Shown: positions 1 to 47,451 of the stretch, piece by piece
How positions within the stretch are numbered: the first letter of the stretch is position 1
Layout: each line of letters starts with the position of its first letter
IMG/VR virus record: IMGVR_UViG_3300012936_000025
Location: 1 to 47,451 of that record
DNA length: 47,451 nucleotides
Reading direction: 5' to 3' (one strand)
From: a virus
Program-made: the position numbers and the translations under genes
Notes under the pieces: generated by a model
What the model was told of the DNA's origin: nothing
Seen by the model: only the letters and a program-made list of their open reading frames with translations
The model's database searches: none

Positions 1-3000
1 ACGTTTGCTGTACCACCTTTTGGTAATCGTATTGTAGAAGGACAAGCAACTGAAGCAGTCAAGTTCTACGGTAGAGGATACAAATTCAAGAACAGTGGTC
101 TAAACGACAGATACTTTAGAACAATCAAAGATATCTCCGATCAGTTTGACGGAGTTAAGTTTGTATTCGATCTGTATTGGGAAGATGACGGTAGTGCTGT
201 AAGATCTGATCCTAACGAGAACTTTATCGTAACTCTAAACGGTGTTGTTCAGAAAGCTAGAACAAAACCAGGCGAACCATTCGGTAACTCGTATGATATC
301 GATAGAAGTGGAGATACCGATAAGATTATCTTCTCCAAACCACCTATCGACAATGAAGATCTCTATGGTCCTGCTGAAGAACTACCAGAAGAACTAAAAG
401 TATATGAAAAGTGCTTTATCTACTCTGTTGGTAGTTATGAGCGTCTAACAATCCAGTCTGAACTCATTGAGTACAGATTTGGTGGACCATACCTTATTAT
501 TGATGAGGTTACTAACGAGATCAGGAAGATTGATAACTCTTCTTATGCTCTCGTCTTCATTGATGGTGTACTACAGAGAGAAACTGACTCCTACAGAATC
601 GTAGGTCCAAACATTACATTTACTGACGATCTCATTGCTTATGAGATTGATAGTGGTGACAGAATCACCCAAGACATCAATATTATCCTATTGTATGGTA
701 GAGATGTTCCTAGATCTCTAACATTCTATGATTACGAACTCAATACCTTTAATAATACTCTAATTGTTACCCTAGAGGGAACAGGTGTTTCAGCAGCGTT
801 CAATGACGTTTATGCTTTCAACAGTCTTAACAAGAACTTCTTCAAGCAAGGAGACAAAGTTGTTGGTAAGGTATTCAATGTAAACTACATCAATGCCGAT
901 AAGGTTGAGGTTACATTCCAGAACCCAATCAACATCACTCTTACTCAAGATCCACTTGTACTAGTAAACCTAGAAGACCTTAATACTACTACAGTCGAGA
1001 TCCCTGGCACTCCTGATAACCAGTCATATGATTGGGATCAAGAAATCAATGGTGATGGCGATCTTGTCCTAGACAGTAATGATGGTGCCGTCTTTGTCAA
1101 TGGTACTATTAATGATCTACAGGTCAACCTAGTTCCTATCAATGCTCATGCTGGTAATCAATGGAAAATTGATATTGCCACACTAGGTAATCGCTTTGTA
1201 CTACTAGATTCCCTAGATTACGTTGACAGAAACACCCCAACATATGCTGTAACTAATAACGGTTCTACAGGATTCTACTTTGATGGTAATACTGTTAATA
1301 ACCCAACCCTAGACGTAACTTATGGCGATGTTGTTACCTTCGTTCTTAACCTAGGTGGAGCACACCAGTGGTATCTAACATCATCACAACCTCAGGCTGA
1401 TTACCAACCTGGAGACGATGATGTTCCTCTGGAACTTACCCCTGGAGCAACACGTCAATCAGGTCAGGTTGTTCTTGACACTGTTGCTGCTGGTGCTACA
1501 CCAGCAACATACTGGTATGTTTGTCCTAATCACCCAGTAGCGATGCAGGGTGAGATCCAGATCTCGGACTATGTTGGTGAATACTATAATGTAACATCTG
1601 GTGCTGGTAATGAGTTGAATCTTGCCATCACTGATGGTTCTATTGTCGGTAATAACAATGACAACGGAACTCTCACATGGGATTTGGATGAAACACACGT
1701 TGGTGTTTACTTCTATACTATTACTGGACTACAGAAGTATGGTTTCTTCACCGTTCTAGAAGAACTACAGGGAACACAGTTTGTAGAGCAGACAGCACCT
1801 AAGGAATTCCCTGTTGGTGGCACTTATGACATTTCGTTTGAATATAAACTCGATGAAGATGGTGACAGAGTTCTAGAAAGAAATGTTCCTATCTGGTTGT
1901 ACGGAACCAAGAAAGCAAACGACGCTTGGAACAACAAAAACTCCATGACAGGTAATCTCCTACCAGGAGACCTAATTCTAATCGATGGTGAGTCCGAGTA
2001 TCGTGAAGTTCTCGCTACTGGTGACACTGCTAAGACAAAGACATACCGTCCAGGTGACTATGTACATAGTGGATACTTCGGATCTGCTACTGTTACTGAC
2101 TACACTGGAGATACCGAGGGTGTAGGTCTTAGTGTTACTGCTAATGTAAACGAGTTTGGTAACGTTACTACACTGAACGTTTCTGATGTTGAGTGGAACC
2201 AGCGTGACTTCCAACTATGGTTGGAGACTGGAATCCTACTACAACCAACAGCATACGAATACTACACAACACCAGTTCTACACTTCATTCCTGTTGATGG
2301 CAATGGTGGTGGAGCAAAGGCAGAAGTAATTGCTTATGGTGGTCAGATTCTTGACGTTGTAGTTACTGATGGTGGTAGCGGATACACACAACCACCAAAA
2401 GTAGTTGTAGCAAGACGTTATAAGAGAATTAAAGAGAATGCTCGTAAGATCGACACTCTTACCAAACTGACTATTGGTACTAAGGTATCTCTATTCACTG
2501 AAGTTACGTTCTCTGCTCAAGTCACCCTATTCGGTGATGCTGCTAGTTCTGGTGTTTTCTCCATCGCTTCTTTGGGTGGATTTGTTGCTGGTATTAACTC
2601 CAAGCAACAAATCACGTCAATGGTTCAACCTGAAGAGAACATTGTACGTATGAACGAGGTGACCGTTCTTCAGGTCGCTGCCAAGTCCGACGTTGTTTCT
2701 CAAGTATCCTTCGAGGCACTGGAAACGAGACGTGTTATTACTGCTGTTATCGGCGGTATTGTTGATACTGTTGCTATCAACACGATCTCTTCTACATCTG
2801 TATCTATTGATCTCCTTCTTGAAGTCGAAGCAGCAAAGGCATACAGAAAGCAGGAAAGAACCGAGTCTATCAATGGCGTTGGTACATTCCTCGATGCTCC
2901 AATGGGTCTTGCCGACACTATTGCTTACGTACCAACTACAGAAAGATTCCCAGATACTCCTTCCAGACTACGTATTGGTAGAGAGGTTATCTACTACACT

Positions 3001-4482
3001 GGTAAGAAGACAGACAGATTCACTGGTCTCACCAGAGGATATCAGTTCAGTATTAATGAAACTCACCAGGCAGGTGACATTGTTCTACATTATCCAGAGA
3101 CTGTTACCCTCGTATCTGGTGGTGTCAATGTCATCCACAGCATCGGTTCCGTCTCGATGGCAACCACTGCTGAAAGGAAGTCCTCGGTACAATTCCAGAT
3201 TATCAGTGAAGTTCAGTCTATTACCGATGTTGACATCAATCTCGTTGCCCAAGCACAGGTTGAAGCTCCTAAGACCTTCCAACCAGAGATCATTGAGCAG
3301 ATCACGATCATCCCACCAACATCTGTCAGCATTGTAACGACAGTACATAGCACTAAGTCTCTTGTACGTCCTATCAATGCTCCATCTTCTCAGGTTACTG
3401 GTTCTGTAACTTCTCAGGTTGTATCTCTAACACAGAGAGATATTCAACTGACAGCAGAGAAGCAGATCGAACTAGAGTCTCATTCTCTCATCGTTACTGA
3501 GAACATTGGTGCTATCGCTGCTACTTCTAGCGCTACATCTAAGGTTGTCACCTCAGCATATAATAAGACAGACGAAATTACAACTGTCCAGAAGGTTACT
3601 CAACCTGGAGTTGTTGCTTCGTCTATTGTCCACACCACTGAAGTGGCAAGTCTTGATGCTTCTATCCAATCTACATCGTCTTCTGTTGTAACTTCGTCGA
3701 TTGCTGCCACACTAATCCAGGTACAGTCGGCATCGGTTTCTCTAGCAGAACCATTTACAATGTTTGTTAACAGAGAGGTCACCTCTTCTGTCCAAGATAT
3801 AAATACAACCTCTACCAGATTCAGCATGATTCTGGGTGGAGGATTTGGTATTGATCGAGCATCTACCAGTGAAATCGACTACAGAAGTGCCGTTGTTGAC
3901 TATATTATTGAAGACGTAGTTCTTGAAACATTCATTAAGAAGAGAGACACTAGTATCGTCACTCTTGCTGACCCATATAATGAGGTTATCTATCGTGATG
4001 GTTCTACAATTCAGGTTATCAACCGTAACCAGTTTGTACCACCTGGATTTGAGAGATACAGTCTCGGCAACGCTGGACACAATCTCAATACTTTTGAAAA
4101 TACAGTCAACGTCGATCAAGGTATCAACGTTGCTATGACGATTGAGACTATGGATCAAATGTATCCTGACCTCACACTTCGTGACTTTGAACTAAGAAAT
4201 CAATCCGCTCTCCTTGCTAATGGAGACAGATTTAACGTTGCTATGCCAACATATCAACAACCTGCCACAACATCCACAATGGCTGGCACCCTAAATAATG
4301 GAGTAACAATTACGGTAGGAAAGACTACCAGTTTTGCCGACGAAGGTTTCATCTTTACTGAGAGTGGAAACGTAGTCGAATACACAAGCAAAACTGAAAC
4401 GTCATTCGTTGGATGTACCGTCATCCGCGGGGGAGTTACCATCTCGAATGGTGATCTGATTGTTCCCTTCCAACTTGTATAA
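1..4482 (+). CDS. giant virion structural protein, 5'-truncated (gp7 position)
   Basis: The frame is open from the first base, so the start lies upstream and at least 1493 residues are visible. The gene directly precedes gp8, the place of the gp7 baseplate wedge initiator in T4. That is synteny only; I do not recognise gp7 sequence. Visible residues about 430-525 look like a cupredoxin, with His455 (GGAHQW) and Cys508, His511, Met515 (CPNHPVAM). A GGSGYTQPP beta module lies near residue 790. A motif of the form EVIYYTGKKTDRFTGLTRG (about 996-1014) recurs in weaker form at the C-terminus (about 1450-1480, VVEYTSKTETSFVGC). Residues about 800-1290 are very rich in Val, Ser, Thr and Ile, consistent with an elongated beta structure. 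Confidence is high for a virion protein and low for the exact homologue. A TTG at 691 is not the real start because the frame continues upstream. Confidence 0.75.
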   Translation, partial: TFAVPPFGNRIVEGQATEAVKFYGRGYKFKNSGLNDRYFRTIKDISDQFDGVKFVFDLYWEDDGSAVRSDPNENFIVTLNGVVQKARTKPGEPFGNSYDIDRSGDTDKIIFSKPPIDNEDLYGPAEELPEELKVYEKCFIYSVGSYERLTIQSELIEYRFGGPYLIIDEVTNEIRKIDNSSYALVFIDGVLQRETDSYRIVGPNITFTDDLIAYEIDSGDRITQDINIILLYGRDVPRSLTFYDYELNTFNNTLIVTLEGTGVSAAFNDVYAFNSLNKNFFKQGDKVVGKVFNVNYINADKVEVTFQNPINITLTQDPLVLVNLEDLNTTTVEIPGTPDNQSYDWDQEINGDGDLVLDSNDGAVFVNGTINDLQVNLVPINAHAGNQWKIDIATLGNRFVLLDSLDYVDRNTPTYAVTNNGSTGFYFDGNTVNNPTLDVTYGDVVTFVLNLGGAHQWYLTSSQPQADYQPGDDDVPLELTPGATRQSGQVVLDTVAAGATPATYWYVCPNHPVAMQGEIQISDYVGEYYNVTSGAGNELNLAITDGSIVGNNNDNGTLTWDLDETHVGVYFYTITGLQKYGFFTVLEELQGTQFVEQTAPKEFPVGGTYDISFEYKLDEDGDRVLERNVPIWLYGTKKANDAWNNKNSMTGNLLPGDLILIDGESEYREVLATGDTAKTKTYRPGDYVHSGYFGSATVTDYTGDTEGVGLSVTANVNEFGNVTTLNVSDVEWNQRDFQLWLETGILLQPTAYEYYTTPVLHFIPVDGNGGGAKAEVIAYGGQILDVVVTDGGSGYTQPPKVVVARRYKRIKENARKIDTLTKLTIGTKVSLFTEVTFSAQVTLFGDAASSGVFSIASLGGFVAGINSKQQITSMVQPEENIVRMNEVTVLQVAAKSDVVSQVSFEALETRRVITAVIGGIVDTVAINTISSTSVSIDLLLEVEAAKAYRKQERTESINGVGTFLDAPMGLADTIAYVPTTERFPDTPSRLRIGREVIYYTGKKTDRFTGLTRGYQFSINETHQAGDIVLHYPETVTLVSGGVNVIHSIGSVSMATTAERKSSVQFQIISEVQSITDVDINLVAQAQVEAPKTFQPEIIEQITIIPPTSVSIVTTVHSTKSLVRPINAPSSQVTGSVTSQVVSLTQRDIQLTAEKQIELESHSLIVTENIGAIAATSSATSKVVTSAYNKTDEITTVQKVTQPGVVASSIVHTTEVASLDASIQSTSSSVVTSSIAATLIQVQSASVSLAEPFTMFVNREVTSSVQDINTTSTRFSMILGGGFGIDRASTSEIDYRSAVVDYIIEDVVLETFIKKRDTSIVTLADPYNEVIYRDGSTIQVINRNQFVPPGFERYSLGNAGHNLNTFENTVNVDQGINVAMTIETMDQMYPDLTLRDFELRNQSALLANGDRFNVAMPTYQQPATTSTMAGTLNNGVTITVGKTTSFADEGFIFTESGNVVEYTSKTETSFVGCTVIRGGVTISNGDLIVPFQLV

Positions 4483-4491
4483 ATATAAATA
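4478..4491 (+). promoter_or_regulatory. tandem late-promoter cores TATAAATATAAATA
   Basis: Two overlapping copies of TATAAATA (4478-4485 and 4484-4491) cover the stop codon of the upstream gene and lie 37 bases before the gp8 start. TATAAATA is the T4 late-promoter consensus, and cyanomyoviruses use close variants. Confidence 0.75.
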
Positions 4492-4527
4492 CATCAGACA
4501 AATTTCAATTACAGAGAGATCATTTCA

Positions 4528-6396
4528 ATGGCTGCTATTATCTCAGACAAATTTAGGATTTTTAATGCTACCCAGTTCCTTGAGTCGCTGTCTGAAGGCA
4601 GCAGTGATACTGGCGAAGAACGTACTAGAATGTACTTCTTTGTTGGTAGACCTCAACGCTGGGACGCATACATTGAACTTTTCAACCAATCCAACACCGC
4701 TTTCGTAGCGGGACAGGAAGTTTTCGTTGGCGCTAACTACGCTAGCGCTACTTTCAAAGCGGAAATTAGAGAAGTATACGAAAATTCCTTACTTGTCCAC
4801 AACATCGGACCTACAACCGCTTCCACCCCTGGCACTCCAGGAACCAATACCCTTAAGGCGTGGAACGGCACTGCCGAAACAGGTGCTACTGCCCTGACTG
4901 GCGTTTATCGTTACGCCACAGAGGACGTTCCCCCTGTACCCCTGGACAACCAGACTGAGAAGTATGGTATCTATGACGATATTATCGCTGCTAAGCGTAT
5001 CACTACCGACTTTGCTCGTAGTGTGATCCGTCGTTTCAACTGGGATCAAGCAGCAAACCCAATCTTCGACATGTGGAAGCCTGACTATTCTACTACTCCT
5101 GGTAGTGGTGGTCAGATCGGTAAACCATCAGCAACTGGTGCTACCAGCATTGCCGATGCTAAGTATTACCTAATCAACTCACAGTATGAGGTATTTAAGT
5201 GCCTCTACAACGGTGAAGACTTCACCGCTGGTGGCGCTACTGCTACCAACGAACCAAAGACCACACCTTCTGCTGGTCAAGGTTCATTTGCTAACGGCAT
5301 CTTCAAGGAAGATCCAGGTGCTGCTGGCAAATACATCTGGAAGTACATGTACACCATCCCAACCGATGACGTACTTCGCTTCCTCTCTACAGACTTCATG
5401 CCAATCGTCCTTCCTGGCGAAGCATCCCGTACTGCTACCGAAGCTCTTGCTACTGGTGCTCCTAATGCTATCGACGTTCTCTATGTTGAGAATGCTGGTG
5501 GTAACCTACCTAACGGTACATTCTATGCTCCTATCGTCGGTGATGGCACTGGCGGTGTTGCTAAGATCACCATCGGTTCTCAGGCAATCACTGAAGCAGT
5601 CGTCGAAGATGCTGGATCAGGTTACACCTACGCTACTGTTCCTCTAGCTAATGGCGCTACAGTTGCTGGTGCTCCTTATGGTCTTTACACCGATGCTGGT
5701 CTAACCTCCGCTGCTTCTGGCGTTGGCAGCACCTCAACTGGTGCTATCGAAGTAATCCTTCCTCCACAAGGCGGTCACGGTGCTGACTTCGAGCAAGAAT
5801 TGAACGCTAAGCGTGTCATGACGAACATCCGTCTGACCTACGCTGAAGGTTCTGGCGACTTCCCTGTTGATAACGACTTCCGTCGTATCGGCATCATCAA
5901 GGACCCAAGAGTCCCTGGTGCTGGTGGCGCTGCTGGTGCTTATGCTACTGCTCCTACACTTAACGGTGTATATGCTGCTAAGATCACTGGTGCTACTGCC
6001 GACTTCAACGTTGACGAGCAAATCTCCCAGACTACCGCTAACGGTGGTACTGCTAAGGGCACCGTCGTTTCTTGGACACTAGACAGCGGCAACCCTGGTC
6101 CTGGTGGAAACGGCGTCCTCAAGTGGATCCAGTCTCCTGACCTTCACACCGACAACGGTGCTGTAAGAGAATTTGAAGCAAGTGGTTCTGAAAACATCAC
6201 TGGTGCTTCCTCTCTTGCTGAAGGTGGCGTTACTCTTGGTAACACTGCTTCACTAGAAGGTGTCACTTTCGCCAACGGTTTGGCAATGCCAGAGATCTAC
6301 AATAACTCTGGTGAGATCATCTACGTTGAGAACAGAAGACTAATCACCCGTGCTGCTGACCAGATTGAAGACATCAAACTAGTTATCGAGTTCTGA
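4528..6396 (+). CDS. 8: gp8-like baseplate wedge subunit
   Basis: Baseplate wedge protein that in T4 joins gp10, gp7 and gp6 to form the tail baseplate. The C-terminus matches T4 gp8 closely: SGEIIYVENRRLITRAADQ here against SGEMIYMENRPPIIMAMDQ in T4, then a similar hydrophobic ending. Other gp8 landmarks are the N-terminal SDKFR segment, YLINSQYEVFKCLYNG (about 214-229) and GKYIWKYMYTIP (about 267-278). At 622 residues it is much longer than T4 gp8 (334 residues). The extra length includes a GSGYTYATVP module near residue 365 and an ADFNVDEQISQTTANGGTAKG module (about 490-512), like modules in other virion proteins here. The ATG is preceded by AGAGAG and two late-promoter cores. Confidence 0.88.
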   Translation: MAAIISDKFRIFNATQFLESLSEGSSDTGEERTRMYFFVGRPQRWDAYIELFNQSNTAFVAGQEVFVGANYASATFKAEIREVYENSLLVHNIGPTTASTPGTPGTNTLKAWNGTAETGATALTGVYRYATEDVPPVPLDNQTEKYGIYDDIIAAKRITTDFARSVIRRFNWDQAANPIFDMWKPDYSTTPGSGGQIGKPSATGATSIADAKYYLINSQYEVFKCLYNGEDFTAGGATATNEPKTTPSAGQGSFANGIFKEDPGAAGKYIWKYMYTIPTDDVLRFLSTDFMPIVLPGEASRTATEALATGAPNAIDVLYVENAGGNLPNGTFYAPIVGDGTGGVAKITIGSQAITEAVVEDAGSGYTYATVPLANGATVAGAPYGLYTDAGLTSAASGVGSTSTGAIEVILPPQGGHGADFEQELNAKRVMTNIRLTYAEGSGDFPVDNDFRRIGIIKDPRVPGAGGAAGAYATAPTLNGVYAAKITGATADFNVDEQISQTTANGGTAKGTVVSWTLDSGNPGPGGNGVLKWIQSPDLHTDNGAVREFEASGSENITGASSLAEGGVTLGNTASLEGVTFANGLAMPEIYNNSGEIIYVENRRLITRAADQIEDIKLVIEF

Positions 6397-6405
6397 TTTC
6401 TTTTT

Positions 6406-6452
6406 TACTCCGCTAAATACTTGAACGACATAGTAGTGTAATTGGCGGAGTA
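6406..6452 (+). promoter_or_regulatory. hairpin masking the ribosome site of the 2691-residue gene
   Basis: TACTCCGCTAAATAC (6406-6420) can pair with GTAATTGGCGGAGTA (6438-6452) in 14 of 15 positions, including one G-U pair, leaving a 17-base loop. The 3' arm contains the GGCGGAG Shine-Dalgarno sequence for the ATG at 6455. The 5' arm contains the late-promoter core CTAAATA. Read-through RNA would carry both arms and hide the ribosome site. RNA started from this promoter would begin in the loop and lack the 5' arm. Confidence 0.65.
6413..6419 (+). promoter_or_regulatory. late-promoter core CTAAATA
   Basis: CTAAATA lies 35 bases before the ATG at 6455 in the short gap after gp8, preceded by a T-rich run (6397-6406). 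It sits inside the 5' arm of the hairpin at 6406-6452. Confidence 0.65.
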
Positions 6453-6454
6453 CA

Positions 6455-9400
6455 ATGCCACAAAAGACCAATCTTAATGTAGCACCTTATTTCGATGACT
6501 TCGATAAGGGAAAGAACTTCTATAAAGTTCTTTTCCGTCCAGGTTATTCTATACAAACAAGGGAACTTACCACGCTCCAATCGATTCTCCAGAATCAGGT
6601 TGAGAGTTATGGTAGGTTCCTTTTTAAGCAGGGACAGCAGGTAATTCCTGGAGAGGTTGGTTTGAATACCAACCTAGATTTCGTCAAGTTATCTTCTGTA
6701 TCAGAAGTTGCTGTTAGCGAAGGTGGACAGGTTGTCTACAAGAAGTATGACATCAAAAACCTGATCAACACTCAACTTCAGGGACTGAACTCTGGCGTCA
6801 TTGGTCGTGTCGTAGGTGCCGAGTATGGTTCTGATGTAGAAGCAGATACTGTTTTTGTAAAATACACTACAAGTGGCGATGCCAACAACGAGTCCACCTT
6901 CAGACAAGGTGAAACTCTAGAAGTTCTTGGTGGCGTCAACACACCTCTACTTGTCGTAGGTACAGATGGTAGCGTTCTACCAACTAGTATCAATGTCACC
7001 GATCCTGTTACAGATACAGTGACAACCCTACAAAGTCCAGCAATGGGATTCTCCACTGCTGTTGAAGTACAAGAAGGTGTTTATTTTGTTAACGGCTTCT
7101 TTGTCAGGAATGACAAACAGTTGCTCATCGTCAACAAATATTACAATCAAGCATCTGCTAAGGTTGGATTCTCGATCAAAGAAGAGATCGTAACCCCAGA
7201 GGAAGACGCTTCCTTGTATGACAATGCAAGAGGATATTCTAACTCCTCTGCTCCTGGAGCACATAGACTCAAACTAAATCTAAATCTGGTTCAGTTTGAT
7301 TACAATGCTGCTACCGATAAGAATTTTATTCAACTCCTCCAGATCAATAGAGGTAAAGTAGAGAAGCAAGTTAAGAGTGCTGACTACACCCTCCTAGAAG
7401 AGACACTAGCTAGAAGAACATTTGACGAGTCTGGTGACTACGTTGTAGAAGACTTTAATTTTGATATTAGAGAGTTCTACCAGAGAAACAACAATGCTGG
7501 TGTATATCGCCTAAATCCAGAAACTAATCTAGTTAAGAATTACACAACAGTAGAAGCAGACGGTAAGATGCTCCTAAGTGTAAGTTCTGGTAAGGCATAT
7601 GTCAAAGGATTTGAGATTGTCAACAAAGAAACCAAGGAGATCGAACTCAATAAGGGTAGAGATACACTGTCAAGAGACAATGTTACCCTCAAGACTAAAG
7701 GTCTGCCTGAGTTCAACATCACTAACCTCTTCGGTTCTGTCCCACTAAACACTGTTGGTGATACCCTAACTGGATATCCAACTATCGCTTTGAATGCTGT
7801 ATTCAATGACGGTACAGTAGGATTCAATGGTCTACAGGGAGACGACTACTACAGAACTACTATCAATAGAAGGTCACAGCAATTTGATCTCAAGCAAGGT
7901 ATCAAGACACTGTATATTGATGTAATTGGAACTCAACCTGTTACCCCAGATCAACTACCAGACAAAATCTGGTTTGTTACCCAAAGAGGAACTAACGTTA
8001 CTGAAGGTAAGTATGCTGATGTTATCGGCAAGGGTATTGTTAACCGCCCTGAAGTAAACACAGCGACTAATGCTTTCTTTGCTGAACTAACTATCATCGG
8101 TGATAAGGGTGTATTTGATGAGTTCCTTAAGGAGTATGATGATGGTGAAGCAGACCTGAGAAGGTTTGTTTATGGAACACAGACTGATATGGAATCCTCC
8201 ACGAATCCATACGGTTCGATTGTTGACTACAACAACACCATTACTCCAACCATCGGTCTTGCTAAACCCAAGAACCTGAGAATGCTTAGAGTTGGTAATG
8301 GATTCAACCCTGATAGTGACATCGTTATCTCTAAAGGTAGAGATGGATCTCTCCAACCATATAACAGCACATTCGGATTTACTTACTTCAACCCAACATT
8401 CTTTACTAGATTGCTTCTAGAAAGAAGAATGGAAGCTAACACATTCAAGAATGGTAAGTACATCTATGGTAAAGAGTCCAAAGCATATGGTGTCATCGAG
8501 AATGATGATGACGGACAGTTCTCTGGTATCTCTACTCTATTCGTAACCACATTGTCTGGTCAGTTTATTCCTGGCGAAACAATCATTGATGAAGAGAACA
8601 ATGCCATCAAGATTGCTAAGAACGATACTATCTCTCATTTTATTGTAAACAAGAGAGGTTCTACATACCCATCTACAGTTCAAATTAAACTGAATGGTAC
8701 TACTTTCGACCAATCCAAGATTGCTGTCGGCACATATGGTAGTGCTATCACCAAAGTTACAGTTGAGGATAGAGCAAAGGTACAGAATGTGTACTCTGCT
8801 CCACCTGTTGTTACTTTCGACACTGAAGATGAGAATCAGTCTGACAAGGCAGTAGTTACTCCTGTTCTATTCAAGGATACTGTTCTTACATACAACCCAC
8901 AGAACGTCAAGTCTTTCCAAGCACTGTATAACGACTTTAAGTTTACTGCTGACGTTGACTTCAGTTCTACCTCCTTCTCTGTCTACACACAGATCAGTGA
9001 CTTCACCTTCTTCGGTGGAAAAGGCAGAAAGTATATCGAGTGTAATGGTTTCGGAGCAGACATCTCTGGTCAACTGGTACAGGGTGACATCATCCAGTTC
9101 ACTGACTCTGCTAACAACACTATTAAAGAAGTTGTACAGACAGTAACTTCACCAGATGGTATCCAGAAGTCTAGAATCTACTTTGATTATGCTCTACCTA
9201 ATGATGTACAGAACGCTACCATCATTAAGATCCGTCCAAGGATCTCCAATGCTGCTGCTACCCTAGTATTCCCAACAGGTAGTAAGCAAGTTGCTTCGTT
9301 GATTAACGATAGCAGCAAGACCAACTTTAAGTATCATGTAAGAAAGGATTTCGTTACTGATCTATCTTCTAGTGGTGGTGTTATTACATTTACTGCTCAA

Positions 9401-12400
9401 CTTCCAGTTGGTACACAGAAGTTTGTTGGATACAATCAAGAAAACTTCCTATTCACAGTTTTGAACAAGGGTTCTTCTACCGCTGTAGACAATGGCGACA
9501 TCGTTTATATCGATTCTCGTTATATCGAAGTAGAAGAGTCTATTGTCACACCAAACGAAGTTTCTGCTGGTGCCTTTAGAGTTAAGGATCTCCCATCAAA
9601 CTACTTCGGTCTAATTTCTGATAGCAACTACCCAACACTTAAGTTGACTGCTACTGTAGAAATTCAGGAAGCACGTCCTAGACTCAAGACTGCTATTAGA
9701 GACAGAAGAATCATTGTTGTATCTTCTGGTGACCGTGTTATCCCATTTAGAGGACAGGATTACGATTCTGATATCATCCAGACATTCTCTTATGCTGACG
9801 CTTTCAATCTGAAGTATGTCTATGAAGGAACTACATCTAATCCACCTAGCGTAGATAGTGCTGGTAATCTAGTCAGTGGTACTGACGTTACCTATAAGTA
9901 CAACTTCGACAATGGTCAAAGAGACACATACTATGACGTTGCTAGAATTGTACTGAAGCCTGGTTTCGATGCTCCTACTGGTCAGTTGGTAATTGCTTTC
10001 GATTACTTCGAGCATTCTGCTGGTGATTTCTGTACTGTTGACTCTTATCTCCATGAAGCAGGTGTTCCTGCCGATGAGATTCCTCTATTCAACTCTGCTG
10101 TTAACGGCGTTGTACCTCTAAGAGATTGTCTTGACTTCAGACCTAAGGCTGATAGCAATACAACAATCACTGGTTTCCAGGATACATCTATTGTATCTCT
10201 GTTTGATACCACTGATTACATCACGTTTGTCGGTGAAGGTGGTGTTCCAACTCTAACTCCCGCTCCAGATCTAAATCTTCCCTTCACCGCTTCTTTCTCC
10301 GAGAAGCAATACCTAGATCGTATCGATGGTCTATTCCTCACTAAGAAAGGTGAGTTTATCGTCAAAGAAGGTAACTCTTCACTCAACCCATCCAAACCAG
10401 AACCTGTAGATGATGCTGTAGCACTCTGCTACCTACACATCCCTGCTTTCACTAAGAGCAGCAAAGATGTACGTCTAGTCCCTGTGGATAACAAGCGTTA
10501 TACCATGAAGGACATCGGCAAACTGGAGAAGCGTGTTGAGCGTCTGGAGTATTACACCTCCCTCAGCATCCTTGAGCAGCAAGCACTGAACATGCAGATC
10601 AAGGACAGTGTTGGTATCGACAGATCTAAGTCTGGTTTCCTAGTTGATAACTTCGAGACCCATAGAGTTGGTAACCTCAAGTCTGTTGACTATAAGTGTG
10701 CTATTGACACACAACAGTCTGTTCTCAGACCACAAAGCAAGGAAGATAGTCTTGCCCTTAGAGAGATCAACACCAGAGATGACCAGAGAGTTGTCGATGG
10801 ATACAGAATCAACGATAACGTTGTAACTCTACCATTTACTGAAGTTGAACTCCTTGGAAACAAGAACGCTACCAAGACAATCAACCCCAACCCATTTGTT
10901 GTCATTCAGTATGTTGGTGAGTCTGTAATTACACCACAGCAAGACTCCTGGTATGACCAGTCTATTGCTCCTCTAGTAACAGACTCCAATACGAAGATGA
11001 ATAGCATCTTCCTGGCAAAAGACAATCTGTCTGATGCTTATTCTTCTATCTACAACTCGTTTATCATTAACTGGTGTGGATCTGATCAGGCATTCGGTAA
11101 TATCGAATCGTTTGCTAATGTCAATTCTGAAGATGTAGAAGCAACTGTTGAATCTGCTGCTATCGCTAGTTCCTCTAACGTCAGTCCTCAGAACAATGAG
11201 ATTGGTAAGGGTATCAATACTAAGAGCGTTGGTGGCAAGAAGATTGCTACATCTCTACAGTTCTTTGCTAGATCTATTCCTATCAAGTTCACTGTCAACA
11301 GACTGAAGCCTAATACTAGAGTCTATCTGTTCATGGAAGGGCGTGACATCAATGCCTGGGCGGCAGCTGATACTCGTTTCACTGGTGTTCCTACCAATTC
11401 CCTATCCACCTTCGGTTCTGCTCTCACAACCGATTCTAACGGCAACCTGAGTGGTCTCGTTTTGGTCCCAGCAGGTCTGGCACCACTACAAAACAGCAGA
11501 TGGACAGGTAATGCTGACACTGTACAGTATGATCTCTCCAGTGAAGAAATTAGATTCACTGCTGGTCTTAAGACCCTGAGATTCACATCTAGTGCTACCA
11601 ATGAAGAGAAGGCAGGTGTTGACACCTATGCCGAGGTTAAGTTCTATGCTACAGGAGCACTACCATCCAATCCTCCTAGCATCACATCTACTGCTGCCGC
11701 TTACTTCAAGGCAAATGAAGGTGTACAGTTGGTTGACAGCAACACTGACAACCCAATCAAACCAAATCCACTGGCACAAACATTCAAGATTGAGAACCAA
11801 GAGGGTGGCATCTTCACCACCAGTGTAGATCTCTACTTCCAGAAGAAGAGTGAGTCTATTCCTCTTAGAGCATATCTCACTGACATCACCTCTGGCAAAC
11901 CTGGCAAGAACATCATTCCAGGTACACAAGTGTCACTCAACCCAGAGACATATCTGAAGATCTATGTTACAGGTGAGTCTGAAACTATTACCATCGCTAA
12001 GGATGAGATGGTAACAGGTAAGAACTCCAATGCTTCTGGTCCTGTCTACAAAGTATTTGATGGAAACAACGTAAGAGTCGGTGACGACACTAGCGATACC
12101 TTCCAACTCAACAAAGATCAGGTCTACACACTTGTTCTTAACAACCACAATGGCACATCGTTTAAAGCGAACGAACCACTAGAGTTGACATCTGTCACTC
12201 AGTACAACAATGCCAACAACACGACCATTGGTCTATTCATTGCTAAGGATTCTGGTAAGATTTCTGATCTAAGAATCAGCAACATGGGTGAGAACTACGA
12301 GTCAGCAACAATGACTATCGAAAGTCCTCAACTCCCTGGTGGATCTTCTGCTACTGGTTCTATCTTCATCTCTAACGGTAATGTCTACAATGTAGAGGTT

Positions 12401-14530
12401 GCTTTGAATGGACGTGGTTACACCGAGGCACCTTCTGTTGTTGTCAAGGGTGTTGGAACTGGTGCTGCTGGTGCTGTAATCGAATCTGTTCTAGAAATCG
12501 ATACACCTGCTGTGAGAATGGGTATTGCCACTGACAAAGCAGGCGGTACACCTTCTATCACACCAACCAGATTCCCATTCAGACATCCTGTATATCTACA
12601 GAACAATACAGAGTATGCTCTGGTAGTTGAAACTGATTCTATTGAGTATGAACTGTGGGCATCACAACTTGGTGAGATCGAAATCTCCACAAGCAATATC
12701 GTTACCACACAACCTGCTCTAGGATCTGTCTATAAGTCTCAGAACACTGATGATTGGTCCGAAGATCTCTACGAAGATCTCAAGTTCGTACTACATCGTG
12801 CCGAGTTTGACATCAATTCTGACTGTGAGATCGAAGTTGCTCCTGAACCTCTTGGATACGAGAAACTTGCTATCTCCCCATTTGAGACTAGTGTTCGTTC
12901 TGCTACTAACGCTACATCTCCTCTGTTTAAGAATAACAATTCTATTGTTAAGGTTACACAAAGAGACCACGGATTTGAAGATAGCGGTAACTCCTATGTC
13001 TTCTTCAGAAATACAGAAGATGTCGGTGGTATCTCTGCTGTCACACTAAACAACGGTTTGTTTAGAGTCAGCAACAGTGGTATTGACTCATACAACATCA
13101 CAAGTCCAAATGGTGCTGGTTCCAGCGTAATTGGTGGTGGTGGAGAAGTTCTTGCTACATACAACAGAAAGTACGAAAGACTCTTTGCTCAAGTTCCTTA
13201 TCTACAACTAGATGGAACCAAGATTAAGTCTATGGTTTCCACAACCGATGTAGTTCCTGTTGATTCAAATACCAAGAACTACACCTCATACAGTGTTGTT
13301 GATTACGAGAAGACATTCCTGAATGAAGAGCACTTCTTCACCAACCAGAAACTCATTGCTTCTAGAGTCAACCAAGTTGTCAACGGTGTCAACCAGAGTC
13401 TCAAGTATAAGTTTAAGTTGTCCTCTACTAACAGTGCCCTCTCACCAGTCATCGACTTGAGAACCGCTACTGTTAAGACTGCTTCTAACAGAATCGAGAA
13501 CGCCACTGGTTACGAGGATCGTTTCGGTAAGAGAGATCAAGTTGTTAGATTCCTACCATTGTTTACATTCAACCTTGCTATCACTGGTGCTAACGCTGGT
13601 GAAATTGGTGAGGGTAAGACACTAGTTGGTGCTACATCTAAAGCAGAAGCTCTAATTACAGAATATGCTGACGGTATTGCTAACGTAAAACTAAGAACAG
13701 CAACTGGATTCCAACTAGGTGAATCTGCTTCCTTGTTCGATGCTGGTGGTACTGAAGTACAAAGCGTTGGTATCACAGTTTCCCAGATCAGTTCTATTCC
13801 GTTCGGATTCTCTGTAGGATCTAACGTTGTTGCTGTCTATCCTCAAGATTCTGATGTCACTTATGCCAACAGAATTAACGGTAAGGTAATCCTCTGGGAT
13901 GCTGAAGATTCAACTCTTGTTCTTGAGAACTCCTACACACCAATCAACAACAACTACACAGCTGCCGTCGCCAATGACGATGTGTATGCTAGAAAGGCAG
14001 TAGCTGCTGATCAACAACCCGATATCTTTAGAATCGGAGACGTTGTTGCTTCTACAGGTGACGACACCCCAGTGTTTGTCGAAGTTGCCGAACTGTCTTA
14101 CTCACGTGGTGTAGATTACGTTGCTGAAACAGATGCTTCTAATAGTTCTTCTGTTGCCAAGTATGTCACCAAGGAAGTTGGTATCAACAACCCTGGTACT
14201 TCTATTGATGTCAGAACTACAGTCAATCTAACTGATGTAGAAAATATCAAGATCTTCTACAAACTTAGAGAATCTTCTAGTTCTGTAAACTTCACTGATG
14301 CTAACTGGATTCCATTCAATGTTGATGGTAACCCAGACTTTGATAATCTTGCTACCCCAACAAACTCGATCTCTGGTCAGTTTGAGAAGCAACAAGATTA
14401 TCAAGAGTTACAATTCAGTGCTGCTGATCTTCCTGAGTTCACTTCATTTGCTATCAAGGTTATCTTGAAAACAGATAACCCAGCATATGTACCTAAGGTC
14501 CAAGACCTACGTGTTGTCGCTTCTTACTAA
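6455..14530 (+). CDS. giant virion structural protein, DUF4815 type
   Basis: A 2691-residue protein whose N-terminus (YFDDFDKGKNFYKVLFRPG, then SIQTRELTTLQSILQNQVE) is the signature of the phage DUF4815 family, seen in T4-like and other marine phages as a virion structural or fibre-base protein. A predicted coiled segment (about 1354-1390, GKLEKRVERLEYYTSLSILEQ) is also typical of the family. Residues about 1985-2000 hold a GRGYTEAPSVVV module. Residues about 2380-2440 hold a duplicated GEGKTLVGATSKAEA / LGESASLFDAGG module. The rest looks beta-rich with no transmembrane or signal segments. Lying directly after gp8, it probably belongs to the baseplate periphery or the attachment of the long fibres. 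The Shine-Dalgarno sequence GGCGGAG at 6444-6450 supports the ATG and is hidden in a hairpin. Confidence 0.75.
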   Translation: MPQKTNLNVAPYFDDFDKGKNFYKVLFRPGYSIQTRELTTLQSILQNQVESYGRFLFKQGQQVIPGEVGLNTNLDFVKLSSVSEVAVSEGGQVVYKKYDIKNLINTQLQGLNSGVIGRVVGAEYGSDVEADTVFVKYTTSGDANNESTFRQGETLEVLGGVNTPLLVVGTDGSVLPTSINVTDPVTDTVTTLQSPAMGFSTAVEVQEGVYFVNGFFVRNDKQLLIVNKYYNQASAKVGFSIKEEIVTPEEDASLYDNARGYSNSSAPGAHRLKLNLNLVQFDYNAATDKNFIQLLQINRGKVEKQVKSADYTLLEETLARRTFDESGDYVVEDFNFDIREFYQRNNNAGVYRLNPETNLVKNYTTVEADGKMLLSVSSGKAYVKGFEIVNKETKEIELNKGRDTLSRDNVTLKTKGLPEFNITNLFGSVPLNTVGDTLTGYPTIALNAVFNDGTVGFNGLQGDDYYRTTINRRSQQFDLKQGIKTLYIDVIGTQPVTPDQLPDKIWFVTQRGTNVTEGKYADVIGKGIVNRPEVNTATNAFFAELTIIGDKGVFDEFLKEYDDGEADLRRFVYGTQTDMESSTNPYGSIVDYNNTITPTIGLAKPKNLRMLRVGNGFNPDSDIVISKGRDGSLQPYNSTFGFTYFNPTFFTRLLLERRMEANTFKNGKYIYGKESKAYGVIENDDDGQFSGISTLFVTTLSGQFIPGETIIDEENNAIKIAKNDTISHFIVNKRGSTYPSTVQIKLNGTTFDQSKIAVGTYGSAITKVTVEDRAKVQNVYSAPPVVTFDTEDENQSDKAVVTPVLFKDTVLTYNPQNVKSFQALYNDFKFTADVDFSSTSFSVYTQISDFTFFGGKGRKYIECNGFGADISGQLVQGDIIQFTDSANNTIKEVVQTVTSPDGIQKSRIYFDYALPNDVQNATIIKIRPRISNAAATLVFPTGSKQVASLINDSSKTNFKYHVRKDFVTDLSSSGGVITFTAQLPVGTQKFVGYNQENFLFTVLNKGSSTAVDNGDIVYIDSRYIEVEESIVTPNEVSAGAFRVKDLPSNYFGLISDSNYPTLKLTATVEIQEARPRLKTAIRDRRIIVVSSGDRVIPFRGQDYDSDIIQTFSYADAFNLKYVYEGTTSNPPSVDSAGNLVSGTDVTYKYNFDNGQRDTYYDVARIVLKPGFDAPTGQLVIAFDYFEHSAGDFCTVDSYLHEAGVPADEIPLFNSAVNGVVPLRDCLDFRPKADSNTTITGFQDTSIVSLFDTTDYITFVGEGGVPTLTPAPDLNLPFTASFSEKQYLDRIDGLFLTKKGEFIVKEGNSSLNPSKPEPVDDAVALCYLHIPAFTKSSKDVRLVPVDNKRYTMKDIGKLEKRVERLEYYTSLSILEQQALNMQIKDSVGIDRSKSGFLVDNFETHRVGNLKSVDYKCAIDTQQSVLRPQSKEDSLALREINTRDDQRVVDGYRINDNVVTLPFTEVELLGNKNATKTINPNPFVVIQYVGESVITPQQDSWYDQSIAPLVTDSNTKMNSIFLAKDNLSDAYSSIYNSFIINWCGSDQAFGNIESFANVNSEDVEATVESAAIASSSNVSPQNNEIGKGINTKSVGGKKIATSLQFFARSIPIKFTVNRLKPNTRVYLFMEGRDINAWAAADTRFTGVPTNSLSTFGSALTTDSNGNLSGLVLVPAGLAPLQNSRWTGNADTVQYDLSSEEIRFTAGLKTLRFTSSATNEEKAGVDTYAEVKFYATGALPSNPPSITSTAAAYFKANEGVQLVDSNTDNPIKPNPLAQTFKIENQEGGIFTTSVDLYFQKKSESIPLRAYLTDITSGKPGKNIIPGTQVSLNPETYLKIYVTGESETITIAKDEMVTGKNSNASGPVYKVFDGNNVRVGDDTSDTFQLNKDQVYTLVLNNHNGTSFKANEPLELTSVTQYNNANNTTIGLFIAKDSGKISDLRISNMGENYESATMTIESPQLPGGSSATGSIFISNGNVYNVEVALNGRGYTEAPSVVVKGVGTGAAGAVIESVLEIDTPAVRMGIATDKAGGTPSITPTRFPFRHPVYLQNNTEYALVVETDSIEYELWASQLGEIEISTSNIVTTQPALGSVYKSQNTDDWSEDLYEDLKFVLHRAEFDINSDCEIEVAPEPLGYEKLAISPFETSVRSATNATSPLFKNNNSIVKVTQRDHGFEDSGNSYVFFRNTEDVGGISAVTLNNGLFRVSNSGIDSYNITSPNGAGSSVIGGGGEVLATYNRKYERLFAQVPYLQLDGTKIKSMVSTTDVVPVDSNTKNYTSYSVVDYEKTFLNEEHFFTNQKLIASRVNQVVNGVNQSLKYKFKLSSTNSALSPVIDLRTATVKTASNRIENATGYEDRFGKRDQVVRFLPLFTFNLAITGANAGEIGEGKTLVGATSKAEALITEYADGIANVKLRTATGFQLGESASLFDAGGTEVQSVGITVSQISSIPFGFSVGSNVVAVYPQDSDVTYANRINGKVILWDAEDSTLVLENSYTPINNNYTAAVANDDVYARKAVAADQQPDIFRIGDVVASTGDDTPVFVEVAELSYSRGVDYVAETDASNSSSVAKYVTKEVGINNPGTSIDVRTTVNLTDVENIKIFYKLRESSSSVNFTDANWIPFNVDGNPDFDNLATPTNSISGQFEKQQDYQELQFSAADLPEFTSFAIKVILKTDNPAYVPKVQDLRVVASY

Positions 14531-14730
14531 TGAAATTTTTAAAAGTTGAAGGTCACGAAAATCTAATTCGTGACCTTGAAACTGGTGCCATAATCAACAC
14601 CGAGAAAGCAGTTCGTCAGAACTTTTCTCAGACATTCAACGGAGCCCTTAAGGACATAAATACCTTGAAGGAAGAAATATCTGAAATCAAACAACTATTA
14701 AGAGAGATAGTCAACAATGTCGGTTCTTAG
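14530..14730 (+). CDS. small conserved virion-region protein, 66 residues
   Basis: The ATG overlaps the preceding stop by one base (TAATG), so translation is likely coupled. The N-terminus (MKFLKVEGHENLIRDLETGA) is followed by a predicted amphipathic or coiled segment from about residue 40 to 62 (ALKDINTLKEEISEIKQLL). I know similar short proteins at this place in cyanomyoviruses but no function. A small connector, chaperone or trimerising factor for the large neighbours is possible, but this is inference. Confidence 0.6.
   Translation: MKFLKVEGHENLIRDLETGAIINTEKAVRQNFSQTFNGALKDINTLKEEISEIKQLLREIVNNVGS
14656..14662 (+). promoter_or_regulatory. late-promoter core ATAAATA inside the 66-residue gene
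   Basis: CATAAATA lies 54 bases before the ATG at 14717. It sits in the loop of a short inverted repeat (TTAAGG ... CCTTGA with one G-U pair). Position and sequence fit a late promoter for the 1308-residue gene. Confidence 0.5.
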
Positions 14731-17700
14731 ACAAGTAGCAAAAACAGATACCTTTGAGAAGCAAAGGCAGGTTATTAATGCTATTGCATCGGATTTGTTT
14801 AGCATTGGAGCTGGCGGTAGTGACCTTTCGACGGGTAATCTAAAACTAGGCGATGGTACTAAGGATGAACCATCACTATCTTTCCTAAGTCAAGGAACGT
14901 TGGGTCTGTTCAGACCTGAGCAGAACAACATGACTTTTGTGTCTGACACAAAAAGAATCTTTGCTTATGATGCGTCTTCTGCTTACTTCTACAGAAACTT
15001 CGTTCTACAGAAAAACGAACTGACCACAGATGGTCTAAGTATTCAAAACGCTGGTCAGGATTACGACCCTGGTGCCTACCAGAACATTACCGTCTTTGGT
15101 GGTACTGGTGCCTCTGGTGAAATTGCTATCACCATTGTTGCTTTTGGTGGTTCAGTAACCAACTCTGGTAGTGGTTATTCATTCACTGGTGCTGGCGGTC
15201 TAGGTGGTGGCGGCAGTGAGGAGTTTAACAATGTCGTGTTCACAACCAGTGGAAGTGGTACTGGCGCTAAAGGTAACGTAACTCACTCAAGCGGCAGTCT
15301 TACCGCTGTTCAGTTCACAGAATTTGGTAGTGGATATGCTATCGGTGACACTTTGGGTATGCCACCTGATGTTGTCAACGTAACTGCTACAACAACTACA
15401 GGCTCTGCTGACATTGTACTTTCCAGCACTGCTGGCATTTATGATGGTTGGGAGATTGTCGTAGTAAGCACCTCTGGTGGTGGTGATCTAGAAGTTCCTA
15501 CAGATGCTCTGTCAGGAGCAGTTCTCCCAATCACAGTTCAGTCTGTATCAGGATTGAACACAACAGATATTACAACTAACACTGTTGGTACTGCCGATGG
15601 TACTATTACAGTATCATTTAGAGCGCCATGGGATAACGTAAATGGCGGCGGATTTGAATACACGATTAATAAAGTTGGTGTTGCTGATTCAGTAGCTGTA
15701 GATACTCCTGGTAATGGATATACAATCGGCGATGTACTGACTATCAATGCTTTAGATCTTACTCAACCTATTGATCTAACTGTATCTGCTATTCAAGTTC
15801 AGCAAGTAACATTTGCTTCTGCTGTTTCTGGTGTTGTTGTTGGTGCTTCTGTTGAGGCAACCGATCCTAATAGCGGTGGTATTGGTGGTGGCGGTGGTGG
15901 TATTGGTGGTGGCGGCGGTGCCAGCACTGATCCAAACGTCGGTACAATTATTGAAGTTAATAGTTCCACAGACTTTGTTATCAGGTGGACCACAGGTAAT
16001 GCTTCTGCTGGTTATGAACTTGCTGTCAATGGATCTGGAAATGATGTCATTGATACCCTAGAAGATAAGAATAGATTTGGTATTGATCAGGATGATGGTA
16101 ACGGAGAAGTTCTGTACCCTGATCTAACCTTCTTTAAGAATAACAGATATAGATTTGATATCTCTTCTGTCGGTGGTGCTCACCCACTAAGACTGAGTAT
16201 TCACCCAGATGGTATCCACAATGTAGTCTCTAAGAACATCACTCTTAGTGATTCATCAAAGATTCTCAGTGTAAACAACACCACTGGTATTCTGGTTGGC
16301 ATGGAAGTCCAATCAAATAACGACGACATTAGTCAGACTGGACAGATTACAAACGCCAAGGTTGTAAGTATAGACGCTGTTGGTAACACAGTAACTGTCG
16401 ATACTTTCCCGACTGCTGCTGGTAATTCTATCGTAGAATTCAAAGGTGTTCAGTATGATGGTTCAGAATACGACGGCGCTGTAACTGATAGCGACTACGT
16501 TGTAATTTCCCCAACAGATGAAACTCCAGGAACTCTGTATTACTATTGTGAGACCCACCCAGATATGGCGGGTAATGATGGTAATGAAGCAGAGATTACT
16601 ATCAACTATAACAACCCCAAGACATTTGGTACTGGACTAGAAGTTCTGGTTACTGACGTTGTTACAACTAACACAGTTAAGGGTGATGTTGCTACTGGTG
16701 ACTTTGAAGTTCAGAAGATTTCAGGAACCACGGTTGAAGTAGAAGATATTACGACAACCAATATTACATCAACTCTTTCTACAACTGATAGGGTCAAGAC
16801 ACCTATCCTTTCGTTGGAACAGAATGCTGACGGTACTGATCTAACAACAATTACTGCTGTTGCTGGTGCTATCGATCTTGGTGGTACTTCCTTTAAGATT
16901 GGTGATAAGTTTACTGTCACTGGTGACACAGGAACTATTAATACTGATGGTATTATCAAGACTACCAATCAGTTGAACGTCAATGACTTCATCAAGATCA
17001 CTGACAATAACATTGAGTCTACACTCAACAATAACATTAAACTGACACCAGCACCTAATAAGATTGTCAAGGTTGATGCTACAACTGCTCTCTGTGTACC
17101 ATCTGGTGTAACCAGTCAAAGACCTACATCAGGTACTGTACAAAACGGTTCGATCAGATTTAACAGTGAGACCAATCAGTATGAAGGTTACAGTGATCTA
17201 TCGGGAAGTGGAATTTGGTCTTCTCTAGGTGGTGTTCGTGACGTTGACGGTAACACCTATATTACCGCTGAAGAATTTGTTGGCGCTAACGACAACACTC
17301 TGTACTTCTATACTGACGATAACAACGCTGCTAGACTTAACAGTAATTATCTAGACTTCTGGAATACTAAGAAGATTAGATCTGCCAATACCACGGCACC
17401 CGATTACTTCAACTATGCTCCAAACATCCCAATGCCATTGGGAGCATATACGAAGTATAGAAACAACATTTATGAAATTACTAATGCTGGTACATCTGGT
17501 ACGTCAGGTAACGAACCAACTCATACCACAGGAACACAACCTAATGGTAGTGCCGAACTGACATGGCATTGCTTGGCGGTAGGACCACTGACATTTGAAG
17601 AGATTGAAGAACTTAGAATCGCCCCTGTTGGTGGTACAGCACTGTCGATCAATGGTGATCTAAGACTTGAGAACGCTAGAATCTCTACAGATATTTCTGA

Positions 17701-18643
17701 CCTGACTATCGATCCAAACTCTGGTAAGAGAGTTATCATCAATGCTGCCACTCACCTCCAGATCCCTGCTGGTACTGAAGGACAAAAGAGTACAGGTACA
17801 GCAGCTGCTGGTTCGATCAGATATAACACAACCATTCTTCAGTATGAAGGATACAACGGATCTTCTTGGTCTTCCTTGGGTGGTGTTCGTGACGTTGATG
17901 GCGACACCTTCATCAAACCAGAAGTAAGTCCTGGTAGTGATGAGGACACTCTGTATTTCTTTAATACAAACGTCCTATCGATGCAACTGACTCCTAACAA
18001 GTTGGAGTTGCTTGCTGTAGATACTTTCGAGTCTGTTGATGCTATCAACTTTAACTCACCTGCTATCACTACAAACAATCTTGCTACTACACTAGATACT
18101 ACTAGTGCTACAAGAACTCGTTTCACAACTATCAGAAGTGAGTATGAGATTGGTTTCAATCCAACTGGTCTAGCAAACGAAACACTTCTAAGATTCAATG
18201 AGTCTGGCGAAGTCTGGATCAATAGAGGTCTGGGTAGTGGTGGAACCGAAAGTTATCTAAGAGTTCTAGATGGAGATCTAGAGACATTTGAACTAGAAAG
18301 AACCAGACAGAGCTCTGTCAAGGTTGCTATGGAACGTGGTGTTGTTAACTCTGGTACTGCCACAATCTATGATCCTACCACCGCCATGGGGGCAAAGGTT
18401 CATCTAATTGCTATGAACAAAACTACTGGCGACAAAGAAAGTATTGAATATAGTGTTATTGACAAGGGAACCGATATCGAATATGTAGAAATTGGCAACC
18501 TCAAGACAGGCGCTGACATCATTGATACCACTTTCAACTTCGCTGTCAGTGGTGAAGTGAGACTGAGTATGACACTGAATACTGCTCTGGCAACCAATAA
18601 CTTAATCGATGTAATCGTAGTCACCAACGCTATCAAGAAATAA
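14717..18643 (+). CDS. virion structural protein with cupredoxin-like domain, 1308 residues
   Basis: The start overlaps the previous gene by 14 bases. The N-terminus (RQVAKTDTFEKQRQVINAIASD) is of a kind common in cyanomyovirus structural proteins. Gly-rich linkers occur near residue 160 and at about 386-405 (GGIGGGGGGIGGGGG). Residues about 460-635 resemble a cupredoxin: His489 (GGAHPLRLS) and Cys611, His614, Met617 (YYYCETHPDMAG), a complete type-1 copper ligand set with amicyanin-like CxxHxxM spacing. Two copies of a module with GSIRFNSETNQYEGY and SSLGGVRDVDG lie at about 794-852 and 1014-1067. No catalytic site, signal peptide or transmembrane segment is evident. It is likely a tail or fibre-base protein; its exact location in the virion is unknown. 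Confidence 0.75.
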   Translation: MSVLRQVAKTDTFEKQRQVINAIASDLFSIGAGGSDLSTGNLKLGDGTKDEPSLSFLSQGTLGLFRPEQNNMTFVSDTKRIFAYDASSAYFYRNFVLQKNELTTDGLSIQNAGQDYDPGAYQNITVFGGTGASGEIAITIVAFGGSVTNSGSGYSFTGAGGLGGGGSEEFNNVVFTTSGSGTGAKGNVTHSSGSLTAVQFTEFGSGYAIGDTLGMPPDVVNVTATTTTGSADIVLSSTAGIYDGWEIVVVSTSGGGDLEVPTDALSGAVLPITVQSVSGLNTTDITTNTVGTADGTITVSFRAPWDNVNGGGFEYTINKVGVADSVAVDTPGNGYTIGDVLTINALDLTQPIDLTVSAIQVQQVTFASAVSGVVVGASVEATDPNSGGIGGGGGGIGGGGGASTDPNVGTIIEVNSSTDFVIRWTTGNASAGYELAVNGSGNDVIDTLEDKNRFGIDQDDGNGEVLYPDLTFFKNNRYRFDISSVGGAHPLRLSIHPDGIHNVVSKNITLSDSSKILSVNNTTGILVGMEVQSNNDDISQTGQITNAKVVSIDAVGNTVTVDTFPTAAGNSIVEFKGVQYDGSEYDGAVTDSDYVVISPTDETPGTLYYYCETHPDMAGNDGNEAEITINYNNPKTFGTGLEVLVTDVVTTNTVKGDVATGDFEVQKISGTTVEVEDITTTNITSTLSTTDRVKTPILSLEQNADGTDLTTITAVAGAIDLGGTSFKIGDKFTVTGDTGTINTDGIIKTTNQLNVNDFIKITDNNIESTLNNNIKLTPAPNKIVKVDATTALCVPSGVTSQRPTSGTVQNGSIRFNSETNQYEGYSDLSGSGIWSSLGGVRDVDGNTYITAEEFVGANDNTLYFYTDDNNAARLNSNYLDFWNTKKIRSANTTAPDYFNYAPNIPMPLGAYTKYRNNIYEITNAGTSGTSGNEPTHTTGTQPNGSAELTWHCLAVGPLTFEEIEELRIAPVGGTALSINGDLRLENARISTDISDLTIDPNSGKRVIINAATHLQIPAGTEGQKSTGTAAAGSIRYNTTILQYEGYNGSSWSSLGGVRDVDGDTFIKPEVSPGSDEDTLYFFNTNVLSMQLTPNKLELLAVDTFESVDAINFNSPAITTNNLATTLDTTSATRTRFTTIRSEYEIGFNPTGLANETLLRFNESGEVWINRGLGSGGTESYLRVLDGDLETFELERTRQSSVKVAMERGVVNSGTATIYDPTTAMGAKVHLIAMNKTTGDKESIEYSVIDKGTDIEYVEIGNLKTGADIIDTTFNFAVSGEVRLSMTLNTALATNNLIDVIVVTNAIKK
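15874..15930 (+). repeat. Gly-codon tandem repeat encoding a flexible linker
   Basis: A GGTGGTATTGGTGGTGGCGG unit is repeated about twice in frame and encodes GGIGGGGG twice. It separates the N-terminal part of the 1308-residue protein from its cupredoxin-like domain. It is prone to slippage, so its length may vary between isolates. Confidence 0.7.
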
Positions 18644-18645
18644 CA

Positions 18646-19155
18646 ATGGCAATTAACTTAAAAAACCTAGATTCATTTGGAGGGTTTTCTATCGGCGATT
18701 CTACGATTGTCGATTCAGACTCTAACATTAAGAATGTAAACACTCTGGAGGTTAGGAATACACACTATACCGATAGTCATTCTCAGCATTTTATTTTGAG
18801 AGGATTGAACACAGCAACTCTATCGCTGGACACCTCCTCAACGTCTATTTTTATTCCTTCCAACACAATTAGTTTCATTACAGCAAATGTAATTGCCGTA
18901 GCAGAAGCAGGCAACGGTGTACTAACAATGAAACTAGAATCCGCCGTGAGCACTAGTGCTGCTGGCGCATTAACAGAATTATCTACTATGGAAACCATCA
19001 TTAGAGATGATGTTCCAGCAGCAGAATCATGGACTATTACTCCATTCACCACAGGTGCCCTAAACAGGTTCAGTTACAATACCGTTAAGTCTGGTTCTAA
19101 CATTGCTGTTAAGTGGTTTGTATACGTCCAAGTTGCTACTATCGACTGGAGTTGA
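18646..19155 (+). CDS. virion-region protein of unknown function, 169 residues
   Basis: It starts two bases after the preceding stop. The protein has no recognised motif. It begins MAINLKNLDSFGGFSIGDST and is rich in Ser, Thr, Ile and Val throughout, which suggests a beta-structured virion component. There are no cysteines, no hydrophobic signal peptide and no transmembrane segment. The C-terminal half (SWTITPFTTGALNRFSYNTV, ending VQVATIDWS) resembles short tail or fibre-associated proteins. The gene is probably cotranscribed with the 1308-residue gene. It could be a small fibre hinge or decoration protein, but I cannot show that. Confidence 0.6.
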   Translation: MAINLKNLDSFGGFSIGDSTIVDSDSNIKNVNTLEVRNTHYTDSHSQHFILRGLNTATLSLDTSSTSIFIPSNTISFITANVIAVAEAGNGVLTMKLESAVSTSAAGALTELSTMETIIRDDVPAAESWTITPFTTGALNRFSYNTVKSGSNIAVKWFVYVQVATIDWS

Positions 19156-19157
19156 TG

Positions 19158-19164
19158 CTAAATA
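19158..19164 (+). promoter_or_regulatory. late-promoter core CTAAATA
   Basis: CTAAATA lies in the 48-base gap before the 3847-residue fibre gene, 39 bases ahead of its ATG at 19204. This is the same arrangement as at 6413-6419. Confidence 0.65.
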
Positions 19165-19203
19165 GATAGAGAATAAAATCGATCAGCTGGGGCTGGATAA
19201 AAA

Positions 19204-22200
19204 ATGAGTTTTCAGTTTAATTCTGATAAGGAACGTATCAGGGGTATAAACCCAACGATTTACGGTGAAAATTCCATCCTGTTCAGGGCAGGAACAGGGT
19301 CCAACGAGAAAGAAGTATTTCGTGCCCAGTTAGACGCCACTACTGGTGGTGGTCGTGTAGGTATTAATAGAACTGGTAGACGAGTCGAACGTATCGACGT
19401 GGACCTTGGTGGTACTGGATATGTCCAGGCACCATCCGTACTGGTTGCCGAACCCGATCTTCCAGGTGGTATCCGTGCTCTAGCATCTGCTGAACTCACA
19501 GCAGGTAGCGTTTCGAGAATTCTAGTTGAAGATCCTGGTGATGGGTATTCCCAGCCTCCCGTCATTACGATCTCTGGTGCAACTGGTGCTGGTGCTTCAG
19601 CAACTGCTGTTCTTGATACTGTTGATTACGAACTTGATATCAACGGTGCTATCAGAACTTCTACGTCTATCATTTCTGATACGGCGAGAATCCTTAACCT
19701 GGATATCGATAACTTCGTTACTTCTAATGCACAATTTAGAGCACCTAACCTAAAGAACTATCAGAATGGTGGTGGTACTCCTTGGCAGGCAGAAACCCTA
19801 GTTCCAAAGAACTCTTACAGATATTACAACATCTACGTTTATCAAGCGATGAACGTGGGTACAACAGGACTACAACCTCCTACCCATGCTGATGGTACAG
19901 AACTGAATGGAACTGTTCAGTTCAAGCACATTGGTATTAGAGAAAGTCTGCCCGATGCAGATTTCTTTAACCAGACTGGCGACTCTGGTATCTTCCCCCG
20001 TTCAGTCACACCTCTACTTGGTGATAGATCGGATGCTATTGCTACCACCGAGTATGTTCTAAACCTAGCAACCAACGACGTTGGTGGTAGAATCTACGTT
20101 TCGGAACAGATTGGTTCTGACTCTAACGACGGTCGTTCACCAGTTAACCCAGTTAGAACGATTAAGAAAGCATGTCAGTTAGCGTGGGAAACGCCTGGCG
20201 TCAAAGAGACGATCATCGTTGCTGGTGGTAACTACGAAGAAGATAACCCAATCTCCATTCCACCAGATGCTTCGGTTGTTGGTGACAACCTACGTCTGGT
20301 TATCATCCGTCCTAGAAACGAAAGAAAGCACATCTTTAAGTTCGGTGATAAGAACTACGTTATTGGTGTTACCTATCGTGACGCTATTGACTCCCTAGGT
20401 GACTCTCAGTTCACCTGGGATTACGCCATGGTGTTCGACGATAAGCAAAGAGTTATCGTCGATACTACAGCAGGTGGAGACTTTGATCTACCATTCCCAG
20501 TTGGTCATCAGGTATTTGGTGCTGATAGATTCCGTGCTAGATTCTCGGAAAACGGTGGTCTAACAAACCTACAGGTAGGTCAGAAGATCTTTGGTGTTAA
20601 CTCCCTATCTGTTGGTACAGTATATGCTGTCACATTTGACATCACTGATCTCAGTAATGGATTCCACCACCTTGCTGGTGAATTTGACTTTACCGTTGAC
20701 TTCGGTACATTCAACATTGGTGAGACATTTAGATATGGTGGTCCTGGAACAGAAGAATATAAAACTAATGTAGATCTAGATGTAGGCGATCTAATTTGGA
20801 ACCTCGGTGAAGAAGTATATGAGGTAACAGTCGCTGGTACATCAGGTACATCTGCTCCTACACACGACACTGGAGCGGAAGATGCTACAGAGGGTACTGC
20901 TGAGTTCACGTATCTAAGAGATGCTTACTCACTGATTGCTCAAGACATTAGATCAATTAGATCTGAGGGTGAGGTTGTCTTCTCTAACGATGCTGATCTA
21001 GAAGGCGAACCAACCAACTCAATTACACGTATTGACTTCTCACTAGCAGGAAGCGGAACCCTTGGTGGATTCGGCGAACCTTCTGTTGGTGTCAACGGTC
21101 CTACAGAAGACAATGGCGGCATTGTTATCTACACCAACCCACTGACGGGTAGACAAGGTATTCACGACTTCAAAGATGGTGAAGAAATCTTCATCAGTGG
21201 TCTACTTGCTGACGGTGGTGCTGAAGACCTTTCCTGGTTGAATGGTTACCAGAGAATCTATAAGGTTCTAGACGATGCTGATGGTCGTGCCCGTCGCTTC
21301 ATCATTCCTAAAAAGATTCCTGATGTCGGTGGTGTTCCCCAGTTCACCCAGTCCGATTATGATCCTGGAGCTAACGCTAGAGTAACTAGTGCTTCCAGAA
21401 ATATCACGTTCACACTGCTAAACTCTCCACAGAAATTCTCTGTATCTCCTCCTGTAGCAAGAAGATTCCAGGATGCTTGCCTACAGATTAGAAACAATAT
21501 TGACTACATTGCCGACGAAGTTGTAGGTAAGGTCAACGATCAATTTAAGAAAGATCATTACTCTGTATATGACATCGGTGGTACGCCATCTTCTCAGTTC
21601 ACCCCTACAAACGTACAGTACAATCCATCTAACGGCGAAGCGATCTTCACTGTTGCTGGTCATGGTCTAAGCGTTGGTGATGGTGTTAAGATTGCCGACG
21701 AGTCCATCACACTTGTATGTGGTATGGACAACTATGCCACAGAGCACAAAGCTCCACTAGCACACCACTACTCCAAAGGCAAGTCTCTACCTATCATCCG
21801 TAAGACTCCTGATACATTCACACTGAATGTTGGTGCTTCTGGTCCTGACAAGTATTTCACCCCAACCAACGTAACATACAACCCAGCAACAGGTGATGTT
21901 GTTCTTACTGTTGGTGAGCACGGTCTATCAGCAGGCGAAGGTATTGTCATCGATGAGGAATCCCTAGGATTCACTTGTACGATGGATAACAATGATTCCG
22001 TCAAGTATTATCCACGTCTAGGTCACGACAAGTACGCTGCTAGATCTATCCCCATTAAGAGTGTAACTCAGACAGAGATTACCATTAATGCTGGTAAGTC
22101 TAAACTAGATCAATACTTCACACCATCTGCTGCTACTTACAATGGTGCTACAGGTGACCTAACCCTTACCGTTGGACAGCATGGTCTTGCTGTTGGTAAA

Positions 22201-25200
22201 GGAGTCGTTATCGAGAATGAGTCTCTAACCTTTACCTGTGATCAAAACGGTCACAATACCACCCACCAGTATCCACGTGCTGGTATCGATCCATTTGCTG
22301 GAAAGTCTATCTCGATCACTGCTGTTGGTAACACCCAGCATACAGTAGAAGATGCTACATACAACCCTGCTAATGGTGAGATTGTCCTTACAATCACCAA
22401 CCACGGATTCACTCAAGGTGACTGGGTTCTCGTCGAAGATGGATCACTTGTCTTCACATGTGATCTCGACGGTAACGTTGCTCAGAAGGCATATCCAAAA
22501 GCAAACTACGACTGGGCAAGCAAGCGCTGGTTACAAATTTCTGAAGTTCTTCAGAACAGTTTCAAAATTATTATCGATGAAGATAGCTGGGGTGACTACA
22601 CTGGCACCCACACCTTCGTCAGCGCCGCTAGCAATGGTCTACTACGCCAAGACGGAACCTTTACCGTCAACGTAGGTACTGCTGGTTCTGCTATCAGTGC
22701 TCAGCACCTATTCGTCTCGGCATCAACAAACGCTGTAAGACACACCCCACAAGTTGCTCATACATTTGTATCTGCTGCTTCTAACTGTGTCAAGCACCTA
22801 CCACAGTCCCCACATCAGTTCGTAAGATCTACTTCTAACTCCCTGTCTATCGGTGGTGGAGAATTCAAGATCTATCTAGGACAGAGCAGTTTCGTTCACA
22901 CATATGTGAGCGGTGGTACTGTTGAGTTCGGTGGTAACACATACAACATCACTAACTTCGTCTACGATAACGTAGTTACTGGCGAAGCAACAATCACTAC
23001 TGCTACATCTATTGTTGGACTAGCAAACGATAGTGTCGTCAAACTAGATGGCATCCTAGTCGAGTGTAATATTAATGGTGTAATTACACAGAAGGAGTAT
23101 CCAAGTTTCAGCATTCCTGTTAATGATAACAAGTGCCGTAGAGACATTGGTCACTTCATCAACGCCATCCTTAGAGACCTTGAGTTCGGTAGTAACTACA
23201 ACGTCATCGATGCTGCTAAGAAGTACATCAGTGCTGGTCAAATTGACTTCGTAGATTACGAAATCATCCAGACTGTACGTGCCTTTGAGTACACCAGAGA
23301 ACTGATGAACTACGCCATGTGTAAGTGGCGTATGGGAACTGGAGCACCAGGACAGACTACATATACTTCCCAGTACACAACTCTAGGCAGATATGTCGAT
23401 CCATCAATTATTGATGACGATGAGACTCCAGCATGTGACAACGTAAGATCTGCTATCAACACTCTGTCATATCTGTTTGTTGATGTTATCACCAATGATG
23501 CTAGCGGTACTGTACTTGATGCTGCTTATCTGATCGCTAGAAACAAAGATTACATTGCTGATGAAGCATACGGAAAGACAAAGAGTGTCTACCCAACACT
23601 GAACCTCAATGATATTGACGAGCGTAAGTGCCGTAGAGATATCAATAAGATCACTGACGCTGTAATCCAAGATTTGGTTCTTGGTGGCAACACTGCTTCT
23701 GTCGAAGCAGGTGAAAGTTACTTCACTGGTACTACACTAACTGGTCTACCACCTAGCGAAGTTGGACCTACCCTCTACACGTTTGAAACTGTAAGAGATC
23801 TTGCTATCCTCGCTATGAGGAACTTCAAGACTGGTAATGGTAACGGCGCTCTATACACATCCAACTATTCACCAATCCCACAATTCACTGATAGCACCAT
23901 CCTGGTTGATCCAGATGGCACTCCAACATCTCAGTGGACACCAACAGGAGCAACCTATGATCCTGCTACGGGTGAATTCATCATGGTCATCCCTAGTAAC
24001 ACCATTACAACAAATGATGTTATCAGACTAGACCTTGAGAGCTTTGTATTTACGTGTGCCATGGATGGCAACGCTACAGAGCACCATCTACCTGGAGCAT
24101 ATCAACTAGCAGCAACTTCAGCAAGACCTGTAACTAACGTCACTGGTTCTAACGTAACCATCAACGTTGGCGCTTCTGGTCCTGACCAGGAGTTCACACC
24201 AACCGATGTCACCTATAATCCCCAGACTGGTGACATGGTTCTTACCATTGCTACTGAGGCAAGTCCACATGATCTAAGCATCGGTGAAGGTATTGTACTG
24301 GCACCAAATGCTTTCAGTTTCACATGTGCCATGGACAACCATGACAGCACAAAGACTTATCCTCGCCCTGGTATTGATCCATTTGCTAGCAGATCGATCA
24401 AGATCAAGGATACAACTGATACCACAATTACCCTGAACGTAGGTAATGCTGGACAGAACAAGTATTTCACACCAACCAATGCTACCTATGATCCTGCTAC
24501 AGGTGACATGGTTCTTACCGTTGGTCAGCATGGTATTGGCGTCGGTAGAAGCATTGTTCTAGATGACAACTCACTAAACTTCACCTGTGCTCAGGATGGT
24601 AACGTCAGTGTTGAGAGTTATCCACGTCCTGGCACCGACCCATTCGCTGGTAAGTCCATCACCGTCACTGGTGTTGGTGTTACCAATCACACACCATCTA
24701 ACGCTACTTACAACGCTGAATCTGGTGTTATTCAGTTTACTGTTGGCAACCACGGATTCGCTGAAGGCGACTACATCAAGGTTGACGATGGTTCCCTTAA
24801 GTTTACCTGTGCCCTAGATGGCAACACAGTAGATAAGGATTATCCACGTGCTGGTTTTGACTACGTATCAGGTCGCTGGTTACAGATCAGCAACGTACAG
24901 CAGAACACCTTCGATATCAACGTAGGACCATCTAGCTATACTGGTGCTCACACCTTCGTCAGTGCCCTCAACAACGCTATCAAGCGTCAAGATGGTACGA
25001 TGACTATCAACGTTGGTGCTTCGCCTGCTGGACAGCAATACGCCCACACATTTGTCAACGCTACTATCAACGCTGTCAAGTTCCTACCACAGTCTGCCCA
25101 CACCTTCGTCAGTGCTGCTGCTAACTCTGTTAAGCACCTGCCTCAGTCTGGTCACACCTTCGTAAGAACAACTACAAATTCCGTCTCTGTCTATCCATCT

Positions 25201-28200
25201 ACAGGTAACGCTGTATGTGCTGGTGTTGAACAGACACTTACAACTCAGTACGGAATCATCAATGACATCATTTCTGAAGTCACACCTCCTGGTACTGTAA
25301 CCAAGACAACTGGAACTCTGTTTGAAACAGGTCCAATTACCACGGTTCCAGACAACGTAATCACTGCTCTCAACGGCGAGAGATTGACAATTCGTGGTGT
25401 AGCAGATGACTTCCCAATTATTGAAGCATCACCATATACACAGAACGCTTCTGTTATCTCGTTCCTCGGTGGTTCTGGTGCTCTGATTGACGGTTCTAAG
25501 GTCAAGCAACCTAACTGTCCTTTCCCTGGTCTACTAGCAGACGGAACTGCTAAGTTCCCCAACCAGGGTAAATCGATGGTTGCCTCGGCGTTCACGATTG
25601 TGTCCTTCGGTGGTGACGGTTATAAGATTACCAACGATGGTTACGTCCAGTTGGTTTCCGTCTTCTGTATCTTTGCTGCTAACGGTGTTCTTTGTGAGTC
25701 TGGTGGTTACGCTTCTATCACCAACTCTGCTACGAACTTCGGTCTTAACGCCCTGAAGGCATCTGGATTTAGAGCAGAACCATACTCGTTTGACTCTGGT
25801 TACGAACTGAATGCTCAGTTTAACGAGTCATACATTAGTTCTTCTTCTCAGACGCTTGGTGGTAGAACACAGTTTGTTATCTCCGACCTTGGTAGAGCAC
25901 CACTGGAGCACTACATCATCAAGATCGAAGGTTACAGTCACCCAACAGAAGGTCTCTACTACTACGTAGATTCCGTTGAACTCCTGGGTGATGGTCCTCC
26001 ATTCGCTGCTAGAGTTACCCTTGAGGATGGTACTGGTGGTGGTGTTGCTCTATTCAAAGAAGACGCCACAGGTCAAATCAGAAACGCCGAGTACATCGCT
26101 CAGCTCAACCCACAAGCAAAGGCTGCTCTACACAGACCTTCTATCGTTAACTCCTCCTCCCACACTTGGGAATTCGCTGGATCTGGTGTTAACTACTTGG
26201 CACTACCTGAGAACGGTGGTATCAAGACAGAGGCACTGGAACAGGTACAAGAGAACTACGGTCGTGTATATGTCTCTGGTACTGACGAACTGGGTGACTT
26301 TAAAGTTGGTACGTTCGCTAGGATTGAGAACAGAACTGGTAACATCACCTTCACGGGTACGGTTTCGATCTCGGAAGTTGAATTCCTGAAACTGAAAGGC
26401 GGCGACGTTGTTGTTACTGGATTCGACGCTAGCAACAACCTCGGTGGTGCTAACTCCTCTAACTCCAAACTACCTACCCAGAAGGCAGTTAGAGACTTCA
26501 TCACTAACAACCTCGGTCCATACATCAACAAGCCATACTCAACGAACGCTGTTCCTAGAGCACTGGTCGAACTGACTGACTCTGGTAAGATTAACATTGA
26601 CCAGATTCCACCACTACGTCCTTTCAACGTCTTTACTGTTACCACTGAGTCACAGAGACTTGCTATTGAAGGCGCTCTTGCTGGTGACATCGTTATTCAG
26701 GAAAACATTCCACCAGCAGCATCCGAGACATTCATTCTTAACAACGACAACTATTCGTTGTTCCTTGGATTCCCTGTTGATCCTACCCTACAGTTCACTA
26801 TCGGTGATGTCTTCACTGGTAGCGTCACTGGTGGTAAGATCCAGTCTACAGAATATAGACAGGGTGTTCTCTTCCAGATCAACCTAACTGAAGGTGGTGC
26901 TGGATACTCTTCCCCACCAGTTGTTACTATCACTGGCGGTAACCTCCAAGCAGGTGGTATCCACGGTGCTGCTGAAGCAACTGTTGCTAACGGCGAAGTT
27001 GTTAAGGTAGACCTGATCCTATTCAACGGATACACTGGTGGTAAAGGATATACCTCTCAACCAGAAATTCAGATTGCTGCTCCTACTGGTGGTGGTGCTG
27101 GCGCTGTCACAGCAGAAGCAGAAGGTCTGATTGAATCTAGACTCTATGGTCAGATCGTCAACAACGTCAAGATCGAAGATAATGATTCCATCTTCTCTAG
27201 TGACGTTCCTGCTGAAACAGTCAACCTAACCAGAGTTATTAACACATCTGCTGAGAACATTTCTAACTGGGTATCCCTATCCACAACTAACATCTCTGCT
27301 GATAACATTACATCTGGTACGATCTCTACAGAACGTCTGGGTACTAACGCTACTGCTGCTAACTCCTTCACGTTCCTAAGAGGTGACCAATCTTATGCTC
27401 TTGCTGTTCAGTCCCTGAAGGAACCTGAACTCAGATACTTTGCTGTTGTCAAGACTGCTGTTGGTATTGACGCTAACGTCATTGCCTTTGAACTAGAACC
27501 TTCCCTGAAACCAGGACACGAAATTACATCCATCACAACTGGTATCCAGGGTGGATCTAAGATTAGTTCTGTTGAAACTGATGGTAACACAACTACAGTC
27601 GTTATCGACCAACTGACAACTGCCACAATCCCTGTTGGTACTGTTATTGAATTCTTCCGAGGAGATTCCCCAATCTTCTTCGACTCCACCTACACGTCTG
27701 GTAACTTCATCGAACAGATCATCATCGTAGATGGTGGTAGTGGTTTCGATAACGGATCTTACTTCAGTGTTCCTATCACTGGTGGTAACGGCAACAACCT
27801 AACAGTCAACATGGTTGTTTCTGATGTTGGTGTTGATCAAGGTGTTGTTACTAACGTCACTATCGTTAACGGTGGCGACGGATATGACACTGACTTCACC
27901 ATCGTAGACTTCCCTGCTGATATTGGTAACGGTACTGGTCTGATCATGCTTGCTAAGAGAAGCACGATCAACAAACAGTATGCTAACGTCACCATCGACA
28001 TCAACAGAGTTGAGGGTAACACACAGTTTGGTTCACAAGACTACTCCTCACTTGGTGTTGCTCGATTCAAGCAAGGTGATTTCACCTTCGGTCCTAACGG
28101 TGCTATCGGTATCTACCAGGGTTCTGACTCTGGTCTTGACGCTGACCTCCTTGATAACAAAGACAGCTCCTTCTTCAGAAATGCTAGCAACCTAGAATCT

Positions 28201-30747
28201 GGTACTGTACCTAGAGACAGACTTTCTGGTTCCTACAACATCTCCGTTGAACTATCTTCTGGATCTACGGGTCTACTTGATACCGACCTAGGTAACGTCA
28301 ACGGCAACCCACCTGCTTATCTGTATAAGTCTGGTGTCACCGCCTTCACCAGATCAAATGGTTCTGACGGTCTAACAAATGCTCTAGCAGCAGGTAACTA
28401 CCACGGTGTTCTAACCTACAGACAGGGTGGTAATGGTAACGACTCCACATATGGTGGTGTTAGACAGTTGGCATTCACGGACAACAATAAGATGTTCCTC
28501 CGTGGTTCTGGTTCTTCTGTTGATACAGAAACTACCGACTGGACTGAGTGGTATGAAGTTTGGACCTCTGGTAATGATGGTCCTGATACTGGCATGGATT
28601 CCGACAAGTTGGATTCTAAGCAAGGTCTCTTCTACCAGAATGCTTACAACCAGCAAGCAGGTAAATTCCATGATAGGCACATGCCTACCTTCCAGTTTGC
28701 TAAGGACTTCAGACAGAGACTAAGAGTTCTTGATACTGGTTCTGCTTCTACACCTAACATCCGTTGGGCAGTATATATCCAGAACAGTGTAACCACCAGT
28801 AACATCGGTGCCTTCTCTGTATCTCCATGGCAGATCGGTAACCAGATTAACATCTACCGTCCTAACGAAACTGAGACTGGTAAGATGACTATCGGTTTCA
28901 TCGAAGTTAACAACGATAGTACCGAACCTTCTAACAACTACGTTATCGTTCACGGTACTCAGACAGTTGGTGCTGGTGAGCAAATGTTCACCGAAGGTAT
29001 CAAGATCGGTTCTAACTTTGCTACCGCTGTAACATATCAGAACTGGACTCTATCTGATAGAGATCCTAACAACAACGGTAGACCTGATGGTACATACGAA
29101 GTTGCTTCTCTATATGGAGACAACGGTGTAGGTATCCTAAGTCTGGGTAGAGACGGAGTTGACACTGCTCCTTCCATCTACTTCAGAACTAGTGCTACTG
29201 GAGCACCTACTGCTAACGCTGCTATCGTTGCTACAGGTACACAATCTTCTAACTTCAGTGCTGCTCTTAACGTTAAGGTAGCAGACGCTAACTCCTTCAA
29301 GGTTAATAGTTCGGTTATCTGGAACGCCCAGAACGTTGACTTCCACTCCGATGGAACAACACCTACTCTAGATGCTCAAGGTAATATTACCAAGAGAGCA
29401 GCAGTCATGCTTGACAGCAGCGGTAACTTCACCGCTAACGCTATCACCGCTGACTTGACTGGTCAAGCATCCGAGAACGTTCTCAAGACTGGCGATACGA
29501 TGGAGGGAACCCTCTTCATCAGTGGTATTGCTGCTGCCAACCAGGCACTGAGTGTATCTGGTAGAGCAGACTTCCTCGCTGCTGTTAACGTCGCTGCTGA
29601 CCTGAAAGTTAACGAGGGTACTGGTACTGCTACATTCGTCGCTGATAGCGCCAACAACAATGTATTGATTGGTACTAACAACAGCGTCTCTGCTGCCAAA
29701 CTACTGGTTGTAGAGCAAGCAGATAAGGACGCTATCTTCAGAATGTATTCTACCACTGGTAGCCGTGATGCTCGTATCCAACTTCTCGGTCAAGGTGGAG
29801 ATCCTTCTGTCGAAGGTCTTGAGATTCAGTATGATAATGACACTGGCGAAGTCTTCTTCAAGCAACTCTTCAGTGGAATTACTACTACCAAGGCATTCGG
29901 ATTCAACACTGCTAACTTCACTGATGCCCTGACGATTACTGGTAACGGTAACGTTGGTATTAACAAGGTTGCTAACGATGCTATCGAACTTGACATCGCT
30001 GGCGATGCTAGAGTCGAGACCAGTTTCCAAGTTGGTCTTGCCAACTCCAACGCTGGTGCTCCTATCATCTTCGCTGGTGCTACTGGTGCTGAGACATCTC
30101 CTGGATCTGGTGCTTACCTCTCTAACTTTAGAGTTGGTAACCAACTACTTGGTGGTGACATGTTTGAGATTACCGCTAACGACGGTACTCAAGGTTCACT
30201 AACCTGGAAGTCTACTCCTGGTCTTGCTATTCAAGGTACTACCAACAGAGTTGCTATTAACACCAGTAACTTCGGCGGAACAGATACTACAGTAACTCCA
30301 AACGTAGCACGTGCTTACCAACTAAATATCCAAGGCGATATCAACATCAATGGTTTCGTCTACCAGAACAACGCTGAGTTTGTTACCTCACGTTGGACTG
30401 AAGCAGATAACGAACTGGATATCTACAGAGCATCTAAGGTCTGGATCAATGCTGATCCTACTGTCAGTGCTTTCACTGGTAACCCATCATACGCTCTACA
30501 GGTATCTGGATCTGTAGGTATTGAAGGAACTACACTCAACGCTGATGGAACAAGCGATGATGTAATCTATGCCAACGGCGACAAGTTGTTCGTTGACAAG
30601 TTCGGTGTATTCAAGACCAACAGAAATGTCATTGATTATGATGTCACAATTCCTGCTAACACAAACGCTGTTAGTGCTGGTCCTTTGACTATAAATAGTT
30701 CCACGGTAGTTACTATCGCTAACGGAAGTTCCTGGTCGGTTGTATAA
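19204..30747 (+). CDS. giant tail-fibre-like protein, 3847 residues
   Basis: A single 11.5-kb gene. Two GxGY(x)xPP modules lie at about residues 66-80 and 113-125. A beta-helix entry motif follows at about 297-360 (YVSEQIGSDSNDGRSP, then RTIKKA), as in pectate-lyase-like phage fibres. Two large blocks of about 80-residue repeats span about 797-1216 and 1577-1997, linked by duplicated RNxDYIADE and KCRRDI segments. A second beta-helix-like stretch lies near 2140-2200. The fibre motif PTQKAVRDF is near 2422, more GxGY modules follow at about 2563-2620, and fibre-stem motifs DADLLDNKDSSFF and DSDKLDSKQGLFYQNAYN are near 2978 and 3131. The C-terminus carries no recognised peptidase or chaperone domain. 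It is probably a long or side fibre contacting the host surface. It is preceded by a late-promoter core and followed at once by three possible tip adhesins. Confidence 0.8.
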   Translation: MSFQFNSDKERIRGINPTIYGENSILFRAGTGSNEKEVFRAQLDATTGGGRVGINRTGRRVERIDVDLGGTGYVQAPSVLVAEPDLPGGIRALASAELTAGSVSRILVEDPGDGYSQPPVITISGATGAGASATAVLDTVDYELDINGAIRTSTSIISDTARILNLDIDNFVTSNAQFRAPNLKNYQNGGGTPWQAETLVPKNSYRYYNIYVYQAMNVGTTGLQPPTHADGTELNGTVQFKHIGIRESLPDADFFNQTGDSGIFPRSVTPLLGDRSDAIATTEYVLNLATNDVGGRIYVSEQIGSDSNDGRSPVNPVRTIKKACQLAWETPGVKETIIVAGGNYEEDNPISIPPDASVVGDNLRLVIIRPRNERKHIFKFGDKNYVIGVTYRDAIDSLGDSQFTWDYAMVFDDKQRVIVDTTAGGDFDLPFPVGHQVFGADRFRARFSENGGLTNLQVGQKIFGVNSLSVGTVYAVTFDITDLSNGFHHLAGEFDFTVDFGTFNIGETFRYGGPGTEEYKTNVDLDVGDLIWNLGEEVYEVTVAGTSGTSAPTHDTGAEDATEGTAEFTYLRDAYSLIAQDIRSIRSEGEVVFSNDADLEGEPTNSITRIDFSLAGSGTLGGFGEPSVGVNGPTEDNGGIVIYTNPLTGRQGIHDFKDGEEIFISGLLADGGAEDLSWLNGYQRIYKVLDDADGRARRFIIPKKIPDVGGVPQFTQSDYDPGANARVTSASRNITFTLLNSPQKFSVSPPVARRFQDACLQIRNNIDYIADEVVGKVNDQFKKDHYSVYDIGGTPSSQFTPTNVQYNPSNGEAIFTVAGHGLSVGDGVKIADESITLVCGMDNYATEHKAPLAHHYSKGKSLPIIRKTPDTFTLNVGASGPDKYFTPTNVTYNPATGDVVLTVGEHGLSAGEGIVIDEESLGFTCTMDNNDSVKYYPRLGHDKYAARSIPIKSVTQTEITINAGKSKLDQYFTPSAATYNGATGDLTLTVGQHGLAVGKGVVIENESLTFTCDQNGHNTTHQYPRAGIDPFAGKSISITAVGNTQHTVEDATYNPANGEIVLTITNHGFTQGDWVLVEDGSLVFTCDLDGNVAQKAYPKANYDWASKRWLQISEVLQNSFKIIIDEDSWGDYTGTHTFVSAASNGLLRQDGTFTVNVGTAGSAISAQHLFVSASTNAVRHTPQVAHTFVSAASNCVKHLPQSPHQFVRSTSNSLSIGGGEFKIYLGQSSFVHTYVSGGTVEFGGNTYNITNFVYDNVVTGEATITTATSIVGLANDSVVKLDGILVECNINGVITQKEYPSFSIPVNDNKCRRDIGHFINAILRDLEFGSNYNVIDAAKKYISAGQIDFVDYEIIQTVRAFEYTRELMNYAMCKWRMGTGAPGQTTYTSQYTTLGRYVDPSIIDDDETPACDNVRSAINTLSYLFVDVITNDASGTVLDAAYLIARNKDYIADEAYGKTKSVYPTLNLNDIDERKCRRDINKITDAVIQDLVLGGNTASVEAGESYFTGTTLTGLPPSEVGPTLYTFETVRDLAILAMRNFKTGNGNGALYTSNYSPIPQFTDSTILVDPDGTPTSQWTPTGATYDPATGEFIMVIPSNTITTNDVIRLDLESFVFTCAMDGNATEHHLPGAYQLAATSARPVTNVTGSNVTINVGASGPDQEFTPTDVTYNPQTGDMVLTIATEASPHDLSIGEGIVLAPNAFSFTCAMDNHDSTKTYPRPGIDPFASRSIKIKDTTDTTITLNVGNAGQNKYFTPTNATYDPATGDMVLTVGQHGIGVGRSIVLDDNSLNFTCAQDGNVSVESYPRPGTDPFAGKSITVTGVGVTNHTPSNATYNAESGVIQFTVGNHGFAEGDYIKVDDGSLKFTCALDGNTVDKDYPRAGFDYVSGRWLQISNVQQNTFDINVGPSSYTGAHTFVSALNNAIKRQDGTMTINVGASPAGQQYAHTFVNATINAVKFLPQSAHTFVSAAANSVKHLPQSGHTFVRTTTNSVSVYPSTGNAVCAGVEQTLTTQYGIINDIISEVTPPGTVTKTTGTLFETGPITTVPDNVITALNGERLTIRGVADDFPIIEASPYTQNASVISFLGGSGALIDGSKVKQPNCPFPGLLADGTAKFPNQGKSMVASAFTIVSFGGDGYKITNDGYVQLVSVFCIFAANGVLCESGGYASITNSATNFGLNALKASGFRAEPYSFDSGYELNAQFNESYISSSSQTLGGRTQFVISDLGRAPLEHYIIKIEGYSHPTEGLYYYVDSVELLGDGPPFAARVTLEDGTGGGVALFKEDATGQIRNAEYIAQLNPQAKAALHRPSIVNSSSHTWEFAGSGVNYLALPENGGIKTEALEQVQENYGRVYVSGTDELGDFKVGTFARIENRTGNITFTGTVSISEVEFLKLKGGDVVVTGFDASNNLGGANSSNSKLPTQKAVRDFITNNLGPYINKPYSTNAVPRALVELTDSGKINIDQIPPLRPFNVFTVTTESQRLAIEGALAGDIVIQENIPPAASETFILNNDNYSLFLGFPVDPTLQFTIGDVFTGSVTGGKIQSTEYRQGVLFQINLTEGGAGYSSPPVVTITGGNLQAGGIHGAAEATVANGEVVKVDLILFNGYTGGKGYTSQPEIQIAAPTGGGAGAVTAEAEGLIESRLYGQIVNNVKIEDNDSIFSSDVPAETVNLTRVINTSAENISNWVSLSTTNISADNITSGTISTERLGTNATAANSFTFLRGDQSYALAVQSLKEPELRYFAVVKTAVGIDANVIAFELEPSLKPGHEITSITTGIQGGSKISSVETDGNTTTVVIDQLTTATIPVGTVIEFFRGDSPIFFDSTYTSGNFIEQIIIVDGGSGFDNGSYFSVPITGGNGNNLTVNMVVSDVGVDQGVVTNVTIVNGGDGYDTDFTIVDFPADIGNGTGLIMLAKRSTINKQYANVTIDINRVEGNTQFGSQDYSSLGVARFKQGDFTFGPNGAIGIYQGSDSGLDADLLDNKDSSFFRNASNLESGTVPRDRLSGSYNISVELSSGSTGLLDTDLGNVNGNPPAYLYKSGVTAFTRSNGSDGLTNALAAGNYHGVLTYRQGGNGNDSTYGGVRQLAFTDNNKMFLRGSGSSVDTETTDWTEWYEVWTSGNDGPDTGMDSDKLDSKQGLFYQNAYNQQAGKFHDRHMPTFQFAKDFRQRLRVLDTGSASTPNIRWAVYIQNSVTTSNIGAFSVSPWQIGNQINIYRPNETETGKMTIGFIEVNNDSTEPSNNYVIVHGTQTVGAGEQMFTEGIKIGSNFATAVTYQNWTLSDRDPNNNGRPDGTYEVASLYGDNGVGILSLGRDGVDTAPSIYFRTSATGAPTANAAIVATGTQSSNFSAALNVKVADANSFKVNSSVIWNAQNVDFHSDGTTPTLDAQGNITKRAAVMLDSSGNFTANAITADLTGQASENVLKTGDTMEGTLFISGIAAANQALSVSGRADFLAAVNVAADLKVNEGTGTATFVADSANNNVLIGTNNSVSAAKLLVVEQADKDAIFRMYSTTGSRDARIQLLGQGGDPSVEGLEIQYDNDTGEVFFKQLFSGITTTKAFGFNTANFTDALTITGNGNVGINKVANDAIELDIAGDARVETSFQVGLANSNAGAPIIFAGATGAETSPGSGAYLSNFRVGNQLLGGDMFEITANDGTQGSLTWKSTPGLAIQGTTNRVAINTSNFGGTDTTVTPNVARAYQLNIQGDININGFVYQNNAEFVTSRWTEADNELDIYRASKVWINADPTVSAFTGNPSYALQVSGSVGIEGTTLNADGTSDDVIYANGDKLFVDKFGVFKTNRNVIDYDVTIPANTNAVSAGPLTINSSTVVTIANGSSWSVV
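21592..22850 (+). repeat. repeat block 1 in the fibre gene (4 x ~80 residues plus HTFVSA repeats)
   Basis: Four in-frame units begin near 21592, 21856, 22117 and 22339. Each carries a pattern like FTPTNVTYNPATGDVVLTVG, then HGL...G...V, then FTCxMDxN, then YPRxG. The block ends with short repeats of the form HTFVSAASN...KHLPQS (about 22609-22850). The units are diverged, so they are protein repeats and not recent DNA copies. Confidence 0.8.
23932..25195 (+). repeat. repeat block 2 in the fibre gene, duplicate of block 1
   Basis: Four units begin near 23932, 24193, 24465 and 24688, in the same order as block 1. They are followed by the same HTFVSA / KHLPQS tail (about 24949-25195). The fourth unit of each block shares a distinctive ending (RWLQIS), so the whole block was duplicated as one piece. 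Confidence 0.8.
30690..30697 (+). promoter_or_regulatory. late-promoter core TATAAATA at the end of the fibre gene
   Basis: A perfect TATAAATA lies inside the last codons of the fibre gene, 53 bases before the first glycine-rich adhesin-like gene. It lies in a small palindrome (ACTATAAATAGT). Confidence 0.65.
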
Positions 30748-30750
30748 ACA

Positions 30751-31500
30751 ATGAGTACAATTTTTGTAAACAACATACAAGCATCGACTGGCAATCAAGT
30801 CGTCATTCCAGCGGGGCATTCTTTACTACTCGGGGGTACTGCACTAGATAGTTCCTCTTTGATGCCTAACCCCTCTGGACAAGGCGGACTTGGCGTTGCC
30901 AGTGACGGTTCTAATTATGTTTTTAACTCGTATGGTGCTAAAGGTATCATCACATTCACCTCAAACTCCACGTACTTTCCATCTTCAGGTACTAAACTAG
31001 TATATGTAAGATGTGTAGGTGCTGGTGGCGGTGGTAGCGGATACGCCGAAAGTGGCGCTGCTGGAGGATTCTCAGAAGGATTCTTTAATATGATTGGCGT
31101 CTCTTCAGTCTCGATTACAGTCGGTACTGGTGGTAACCCAACATATTATTCGGGTAATACCCCTAGTGGAACATCTTCGTCATTCGGAACTTTCTGTACT
31201 TGTACTGGCGGTAAAGGTGCTAACCAAAGTCACCAACACTGTGGTGGTCTACCAGGACTAGGTTCTGGCGGAGACGTTAATCTCTACGGTGGTGGTGGAA
31301 CGGGTCACGGACACAATGGTCGTGGTGGAAACTCTCACTTCGGTGGAAGTAATGGAACTGGTCACCCACAAGCAGGAGCATATGCTCCCAACCATCAAAC
31401 CCACGGATCATACGGTGGCGGTGGTGCTAACGGATGGGGTGGTTCATACACTGGTGCTAAAGGCATGAGTGGCGCGGTAGTAGTAATGGAGTACGGTTGA
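30751..31500 (+). CDS. glycine-rich tail-tip protein, copy 1
   Basis: A 249-residue protein, the first of three tandem paralogues. Residues 1-45 (MSTIFVNNIQASTG, then VVIPAGHSLLLGG) form a short attachment-like head shared by all three. A middle beta domain (about 70-150) carries VRCVGAGGGGSG and VSITVGTGG, the pattern of glycine-rich phage fibre domains. The C-terminal third is almost pure Gly with His: SHQHCGGLPGLGSGGD (about 155-170), GHGHNGRGG, and NHQTH before a final GGGG stretch. Such Gly-rich loops are known in T4-like gp38-type adhesins, where they determine receptor choice. An adhesin role here is inference from composition and position after the fibre gene. Confidence 0.7.
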   Translation: MSTIFVNNIQASTGNQVVIPAGHSLLLGGTALDSSSLMPNPSGQGGLGVASDGSNYVFNSYGAKGIITFTSNSTYFPSSGTKLVYVRCVGAGGGGSGYAESGAAGGFSEGFFNMIGVSSVSITVGTGGNPTYYSGNTPSGTSSSFGTFCTCTGGKGANQSHQHCGGLPGLGSGGDVNLYGGGGTGHGHNGRGGNSHFGGSNGTGHPQAGAYAPNHQTHGSYGGGGANGWGGSYTGAKGMSGAVVVMEYG

Positions 31501-32258
31501 TGTCTATTTTAAGAGTAAATGAAATTCGCCCACAAACGGGCTCGGCGGTTAACATCCCTTCTGGACATTCTCTTGTCCTAGGTTCGACGCCACTAACAAC
31601 AGCAAACATCATGCCTGACCCAACTGGTCAAGCTGGAAAGATTCTGGTTAGTGATGGTGCTGATCTAAACTGGACATCTGTAGGTCCAACTGGTATCACT
31701 GTTATCAACAGTTCATCGACCTGGAACAAACCAGCTGGTGTAACTAAGATCTACGTAAGACTCGTAGGTGGTGGTGGCGCTGGATCTGGTGTTGGTGAGA
31801 CTGGTGCTGCTGGTGGATACTCCGAGAGACTAATTGATGTCTCAGGTGTCTCTTCTGTGTCGGTTACGATTGGAACGGGATCTACAAACCCCACGTATTA
31901 TTCTGGTTCTGCTGGTGGTGGAACATCTTCATCGTTTGGAAGTTACATGACTTGTACAGGCGGTGGCGGTGGAAACCAAAGTCATCAGCACTGTGGTGGT
32001 CTTCCTGGACTAGGATCTGGTGGAGACTTTAATCAGTATGGTGGCGGCGGTGGCGGTCACGAATACTATTCTGGTGTTACTGGTGGAAACTCCTATTGGG
32101 GAGGATCTGGTGCTAGTGGACACCCCAACGGAGGCACATATGCTTCCAACCACCAAACTCATGCTTCCCCTGGAAGCGGTGGTACAGCTGGATACCACAC
32201 TTCATACGCTGGCAATCATGGTATGAATGGCATCTGTGTTATTTGGGAGTTTAAGTAA
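31500..32258 (+). CDS. glycine-rich tail-tip protein, copy 2
   Basis: A 252-residue paralogue of its neighbours. The ATG at 31500 overlaps the upstream stop by one base (TGATG) and is preferred over the TTG at 31497. The layout is the same: head ILRVNEIRPQTG, then VNIPSGHSLVLGS; middle domain with SSTWNKPAGVTKIYVRLVGG, the WxxPxGV entry typical of Gly-rich fibre domains; then SHQHCGGLPGLGSGGDFNQY, a Gly-rich variable stretch (about 180-215) and NHQTH. The shared HQHCGG and NHQTH stretches and the differing loops between them suggest a fixed scaffold with variable tips. Confidence 0.7.
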   Translation: MSILRVNEIRPQTGSAVNIPSGHSLVLGSTPLTTANIMPDPTGQAGKILVSDGADLNWTSVGPTGITVINSSSTWNKPAGVTKIYVRLVGGGGAGSGVGETGAAGGYSERLIDVSGVSSVSVTIGTGSTNPTYYSGSAGGGTSSSFGSYMTCTGGGGGNQSHQHCGGLPGLGSGGDFNQYGGGGGGHEYYSGVTGGNSYWGGSGASGHPNGGTYASNHQTHASPGSGGTAGYHTSYAGNHGMNGICVIWEFK

Positions 32259-33023
32259 ATGTCAACAGTTAGAGTAAATATTCTAGAATCATCCAGTGGT
32301 GGTGCTATTAACATCCCATCTGGAAATAGTATCGAACTGGGTGACAGTGGTCTTTCGCTCAGTGAAAATTCTTTGCCCCCTCAACCTAGTGGTGGCAATG
32401 GTCAGTATCTTTATAGTGACGGAAGTTCTTCCCCAACCTTCAACCTACCTGGACCTAAGAGTATTCAAACCTTTACCCAGTCTGGTACTTGGAACAGACC
32501 ATCTGGTATTGGTAAGATCCTTGTTCGTCTAGTTGGTGGCGGTGGTGGAGGATCAGGTCATGGAGAATCAGCAGGTGCTGGTGGATACTCCGAAAAATTA
32601 ATTGACGTTGGTAGTATTACTTCTGTAGCGGTAACCGTTGGAAACGGATCCCAGAGTGGAACATACTATTCTGGTAATGGCGGTAGTGGTTCAACCACAT
32701 CATTTGGCAGTTATCTTTCTGCTAGTGGTGGCGGTGGTGCTAATCAAACTAACCAACATTGTGGTGGTCTTCCTGGAGTAGGTTCTGGTGGAGATCTAAA
32801 CCTCTATGGTGGTGGCGGAACTGGACATTACGGTTATACTGGTGTTGGTGGTTCTTCCCATTTCGGTGGACAAGGTGCTACTGGTCACCCCCAAGGCGGC
32901 AACTATTCTCACAACCACCAAACTCATGCTGCTCCTGGAGCAGGTGGCGGTGCTGGATGGAGATCTAGTTATCAAGGAGCACATGGTTCCAATGGAATCG
33001 TCATTGTCTACGAATACGCCTAA
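32259..33023 (+). CDS. glycine-rich tail-tip protein, copy 3
   Basis: A 254-residue paralogue whose ATG directly abuts the preceding stop. The head is TVRVNILESSSGGAINIPSG, the middle domain contains SGTWNRPSGIGKILVRLVGG, and the C-terminal part contains NQHCGGLPGVGSGGDLNLYG and HNHQTHAAPGAGGG. Copies 2 and 3 share the WNxPxG motif; copy 1 has lost the Trp (TYFPSSG). The last two codons and stop (GCC TAA) are fused to the late-promoter core for the next gene. Three full-length copies in a row argue that all are expressed, either as alternative tips or as a heteromeric tip. Confidence 0.7.
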   Translation: MSTVRVNILESSSGGAINIPSGNSIELGDSGLSLSENSLPPQPSGGNGQYLYSDGSSSPTFNLPGPKSIQTFTQSGTWNRPSGIGKILVRLVGGGGGGSGHGESAGAGGYSEKLIDVGSITSVAVTVGNGSQSGTYYSGNGGSGSTTSFGSYLSASGGGGANQTNQHCGGLPGVGSGGDLNLYGGGGTGHYGYTGVGGSSHFGGQGATGHPQGGNYSHNHQTHAAPGAGGGAGWRSSYQGAHGSNGIVIVYEYA

Positions 33024-33030
33024 ATAAATA
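33020..33030 (+). promoter_or_regulatory. late-promoter cores CTAAATA / ATAAATA
   Basis: CTAAATAAATA contains two overlapping cores (33020-33026 and 33024-33030) at the stop codon of the third glycine-rich gene, 23 bases before the ATG at 33054. It is a likely start of transcription for the enzyme island. Confidence 0.65.
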
Positions 33031-33053
33031 AGTTACACGTTTACGAGAAGAAA

Positions 33054-33530
33054 ATGAAGCGAGTCCTCATGGATTACAGAGGCGTCATTACTGATGTCGC
33101 CGATGTTGGTAAAGAGTTTGAAATCTATGATGGTGACGATGCTCCCTTTCGCTGGGTTCTCTGTCGCCATGATGATGTAACCTCCGCTTGGCATTTCTGT
33201 CAAGGTCAATGGATCCGTCCTGATCAGCGTCTTGAGATTGACCAAGACATGAAGCGTAAAGTAGCATACGGTCTTATTGAAGATCAGCTAGACATGCTTT
33301 ATAAGGACATCAAAGCAGGTCACCTCACCGATGGCGCTTGGGTTGCTCACGTAGATAACGTCAAGGCAAACATCCCTCCCCAAAGAGATGTTGAAAACGA
33401 TGATACGTACAAAGAAGGTAAGTATCAGGTTATCCTCCATGGTAAGAATGATCCAGCATGGAACAACCTGCCTGATGATGACGGTAAACAACTGAAATTC
33501 AACAAAGAAAAAGACAATCGTCCAGAATAA
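33054..33530 (+). CDS. hypothetical protein between fibre tips and halogenases, 158 residues
   Basis: Not recognised. The N-terminal half (about 15-65) reads like a small beta domain with WVLCRHDDVTSAWHFCQGQW, where Cys, His and Trp cluster. The middle (about 66-100) is helical and charged, and the C-terminal 40 residues are polar and probably disordered (ending KFNKEKDNRPE). The ATG is preceded by GAGAAG and two late-promoter cores. The place directly after tail-fibre genes is where many phages carry a fibre-assembly chaperone, so that is a reasonable guess, but no chaperone family motif is visible. It could equally be the first member of the enzyme operon. Confidence 0.6.
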   Translation: MKRVLMDYRGVITDVADVGKEFEIYDGDDAPFRWVLCRHDDVTSAWHFCQGQWIRPDQRLEIDQDMKRKVAYGLIEDQLDMLYKDIKAGHLTDGAWVAHVDNVKANIPPQRDVENDDTYKEGKYQVILHGKNDPAWNNLPDDDGKQLKFNKEKDNRPE

Positions 33531-33539
33531 TTTTGTAAT

Positions 33540-35066
33540 ATGAAAGTGAATTCGATATGTATACTCGGCGGGGGCACCGCTGGGTGGATGACTGCTGCTT
33601 CTTTAGTAAAAAACTTTCCCGACAAAGTTATCACTCTAGTAGAATCCGAAGAGGTTCCTAGGATAGGTGTCGGAGAATCTACGCTACAAAAAATTAGATA
33701 TTGGTTAGATGATTTGGGAATCAAGGATTCCGATTTCATGAAACATTGTGATGCCACATATAAACAGAGCATTAAATTCGTAAACTTTAATGATGGTCTG
33801 GGTGCATGGCATTATCCATTCACTGCCAATGAACTACCTCCAGGTACTAAGTATGATATCGCTGATTGGTTTATCCATGCTGGTCTACATCCCGAAACTC
33901 CAGCTGGAGATTTTGCTAGGTGGATTACACCTAACTACAAGTGTCTAGAAGAGAATAGAATCCCGACACATGATATGCCAGGGTTCAATTTTCATTATCA
34001 GACAGCATTCCATTTTGATGCTTTGAAGTTCTCTCACTGGTTGAGAGATGAATACTGTGCTCCTAGAGGACTACAGCACAAACATGCTACTGTAGTTGAT
34101 GTAGAGTACAATGACGATGGTGGAATCAAATGTCTTGTAGATGACGAAGGTAAGACATATGAAGCAGATCTATTTGTAGACTGTACAGGTTTCAAATCAT
34201 TCTTGCTACAAGATAAGTTAGGAACACCTTTCGATTCTATGGAAGATGTCTTGATTAATAACAGGGCATGGCATACTACAGTTCCATATAAAGATAAGAA
34301 GAAAGAACTAAACGTATATACCACATGTACTGCTATGTCTGCTGGGTGGATATGGAATATCCCACTGACACATAGAGCAGGAACTGGTTATGTATTCTGT
34401 GATAAGTTTATTAGTGATGAGCAGGCGCTAGAAGAGTTCAAAGAACATCTAGGACACCCAGAAGATGCTGAGTATCGTCTGATCAAATTCAAGACAGGTA
34501 TCACAAAAAAAGTATGGAACAAGAACGTAGTGGGTATAGGACTGTCGTCTGGATTCATTGAACCCCTGGAATCTAATGGCGTTGCTTTCTCACATGACTT
34601 TGCTATGTACCTGTGTGATGTTCTGTCTAGGAGAGAGAAGGTAAATGCTATTGACAAGAACACATTCAACATCAGATGTAGGAATGCCTGGTTTGATTTT
34701 GCTTGGTTCGTAGCATTCCACTTTGGACTACAGACTAGAGATGACACTCCATACTGGAAGTATGTCACAGATAACATTGATTGGTGTGGTGGGTTTGCTT
34801 CCCATATGCCTGGCGTTACAGAGAAGTTCTCTGTTGTTCAAAAAATGTTGACGACATATGATCTAGGAAAGTGGACTCATGATACTATGACAGGACTCTC
34901 TTATATCGCTGCTGCTAATAAATTCAACCCATTCTCGGGGTGGACTATCCGAGAAAAGATACGGCAAGGCGAACTAAATCCGAACCTATTCCACGAACTT
35001 GCTGAGTGGGACAACGATAAATATCAAGAGAGCTTCCCGTTTGCTCACGAATATTATGAAAGTTAA
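33540..35066 (+). CDS. prnA: FAD-dependent tryptophan-halogenase-type enzyme, copy 1
   Basis: Family enzymes use FADH2, oxygen and halide to make hypohalous acid, which a lysine directs onto an aromatic substrate, classically tryptophan. At 508 residues it fits PrnA-like halogenases. Visible landmarks: FAD-binding GGGTAGW at 10-16, IGVGEST at 42-48, catalytic-type Lys75 in ATYKQSIKF (PrnA Lys79), the halogenase signature W270-x-W272-x-I-P (WIWNIP), and EPLESNG with Glu344 in the place of PrnA Glu346. The usual Thr after ESxG is Asn here. No signal peptide is present. No flavin reductase lies in the window, so reduced FAD would come from the host or from elsewhere in the genome. Substrate unknown. 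Confidence 0.88.
   Translation: MKVNSICILGGGTAGWMTAASLVKNFPDKVITLVESEEVPRIGVGESTLQKIRYWLDDLGIKDSDFMKHCDATYKQSIKFVNFNDGLGAWHYPFTANELPPGTKYDIADWFIHAGLHPETPAGDFARWITPNYKCLEENRIPTHDMPGFNFHYQTAFHFDALKFSHWLRDEYCAPRGLQHKHATVVDVEYNDDGGIKCLVDDEGKTYEADLFVDCTGFKSFLLQDKLGTPFDSMEDVLINNRAWHTTVPYKDKKKELNVYTTCTAMSAGWIWNIPLTHRAGTGYVFCDKFISDEQALEEFKEHLGHPEDAEYRLIKFKTGITKKVWNKNVVGIGLSSGFIEPLESNGVAFSHDFAMYLCDVLSRREKVNAIDKNTFNIRCRNAWFDFAWFVAFHFGLQTRDDTPYWKYVTDNIDWCGGFASHMPGVTEKFSVVQKMLTTYDLGKWTHDTMTGLSYIAAANKFNPFSGWTIREKIRQGELNPNLFHELAEWDNDKYQESFPFAHEYYES
35017..35023 (+). promoter_or_regulatory. possible late-promoter core ATAAATA inside halogenase 1
   Basis: GATAAATA lies 32 bases before the ATG of the second halogenase, the same distance as at established-looking sites in this window. 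It is inside coding sequence, so chance occurrence is possible. Confidence 0.35.
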
Positions 35067-36657
35067 GTCTATATGTATTGTAGGTGGTGGGTCTTCGGGT
35101 TGGATGACCGCCGCTCTATTGGCAACAAATCTGAAAGGCGTAGAAATTACAGTCATAGAACCAAGAGATGTTCCCACGATTGGGGTAGGAGAATCTACCA
35201 TGGGACATATTAATAGGTTCCTAAACTTTATCGGACTATCTGGTAGGGACAAAGACTTCATGTCTTCATGTTCTGCTACCTATAAAGTCTCTGTTAGATT
35301 CAATAACTTCAAGGAATTGGGACACACATTCCAGTATCCTTTTGGCAAGTCTCTGTATCAAAGTAGCAGACCTGATGATTGGTTTGCTATCAAGCAAGTA
35401 CATCCAGATTTTGATGTAACGTATTCTGAGTTTTACAACTCGATTACACATCTTGCTAATACAAATAAGATGTGCCATCAAAGCATGTATCTACCCAACT
35501 ATGCTTTCGATAAAGATACTGCCTATCACTTTGATGCTACTGCTTTTGGACAGTATCTAAAAGAGAAGATCTGTATTCCTAATGGTGTCAAAGTAATTAG
35601 AGATACTATCGAAGAATTCTTCTTTGATAATGAAGGCAACCTAGACTTCATGCTTCCTAAGAGTTCAAAGACTTGGAGGATCAAAGCAGACCTATACATT
35701 GACTGTACTGGTTTCAAGTCTCTGCTTCTAGAGCAACAGATGGGTTCTGAGTTTGTATCGTTCAAAGATGTTCTGTTGAATGATACTGCTCTGGCAGGAC
35801 GTGTGCCATATGAAGACAAAGAGAATGAGATTCTAAACACCACTGATTGTACTGCCCTGAGAAATGGGTGGGTGTGGAAAACCCCCACATGGGATAGAAT
35901 CGGAACAGGTTATGTTTATTCTAGTGACTTCGCTAGTGATGAAGATGCCGAGAGAGAATTTAGAGCACACCTCACTGAACAATACGGTAAGGAAAGAGCT
36001 GAAGCAGTAGACCTGAGACGGATTCCTATCCGTCACGGTAAGCACAAACAGGCATGGGTAAAGAACGTGGTTGGCATAGGTCTCTCCTACGGGTTCCTAG
36101 AACCCCTAGAAGCGACGGGACTGTTTACCACACATGAGAATGCTATTAGATTGATGGACGCCTTACAGAGGCGAGACGGGTACGTTAATGAGATGGACCG
36201 TTCTGCTTTCAATATTGCTGCTGATTATGACATTGAATCTATGAAAGATTTCATCGTCATGCACTACACGATGTCTAAGCGAGAAGATAGTCCTTACTGG
36301 AAGTACATCACAAACAATCTCAAACCAATCTCACAAGAAGAATTAACTGACAGAATCGTTAAGAGTCCTAGACTTTATAAAGAAGTATGCTACAATGTAG
36401 GGCACAGTAACAACTACCCAGATCTACAAGGAACATTGTATATCGCTGGTGGTATGGACTTTACACCGATCTCTAGATCACAAGCACTCTATGCTTACAA
36501 AGAAGAGTTCGAGCGATGGGAAGAAGAAACAATGCCCATCGCTAAAAAAGAGAAGCGGAAAGCTTTAAAGTTTCTAGAGACTCAACCAACTGCTTACCAA
36601 TTTTTGAAGAACAATATCTATGTGGAACCCATTCAAGAAGAAAGAGAAGAAGATTAA
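35056..36657 (+). CDS. FAD-dependent tryptophan-halogenase-type enzyme, copy 2
   Basis: A 533-residue paralogue of the upstream halogenase. I choose the ATG at 35056 because it places the FAD motif GGGSSGW at 10-16 exactly as in copy 1; the longer frame from 34999 adds residues with no family match. The start overlaps the upstream stop by 11 bases. Present are IGVGEST (42-48), Lys77 in ATYKVSVRF at the catalytic lysine position, and Glu352 in EPLEATG. The WxWxIP signature is changed to W272-V-W274-K-T-P, and Ser after the catalytic Glu is Ala353. These changes suggest a different substrate, a different halide, or a related flavin oxygenase reaction. The C-terminus is extended, Lys- and Glu-rich, and overlaps the next gene. 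Confidence 0.83.
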   Translation: MKVKSICIVGGGSSGWMTAALLATNLKGVEITVIEPRDVPTIGVGESTMGHINRFLNFIGLSGRDKDFMSSCSATYKVSVRFNNFKELGHTFQYPFGKSLYQSSRPDDWFAIKQVHPDFDVTYSEFYNSITHLANTNKMCHQSMYLPNYAFDKDTAYHFDATAFGQYLKEKICIPNGVKVIRDTIEEFFFDNEGNLDFMLPKSSKTWRIKADLYIDCTGFKSLLLEQQMGSEFVSFKDVLLNDTALAGRVPYEDKENEILNTTDCTALRNGWVWKTPTWDRIGTGYVYSSDFASDEDAEREFRAHLTEQYGKERAEAVDLRRIPIRHGKHKQAWVKNVVGIGLSYGFLEPLEATGLFTTHENAIRLMDALQRRDGYVNEMDRSAFNIAADYDIESMKDFIVMHYTMSKREDSPYWKYITNNLKPISQEELTDRIVKSPRLYKEVCYNVGHSNNYPDLQGTLYIAGGMDFTPISRSQALYAYKEEFERWEEETMPIAKKEKRKALKFLETQPTAYQFLKNNIYVEPIQEEREED

Positions 36658-37402
36658 ATTCTACTCTCTGCTGCCAGCAGTTAACACACTACACCCCATT
36701 ACTCCTGCTAGGAAGTTTAGGCGTAAGTGGGTTCAAGAAGAAAAAGAATTCTTCGTAGAGCATGAAAAGAAATGCCCTCTCCATCTTAAGACAGGTCTAA
36801 CTTCTGTCGGTAGATGTCCTGCTATTAAAACTACGATGCACACTGGGTACATCGTATATGCCCCAGCAGACTTTACCATCAATACTATTGGTGATGGACA
36901 GGAGTTGAATGTTACCCACAGACATGTTCTAGAACATGCTCCATATGTTGATACACATGCTGACTGGCAATCTGAATGGGTTCTGCCAACTAATGCTCCC
37001 TGTGTCAACAAAGTAGTTAAGTTGAATCTTCCCTGGAGACTTCTTACTAATGATCATGATATTATTTTCTTGATCACAGCAGTTCAGTATCATCCAGAAG
37101 AAAGGTTTACTCAACTGACAGGTCTTATGGATCCACTGATCACCAGTGAAATTAATTGTCAACTAGCATGGCATGTTATGGATGACACTGTAACTGTACT
37201 TGCTGGTACACCATTGGCACAGATCATTCCTATGTCCAGAGAGGCATTGTCGTGGGATGTAGATATCTGTGATGCCACACCAAGGTTGATTGACCTAGAG
37301 CGAGAGATGATCTACGCTGGTCAACATCAATTTGGTTCTGATTACAAAGAGAAAGTCAATAACATGGCAAAAATTCTGAAGAAATATGGATTCGACGATT
37401 GA
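36620..37402 (+). CDS. unidentified enzyme-island protein, 260 residues (possibly DUF6065-like)
   Basis: The ATG lies 38 bases inside halogenase 2, so translation is likely coupled. The first 11 residues are very basic (MWNPFKKKEKK). The body has GYIVYAPADFTINTIGDG (about 76-93), WVLPTNAPCVNKVVKLNLPW, a region around PEERFTQLTGLMDPL, and near the C-terminus TVLAGTPLAQIIPMSRE (about 193-209). The last pattern, a beta strand followed by GxPLxQIxP, recalls DUF6065-type proteins found near phage and bacterial oxygenases, but I am not certain. There is no HxD iron motif and no nucleotide-binding loop. In this operon it may be an accessory or substrate-presenting protein of the modification enzymes; that is inference from position only. 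Confidence 0.55.
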   Translation: MWNPFKKKEKKIKFYSLLPAVNTLHPITPARKFRRKWVQEEKEFFVEHEKKCPLHLKTGLTSVGRCPAIKTTMHTGYIVYAPADFTINTIGDGQELNVTHRHVLEHAPYVDTHADWQSEWVLPTNAPCVNKVVKLNLPWRLLTNDHDIIFLITAVQYHPEERFTQLTGLMDPLITSEINCQLAWHVMDDTVTVLAGTPLAQIIPMSREALSWDVDICDATPRLIDLEREMIYAGQHQFGSDYKEKVNNMAKILKKYGFDD

Positions 37403-37994
37403 CCTATTTCCGATAACCCTAAAGAAGGGAACAATCAAACCATCAGAAGAGGATGATAGGATTTCGTATGATCTCCTGTCATGCCTCTTTTCTGATTGTG
37501 ATAACAACAGTTGGACAGGGGAGTCAGGTTTATCCACAGGACAGCACAGTCTGGCACTGTATGAACATAAAGAACTACAGTGGTTCTATAGTCAACTCCA
37601 CGAACATGTACAACAGTATTGGAACAGTCTAGGTTACAGACAATCTTGTAAAATATTTCTAGTCAACTCTTGGGCAAACCATCACCAACAGGATGATACT
37701 ACTGCCGAGCATAGTCATTCTGATGGATCCCATGGTGGCAATCACATCTCTGGTGTATATTACTTTCGTAAACCAGAGAATGATGGGCACATAACATTCT
37801 GTGATCCCATAGATTATATAAGAAGACTTTGCCCATACGAAAGAATGTTTGGTATCGATACCATAGGTCAACAGGTTCAGGCAGAACAATATGAATTCAT
37901 TTTGTTCCCGTCATGGATGAGACATAGGGTCGAACGTTATAATACACAGAAGGAGCGTATTGCTATTTCATTTAACTACAGAGGTTTTTGGTAA
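37386..37994 (+). CDS. 2OG-Fe(II) oxygenase, TIGR02466-like, 202 residues
   Basis: Enzymes of this fold use 2-oxoglutarate, oxygen and Fe(II) to hydroxylate a substrate. The core is recognisable: AEHSHSD (His109, His111, Asp113) followed by HISGVYYFRKP, then FPSWMRHRVE (His180) and ERIAISFN (Arg191, the 2-oxoglutarate-binding position). The SGVYY and FPSWxxHxV pair is the mark of the TIGR02466 group. The stretch between the first His and SGVYY is longer than usual and rich in His and Gly (SDGSHGGNH). The ATG overlaps the upstream gene by 17 bases. Substrate unknown; position in the halogenase operon suggests a shared target. Confidence 0.75.
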   Translation: MDSTIDLFPITLKKGTIKPSEEDDRISYDLLSCLFSDCDNNSWTGESGLSTGQHSLALYEHKELQWFYSQLHEHVQQYWNSLGYRQSCKIFLVNSWANHHQQDDTTAEHSHSDGSHGGNHISGVYYFRKPENDGHITFCDPIDYIRRLCPYERMFGIDTIGQQVQAEQYEFILFPSWMRHRVERYNTQKERIAISFNYRGFW

Positions 37995-38563
37995 TGTTTG
38001 GTGTTGAATATATCTTCCCAACTCCTATATGGCATATGGAATATGATGCCTCTCATATGATTCCACATGTCTTTGATCTAAGAGAACAAGATCAAGGTAG
38101 AAAGGTATCTAACGTTGGTGGGTGGCAGTCAAATGATATCTCACCCGATACAGAATGGACACAAGAGTTCATCAAAGCAGTGGTTAAAAAGATTCCATAC
38201 TTCATGGATGAGTTTGGAGACTCTACTAAAAAACTAGAGTTCGATAACATGTGGTTTAACATCAATCCATCTGGAGCGGTCAATCTCGATCATATCCATG
38301 GTGGTAGTTTCTTGTCTGGAGTTCTTTGGTTAGTTGCTCCAGAAGGTTCTGGTAATATAGTATTCTCCAGACCTACACATGAGTCATATATCCTCTACAG
38401 TAATGTACAGAATCCAAATAGGAGATGTGGATTTACTGATTGGCAATATGAACCAAAAGAAAACCTGGCAGTGATCTTTCCATCATGGCTGTCTCACCGT
38501 GTGGAAATAAATAATACTGACAGTGACAGAGTATCCTTGGCATTTAATTTATCATGGAAGTAG
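37994..38563 (+). CDS. 2OG-Fe(II) oxygenase, TIGR02466 family, 189 residues
   Basis: A close structural relative of the preceding gene but clearly a different protein. The N-terminus (GVEYIFPTPIW) is the standard start of TIGR02466 proteins. Iron ligands are likely within DHIHGGSFLSGVLWL (His100, His102), with His168 in FPSWLSHRVE and 2-oxoglutarate-binding Arg179 in SDRVSLAFN. I choose the ATG at 37994, which overlaps the upstream stop by one base (TAATG), over the TTG six bases earlier. The length is normal for the family, so the fold is complete. Two neighbouring members suggest either a heterodimer or two sites on one substrate. Confidence 0.82.
   Translation: MFGVEYIFPTPIWHMEYDASHMIPHVFDLREQDQGRKVSNVGGWQSNDISPDTEWTQEFIKAVVKKIPYFMDEFGDSTKKLEFDNMWFNINPSGAVNLDHIHGGSFLSGVLWLVAPEGSGNIVFSRPTHESYILYSNVQNPNRRCGFTDWQYEPKENLAVIFPSWLSHRVEINNTDSDRVSLAFNLSWK
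38517..38523 (+). promoter_or_regulatory. possible late-promoter core ATAAATA within the oxygenase gene
   Basis: AATAAATA lies 30 bases before the ATG at 38554. It is inside coding sequence and unsupported by other signals. Confidence 0.3.
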
Positions 38564-39141
38564 TAGAACTCAATGACTTTTTACCAGTCAGTCTACAGGA
38601 ACATATCAAACATATTCTTCTTGATAAAGACTTCGACTGGCATTACATAGCAGACGTTACCTTTGATGAGAATCACGAACAGGGTGATGTACAGCAACCT
38701 GGATTTTATAATACTCCAGTGTTAGATGGCAGACCACAGAATAAATTCTTTGACTGCTTTTCTTTCTTTGTACCACTCCTGATGGATGCTTACTCAAAGT
38801 TCTATCCACCAGCACACATCCATTTGTCTAGGATGAGGATTGGACTTAATATCCCTGGCAGCGATGATGGATATAACAATCCCCACATTGACCACGAAGG
38901 ATGTGATGTCTCTGCTATCAAAAATAACGTAGTCGCTTTGTACTATGTTAATAGCACTCCTGGTGATACCTATATCTTTAACGAGACTGTAAAGTCTGAG
39001 AACTATACAACTCTCGCTAAAATCAAACCCCAGCAGGGTAAGTTAGTTTTCTTTGATGGTAATCATTACCACGCTAGTTCATCTTCTAAGTCGAAAGATG
39101 TCCGCTTAGTTATCTCCTTTAACCTATATGAATTCCATTGA
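38554..39141 (+). CDS. 2OG-Fe(II) oxygenase, 195 residues
   Basis: A prolyl-hydroxylase-like fold by motif. His111 and Asp113 (NNPHIDHEG) form the HxD pair, then VVALYYVNSTPGDTYIF provides the core strands. FFDGNHYHASS supplies the distal His (173, less likely 171), and DVRLVISFN supplies Arg184 for 2-oxoglutarate. The pattern of an HxD pair, a GDTYIFNE stretch and FDGxxYHAS is typical of phage oxygenases in T4-like cyanophages. It starts 10 bases inside the preceding gene. No signal peptide or membrane segment is visible. Substrate unknown; protein or sugar hydroxylation is possible. Confidence 0.8.
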   Translation: MEVVELNDFLPVSLQEHIKHILLDKDFDWHYIADVTFDENHEQGDVQQPGFYNTPVLDGRPQNKFFDCFSFFVPLLMDAYSKFYPPAHIHLSRMRIGLNIPGSDDGYNNPHIDHEGCDVSAIKNNVVALYYVNSTPGDTYIFNETVKSENYTTLAKIKPQQGKLVFFDGNHYHASSSSKSKDVRLVISFNLYEFH

Positions 39142-39856
39142 TTACGTTGATAAGTTTCAAAGAAATCTTATTCCAGAAATCTATCAGCATGACAGACCAT
39201 TAGTTCTAAAAGGGTTTGTAGAAGAAGTAGAAAAGTTTGCTACATGGAAAGATGTAGAAGACATCTTTAATGCAGGTCTCTACAACGTGGAGATTGTTTC
39301 CAACAGACAGAAGATGGATGTTCCACATTACCCATACTTCTGGAATCCATGGAGAGTACAAGACAAGGCGTTTATCTTTGATAAAGTTAATCAAGGAGAT
39401 ACGTTTGTAATCCATCAGTATTCACAACACAATCCATACATCGCTAATTTCTGTGAGGCTATCGAAAGAACATTTGATGTTATATGTGACACCCACATCT
39501 ATGGGAACATAGGAACAACAGCAGAGTCTTTCTGTCCCCACATTGATATTCCTGTTAACTTGATTTTTCAAGTAGAAGGAAAGACTACATGGAGAATGTA
39601 TAAGAACATGTGTTCAGATCTGTTGACACAGAATGAAGTTAATGTGAATGTAAGAGAGGATGATCTAGAAGTTCTAGTTGAATATGAATTAGAACCTTGC
39701 GACATGCTCTACGTTCCTGCTAGAAACTTCCACGGTGCTTTCCCTGATAGTCAACGGTTGTCTATTAGTATTCCTTGTAGATCTAAAAAATATAATACTG
39801 TCAGTCGAGATAACAACCTAGACAGACGGAGGTTGAAAATTGATTACTGTCGTTAG
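39128..39856 (+). CDS. JmjC/cupin-type Fe(II) oxygenase, 242 residues
   Basis: This is a JmjC or cupin-8-like protein hydroxylase by motif, unlike its neighbours. The early segment YQHDRPLVLKGFVEEVEKFATW (about 19-40, split here) matches the N-terminal helix and strand of such enzymes, where a residue stretch of the form RPLVLKGF is standard. Metal ligands are His138 and Asp140 (FCPHIDIP) and His202 (VPARNFHGAF). GKTTWRMY (151-158) provides the 2-oxoglutarate region. LEPCDMLYVPARNFHGAF is the usual JmjC closing strand. Known relatives hydroxylate Arg, His, Asn or Lys in proteins such as ribosomal proteins. A target on a phage protein is plausible. The start overlaps the upstream gene by 14 bases. 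Confidence 0.78.
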   Translation: MNSIDYVDKFQRNLIPEIYQHDRPLVLKGFVEEVEKFATWKDVEDIFNAGLYNVEIVSNRQKMDVPHYPYFWNPWRVQDKAFIFDKVNQGDTFVIHQYSQHNPYIANFCEAIERTFDVICDTHIYGNIGTTAESFCPHIDIPVNLIFQVEGKTTWRMYKNMCSDLLTQNEVNVNVREDDLEVLVEYELEPCDMLYVPARNFHGAFPDSQRLSISIPCRSKKYNTVSRDNNLDRRRLKIDYCR

Positions 39857-40388
39857 AGGAGCGATCTCGAAAGAACTATGTGACTTTGCTTGTAAAGAAT
39901 TTCTCCTACTACAGAATGTAGTGAGAACTTTAGAACCAACGAACAATGCTTTCGATCATCCATCAATAGGAAGCGGTACGTTTTCGTGGTATGCTCCACT
40001 ACCATTTGAAAACTTGATGGAGTATATCAAACCCACTATAGAAGAAGTGGTCGATGGATATTTGTATTCTACCTATTCTTATGGTAGAGTGTATTACCAT
40101 GGCAGTGAGTTGAAAGAACACACTGATCGTCCTGCTTCAGAAATTAGTGTCTCTTGCTGTTTAAGTAAAGATACTGACTGGGCATTACAATTCCATGGTT
40201 CATCAGTAGAACTAGACGTGGGAGATATTTGTATCTTTCCTGGTTCTGATATTCCTCACTGGAGGGATTGTTATACTGGAGAACGTTACGTAGGAGCATT
40301 CCTACAATACGTAAGAGCGTATGGAGATAGAGCAAATTTAAGGTGGGATAACCGTCCGATATTGGCATCTCCGTGTGTGAATAAATAG
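39840..40388 (+). CDS. 2OG-Fe(II) oxygenase, TTG start, 182 residues
   Basis: The start is the TTG at 39840, supported by a perfect GGAGG at 39828-39832 with a 7-base spacer. The next in-frame ATG is near residue 60 and would remove the N-terminal part of the domain. Motifs: His94 and Asp96 in KEHTDRPASEISVSCCL, and His140 in FPGSDIPHWRD, followed by GERYVGAFLQYVR. The HxDRPAxEISVS stretch is nearly the same as in the gene at 41436, so these two are closer to each other than to the TIGR02466 pair. The gene overlaps its predecessor by 17 bases, and its stop codon lies inside a late-promoter core. Confidence 0.8.
   Translation: MITVVRGAISKELCDFACKEFLLLQNVVRTLEPTNNAFDHPSIGSGTFSWYAPLPFENLMEYIKPTIEEVVDGYLYSTYSYGRVYYHGSELKEHTDRPASEISVSCCLSKDTDWALQFHGSSVELDVGDICIFPGSDIPHWRDCYTGERYVGAFLQYVRAYGDRANLRWDNRPILASPCVNK
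40381..40387 (+). promoter_or_regulatory. late-promoter core ATAAATA at the stop codon
   Basis: GAATAAATAG spans the stop of the upstream oxygenase and lies 22 bases before the ATG at 40410. It is the first break in the overlapping run of genes, which fits a new transcript start. Confidence 0.55.
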
Positions 40389-40409
40389 TCGTGTACTGGT
40401 TTTTAGATT

Positions 40410-40688
40410 ATGTCTGAAGAACAAAGCGTGGTTGAAGTTGACATTGAATTAGAAACTTTCGACACCATCTGGAATGAAGTTATCGCTAAGCTCGCTGAGC
40501 AGCGTGAACTGAAAGTCGAGAAGAGAAAGGAAATCGATGAGCAAACTGCCACTTGCACTAGGGTTGACCTAGCTGAATATAATGAGGCACATCTAATGGT
40601 CAATAAGTTGGAAGCAGCTGTTGAGGTATTGGATTTGGTTCGTACCCGTTGCCTGGGACTTGAATCGGCAATTAATTATACTGAATGA
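40410..40688 (+). CDS. small helical protein, 92 residues
   Basis: An acidic, nearly all-helical protein. Residues about 15-45 are strongly charged (TFDTIWNEVIAKLAEQRELK) and residues about 53-90 look like a second amphipathic helix ending NKLEAAVEVLDLVRTRCLG. No fold or family is recognised with confidence. Short coiled-coil proteins of this type are frequent just before the neck genes in cyanomyoviruses. Its role could be a scaffold or adaptor. It starts 22 bases after a late-promoter core, so it may open a separate transcription unit that includes the two downstream oxygenases. Confidence 0.6.
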   Translation: MSEEQSVVEVDIELETFDTIWNEVIAKLAEQRELKVEKRKEIDEQTATCTRVDLAEYNEAHLMVNKLEAAVEVLDLVRTRCLGLESAINYTE

Positions 40689-40699
40689 AGGAGAACACC

Positions 40700-40897
40700 A
40701 TGGATCAAGAGACACTTAAATCAAATTTTGATGAGCAACTTGCTAACACCGAAAAGCAAATTAAAGAACTAGAAGAAGGTCTAGAGAAAGCAAAGGAATA
40801 TAAGATCAAACTCCTTGGCGGTCTAGAGACCCTACGTCTTCTCGCTGGCGAACCAGCAGAAGGCGAAGCGGAAGCTGCTCCTGCTGCTGCTGAGTGA
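40700..40897 (+). CDS. small coiled-coil protein, 65 residues
   Basis: The ATG at 40700 is chosen because AAGGAG (40688-40693) lies at the right distance; the in-frame ATG at 40685 has no such site. Residues about 5-45 form a clear heptad-like coil (ANTEKQIKELEEGLEKAKEY), followed by LLGGLETLRLLAG and an Ala/Glu/Pro tail (EPAEGEAEAAPAAAE) that is probably disordered. It resembles the small coil proteins common in cyanomyovirus structural regions but has no known function. It ends in a one-base overlap with the next oxygenase gene. Confidence 0.62.
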   Translation: MDQETLKSNFDEQLANTEKQIKELEEGLEKAKEYKIKLLGGLETLRLLAGEPAEGEAEAAPAAAE

Positions 40898-41445
40898 TGA
40901 AACAGGAAGTAGTTTGGTATAAAACTTCTCTTCCTAAACAACTCATTGATCTGTTCCTAGAGGAATGTGGTCTCCATGAAAAAGACTGTAAACCTGGGAC
41001 TATCTTAAACGAACAAGTAGATCTAGAAACCAGAGACAGCTTGATCACCTGGGTTTACAATCACCACTGGATGGGTGGTGTCATCTATCACAACATACTC
41101 AAAGCTAACGAACAAAACTTTGGGTATGATCTTTGCTCTATGGGTAACTCTAACCTTCAGTACACTACGTACAGCGAAGGTCAGTTCTATCGTTGGCATA
41201 GCGATACCAGAAGCGAAGGAGATAGGACAAGGAAGTTATCTTTCTCTCTACAGTTGTCTTCCCCAGAAGACTACAGCGGAGGGGAACTACAGTTCATGGA
41301 TAACGACGGTAGATTACTCTTTGCTCCTAAGGAATTAGGAACCTTGGTTATCTTTGATAGCAGGGTAAAGCATAGAGTAAGAAAGGTTCTATCTGGCAAA
41401 AGACGAGCACTTGTTGGATGGGTGGAAGGTCCGCTATGGAAGTAG
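40897..41445 (+). CDS. PKHD-type 2OG-Fe(II) hydroxylase, 182 residues
   Basis: Similar to PKHD-type (PiuC-like, P4H-type) hydroxylases. The ligands are very clear: His101 and Asp103 (FYRWHSDTR), then SFSLQLSSPEDYSGGELQF, which is the family strand, with His159 in FDSRVKHRV and Arg169 in GKRRALVGWVEGP. The length is shorter than bacterial PiuC (about 225 residues), lacking its C-terminal extension. The start ATG overlaps the upstream stop by one base (TGATG), and the GTG three bases earlier is less likely. 2OG-Fe(II) oxygenases are widespread in T4-like cyanophages; the substrate is not known. Confidence 0.83.
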   Translation: MKQEVVWYKTSLPKQLIDLFLEECGLHEKDCKPGTILNEQVDLETRDSLITWVYNHHWMGGVIYHNILKANEQNFGYDLCSMGNSNLQYTTYSEGQFYRWHSDTRSEGDRTRKLSFSLQLSSPEDYSGGELQFMDNDGRLLFAPKELGTLVIFDSRVKHRVRKVLSGKRRALVGWVEGPLWK

Positions 41446-42002
41446 GTGATTGGGGTATAATAAAAGCAAAGGGGTTCTTAGACATACGAAAGTATGTCGA
41501 ACCAGAACCTATAGAAACAGGTTACACCGAATGGATTGGTAACAGTCCAGTAGTAAAACAGCACGAAGATTACAATGGTCTTATTGTAATCAACGGAGAC
41601 TACACTTCTAGATACTGCTATCCAGGTCATAAGAAATTACACTACGAGTGTAAGAAAAGATTAGAGCATATCTTAAATGATAGACTGACATCTACATACT
41701 GGTTTGATAGATGGTACATGAACGGCAGTTCGATGGCATCACATAAAGACAGACCAGCATGTGAGATCAGTGTCTCTATGAACATCAGTCAAGACACCCA
41801 CCATGGGTGGCCTCTTATCTTTGATGTAGATGGAGAAGAGACTCCTTGCTTCACAGAACCAGGAGATGCTGTCATTTACAAGGGTATGGATTTTGATCAT
41901 TGGAGGAATAAATTCCACGGAAACTCTTTCCACCAGATCTTTTTCCACTTCGTAAGAACTGATGGACACTACCTTGAATATGCCAATCCCCCTACTTCCT
42001 AA
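41436..42002 (+). CDS. 2OG-Fe(II) oxygenase, last gene of the enzyme island, 188 residues
   Basis: The ATG at 41436 is favoured over that at 41418 because GGAAGG at 41424-41429 precedes it by six bases. Ligands: His103 and Asp105 in SHKDRPACEISVSMNIS, and His155 in KGMDFDHWRN, followed by FHQIFFHFVRTDG. It is the nearest relative of the gene at 39840 in this window: both share HxDRPAxEISVS and the DxxHWR distal motif. The pair may have arisen by duplication, now separated by three genes. Its stop codon lies in the terminator loop at 41990-42020. Confidence 0.8.
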   Translation: MEVGDWGIIKAKGFLDIRKYVEPEPIETGYTEWIGNSPVVKQHEDYNGLIVINGDYTSRYCYPGHKKLHYECKKRLEHILNDRLTSTYWFDRWYMNGSSMASHKDRPACEISVSMNISQDTHHGWPLIFDVDGEETPCFTEPGDAVIYKGMDFDHWRNKFHGNSFHQIFFHFVRTDGHYLEYANPPTS

Positions 42003-42020
42003 ATAGAAGTAGGGTTTTTT
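41990..42020 (+). terminator. Rho-independent terminator with late-promoter core in the loop
   Basis: CCCTACTTC (41990-41998) pairs with GAAGTAGGG (42006-42014), nine perfect pairs, followed by six T (42015-42020). The seven-base loop is exactly CTAAATA. The terminator ends the enzyme island just before gp13. Confidence 0.85.
41999..42005 (+). promoter_or_regulatory. late-promoter core CTAAATA for the neck genes
   Basis: CTAAATA forms the terminator loop and lies 26 bases before the gp13 ATG. It would restart transcription for gp13-gp16 where upstream transcripts end. Confidence 0.6.
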
Positions 42021-42031
42021 GTGTAGGATAA

Positions 42032-42862
42032 ATGGCAGCGCCAACCAGTAGAGCAGAACTCATTACCTATTGTAAAAGACAACTAGGAGAACCAGTTCTA
42101 CAAATTAACATTGCTGATGAGCAAGCTAGTGACATCATTGATGATGCCATTCAGTTTTATCACGAACACCATTTCGATGGTCTTGAGCAAATGTATCTCA
42201 AGCACAATGTTACTGACTTGGATGTAACTAGGTTCACTACACAAAACGAAGTTACACAGACTGTCAACCCAGACGCTACTGGATGGGAACACAGGAAGAA
42301 CTTCCTAGAGATCCCAGATCATGTGATGGGAATCAGTAAAGTATTTGGTGTGTCATCGAACTTTGTTCGTAACAGCATGTTCGGTATGACGAACCAATAC
42401 TTCTTGATGGACATGTTCTCCTTCTCGAATGGTTTCAAGATGGGGAACTTTGACTTGACCAACTACTATATGGTCAAACAGTATTTTGAAACTATTGATC
42501 AGGTTATCAATACTGGTGCTTTTGTACAGTATAGATTTACCAAGAGACAAGATAGACTCTATGTTGATATCGATACTAGTAGACTAGTAGAAGGAAATTG
42601 GATCTTGATTGATTGCTGGGGTGCTATCGACCCAGATACATATACCCAAGTATATAACGACTCCTTCCTTAAGAGATATGCTACTGCTCTAATGAAGAGA
42701 CAGTGGGGTCAGAACCTAATCAAGTTTAATAATGTTCAACTCCCTGGCGGTATCACCCTCAATGGTCGTCAGATATATGAGGATGGCATGAGAGAAGTTC
42801 AAACACTTGAATCTGAAATGCTTTCCAAGTATTCACTCCCACCAATGGATATGATCGGATAA
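42032..42862 (+). CDS. 13: neck protein gp13
   Basis: In T4, gp13 joins gp14 to complete the head-tail connector (neck) so that a finished tail can attach. The N-terminus RAELITYCKRQLGEPVLQIN, followed by ADEQASDIIDDAIQFYHEHH, is the family signature, and the following gene is gp14 as in T4. At 276 residues it is near T4 gp13 (309 residues). The remaining sequence is beta-rich with YVDIDTSRLVEGNWILIDCW (about 175-194) and a helical C-terminus. The start ATG lies 26 bases after a late-promoter core and shortly after a strong terminator. Together they make gp13 the first gene of a new unit. Confidence 0.9.
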   Translation: MAAPTSRAELITYCKRQLGEPVLQINIADEQASDIIDDAIQFYHEHHFDGLEQMYLKHNVTDLDVTRFTTQNEVTQTVNPDATGWEHRKNFLEIPDHVMGISKVFGVSSNFVRNSMFGMTNQYFLMDMFSFSNGFKMGNFDLTNYYMVKQYFETIDQVINTGAFVQYRFTKRQDRLYVDIDTSRLVEGNWILIDCWGAIDPDTYTQVYNDSFLKRYATALMKRQWGQNLIKFNNVQLPGGITLNGRQIYEDGMREVQTLESEMLSKYSLPPMDMIG

Positions 42863-42863
42863 G

Positions 42864-43742
42864 ATGCCTACTAGTCCCTATTTTCCTACTTACTATCAAG
42901 GTGATTCAGGTGAGCAAGATCTATACCAGGATCTTGTTGACGAACAGATCAAGCTGTTCGGATCTGATATCTACTATCTTCCAAGGACAATCCTAAAGGA
43001 TGCTACCCTGGATGATATTATCTACTCTAAATATCAAACACAGTTCCAGATCGAAATGCTTCTGGAGAATGTGACTGGTTTTGGCGACACGTCAGAATTC
43101 ATTAGTAAGTTTGGTCTACGTATTACAGACGAAGTTAAGTTCCGAGTTTCCACACGTCGATGGACAACAGAGACTGCTGGTGTTAACCTTACGGTAAACG
43201 GGAGACCAAACGAAGGGGATCTTTTATACTTCCCACTAACACAGGACTTATACGAAATCAAATTCGTAGAAAGAGAGAATCCTTTCTACCAGTTTGGTAA
43301 ACTCCAATTCTTTACAATGACGGCAGAAATCTATGAAGTTGGCAGTGATGACATTTCTACGGGAGTTTCCGAGATCGATGAAATCGAGACTCTGTTTAGC
43401 AGCGCTATTGCTCTCACACTTTCTGTTGGCGGCACAGGAGACTTCACGGTTGGAGAAACAGTTACAGGAAGCACAACTGGAATTGAAGCAGAGGTCAAGT
43501 CTTGGGACAACTCTACTAGAGTGCTCCAAGTCATTAACAGAAAGGGAACCTTTGCTACTGGAGAAGCTCTAACTGGCAACGACAGTGGTGCTGTATGGGT
43601 AGTAGGTACATTCGACACCCTAAATAATACCAACAGCGAGTACGATCAAAACTTCGAGATCGAGCAAGAAGCTGACAACATCGTCGATTGGGGAGAGAAG
43701 AATCCCTTTGGCGAGTTTGGTAACTACACTGGATCCTTCTAA
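42864..43742 (+). CDS. 14: neck protein gp14
   Basis: Partner of gp13 in the neck. The start MPTSPYFPTYYQGDSGEQDL followed by YYLPRTILKDATLDDIIYSK is typical of the family, and the position between gp13 and gp15 is conserved. At 292 residues it is longer than T4 gp14 (256 residues). The additional part (about 185-253) is a duplicated module, GDFTVGETVTGSTTGIEAEV and GTFATGEALTGNDSGAVWVV, which also appears in other virion proteins here. After the module the ending NPFGEFGNYTGSF resumes the usual gp14 pattern. The stop overlaps the gp15 start by one base. Confidence 0.9.
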   Translation: MPTSPYFPTYYQGDSGEQDLYQDLVDEQIKLFGSDIYYLPRTILKDATLDDIIYSKYQTQFQIEMLLENVTGFGDTSEFISKFGLRITDEVKFRVSTRRWTTETAGVNLTVNGRPNEGDLLYFPLTQDLYEIKFVERENPFYQFGKLQFFTMTAEIYEVGSDDISTGVSEIDEIETLFSSAIALTLSVGGTGDFTVGETVTGSTTGIEAEVKSWDNSTRVLQVINRKGTFATGEALTGNDSGAVWVVGTFDTLNNTNSEYDQNFEIEQEADNIVDWGEKNPFGEFGNYTGSF

Positions 43743-44545
43743 TGCTTGGACAACATTTCTACAACGAAGCTATCCGTAAAACGGTCGTAGGTTTCGGAAC
43801 ACTATTCAACAACATCGAGTTGGTAACCAAAGACCCCAGCACAGGTAATGTGCTTGAGGTTGAGAAGGTTCCCCTTGCTTATGGTCCTAAGAATAAGTTC
43901 CTGACCCGTCTGGAGCAAAACCCAGATGTGACACGTAAGGTTGCTATTACTCTACCACGTCTGTACTTTGAGATGACTGGTATTACTTACGACACTGCTC
44001 GTAAGACTAGTCCAGTACAGAAGTATCAGACCACCGTATCTGATGACGGCACAGAAGTTAAGACACAGTATGTTCCTGTCCCATATGATATGGAATTTGA
44101 ACTTGGTATTATTGCCAAGGACCAGAATACTGGTCTACAGATTCTAGAACAGATCCTACCGTTCTTTCAACCTAACTTCAATATCACTCTCAACATGATC
44201 ACTGACATGGATGAGAAGAGAGATATTGCTATTGTTCTAAACAACATCAACTACGAAGATGACTGGGATGATAGTTTCCTAGACAGGCGTAGTATTGTTT
44301 GGTCATTGAACTTCACTGCTAAGTCTTACATCTACGGTCCTTACACCAACACAGGTATTATTCGTAAGGCAATCATCTACGAATCACAAGGTGATTTGGC
44401 AGCAAGCAGAAGAACCGCTGCTTATACATATTCACCCAAGGCACTGGAAGACAAAAACCAGGATGGTGTCATCAATCAGCAAGACGATGAACTCATCCTC
44501 TCCACGGATGACTTTGGATTTAACGAGGGTATTGAATTGCTATGA
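43742..44545 (+). CDS. 15: tail sheath stabiliser gp15
   Basis: In T4, gp15 forms the hexameric tail terminator that caps the sheath and docks onto the neck. The N-terminus MLGQHFYNEAIRKTVVGFGT, then LFNNIELVTKD and KVPLAYGPKNKFLTRLEQ, matches the family strongly, and the 267 residues are close to T4 gp15 (272). Other conserved parts are PRLYFEMTGITYDTARK (about 79-95) and VPYDMEFELGIIAKDQNTGL. The ATG overlaps the gp14 stop by one base (TAATG), and the end overlaps gp16 by four. Nothing unusual. Confidence 0.93.
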   Translation: MLGQHFYNEAIRKTVVGFGTLFNNIELVTKDPSTGNVLEVEKVPLAYGPKNKFLTRLEQNPDVTRKVAITLPRLYFEMTGITYDTARKTSPVQKYQTTVSDDGTEVKTQYVPVPYDMEFELGIIAKDQNTGLQILEQILPFFQPNFNITLNMITDMDEKRDIAIVLNNINYEDDWDDSFLDRRSIVWSLNFTAKSYIYGPYTNTGIIRKAIIYESQGDLAASRRTAAYTYSPKALEDKNQDGVINQQDDELILSTDDFGFNEGIELL

Positions 44546-44967
44546 ACGAATTTGAAAAGAACATGGAAGATATCTTTGATATCGAAGTTGAAAATACAGA
44601 TATCGAACCATCAAAACCAGCGCCACCAAAGAAAGAAGAGAAAGCAGATCAGGATAGTGACTACGAGTATACCCGTGGTCAACTATACAACTTGATCATG
44701 AAAGGACAAGAAGCACTAGACGGTGCTCTAGAGGTTGCCCAGGAGTCTGGTCACCCCAGAGCATATGAAGTTGCTGTGAATGCCATGAAGCAGGTAGCAG
44801 ATACCACAGACAAACTTCTAGATCTACAGAAGAAGATGAAGGATTTAGAAGCACCTACCAAACAAAACACTGGTAGCACTACAAATAATCTATTCGTTGG
44901 TAGCACAGCAGACCTCCAGAAAATGCTCAAACAAATAAATAAAGGAGAGGATAAAGGAGAGTCATGA
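44542..44967 (+). CDS. 16: small terminase subunit gp16
   Basis: Small terminase subunit that helps the gp17 motor recognise and start packaging phage DNA. At 141 residues it is near T4 gp16 (164). The core DYEYTRGQLYNLIMKGQEAL (about 40-59), then DGALEVAQESGHPRAYEV and DTTDKLLDLQKKMKDLE, is the coiled central domain of the family. The first 38 residues are acidic with a Pro/Lys stretch, and the C-terminus is polar. It overlaps gp15 by four bases (ATGA). The large subunit gp17 is not the next gene; small genes and host-derived metabolic genes follow, as in other cyanomyoviruses. Confidence 0.88.
   Translation: MNEFEKNMEDIFDIEVENTDIEPSKPAPPKKEEKADQDSDYEYTRGQLYNLIMKGQEALDGALEVAQESGHPRAYEVAVNAMKQVADTTDKLLDLQKKMKDLEAPTKQNTGSTTNNLFVGSTADLQKMLKQINKGEDKGES
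44935..44941 (+). promoter_or_regulatory. late-promoter core ATAAATA at the end of gp16
   Basis: ATAAATA lies 22 bases before the ATG at 44964, with AAAGGAG just downstream as a ribosome site. Confidence 0.4.
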
Positions 44968-45407
44968 TCGTTACGCCGATTGGCAAAATCACAACTGTAG
45001 ATGCTTCTACAATTACGGCAGGATATCCCTCTGGAAGTGGAGGGACTACCTTAGGATCAAAAGAAATTCTCCGAGCAAGTATTGTCAAGGTTGATAATCA
45101 ATCTGACTCTCCTGTTGTAGCAAGATTGGTTGTAGTTACTGGTCTCAATCCATCGACTGGAGAACCATACTCTATCTTCTCACAAAATAATATCGAAACG
45201 TTTAACTACCACGATATTATTATCAAACCTGCTGAGACAGTATATGTCAAAAAGGTTCCTACCCAAACTACGTTTGTTGATCCAGACATTCCAACTTACG
45301 CAGATCAACCAGCATCTGGTGGCGAAACAATCGAGTTGAGACTGGCAGAAAATGGCGCTCCAGGAACTGGCATGATCTATGCTTCCCCAGTAACAGTAGT
45401 AGGTTAG
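44964..45407 (+). CDS. conserved hypothetical protein after gp16, 147 residues
   Basis: No family recognised. It starts in a four-base ATGA overlap with gp16 and has a good ribosome site (AAAGGAG at 44953-44959). The protein is beta-rich: residues about 35-65 (EILRASIVKVDNQSDSPVVA) and 85-105 (HDIIIKPAETVYVKKVPTQT) look like strands of a compact jelly-roll or Ig-like domain. The C-terminus is Gly/Pro/Ala rich. It has no cysteine and no membrane segment. A small virion decoration or tail-completion protein is a possible role, given the beta structure and the late neighbours. Confidence 0.62.
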   Translation: MIVTPIGKITTVDASTITAGYPSGSGGTTLGSKEILRASIVKVDNQSDSPVVARLVVVTGLNPSTGEPYSIFSQNNIETFNYHDIIIKPAETVYVKKVPTQTTFVDPDIPTYADQPASGGETIELRLAENGAPGTGMIYASPVTVVG

Positions 45408-45411
45408 GGTC

Positions 45412-45693
45412 ATGAAATCTTTTAAGCAACTTAGACAGGAACTCAACGAAGCAGCCTGGACTAGGAAAGAAGGTAAAAATAAAAAAGGAGGTCTAAATGA
45501 AAAAGGCAGGAAGTCGTATGAACGTGAAAACCCAGGAAGCGATCTTAAGAGACCTTCAAAGAAAGTTGGGAACCCTCGTAGAAAGAGCTTTTGTGCGAGA
45601 ATGAAAGGCATGAAGGCAAAGTTGACATCCAAGAAGACAGCGAACGACAAGGATTCCCGTATTAACAAATCCTTACGTGCCTGGAATTGTTGA
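45412..45693 (+). CDS. small basic protein, DUF6321-like, 93 residues
   Basis: A strongly basic protein with MKSFKQLRQELNEAAW at the start and the signature KKGGLNEKGRKSYERENPG, then SDLKRPSKKVGNPRRKSFCA (about 24-62). I recall this pattern as a DUF6321-type domain, widespread in marine T4-like phages and of unknown function. The Lys/Arg-rich, probably disordered nature suggests nucleic-acid or prohead-core binding, but that is inference. An out-of-frame open reading frame with a perfect ribosome site is embedded in it (45497-45604). Confidence 0.7.
   Translation: MKSFKQLRQELNEAAWTRKEGKNKKGGLNEKGRKSYERENPGSDLKRPSKKVGNPRRKSFCARMKGMKAKLTSKKTANDKDSRINKSLRAWNC
45497..45604 (+). CDS. possible overlapping 35-residue peptide gene
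   Basis: Inside the DUF6321-like gene, in the next frame, ATG at 45497 is preceded by AAAAAAGGAGG (45482-45492) with a 4-base spacer. It encodes MKKAGSRMNVKTQEAILRDL followed by QRKLGTLVERAFVRE, which could form an amphipathic basic helix. The AAGGAGG also encodes the conserved KKGG of the host gene, so it may be accidental. No other evidence of expression is visible. Confidence 0.25.
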   Translation: MKKAGSRMNVKTQEAILRDLQRKLGTLVERAFVRE

Positions 45694-45703
45694 CGTAAAT
45701 CGT

Positions 45704-45709
45704 TATAAT
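45704..45709 (+). promoter_or_regulatory. possible sigma-70-like -10 box TATAAT
   Basis: TATAAT lies 20 bases before the ATG at 45730, in the short gap after the late block. No good -35 box lies 17 bases upstream (CTGGAA). TTGACG is present, but only 8 bases away. It could mark an early or middle promoter for the metabolic genes, with low confidence. Confidence 0.25.
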
Positions 45710-45729
45710 TAGTAGTGAGGAATGCATCT

Positions 45730-45885
45730 ATGGAAATGAGATTCAACACGGACGACATTGCACGTTTGATTCGTGCTTGTGAACTATATAAAGACTATAC
45801 AGGATCCGAATATATGTGGGATCAGTATGATCGTTTGGAAAAGAAATTGGTGTATTACGAAGAGGAAAATTGCTCTGGGGACTAA
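45730..45885 (+). CDS. small acidic protein, 51 residues
   Basis: The ATG is preceded by GAGG (45717-45720). The peptide begins MEMRFNTDDIARLIRACELY and continues with an aromatic, charged helix (KDYTGSEYMWDQYDRLEKKL). It ends VYYEEENCSGD. The pattern is nearly all helical with regular Tyr residues and no known family. A longer open frame overlaps it in another phase but is poor in coding character. It is probably one of the many small proteins cyanomyoviruses carry between terminase and structural blocks. Confidence 0.55.
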   Translation: MEMRFNTDDIARLIRACELYKDYTGSEYMWDQYDRLEKKLVYYEEENCSGD

Positions 45886-45935
45886 GTGTATCGAGAACCA
45901 CACCTCAATAACAAATCGAATGAGTGTGCCCGTTT

Positions 45936-46109
45936 ATGGAGGGAGTGGTATCGTTTGTGGCAAAAAAAGCATTAGGTGCGCCTGAGGCGAGAAGAAGGTG
46001 GTGTAAGTGCTGTGAAGAACATGCCGAGATGATTAGTCAGGAAGCCAAGACAAACCCTAGATATAATCAGTTGCGCATGTGGTTCAACACAGACGAACCT
46101 CATAGATAA
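45936..46109 (+). CDS. small Cys-rich protein, 57 residues, start uncertain
   Basis: The frame may begin at GTG 45924, ATG 45936 or GTG 45957. A strong GGAGGGAG lies at 45938-45945, which favours the last (50 residues), although its spacing of 11 is slightly long. The protein contains ARRRWCKCCEEHAEMISQ with three Cys and one His in a short stretch, which could bind a metal ion, and ends QLRMWFNTDEPHR. I do not recognise the family. It directly precedes petE by 18 bases and may be cotranscribed with it. Confidence 0.5.
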   Translation: MEGVVSFVAKKALGAPEARRRWCKCCEEHAEMISQEAKTNPRYNQLRMWFNTDEPHR

Positions 46110-46127
46110 TATAGTTGCTATAAAAAA

Positions 46128-46451
46128 ATGAAGCTATTATTTGTTCTATTCGCTTCATTGTTCCTTGCCCTTCCAGCATGGGCAGTTGATGTACAGATGG
46201 GATCAGGAGGTAACCTTGTATTTGAACCAGACGACATCACTATTAACGCTGGTGAGTCAATTCATTTTGTTAACAATATGCTGCCTCCTCATAATGTTAT
46301 AGTGGAGGACCGCCCAGATCTAGGTCACGAATCCCTTGCAATGTTACCAGGAGAAGAGTTCGACCTTACATTTAACGATCCAGGCGAGTATACTTTCTTC
46401 TGTGCCCCACATAAGGGCGCTGGAATGATAGGACACGTACATGTACAATGA
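46128..46451 (+). CDS. petE: plastocyanin
   Basis: A blue-copper electron carrier of the thylakoid lumen, moving electrons from cytochrome b6f to photosystem I or to cytochrome oxidase. At 107 residues it has an N-terminal signal peptide (MKLLFVLFASLFLALPAWA, cleavage after Ala19) and all four type-1 copper ligands: His55 (LPPHNV), Cys92, His95 (FFCAPHKG) and Met100 (GAGMIGH). It is known as a cyanophage auxiliary metabolic gene. It overlaps the oxidase gene by four bases (ATGA), so the two are coupled. The ribosome site is weak, with the ATG preceded by a run of A. The signal peptide means the phage copy enters the lumen via the host's export machinery. Confidence 0.93.
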   Translation: MKLLFVLFASLFLALPAWAVDVQMGSGGNLVFEPDDITINAGESIHFVNNMLPPHNVIVEDRPDLGHESLAMLPGEEFDLTFNDPGEYTFFCAPHKGAGMIGHVHVQ

Positions 46452-46951
46452 AAAAAATCAACACTGTTGTTTTAGACATCACTGTTGCCGTCTTAGACTT
46501 TCTCTACCAGGGTAGAGACTATCAACGCTTTTGGGTGCTTGAGGAAATCGCTCGGGCACCTTATTTTGCGTTTTTAAGTGTCTTACACTTTAGGGAAAGC
46601 ATGGGATTGAGAGGACCAGAACATCTCTATCTAATGGAGGAACATTTTGCTCAGACTCTTAACGAAACAGAACATCTGGAATATATGGAAAGTCGGGGTG
46701 GTAATCGCTATTGGATTGACCGCTTTGTTGCCAAGCATCTCGTTCTTATCTACTATTGGGTTAACGTGGTGTATTATGGGCTGGCTCCTATGTCTGCTTA
46801 CCATCTCTCCTATGAAGTAGAGATTCATGCCGCTGCTACATATGCTAAGTACCTAGGTATGAATGGTCATGACGACAAGATCCTTGAGATCTTGAATGAC
46901 GAACTGGAGCACTCATCAGAACTCCTCCACGCCATAGAGATTATCAAATGA
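46448..46951 (+). CDS. plastoquinol terminal oxidase (PTOX)
   Basis: A di-iron oxidase of the alternative-oxidase family that passes electrons from plastoquinol to oxygen, relieving an over-reduced chain. At 167 residues it is short, as expected for cyanophage versions. All motifs are present: LEEIARAPYFAFLSVLHFRE (31-50, Glu32 or 33), LNETEHLEYM (Glu73, His76), YEVEIHAAATYAKYL (Glu125) and LNDELEHSSEL (Glu152, His155). The hydrophobic segment about 93-118 may anchor it to the membrane surface. It overlaps petE by four bases, and its stop is overlapped by the next gene. With plastocyanin it would change the fate of electrons after the plastoquinone pool while carbon fixation is shut down. Confidence 0.9.
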   Translation: MKKINTVVLDITVAVLDFLYQGRDYQRFWVLEEIARAPYFAFLSVLHFRESMGLRGPEHLYLMEEHFAQTLNETEHLEYMESRGGNRYWIDRFVAKHLVLIYYWVNVVYYGLAPMSAYHLSYEVEIHAAATYAKYLGMNGHDDKILEILNDELEHSSELLHAIEIIK

Positions 46952-47124
46952 ACAAACAAGAAGTACAAGAGATGATCGATGATGCCATAAGAAGGCATAA
47001 TCGTAATGCTGGTATTATCAGTATGTTTGTTGGTTTCTTTATTCTTGGACTCTTCAGTGAGGGTCTACTTAGACTCATCGGAGTTATACCTCCGCTATTA
47101 CCATGGTTAAAAATTACACTATAA
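46948..47124 (+). CDS. small membrane protein, 58 residues
   Basis: It starts in a four-base ATGA overlap with PTOX. The first 20 residues are helical and polar (MNKQEVQEMIDDAIRRHNRN). One transmembrane helix follows (about 22-45, GIISMFVGFFILGLF then LLRLIGVIPPLLPW). The end is short. No known family. Coupling to the oxidase suggests a membrane anchor or helper for the petE-PTOX pair, but it may be an unrelated phage membrane peptide. Confidence 0.6.
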   Translation: MNKQEVQEMIDDAIRRHNRNAGIISMFVGFFILGLFSEGLLRLIGVIPPLLPWLKITL

Positions 47125-47128
47125 AGTT

Positions 47129-47451
47129 ATGAAAGTAGGAATGATCGGATTAGGTAGGATGGGTGAGGGTATGTCCCGCCGTCTTATCAAAGCAGGACAC
47201 GAGGTTCATGGATATCGGAACAATTATAAAAAAGCAGAAGAGCAATTTGAAAAGGGTTATATCAGTGGATGTGCCACTTCTATTGAAACTCTTGTTCAAG
47301 TAGTCAACACCACTAAAGGTGTATTCACAGATACAGCAAGACAACCAGGCATCTTTATGATGGTGGTTCCAGCAGAAACAGTAGAGGACACAATCAATGA
47401 GCTACTACAGTTTTGTAGTGAGGGAGATATTATTATTGATCATGGCAATAG
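47129..47451 (+). CDS. gnd: 6-phosphogluconate dehydrogenase, 3'-truncated by the window
   Basis: Enzyme of the oxidative pentose phosphate pathway that turns 6-phosphogluconate into ribulose-5-phosphate, CO2 and NADPH. Only the first 107 residues are seen. The NADP-binding start MKVGMIGLGRMGEGMSRRLI (GxGxMG at 7-12) is clear, and MMVVPAETVEDTINEL then DIIIDHGN continue the Rossmann domain. This is a well-known cyanophage auxiliary gene that, with other pentose-phosphate genes, feeds nucleotide synthesis. It follows the membrane peptide by four bases and is likely in the same transcript as petE and PTOX. Confidence 0.88.
   Translation, partial: MKVGMIGLGRMGEGMSRRLIKAGHEVHGYRNNYKKAEEQFEKGYISGCATSIETLVQVVNTTKGVFTDTARQPGIFMMVVPAETVEDTINELLQFCSEGDIIIDHGN

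Follow-up and report, generated by a model that had tools for sequence, protein, structure and literature searches.

The window, a 47,451-nucleotide stretch of viral DNA (IMG/VR record IMGVR_UViG_3300012936_000025), contains a run of enzyme genes that is linked, across cyanophages, to the Gly-rich adhesins of the tail tip. We propose that this run is a tail-tip tailoring cassette whose late enzymes would hydroxylate and halogenate the tip adhesins, and we give this reading a probability of about one half (0.52). The link between the gene set and the tip is strong and was observed directly. Tip modification is favored because the linkage to the tip persists across independent arrangements and is not a linkage to place; we infer both that the tips are the substrate and which of their residues would change.

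Gene content and boundaries of the run

Re-reading the open reading frames reproduced the genes, their order and their overlaps as first described, and the central claim of the initial annotation holds: the interval from the tail-tip genes to gp13 encodes two intact flavin-dependent halogenases, seven Fe(II)-oxygenase-like proteins and one further protein, p3 (Table 1). With the listed starts, each neighboring pair from 33540 to 40388 overlaps by 7-38 bases, and one pair overlaps by a single base if ox5 begins at a later in-frame ATG. The description needs some corrections. The 158-aa gene ahead of Hal1 is also a member of the unit. The proposal that all seven oxygenases form one unit stands for the core, which runs through 40388; ox9 and ox10 lie outside this conserved core in a separate, exchangeable slot (40894-42002), set apart from it by ORFs of 92 and 64 aa. 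In a 90%-identical relative, a DUF6445 protein occupies that slot instead. The terminator thought to end the run is present as a strong hairpin just 5' of gp13, with none directly behind the core at 40388. In a nucleotide search, matches to phage records were limited to one 92-bp stretch of the run.

Table 1. Features of the tail-tip and enzyme genes, with positions in the window.
Feature	Position	Strand	Remarks
G1, Gly-rich tail-tip protein	30751..31500	+	PF21722-like
G2, Gly-rich tail-tip protein	31500..32258	+	PF21722
G3, Gly-rich tail-tip protein	32259..33023	+	PF21722; AlphaFold model matches Pam3 fibre
CTAAATAAATA, late-promoter-like motif	33020..33030	+	ahead of cassette; putative function
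158-aa probable tail-tip chaperone	33054..33530	+	phrog_1787; identity suggested by position
Hal1, predicted flavin-dependent halogenase	33540..35066	+	PF04820
Hal2, predicted flavin-dependent halogenase	35056..36657	+	PF04820; nearest solved structure VirX1
p3, predicted dUTPase-like fold	36620..37402	+	phrog_7084
ox4, oxygenase-like	37386..37994	+	PF13759; HxH...H...R
ox5, oxygenase-like	37988..38563	+	PF13759; HxH...H...R
ox6, 2OG-Fe(II) oxygenase	38554..39141	+	HxD...H...R
JmjC-type 2OG oxygenase	39128..39856	+	nearest NO66/MINA53 histidyl-hydroxylases
ox8, 2OG oxygenase-like	39840..40388	+	phrog_2954; HxD...H; final gene of conserved core
92-aa ORF	40410..40688	+	phrog_20247; often closes the core
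64-aa ORF	40701..40895
ox9, 2OG oxygenase	40894..41445	+	PF13640; exchangeable slot
ox10, 2OG oxygenase-like	41418..42002	+	phrog_2954; exchangeable slot
Intrinsic terminator-like hairpin + T6	41990..42014	+	closes run

Late-promoter-like motifs stand before the cassette and not inside it. ATAAATA occurs 5' of the chaperone-like gene in 46 of 98 loci and 5' of ox4, the JmjC gene and ox8 in none. Candidate sigma-70-like promoters were set aside, as they showed no excess over shuffled sequences.

Linkage of the cassette to the tail tip

A search of gene neighborhoods in other phages, as the initial annotation had recommended, found the same set and order in about 100 viral contigs, and nine isolate lineages share it: two or three Gly-rich tips, a small chaperone-like gene, one to three halogenases, p3 and the oxygenases, usually including a JmjC member. 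This recurrence places the set and its order far above chance. An array first presented as unusual is instead a widespread cassette, of which the viral halogenase VirX1 is part. It is found in numerous viruses whose cyanobacterial hosts live in the sea or in fresh water.

Independent scatter of the genes, raised at the outset as evidence that would count against a joint role, was not seen. Every p3 locus with enough upstream sequence (53/53) has the tips, the chaperone-like gene and a halogenase, and halogenases are present in all 31 of the 31 strong tip loci whose flanks are long enough. Among 39 gp13-centred loci, p3 is confined to this tip family, and the gene 3' of the cassette varies between phages. 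The enzyme block is inverted in three contigs (L076, L077 and L086) and still adjoins the tips. A sister phage with ~97% identical neck genes has a different tip and is missing the whole enzyme set. Between Syn1 and S-RIM44, tip and enzymes have been exchanged together; S-RIM44 bears the cassette and Syn1 is devoid of it. We conclude that the cassette is linked to the tips, not to gp13 or to a place in the genome, and the view of the enzymes as one late-type unit with the tail tip as constant partner is supported.

Joint exchange of enzyme set and tip, and the occurrence of related cassettes beside different tip folds, would also be explained if the enzymes modified the surface of the host or its receptor, such as a glycan or a protein of the outer membrane, to control adsorption or exclude superinfecting phages; they would then travel with the tip that recognizes the receptor. 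This is quite improbable, as the late-promoter-like motifs suggest synthesis alongside virion parts and the His enrichment of the tips described below is left unexplained. A different account starts from the interval itself, which is hypervariable between phages and contains oxygenases in 25 of 39 cases, mostly without this tip. Such a hotspot by the tail fibre might gather oxygenases and halogenases that serve metabolism, as in the 2OG/nitrogen model (PMC3037559), and a linked cassette could be carried along in it without acting on its neighbor. We judge hitchhiking decidedly improbable. A halogenase adjoins p3 in 77/77 loci, which together with the fixed order is not a passenger pattern; the cassette accompanies the tip to other genome positions; and the cassette-free intervals examined carry structural genes, genes of no assigned function and one annotated oxygenase at most, with photosynthesis or other metabolic cargo absent.

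Predicted enzymes and accessory proteins

Hal1 and Hal2 are full-length Trp_halogenase proteins (Pfam PF04820, E 1e-106 and 2e-100). In a 21-sequence family alignment, the glycines of the GxGxxG flavin motif are at least 90% conserved and Lys77, Glu349 and Glu352 (Hal2 numbering) are invariant, leaving the catalytic Lys and Glu intact. The WxWxIP motif reads WIWNIP in Hal1 and WVWKTP in Hal2, with Thr replacing Ile. VirX1 from cyanophage Syn10 (PDB 6QGM) is the nearest solved structure for both (461 bits to Hal2), and we predict that they are VirX1-like flavin-dependent halogenases. Syn10 carries the identical cassette type at the same tip-linked position as in the window, and VirX1, the first characterised viral halogenase, belongs to this widespread cassette. 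It was characterised singly and on small molecules, whereas the window has two such enzymes along with the remaining cassette; the reviews consulted name no natural substrate for it (PMC8407142).

Among the oxygenases, the HxD...H metal site is 100% conserved across relatives of ox6, the JmjC protein, ox8/ox10 and ox9. All relatives of ox4 and ox5 have HxH...H...R in place of an HxD/E...H triad, as do the solved PF13759 proteins 2rg4 and 3bvc, and on sequence we class both as PF13759 oxygenase-like only. The JmjC member retains the catalytic core with its HxD...H site, and its nearest solved structures are the ribosomal oxygenases NO66, MINA53 and YcfD (profile, E 2.5e-14). At 242 aa it matches over the core only, whereas those chains of 373-489 aa have extra C-terminal dimerisation and winged-helix domains that the phage protein is missing; it is related to the ribosomal oxygenases and not a member of them. 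This kinship raises the idea that the JmjC and 2OG enzymes, like the ribosomal oxygenases, hydroxylate parts of the translation machinery of host or phage. We consider this very improbable for a protein reduced to the JmjC core, and it leaves the halogenases and the tip link unexplained.

The third protein, p3, had no Pfam match and no match to the PDB by sequence. The best PDB matches to its confident structure model are dUTPases (E 3e-4, partial coverage), which points to a dUTPase-like fold; by eye, a GxxDP segment resembles dUTPase motif 3, and the C-terminal motif 5 is not apparent. Membership in DUF6065 is not claimed, with 1 of 14 members matched at E 0.08. Bacterial relatives of p3 came to three matches among genome contigs, found in a genome of Prochlorococcus, an assembly of Nonlabens and a MAG. 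They have either the entire phage cassette or just p3 with halogenases, and all three look like contigs of cyanophages.

The product of the 158-aa gene is a probable tail-tip chaperone, judged by its position. The window shares with the Pam3 gp24 fibre and gp25 chaperone a Gly-rich tip fold with a small gene adjoining, and in Pam3 the chaperone embraces the tip; unlike the window, Pam3 has no halogenase or oxygenase described beside its fibre in the available part of that report (PMC9608196). The chaperone-like protein also had no match in a PDB profile search.

The tail tip as candidate substrate

G2 and G3 pass PF21722, G1 falls just below the Pfam cut-off, and the AlphaFold tip model matches the Pam3 fibre and the Bxb1 tail tip (PMC9608196). 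We predict that G1-G3 are Gly-rich phage tail-tip adhesins of the PF21722 or Pam3/Bxb1-like fold. Without correction for shared ancestry, enzyme-linked Gly-rich tips contain 4.1% His and 5.0% Tyr, compared with 0.7% and 2.0% in enzyme-free ones, and enzyme-linked tips of other folds are likewise His-rich. The initial annotation had named both the fibre and the Gly-rich tips as targets; linkage, His and Tyr enrichment and JmjC kinship fit the tips, and nothing is specific to the 3847-aa fibre.

Three other candidate patterns were rejected. Trp enrichment was weak over all halogenase-linked tips (p 0.03) and absent in distant ones (p 0.96). Gly-richness was no determinant, with 17 of 33 Gly-rich tips lacking a halogenase (Fisher 0.21). 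When oxygenases or a second halogenase were matched to tip residues in 32 non-redundant loci, 0 of 917 tests survived correction.

Under tip tailoring, the adhesins, probable chaperone, halogenases, p3 and oxygenases would be made together, late in infection. Before assembly, the oxygenases would hydroxylate tip side chains, and the likeliest change is His hydroxylation by the JmjC member, which is nearest to histidyl-hydroxylases; the enzyme-linked tips are His-rich. The halogenases, using reduced flavin supplied by the host, would halogenate aromatic rings of Tyr and possibly of His or a conserved Trp, and there is precedent for halogenases of this class that modify Trp in peptides (PMC10858898, PMC12518702). 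The tip may be held or presented by the chaperone-like protein and perhaps by p3, and a modified tip would be expected to show altered receptor binding, stability or host range. More tentatively, virion adhesins might be both halogenated and hydroxylated by a dedicated late cassette that oxidatively matures the tip. Its enzyme set would be exchangeable and follow tip type, and host recognition would thereby gain a chemical layer on top of the amino-acid sequence.

Weighing against tailoring are same-clade halogenases without a tip (S-H35, L320, L337 and L291), Gly-rich tips that are often halogenase-free, and the failure of any enzyme to track a tip residue. Halogenases located away from tips would suit a halogenated, hydroxylated small molecule that derives from Trp, Tyr or some metabolite of the host and shields the infected cell or hits competitors, while the tip locus just carries the cargo. 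Most known flavin-dependent halogenases have small-molecule substrates, a wide range of small aromatics is iodinated by VirX1 in vitro (PMC8407142), and antibiotic protection has been proposed for cyanophage prnA (PMC9964418, PMC2984593). Such a product is unlikely here, since scaffold-building and export genes were not seen in the cassette and the strict tip link, the inversion beside the tips and the tip composition are left unexplained.

Bacterial clusters in which halogenases accompany TonB receptors, SapC, cupin and DUF6445 proteins may be a parallel to the proposed tip tailoring cassette. The RiPP brominase SrpI and its kin among peptide halogenases are same-family enzymes whose gene-encoded peptide substrate comes from the same locus (PMC10858898). 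Judged by the RiPP-type pattern of a substrate gene beside its tailoring enzymes, the tips are the constant neighbors; unlike the SrpI case, the putative substrate is a structural protein, full-length and folded, and the halogenases come with several 2OG oxygenases as well as a protein of dUTPase fold.

The same enzyme families have been described one at a time as cyanophage auxiliary metabolic genes, prnA and 2OG oxygenases, which the available portions of those reports assign to metabolism, to protection against antibiotics or to DNA repair (PMC3037559, PMC9964418, PMC9146016); in the parts of the literature searched, no link of either to the tail tip was found. Those earlier accounts were guesses, and a strict, widespread adhesin link makes the substrate question directly testable on purified virions and offers the orphan VirX1 a testable natural target. 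If tip tailoring is correct, phage adhesins are halogenated and hydroxylated by enzymes, the sequence of a tip by itself does not suffice to predict host range, and the cassette supplies enzymes able to halogenate proteins in their folded state.

A published LC-MS table of S-SZBM1 virions (PMC9146016) includes proteins _51 to _54, and _48 and _49 are absent from it; the latter are the two tips of that phage, provided that the numbering in the paper matches that of the gene tags. S-SZBM1_48 and _49 would each yield 8-9 suitably sized peptides, most containing His, Tyr or Trp. Trypsin sites are scarce in the tips of the window itself, which would give 1-3 usable peptides.

Gene layout and probable late expression

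The window, a virus record of 47,451 bases in IMG/VR, carries T4-like cyanophage late tail, neck and small-terminase genes, and the coordinates and gene identifications of the initial annotation were borne out by an ORF and family re-check. If the starts are taken as listed, adjacent genes from 33540 to 40388 share 7-38 bases. The terminator closes the whole run, as had been proposed, but none closes the core, whose last gene is ox8, at 40388. Structural genes nearby, from gp14/gp15 onward, have short overlaps too; gene overlap alone therefore says little.

Features of the run and of CTAAATA sites ahead of genes
Feature	Position	Placement
Large fibre, 3847 aa	19204-30747	
Three paralogous Gly-rich proteins (tips)	30751-33023	between fibre and gp13
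158-aa protein (small gene)	33054-33530	
Two flavin-dependent halogenases (Hal1, Hal2), then p3	33540-37402	between 158-aa gene and oxygenase-like genes
Five overlapping oxygenase-like genes (ox4, ox5, ox6, JmjC, ox8)	37386-40388	
92-aa ORF and 64-aa ORF	40410-40688, 40701-40895	between 40388 and last two oxygenase genes
Two further oxygenase genes (ox9, ox10)	40894-42002	
Terminator	41990-42014	closes whole run
gp13	starts 42032	
CTAAATA	6413, 19158, 33020, 41999	ahead of genes at 6455, 19204, 33054, 42032

ATAAATA, which we take to be the core element of T4-type late promoters in cyanophages, closely precedes the small gene in 46/98 loci and gp13 in 17/23. It was found before none of ox4 (0/76), JmjC (0/80) or ox8 (0/58). 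The motif before the small gene of the window is CTAAATAAATA (33020-33030). Four of the eight CTAAATA matches in the window sit 33-46 bases before gene starts, and these four are likely late promoters. The sequence is most simply read as a single late unit that spans 33020-42014.

The slot between the 64-aa ORF and gp13 (40701-42030) holds ox9 and ox10 in the window and, in a 90%-identical relative (L010, 7277-7975), a DUF6445 protein that shows an HxD...H pattern; a DUF6445-like gene lies within the cassette, the enzyme set beside the tips, in some other loci. The neck and terminase genes are followed, at 46128-47449, by a photosynthesis/carbon gene cassette, which encodes plastocyanin (PF00127), a protein resembling plastoquinol terminal oxidase (PF01786) and the beginning of what is probably a 6-phosphogluconate dehydrogenase.

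Distribution and linkage of the cassette

Searches by tblastn with the tip, p3, JmjC and Hal1 returned overlapping sets of isolates: S-RIM44 (one group), Syn9/Syn10, Sf-FP1/CH3, Sf-FR1, S-CREM1, P-TIM40, P-RSM6, S-SZBM1 and S-WAM1. In all of them the genes run from tip(s) through small gene, halogenase(s) and p3 to the oxygenases and JmjC, except that P-RSM6, S-SZBM1 and S-WAM1 lack p3 and Sf-FR1 lacks JmjC. Profiles made from these regions were run over loci fetched from IMG/VR. Among 80 p3-centred loci, all 53 with at least 6.5 kb upstream contain tips, small gene and halogenase; a halogenase lies immediately upstream of p3 in 77/77, and at least two oxygenases follow in 67/67, with JmjC in 53 of these. 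Every strong tip locus with at least 5 kb downstream has a halogenase (31/31). The gene-neighbourhood search suggested in the initial annotation thus finds the set recurring, with no independent scatter in the 53 p3 loci or the 31 tip loci. A later set of 70 tip-plus-halogenase loci left 32 representatives once near-copies were dropped, and these contain oxygenases (32/32), p3 (30/32) and JmjC (29/32). Judged by these neighbourhoods, the halogenase/oxygenase set beside the tips is a widespread cassette.

Plain hotspot hitchhiking of the enzyme genes is a main rival to tip modification, and genome position bears on it. gp13 marks the end of the cassette in the window, in S-RIM44 and in the Sf phages; in Syn10, P-RSM6, P-TIM40, S-WAM1 and S-CREM1 other genes follow it, and tip, small gene and halogenase are still together. 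Three contigs (L076, L077, L086) have the enzyme block inverted to the opposite strand, yet it adjoins the tips. S-RIM44 and Syn1 are 96.6% identical across most of gp13-gp16, yet the Syn1 interval differs in both tip and small gene and contains one oxygenase. Among 39 contigs that are centred on gp13 and share the backbone, p3 is confined to those with the cassette tip family (2/2 versus 0/37), and 30 have neither halogenase nor tip match above threshold. Comparative gene order therefore indicates that the cassette belongs to the tip, not to the place.

Halogenase-centred loci contain the cassette tip family in 36 of 49 cases; among the other 13, L339 and L342 encode a Gly-rich protein of another kind close to the halogenase. 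Three tandem tip-like paralogues that are not Gly-rich occur at the halogenase locus of L283 and L323, and the halogenase looks standalone in L320, L337 and L291. S-H35 has a same-clade halogenase in its replication region; standalone halogenases of other clades lie near psbA or hli genes, a different context. Because of the standalone halogenases and S-H35, the tip-halogenase link is strong but not exclusive.

Records named 'Cyanophage S-RIM44' form two groups (KX349295, KU594607, KX349292 and KX349297 versus KX349291, KX349293, KX349294 and KX349296), one Syn1-like at the neck genes without a cassette halogenase match, the other with the cassette. In several contigs (L148, 18212-19740; L165, 18176-19701; L176, L180 and others) the far end of the cassette holds two further halogenases, a divergent and more distant pair, giving three or four per locus. 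The clusters of L323, L324, L327 and L329 are enlarged, with as many as four p3-like paralogues as well as several halogenases. Three loci from assemblies classed as bacterial or archaeal (L188, Nonlabens xiamenensis; L187, Prochlorococcus AG-418-C09; L189, MAG TMED129) look like phage contigs within those assemblies because they hold the cyanophage cassette.

Active sites of the enzymes

Every enzyme family of the cassette is already known in cyanophages. Family alignment shows the flavin-binding glycines and the catalytic Lys and Glu kept in both halogenases, whose nearest solved structure is VirX1, the halogenase of cyanophage Syn10 (for Hal2, 461 bits versus 270 for the next structure). 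In alignments of 57-145 relatives (9 in the case of ox9) the metal residues are fully conserved, as HxD...H in ox6, JmjC, ox8/ox10 and ox9 and as HxH...H...R in ox4 and ox5, the latter pattern being shared with solved PF13759 proteins. These conserved metal sites make two PHROG labels misleading: 'DNA endonuclease V' on ox6, and 'ferrochelatase' on ox8 and ox10. Proteins of PHROG families 274, 2954 and 3531 bear these labels with fully conserved 2OG-oxygenase metal sites, probably a mis-annotation that hides 2OG oxygenases in phage records.

Against solved structures, the JmjC profile best matches the histidyl-hydroxylases NO66 and MINA53, with YcfD lower down; unlike these, the phage protein is the catalytic core only. 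Ribosome modification by the JmjC and 2OG enzymes is another main rival. The p3 model is confident (pLDDT 92.3) and its top fold matches are dUTPases (E 3e-4); p3 has a conserved GxxDP segment resembling dUTPase motif 3, and its S-CREM1 orthologue is annotated as a triphosphate nucleotidohydrolase. The predicted fold of p3 is dUTPase-like.

The tips as candidate substrates

Fold comparison of the tip model (pLDDT 85.8) gives matches to the fibre of cyanophage Pam3 (E 4.5e-8) and to the tail tip of Bxb1. In Pam3, a chaperone folds the fibre, and the distal Gly-rich loops of the fibre are proposed receptor binders (PMC9608196); the small gene here occupies the same place as that chaperone, a likeness of position only.

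The gene set with its intact catalytic residues is established, as are its linkage, the fold and composition of the tips and the placement of the motifs; we infer that cassette enzymes hydroxylate and halogenate the tips. The JmjC enzyme would hydroxylate them, probably at His, and Hal1 and Hal2 would halogenate their aromatic rings with reduced flavin supplied by the host, while the tip folds on the chaperone-like protein. Peptide Trp halogenation by this halogenase class has precedents (PMC10858898, PMC12518702). The remaining main rivals are a small-molecule product and action of the enzymes on the host surface. The cassette would be kin to a known principle, a substrate encoded beside its tailoring enzymes. 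We found no tie of halogenases or oxygenases to tail tips in the searched library of published, mainly open-access papers; if proven, tip modification would count as a new type of virion maturation.

The published table of S-SZBM1 virion proteins includes S-SZBM1_51 to _54, and _48, _49 and the cassette enzymes are absent from it (PMC9146016). By gene order _48 and _49 are the two tips, provided that the numbering follows the gene tags; their absence would fit modified tips, and low copy number just as well.

At equal Gly content, enzyme-linked Gly-rich tips contain more His (4.1% versus 0.7%; locus-level p 4e-7) and Tyr (5.0% versus 2.0%; p 1.5e-6) than enzyme-free Gly-rich proteins, and distant tip families alone give p 0.001 for each. 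Among tips of other folds, His is 3.8-6.2% when halogenase-linked versus 0.5-2.4% when enzyme-free; Tyr gives no such separation, and Sf-CH11 tips are intermediate. Both sets of contrasts ignore shared ancestry. Across the 32 non-redundant loci no enzyme follows a specific tip residue. Among 60 tips, one Tyr column and several His columns show almost no variation.
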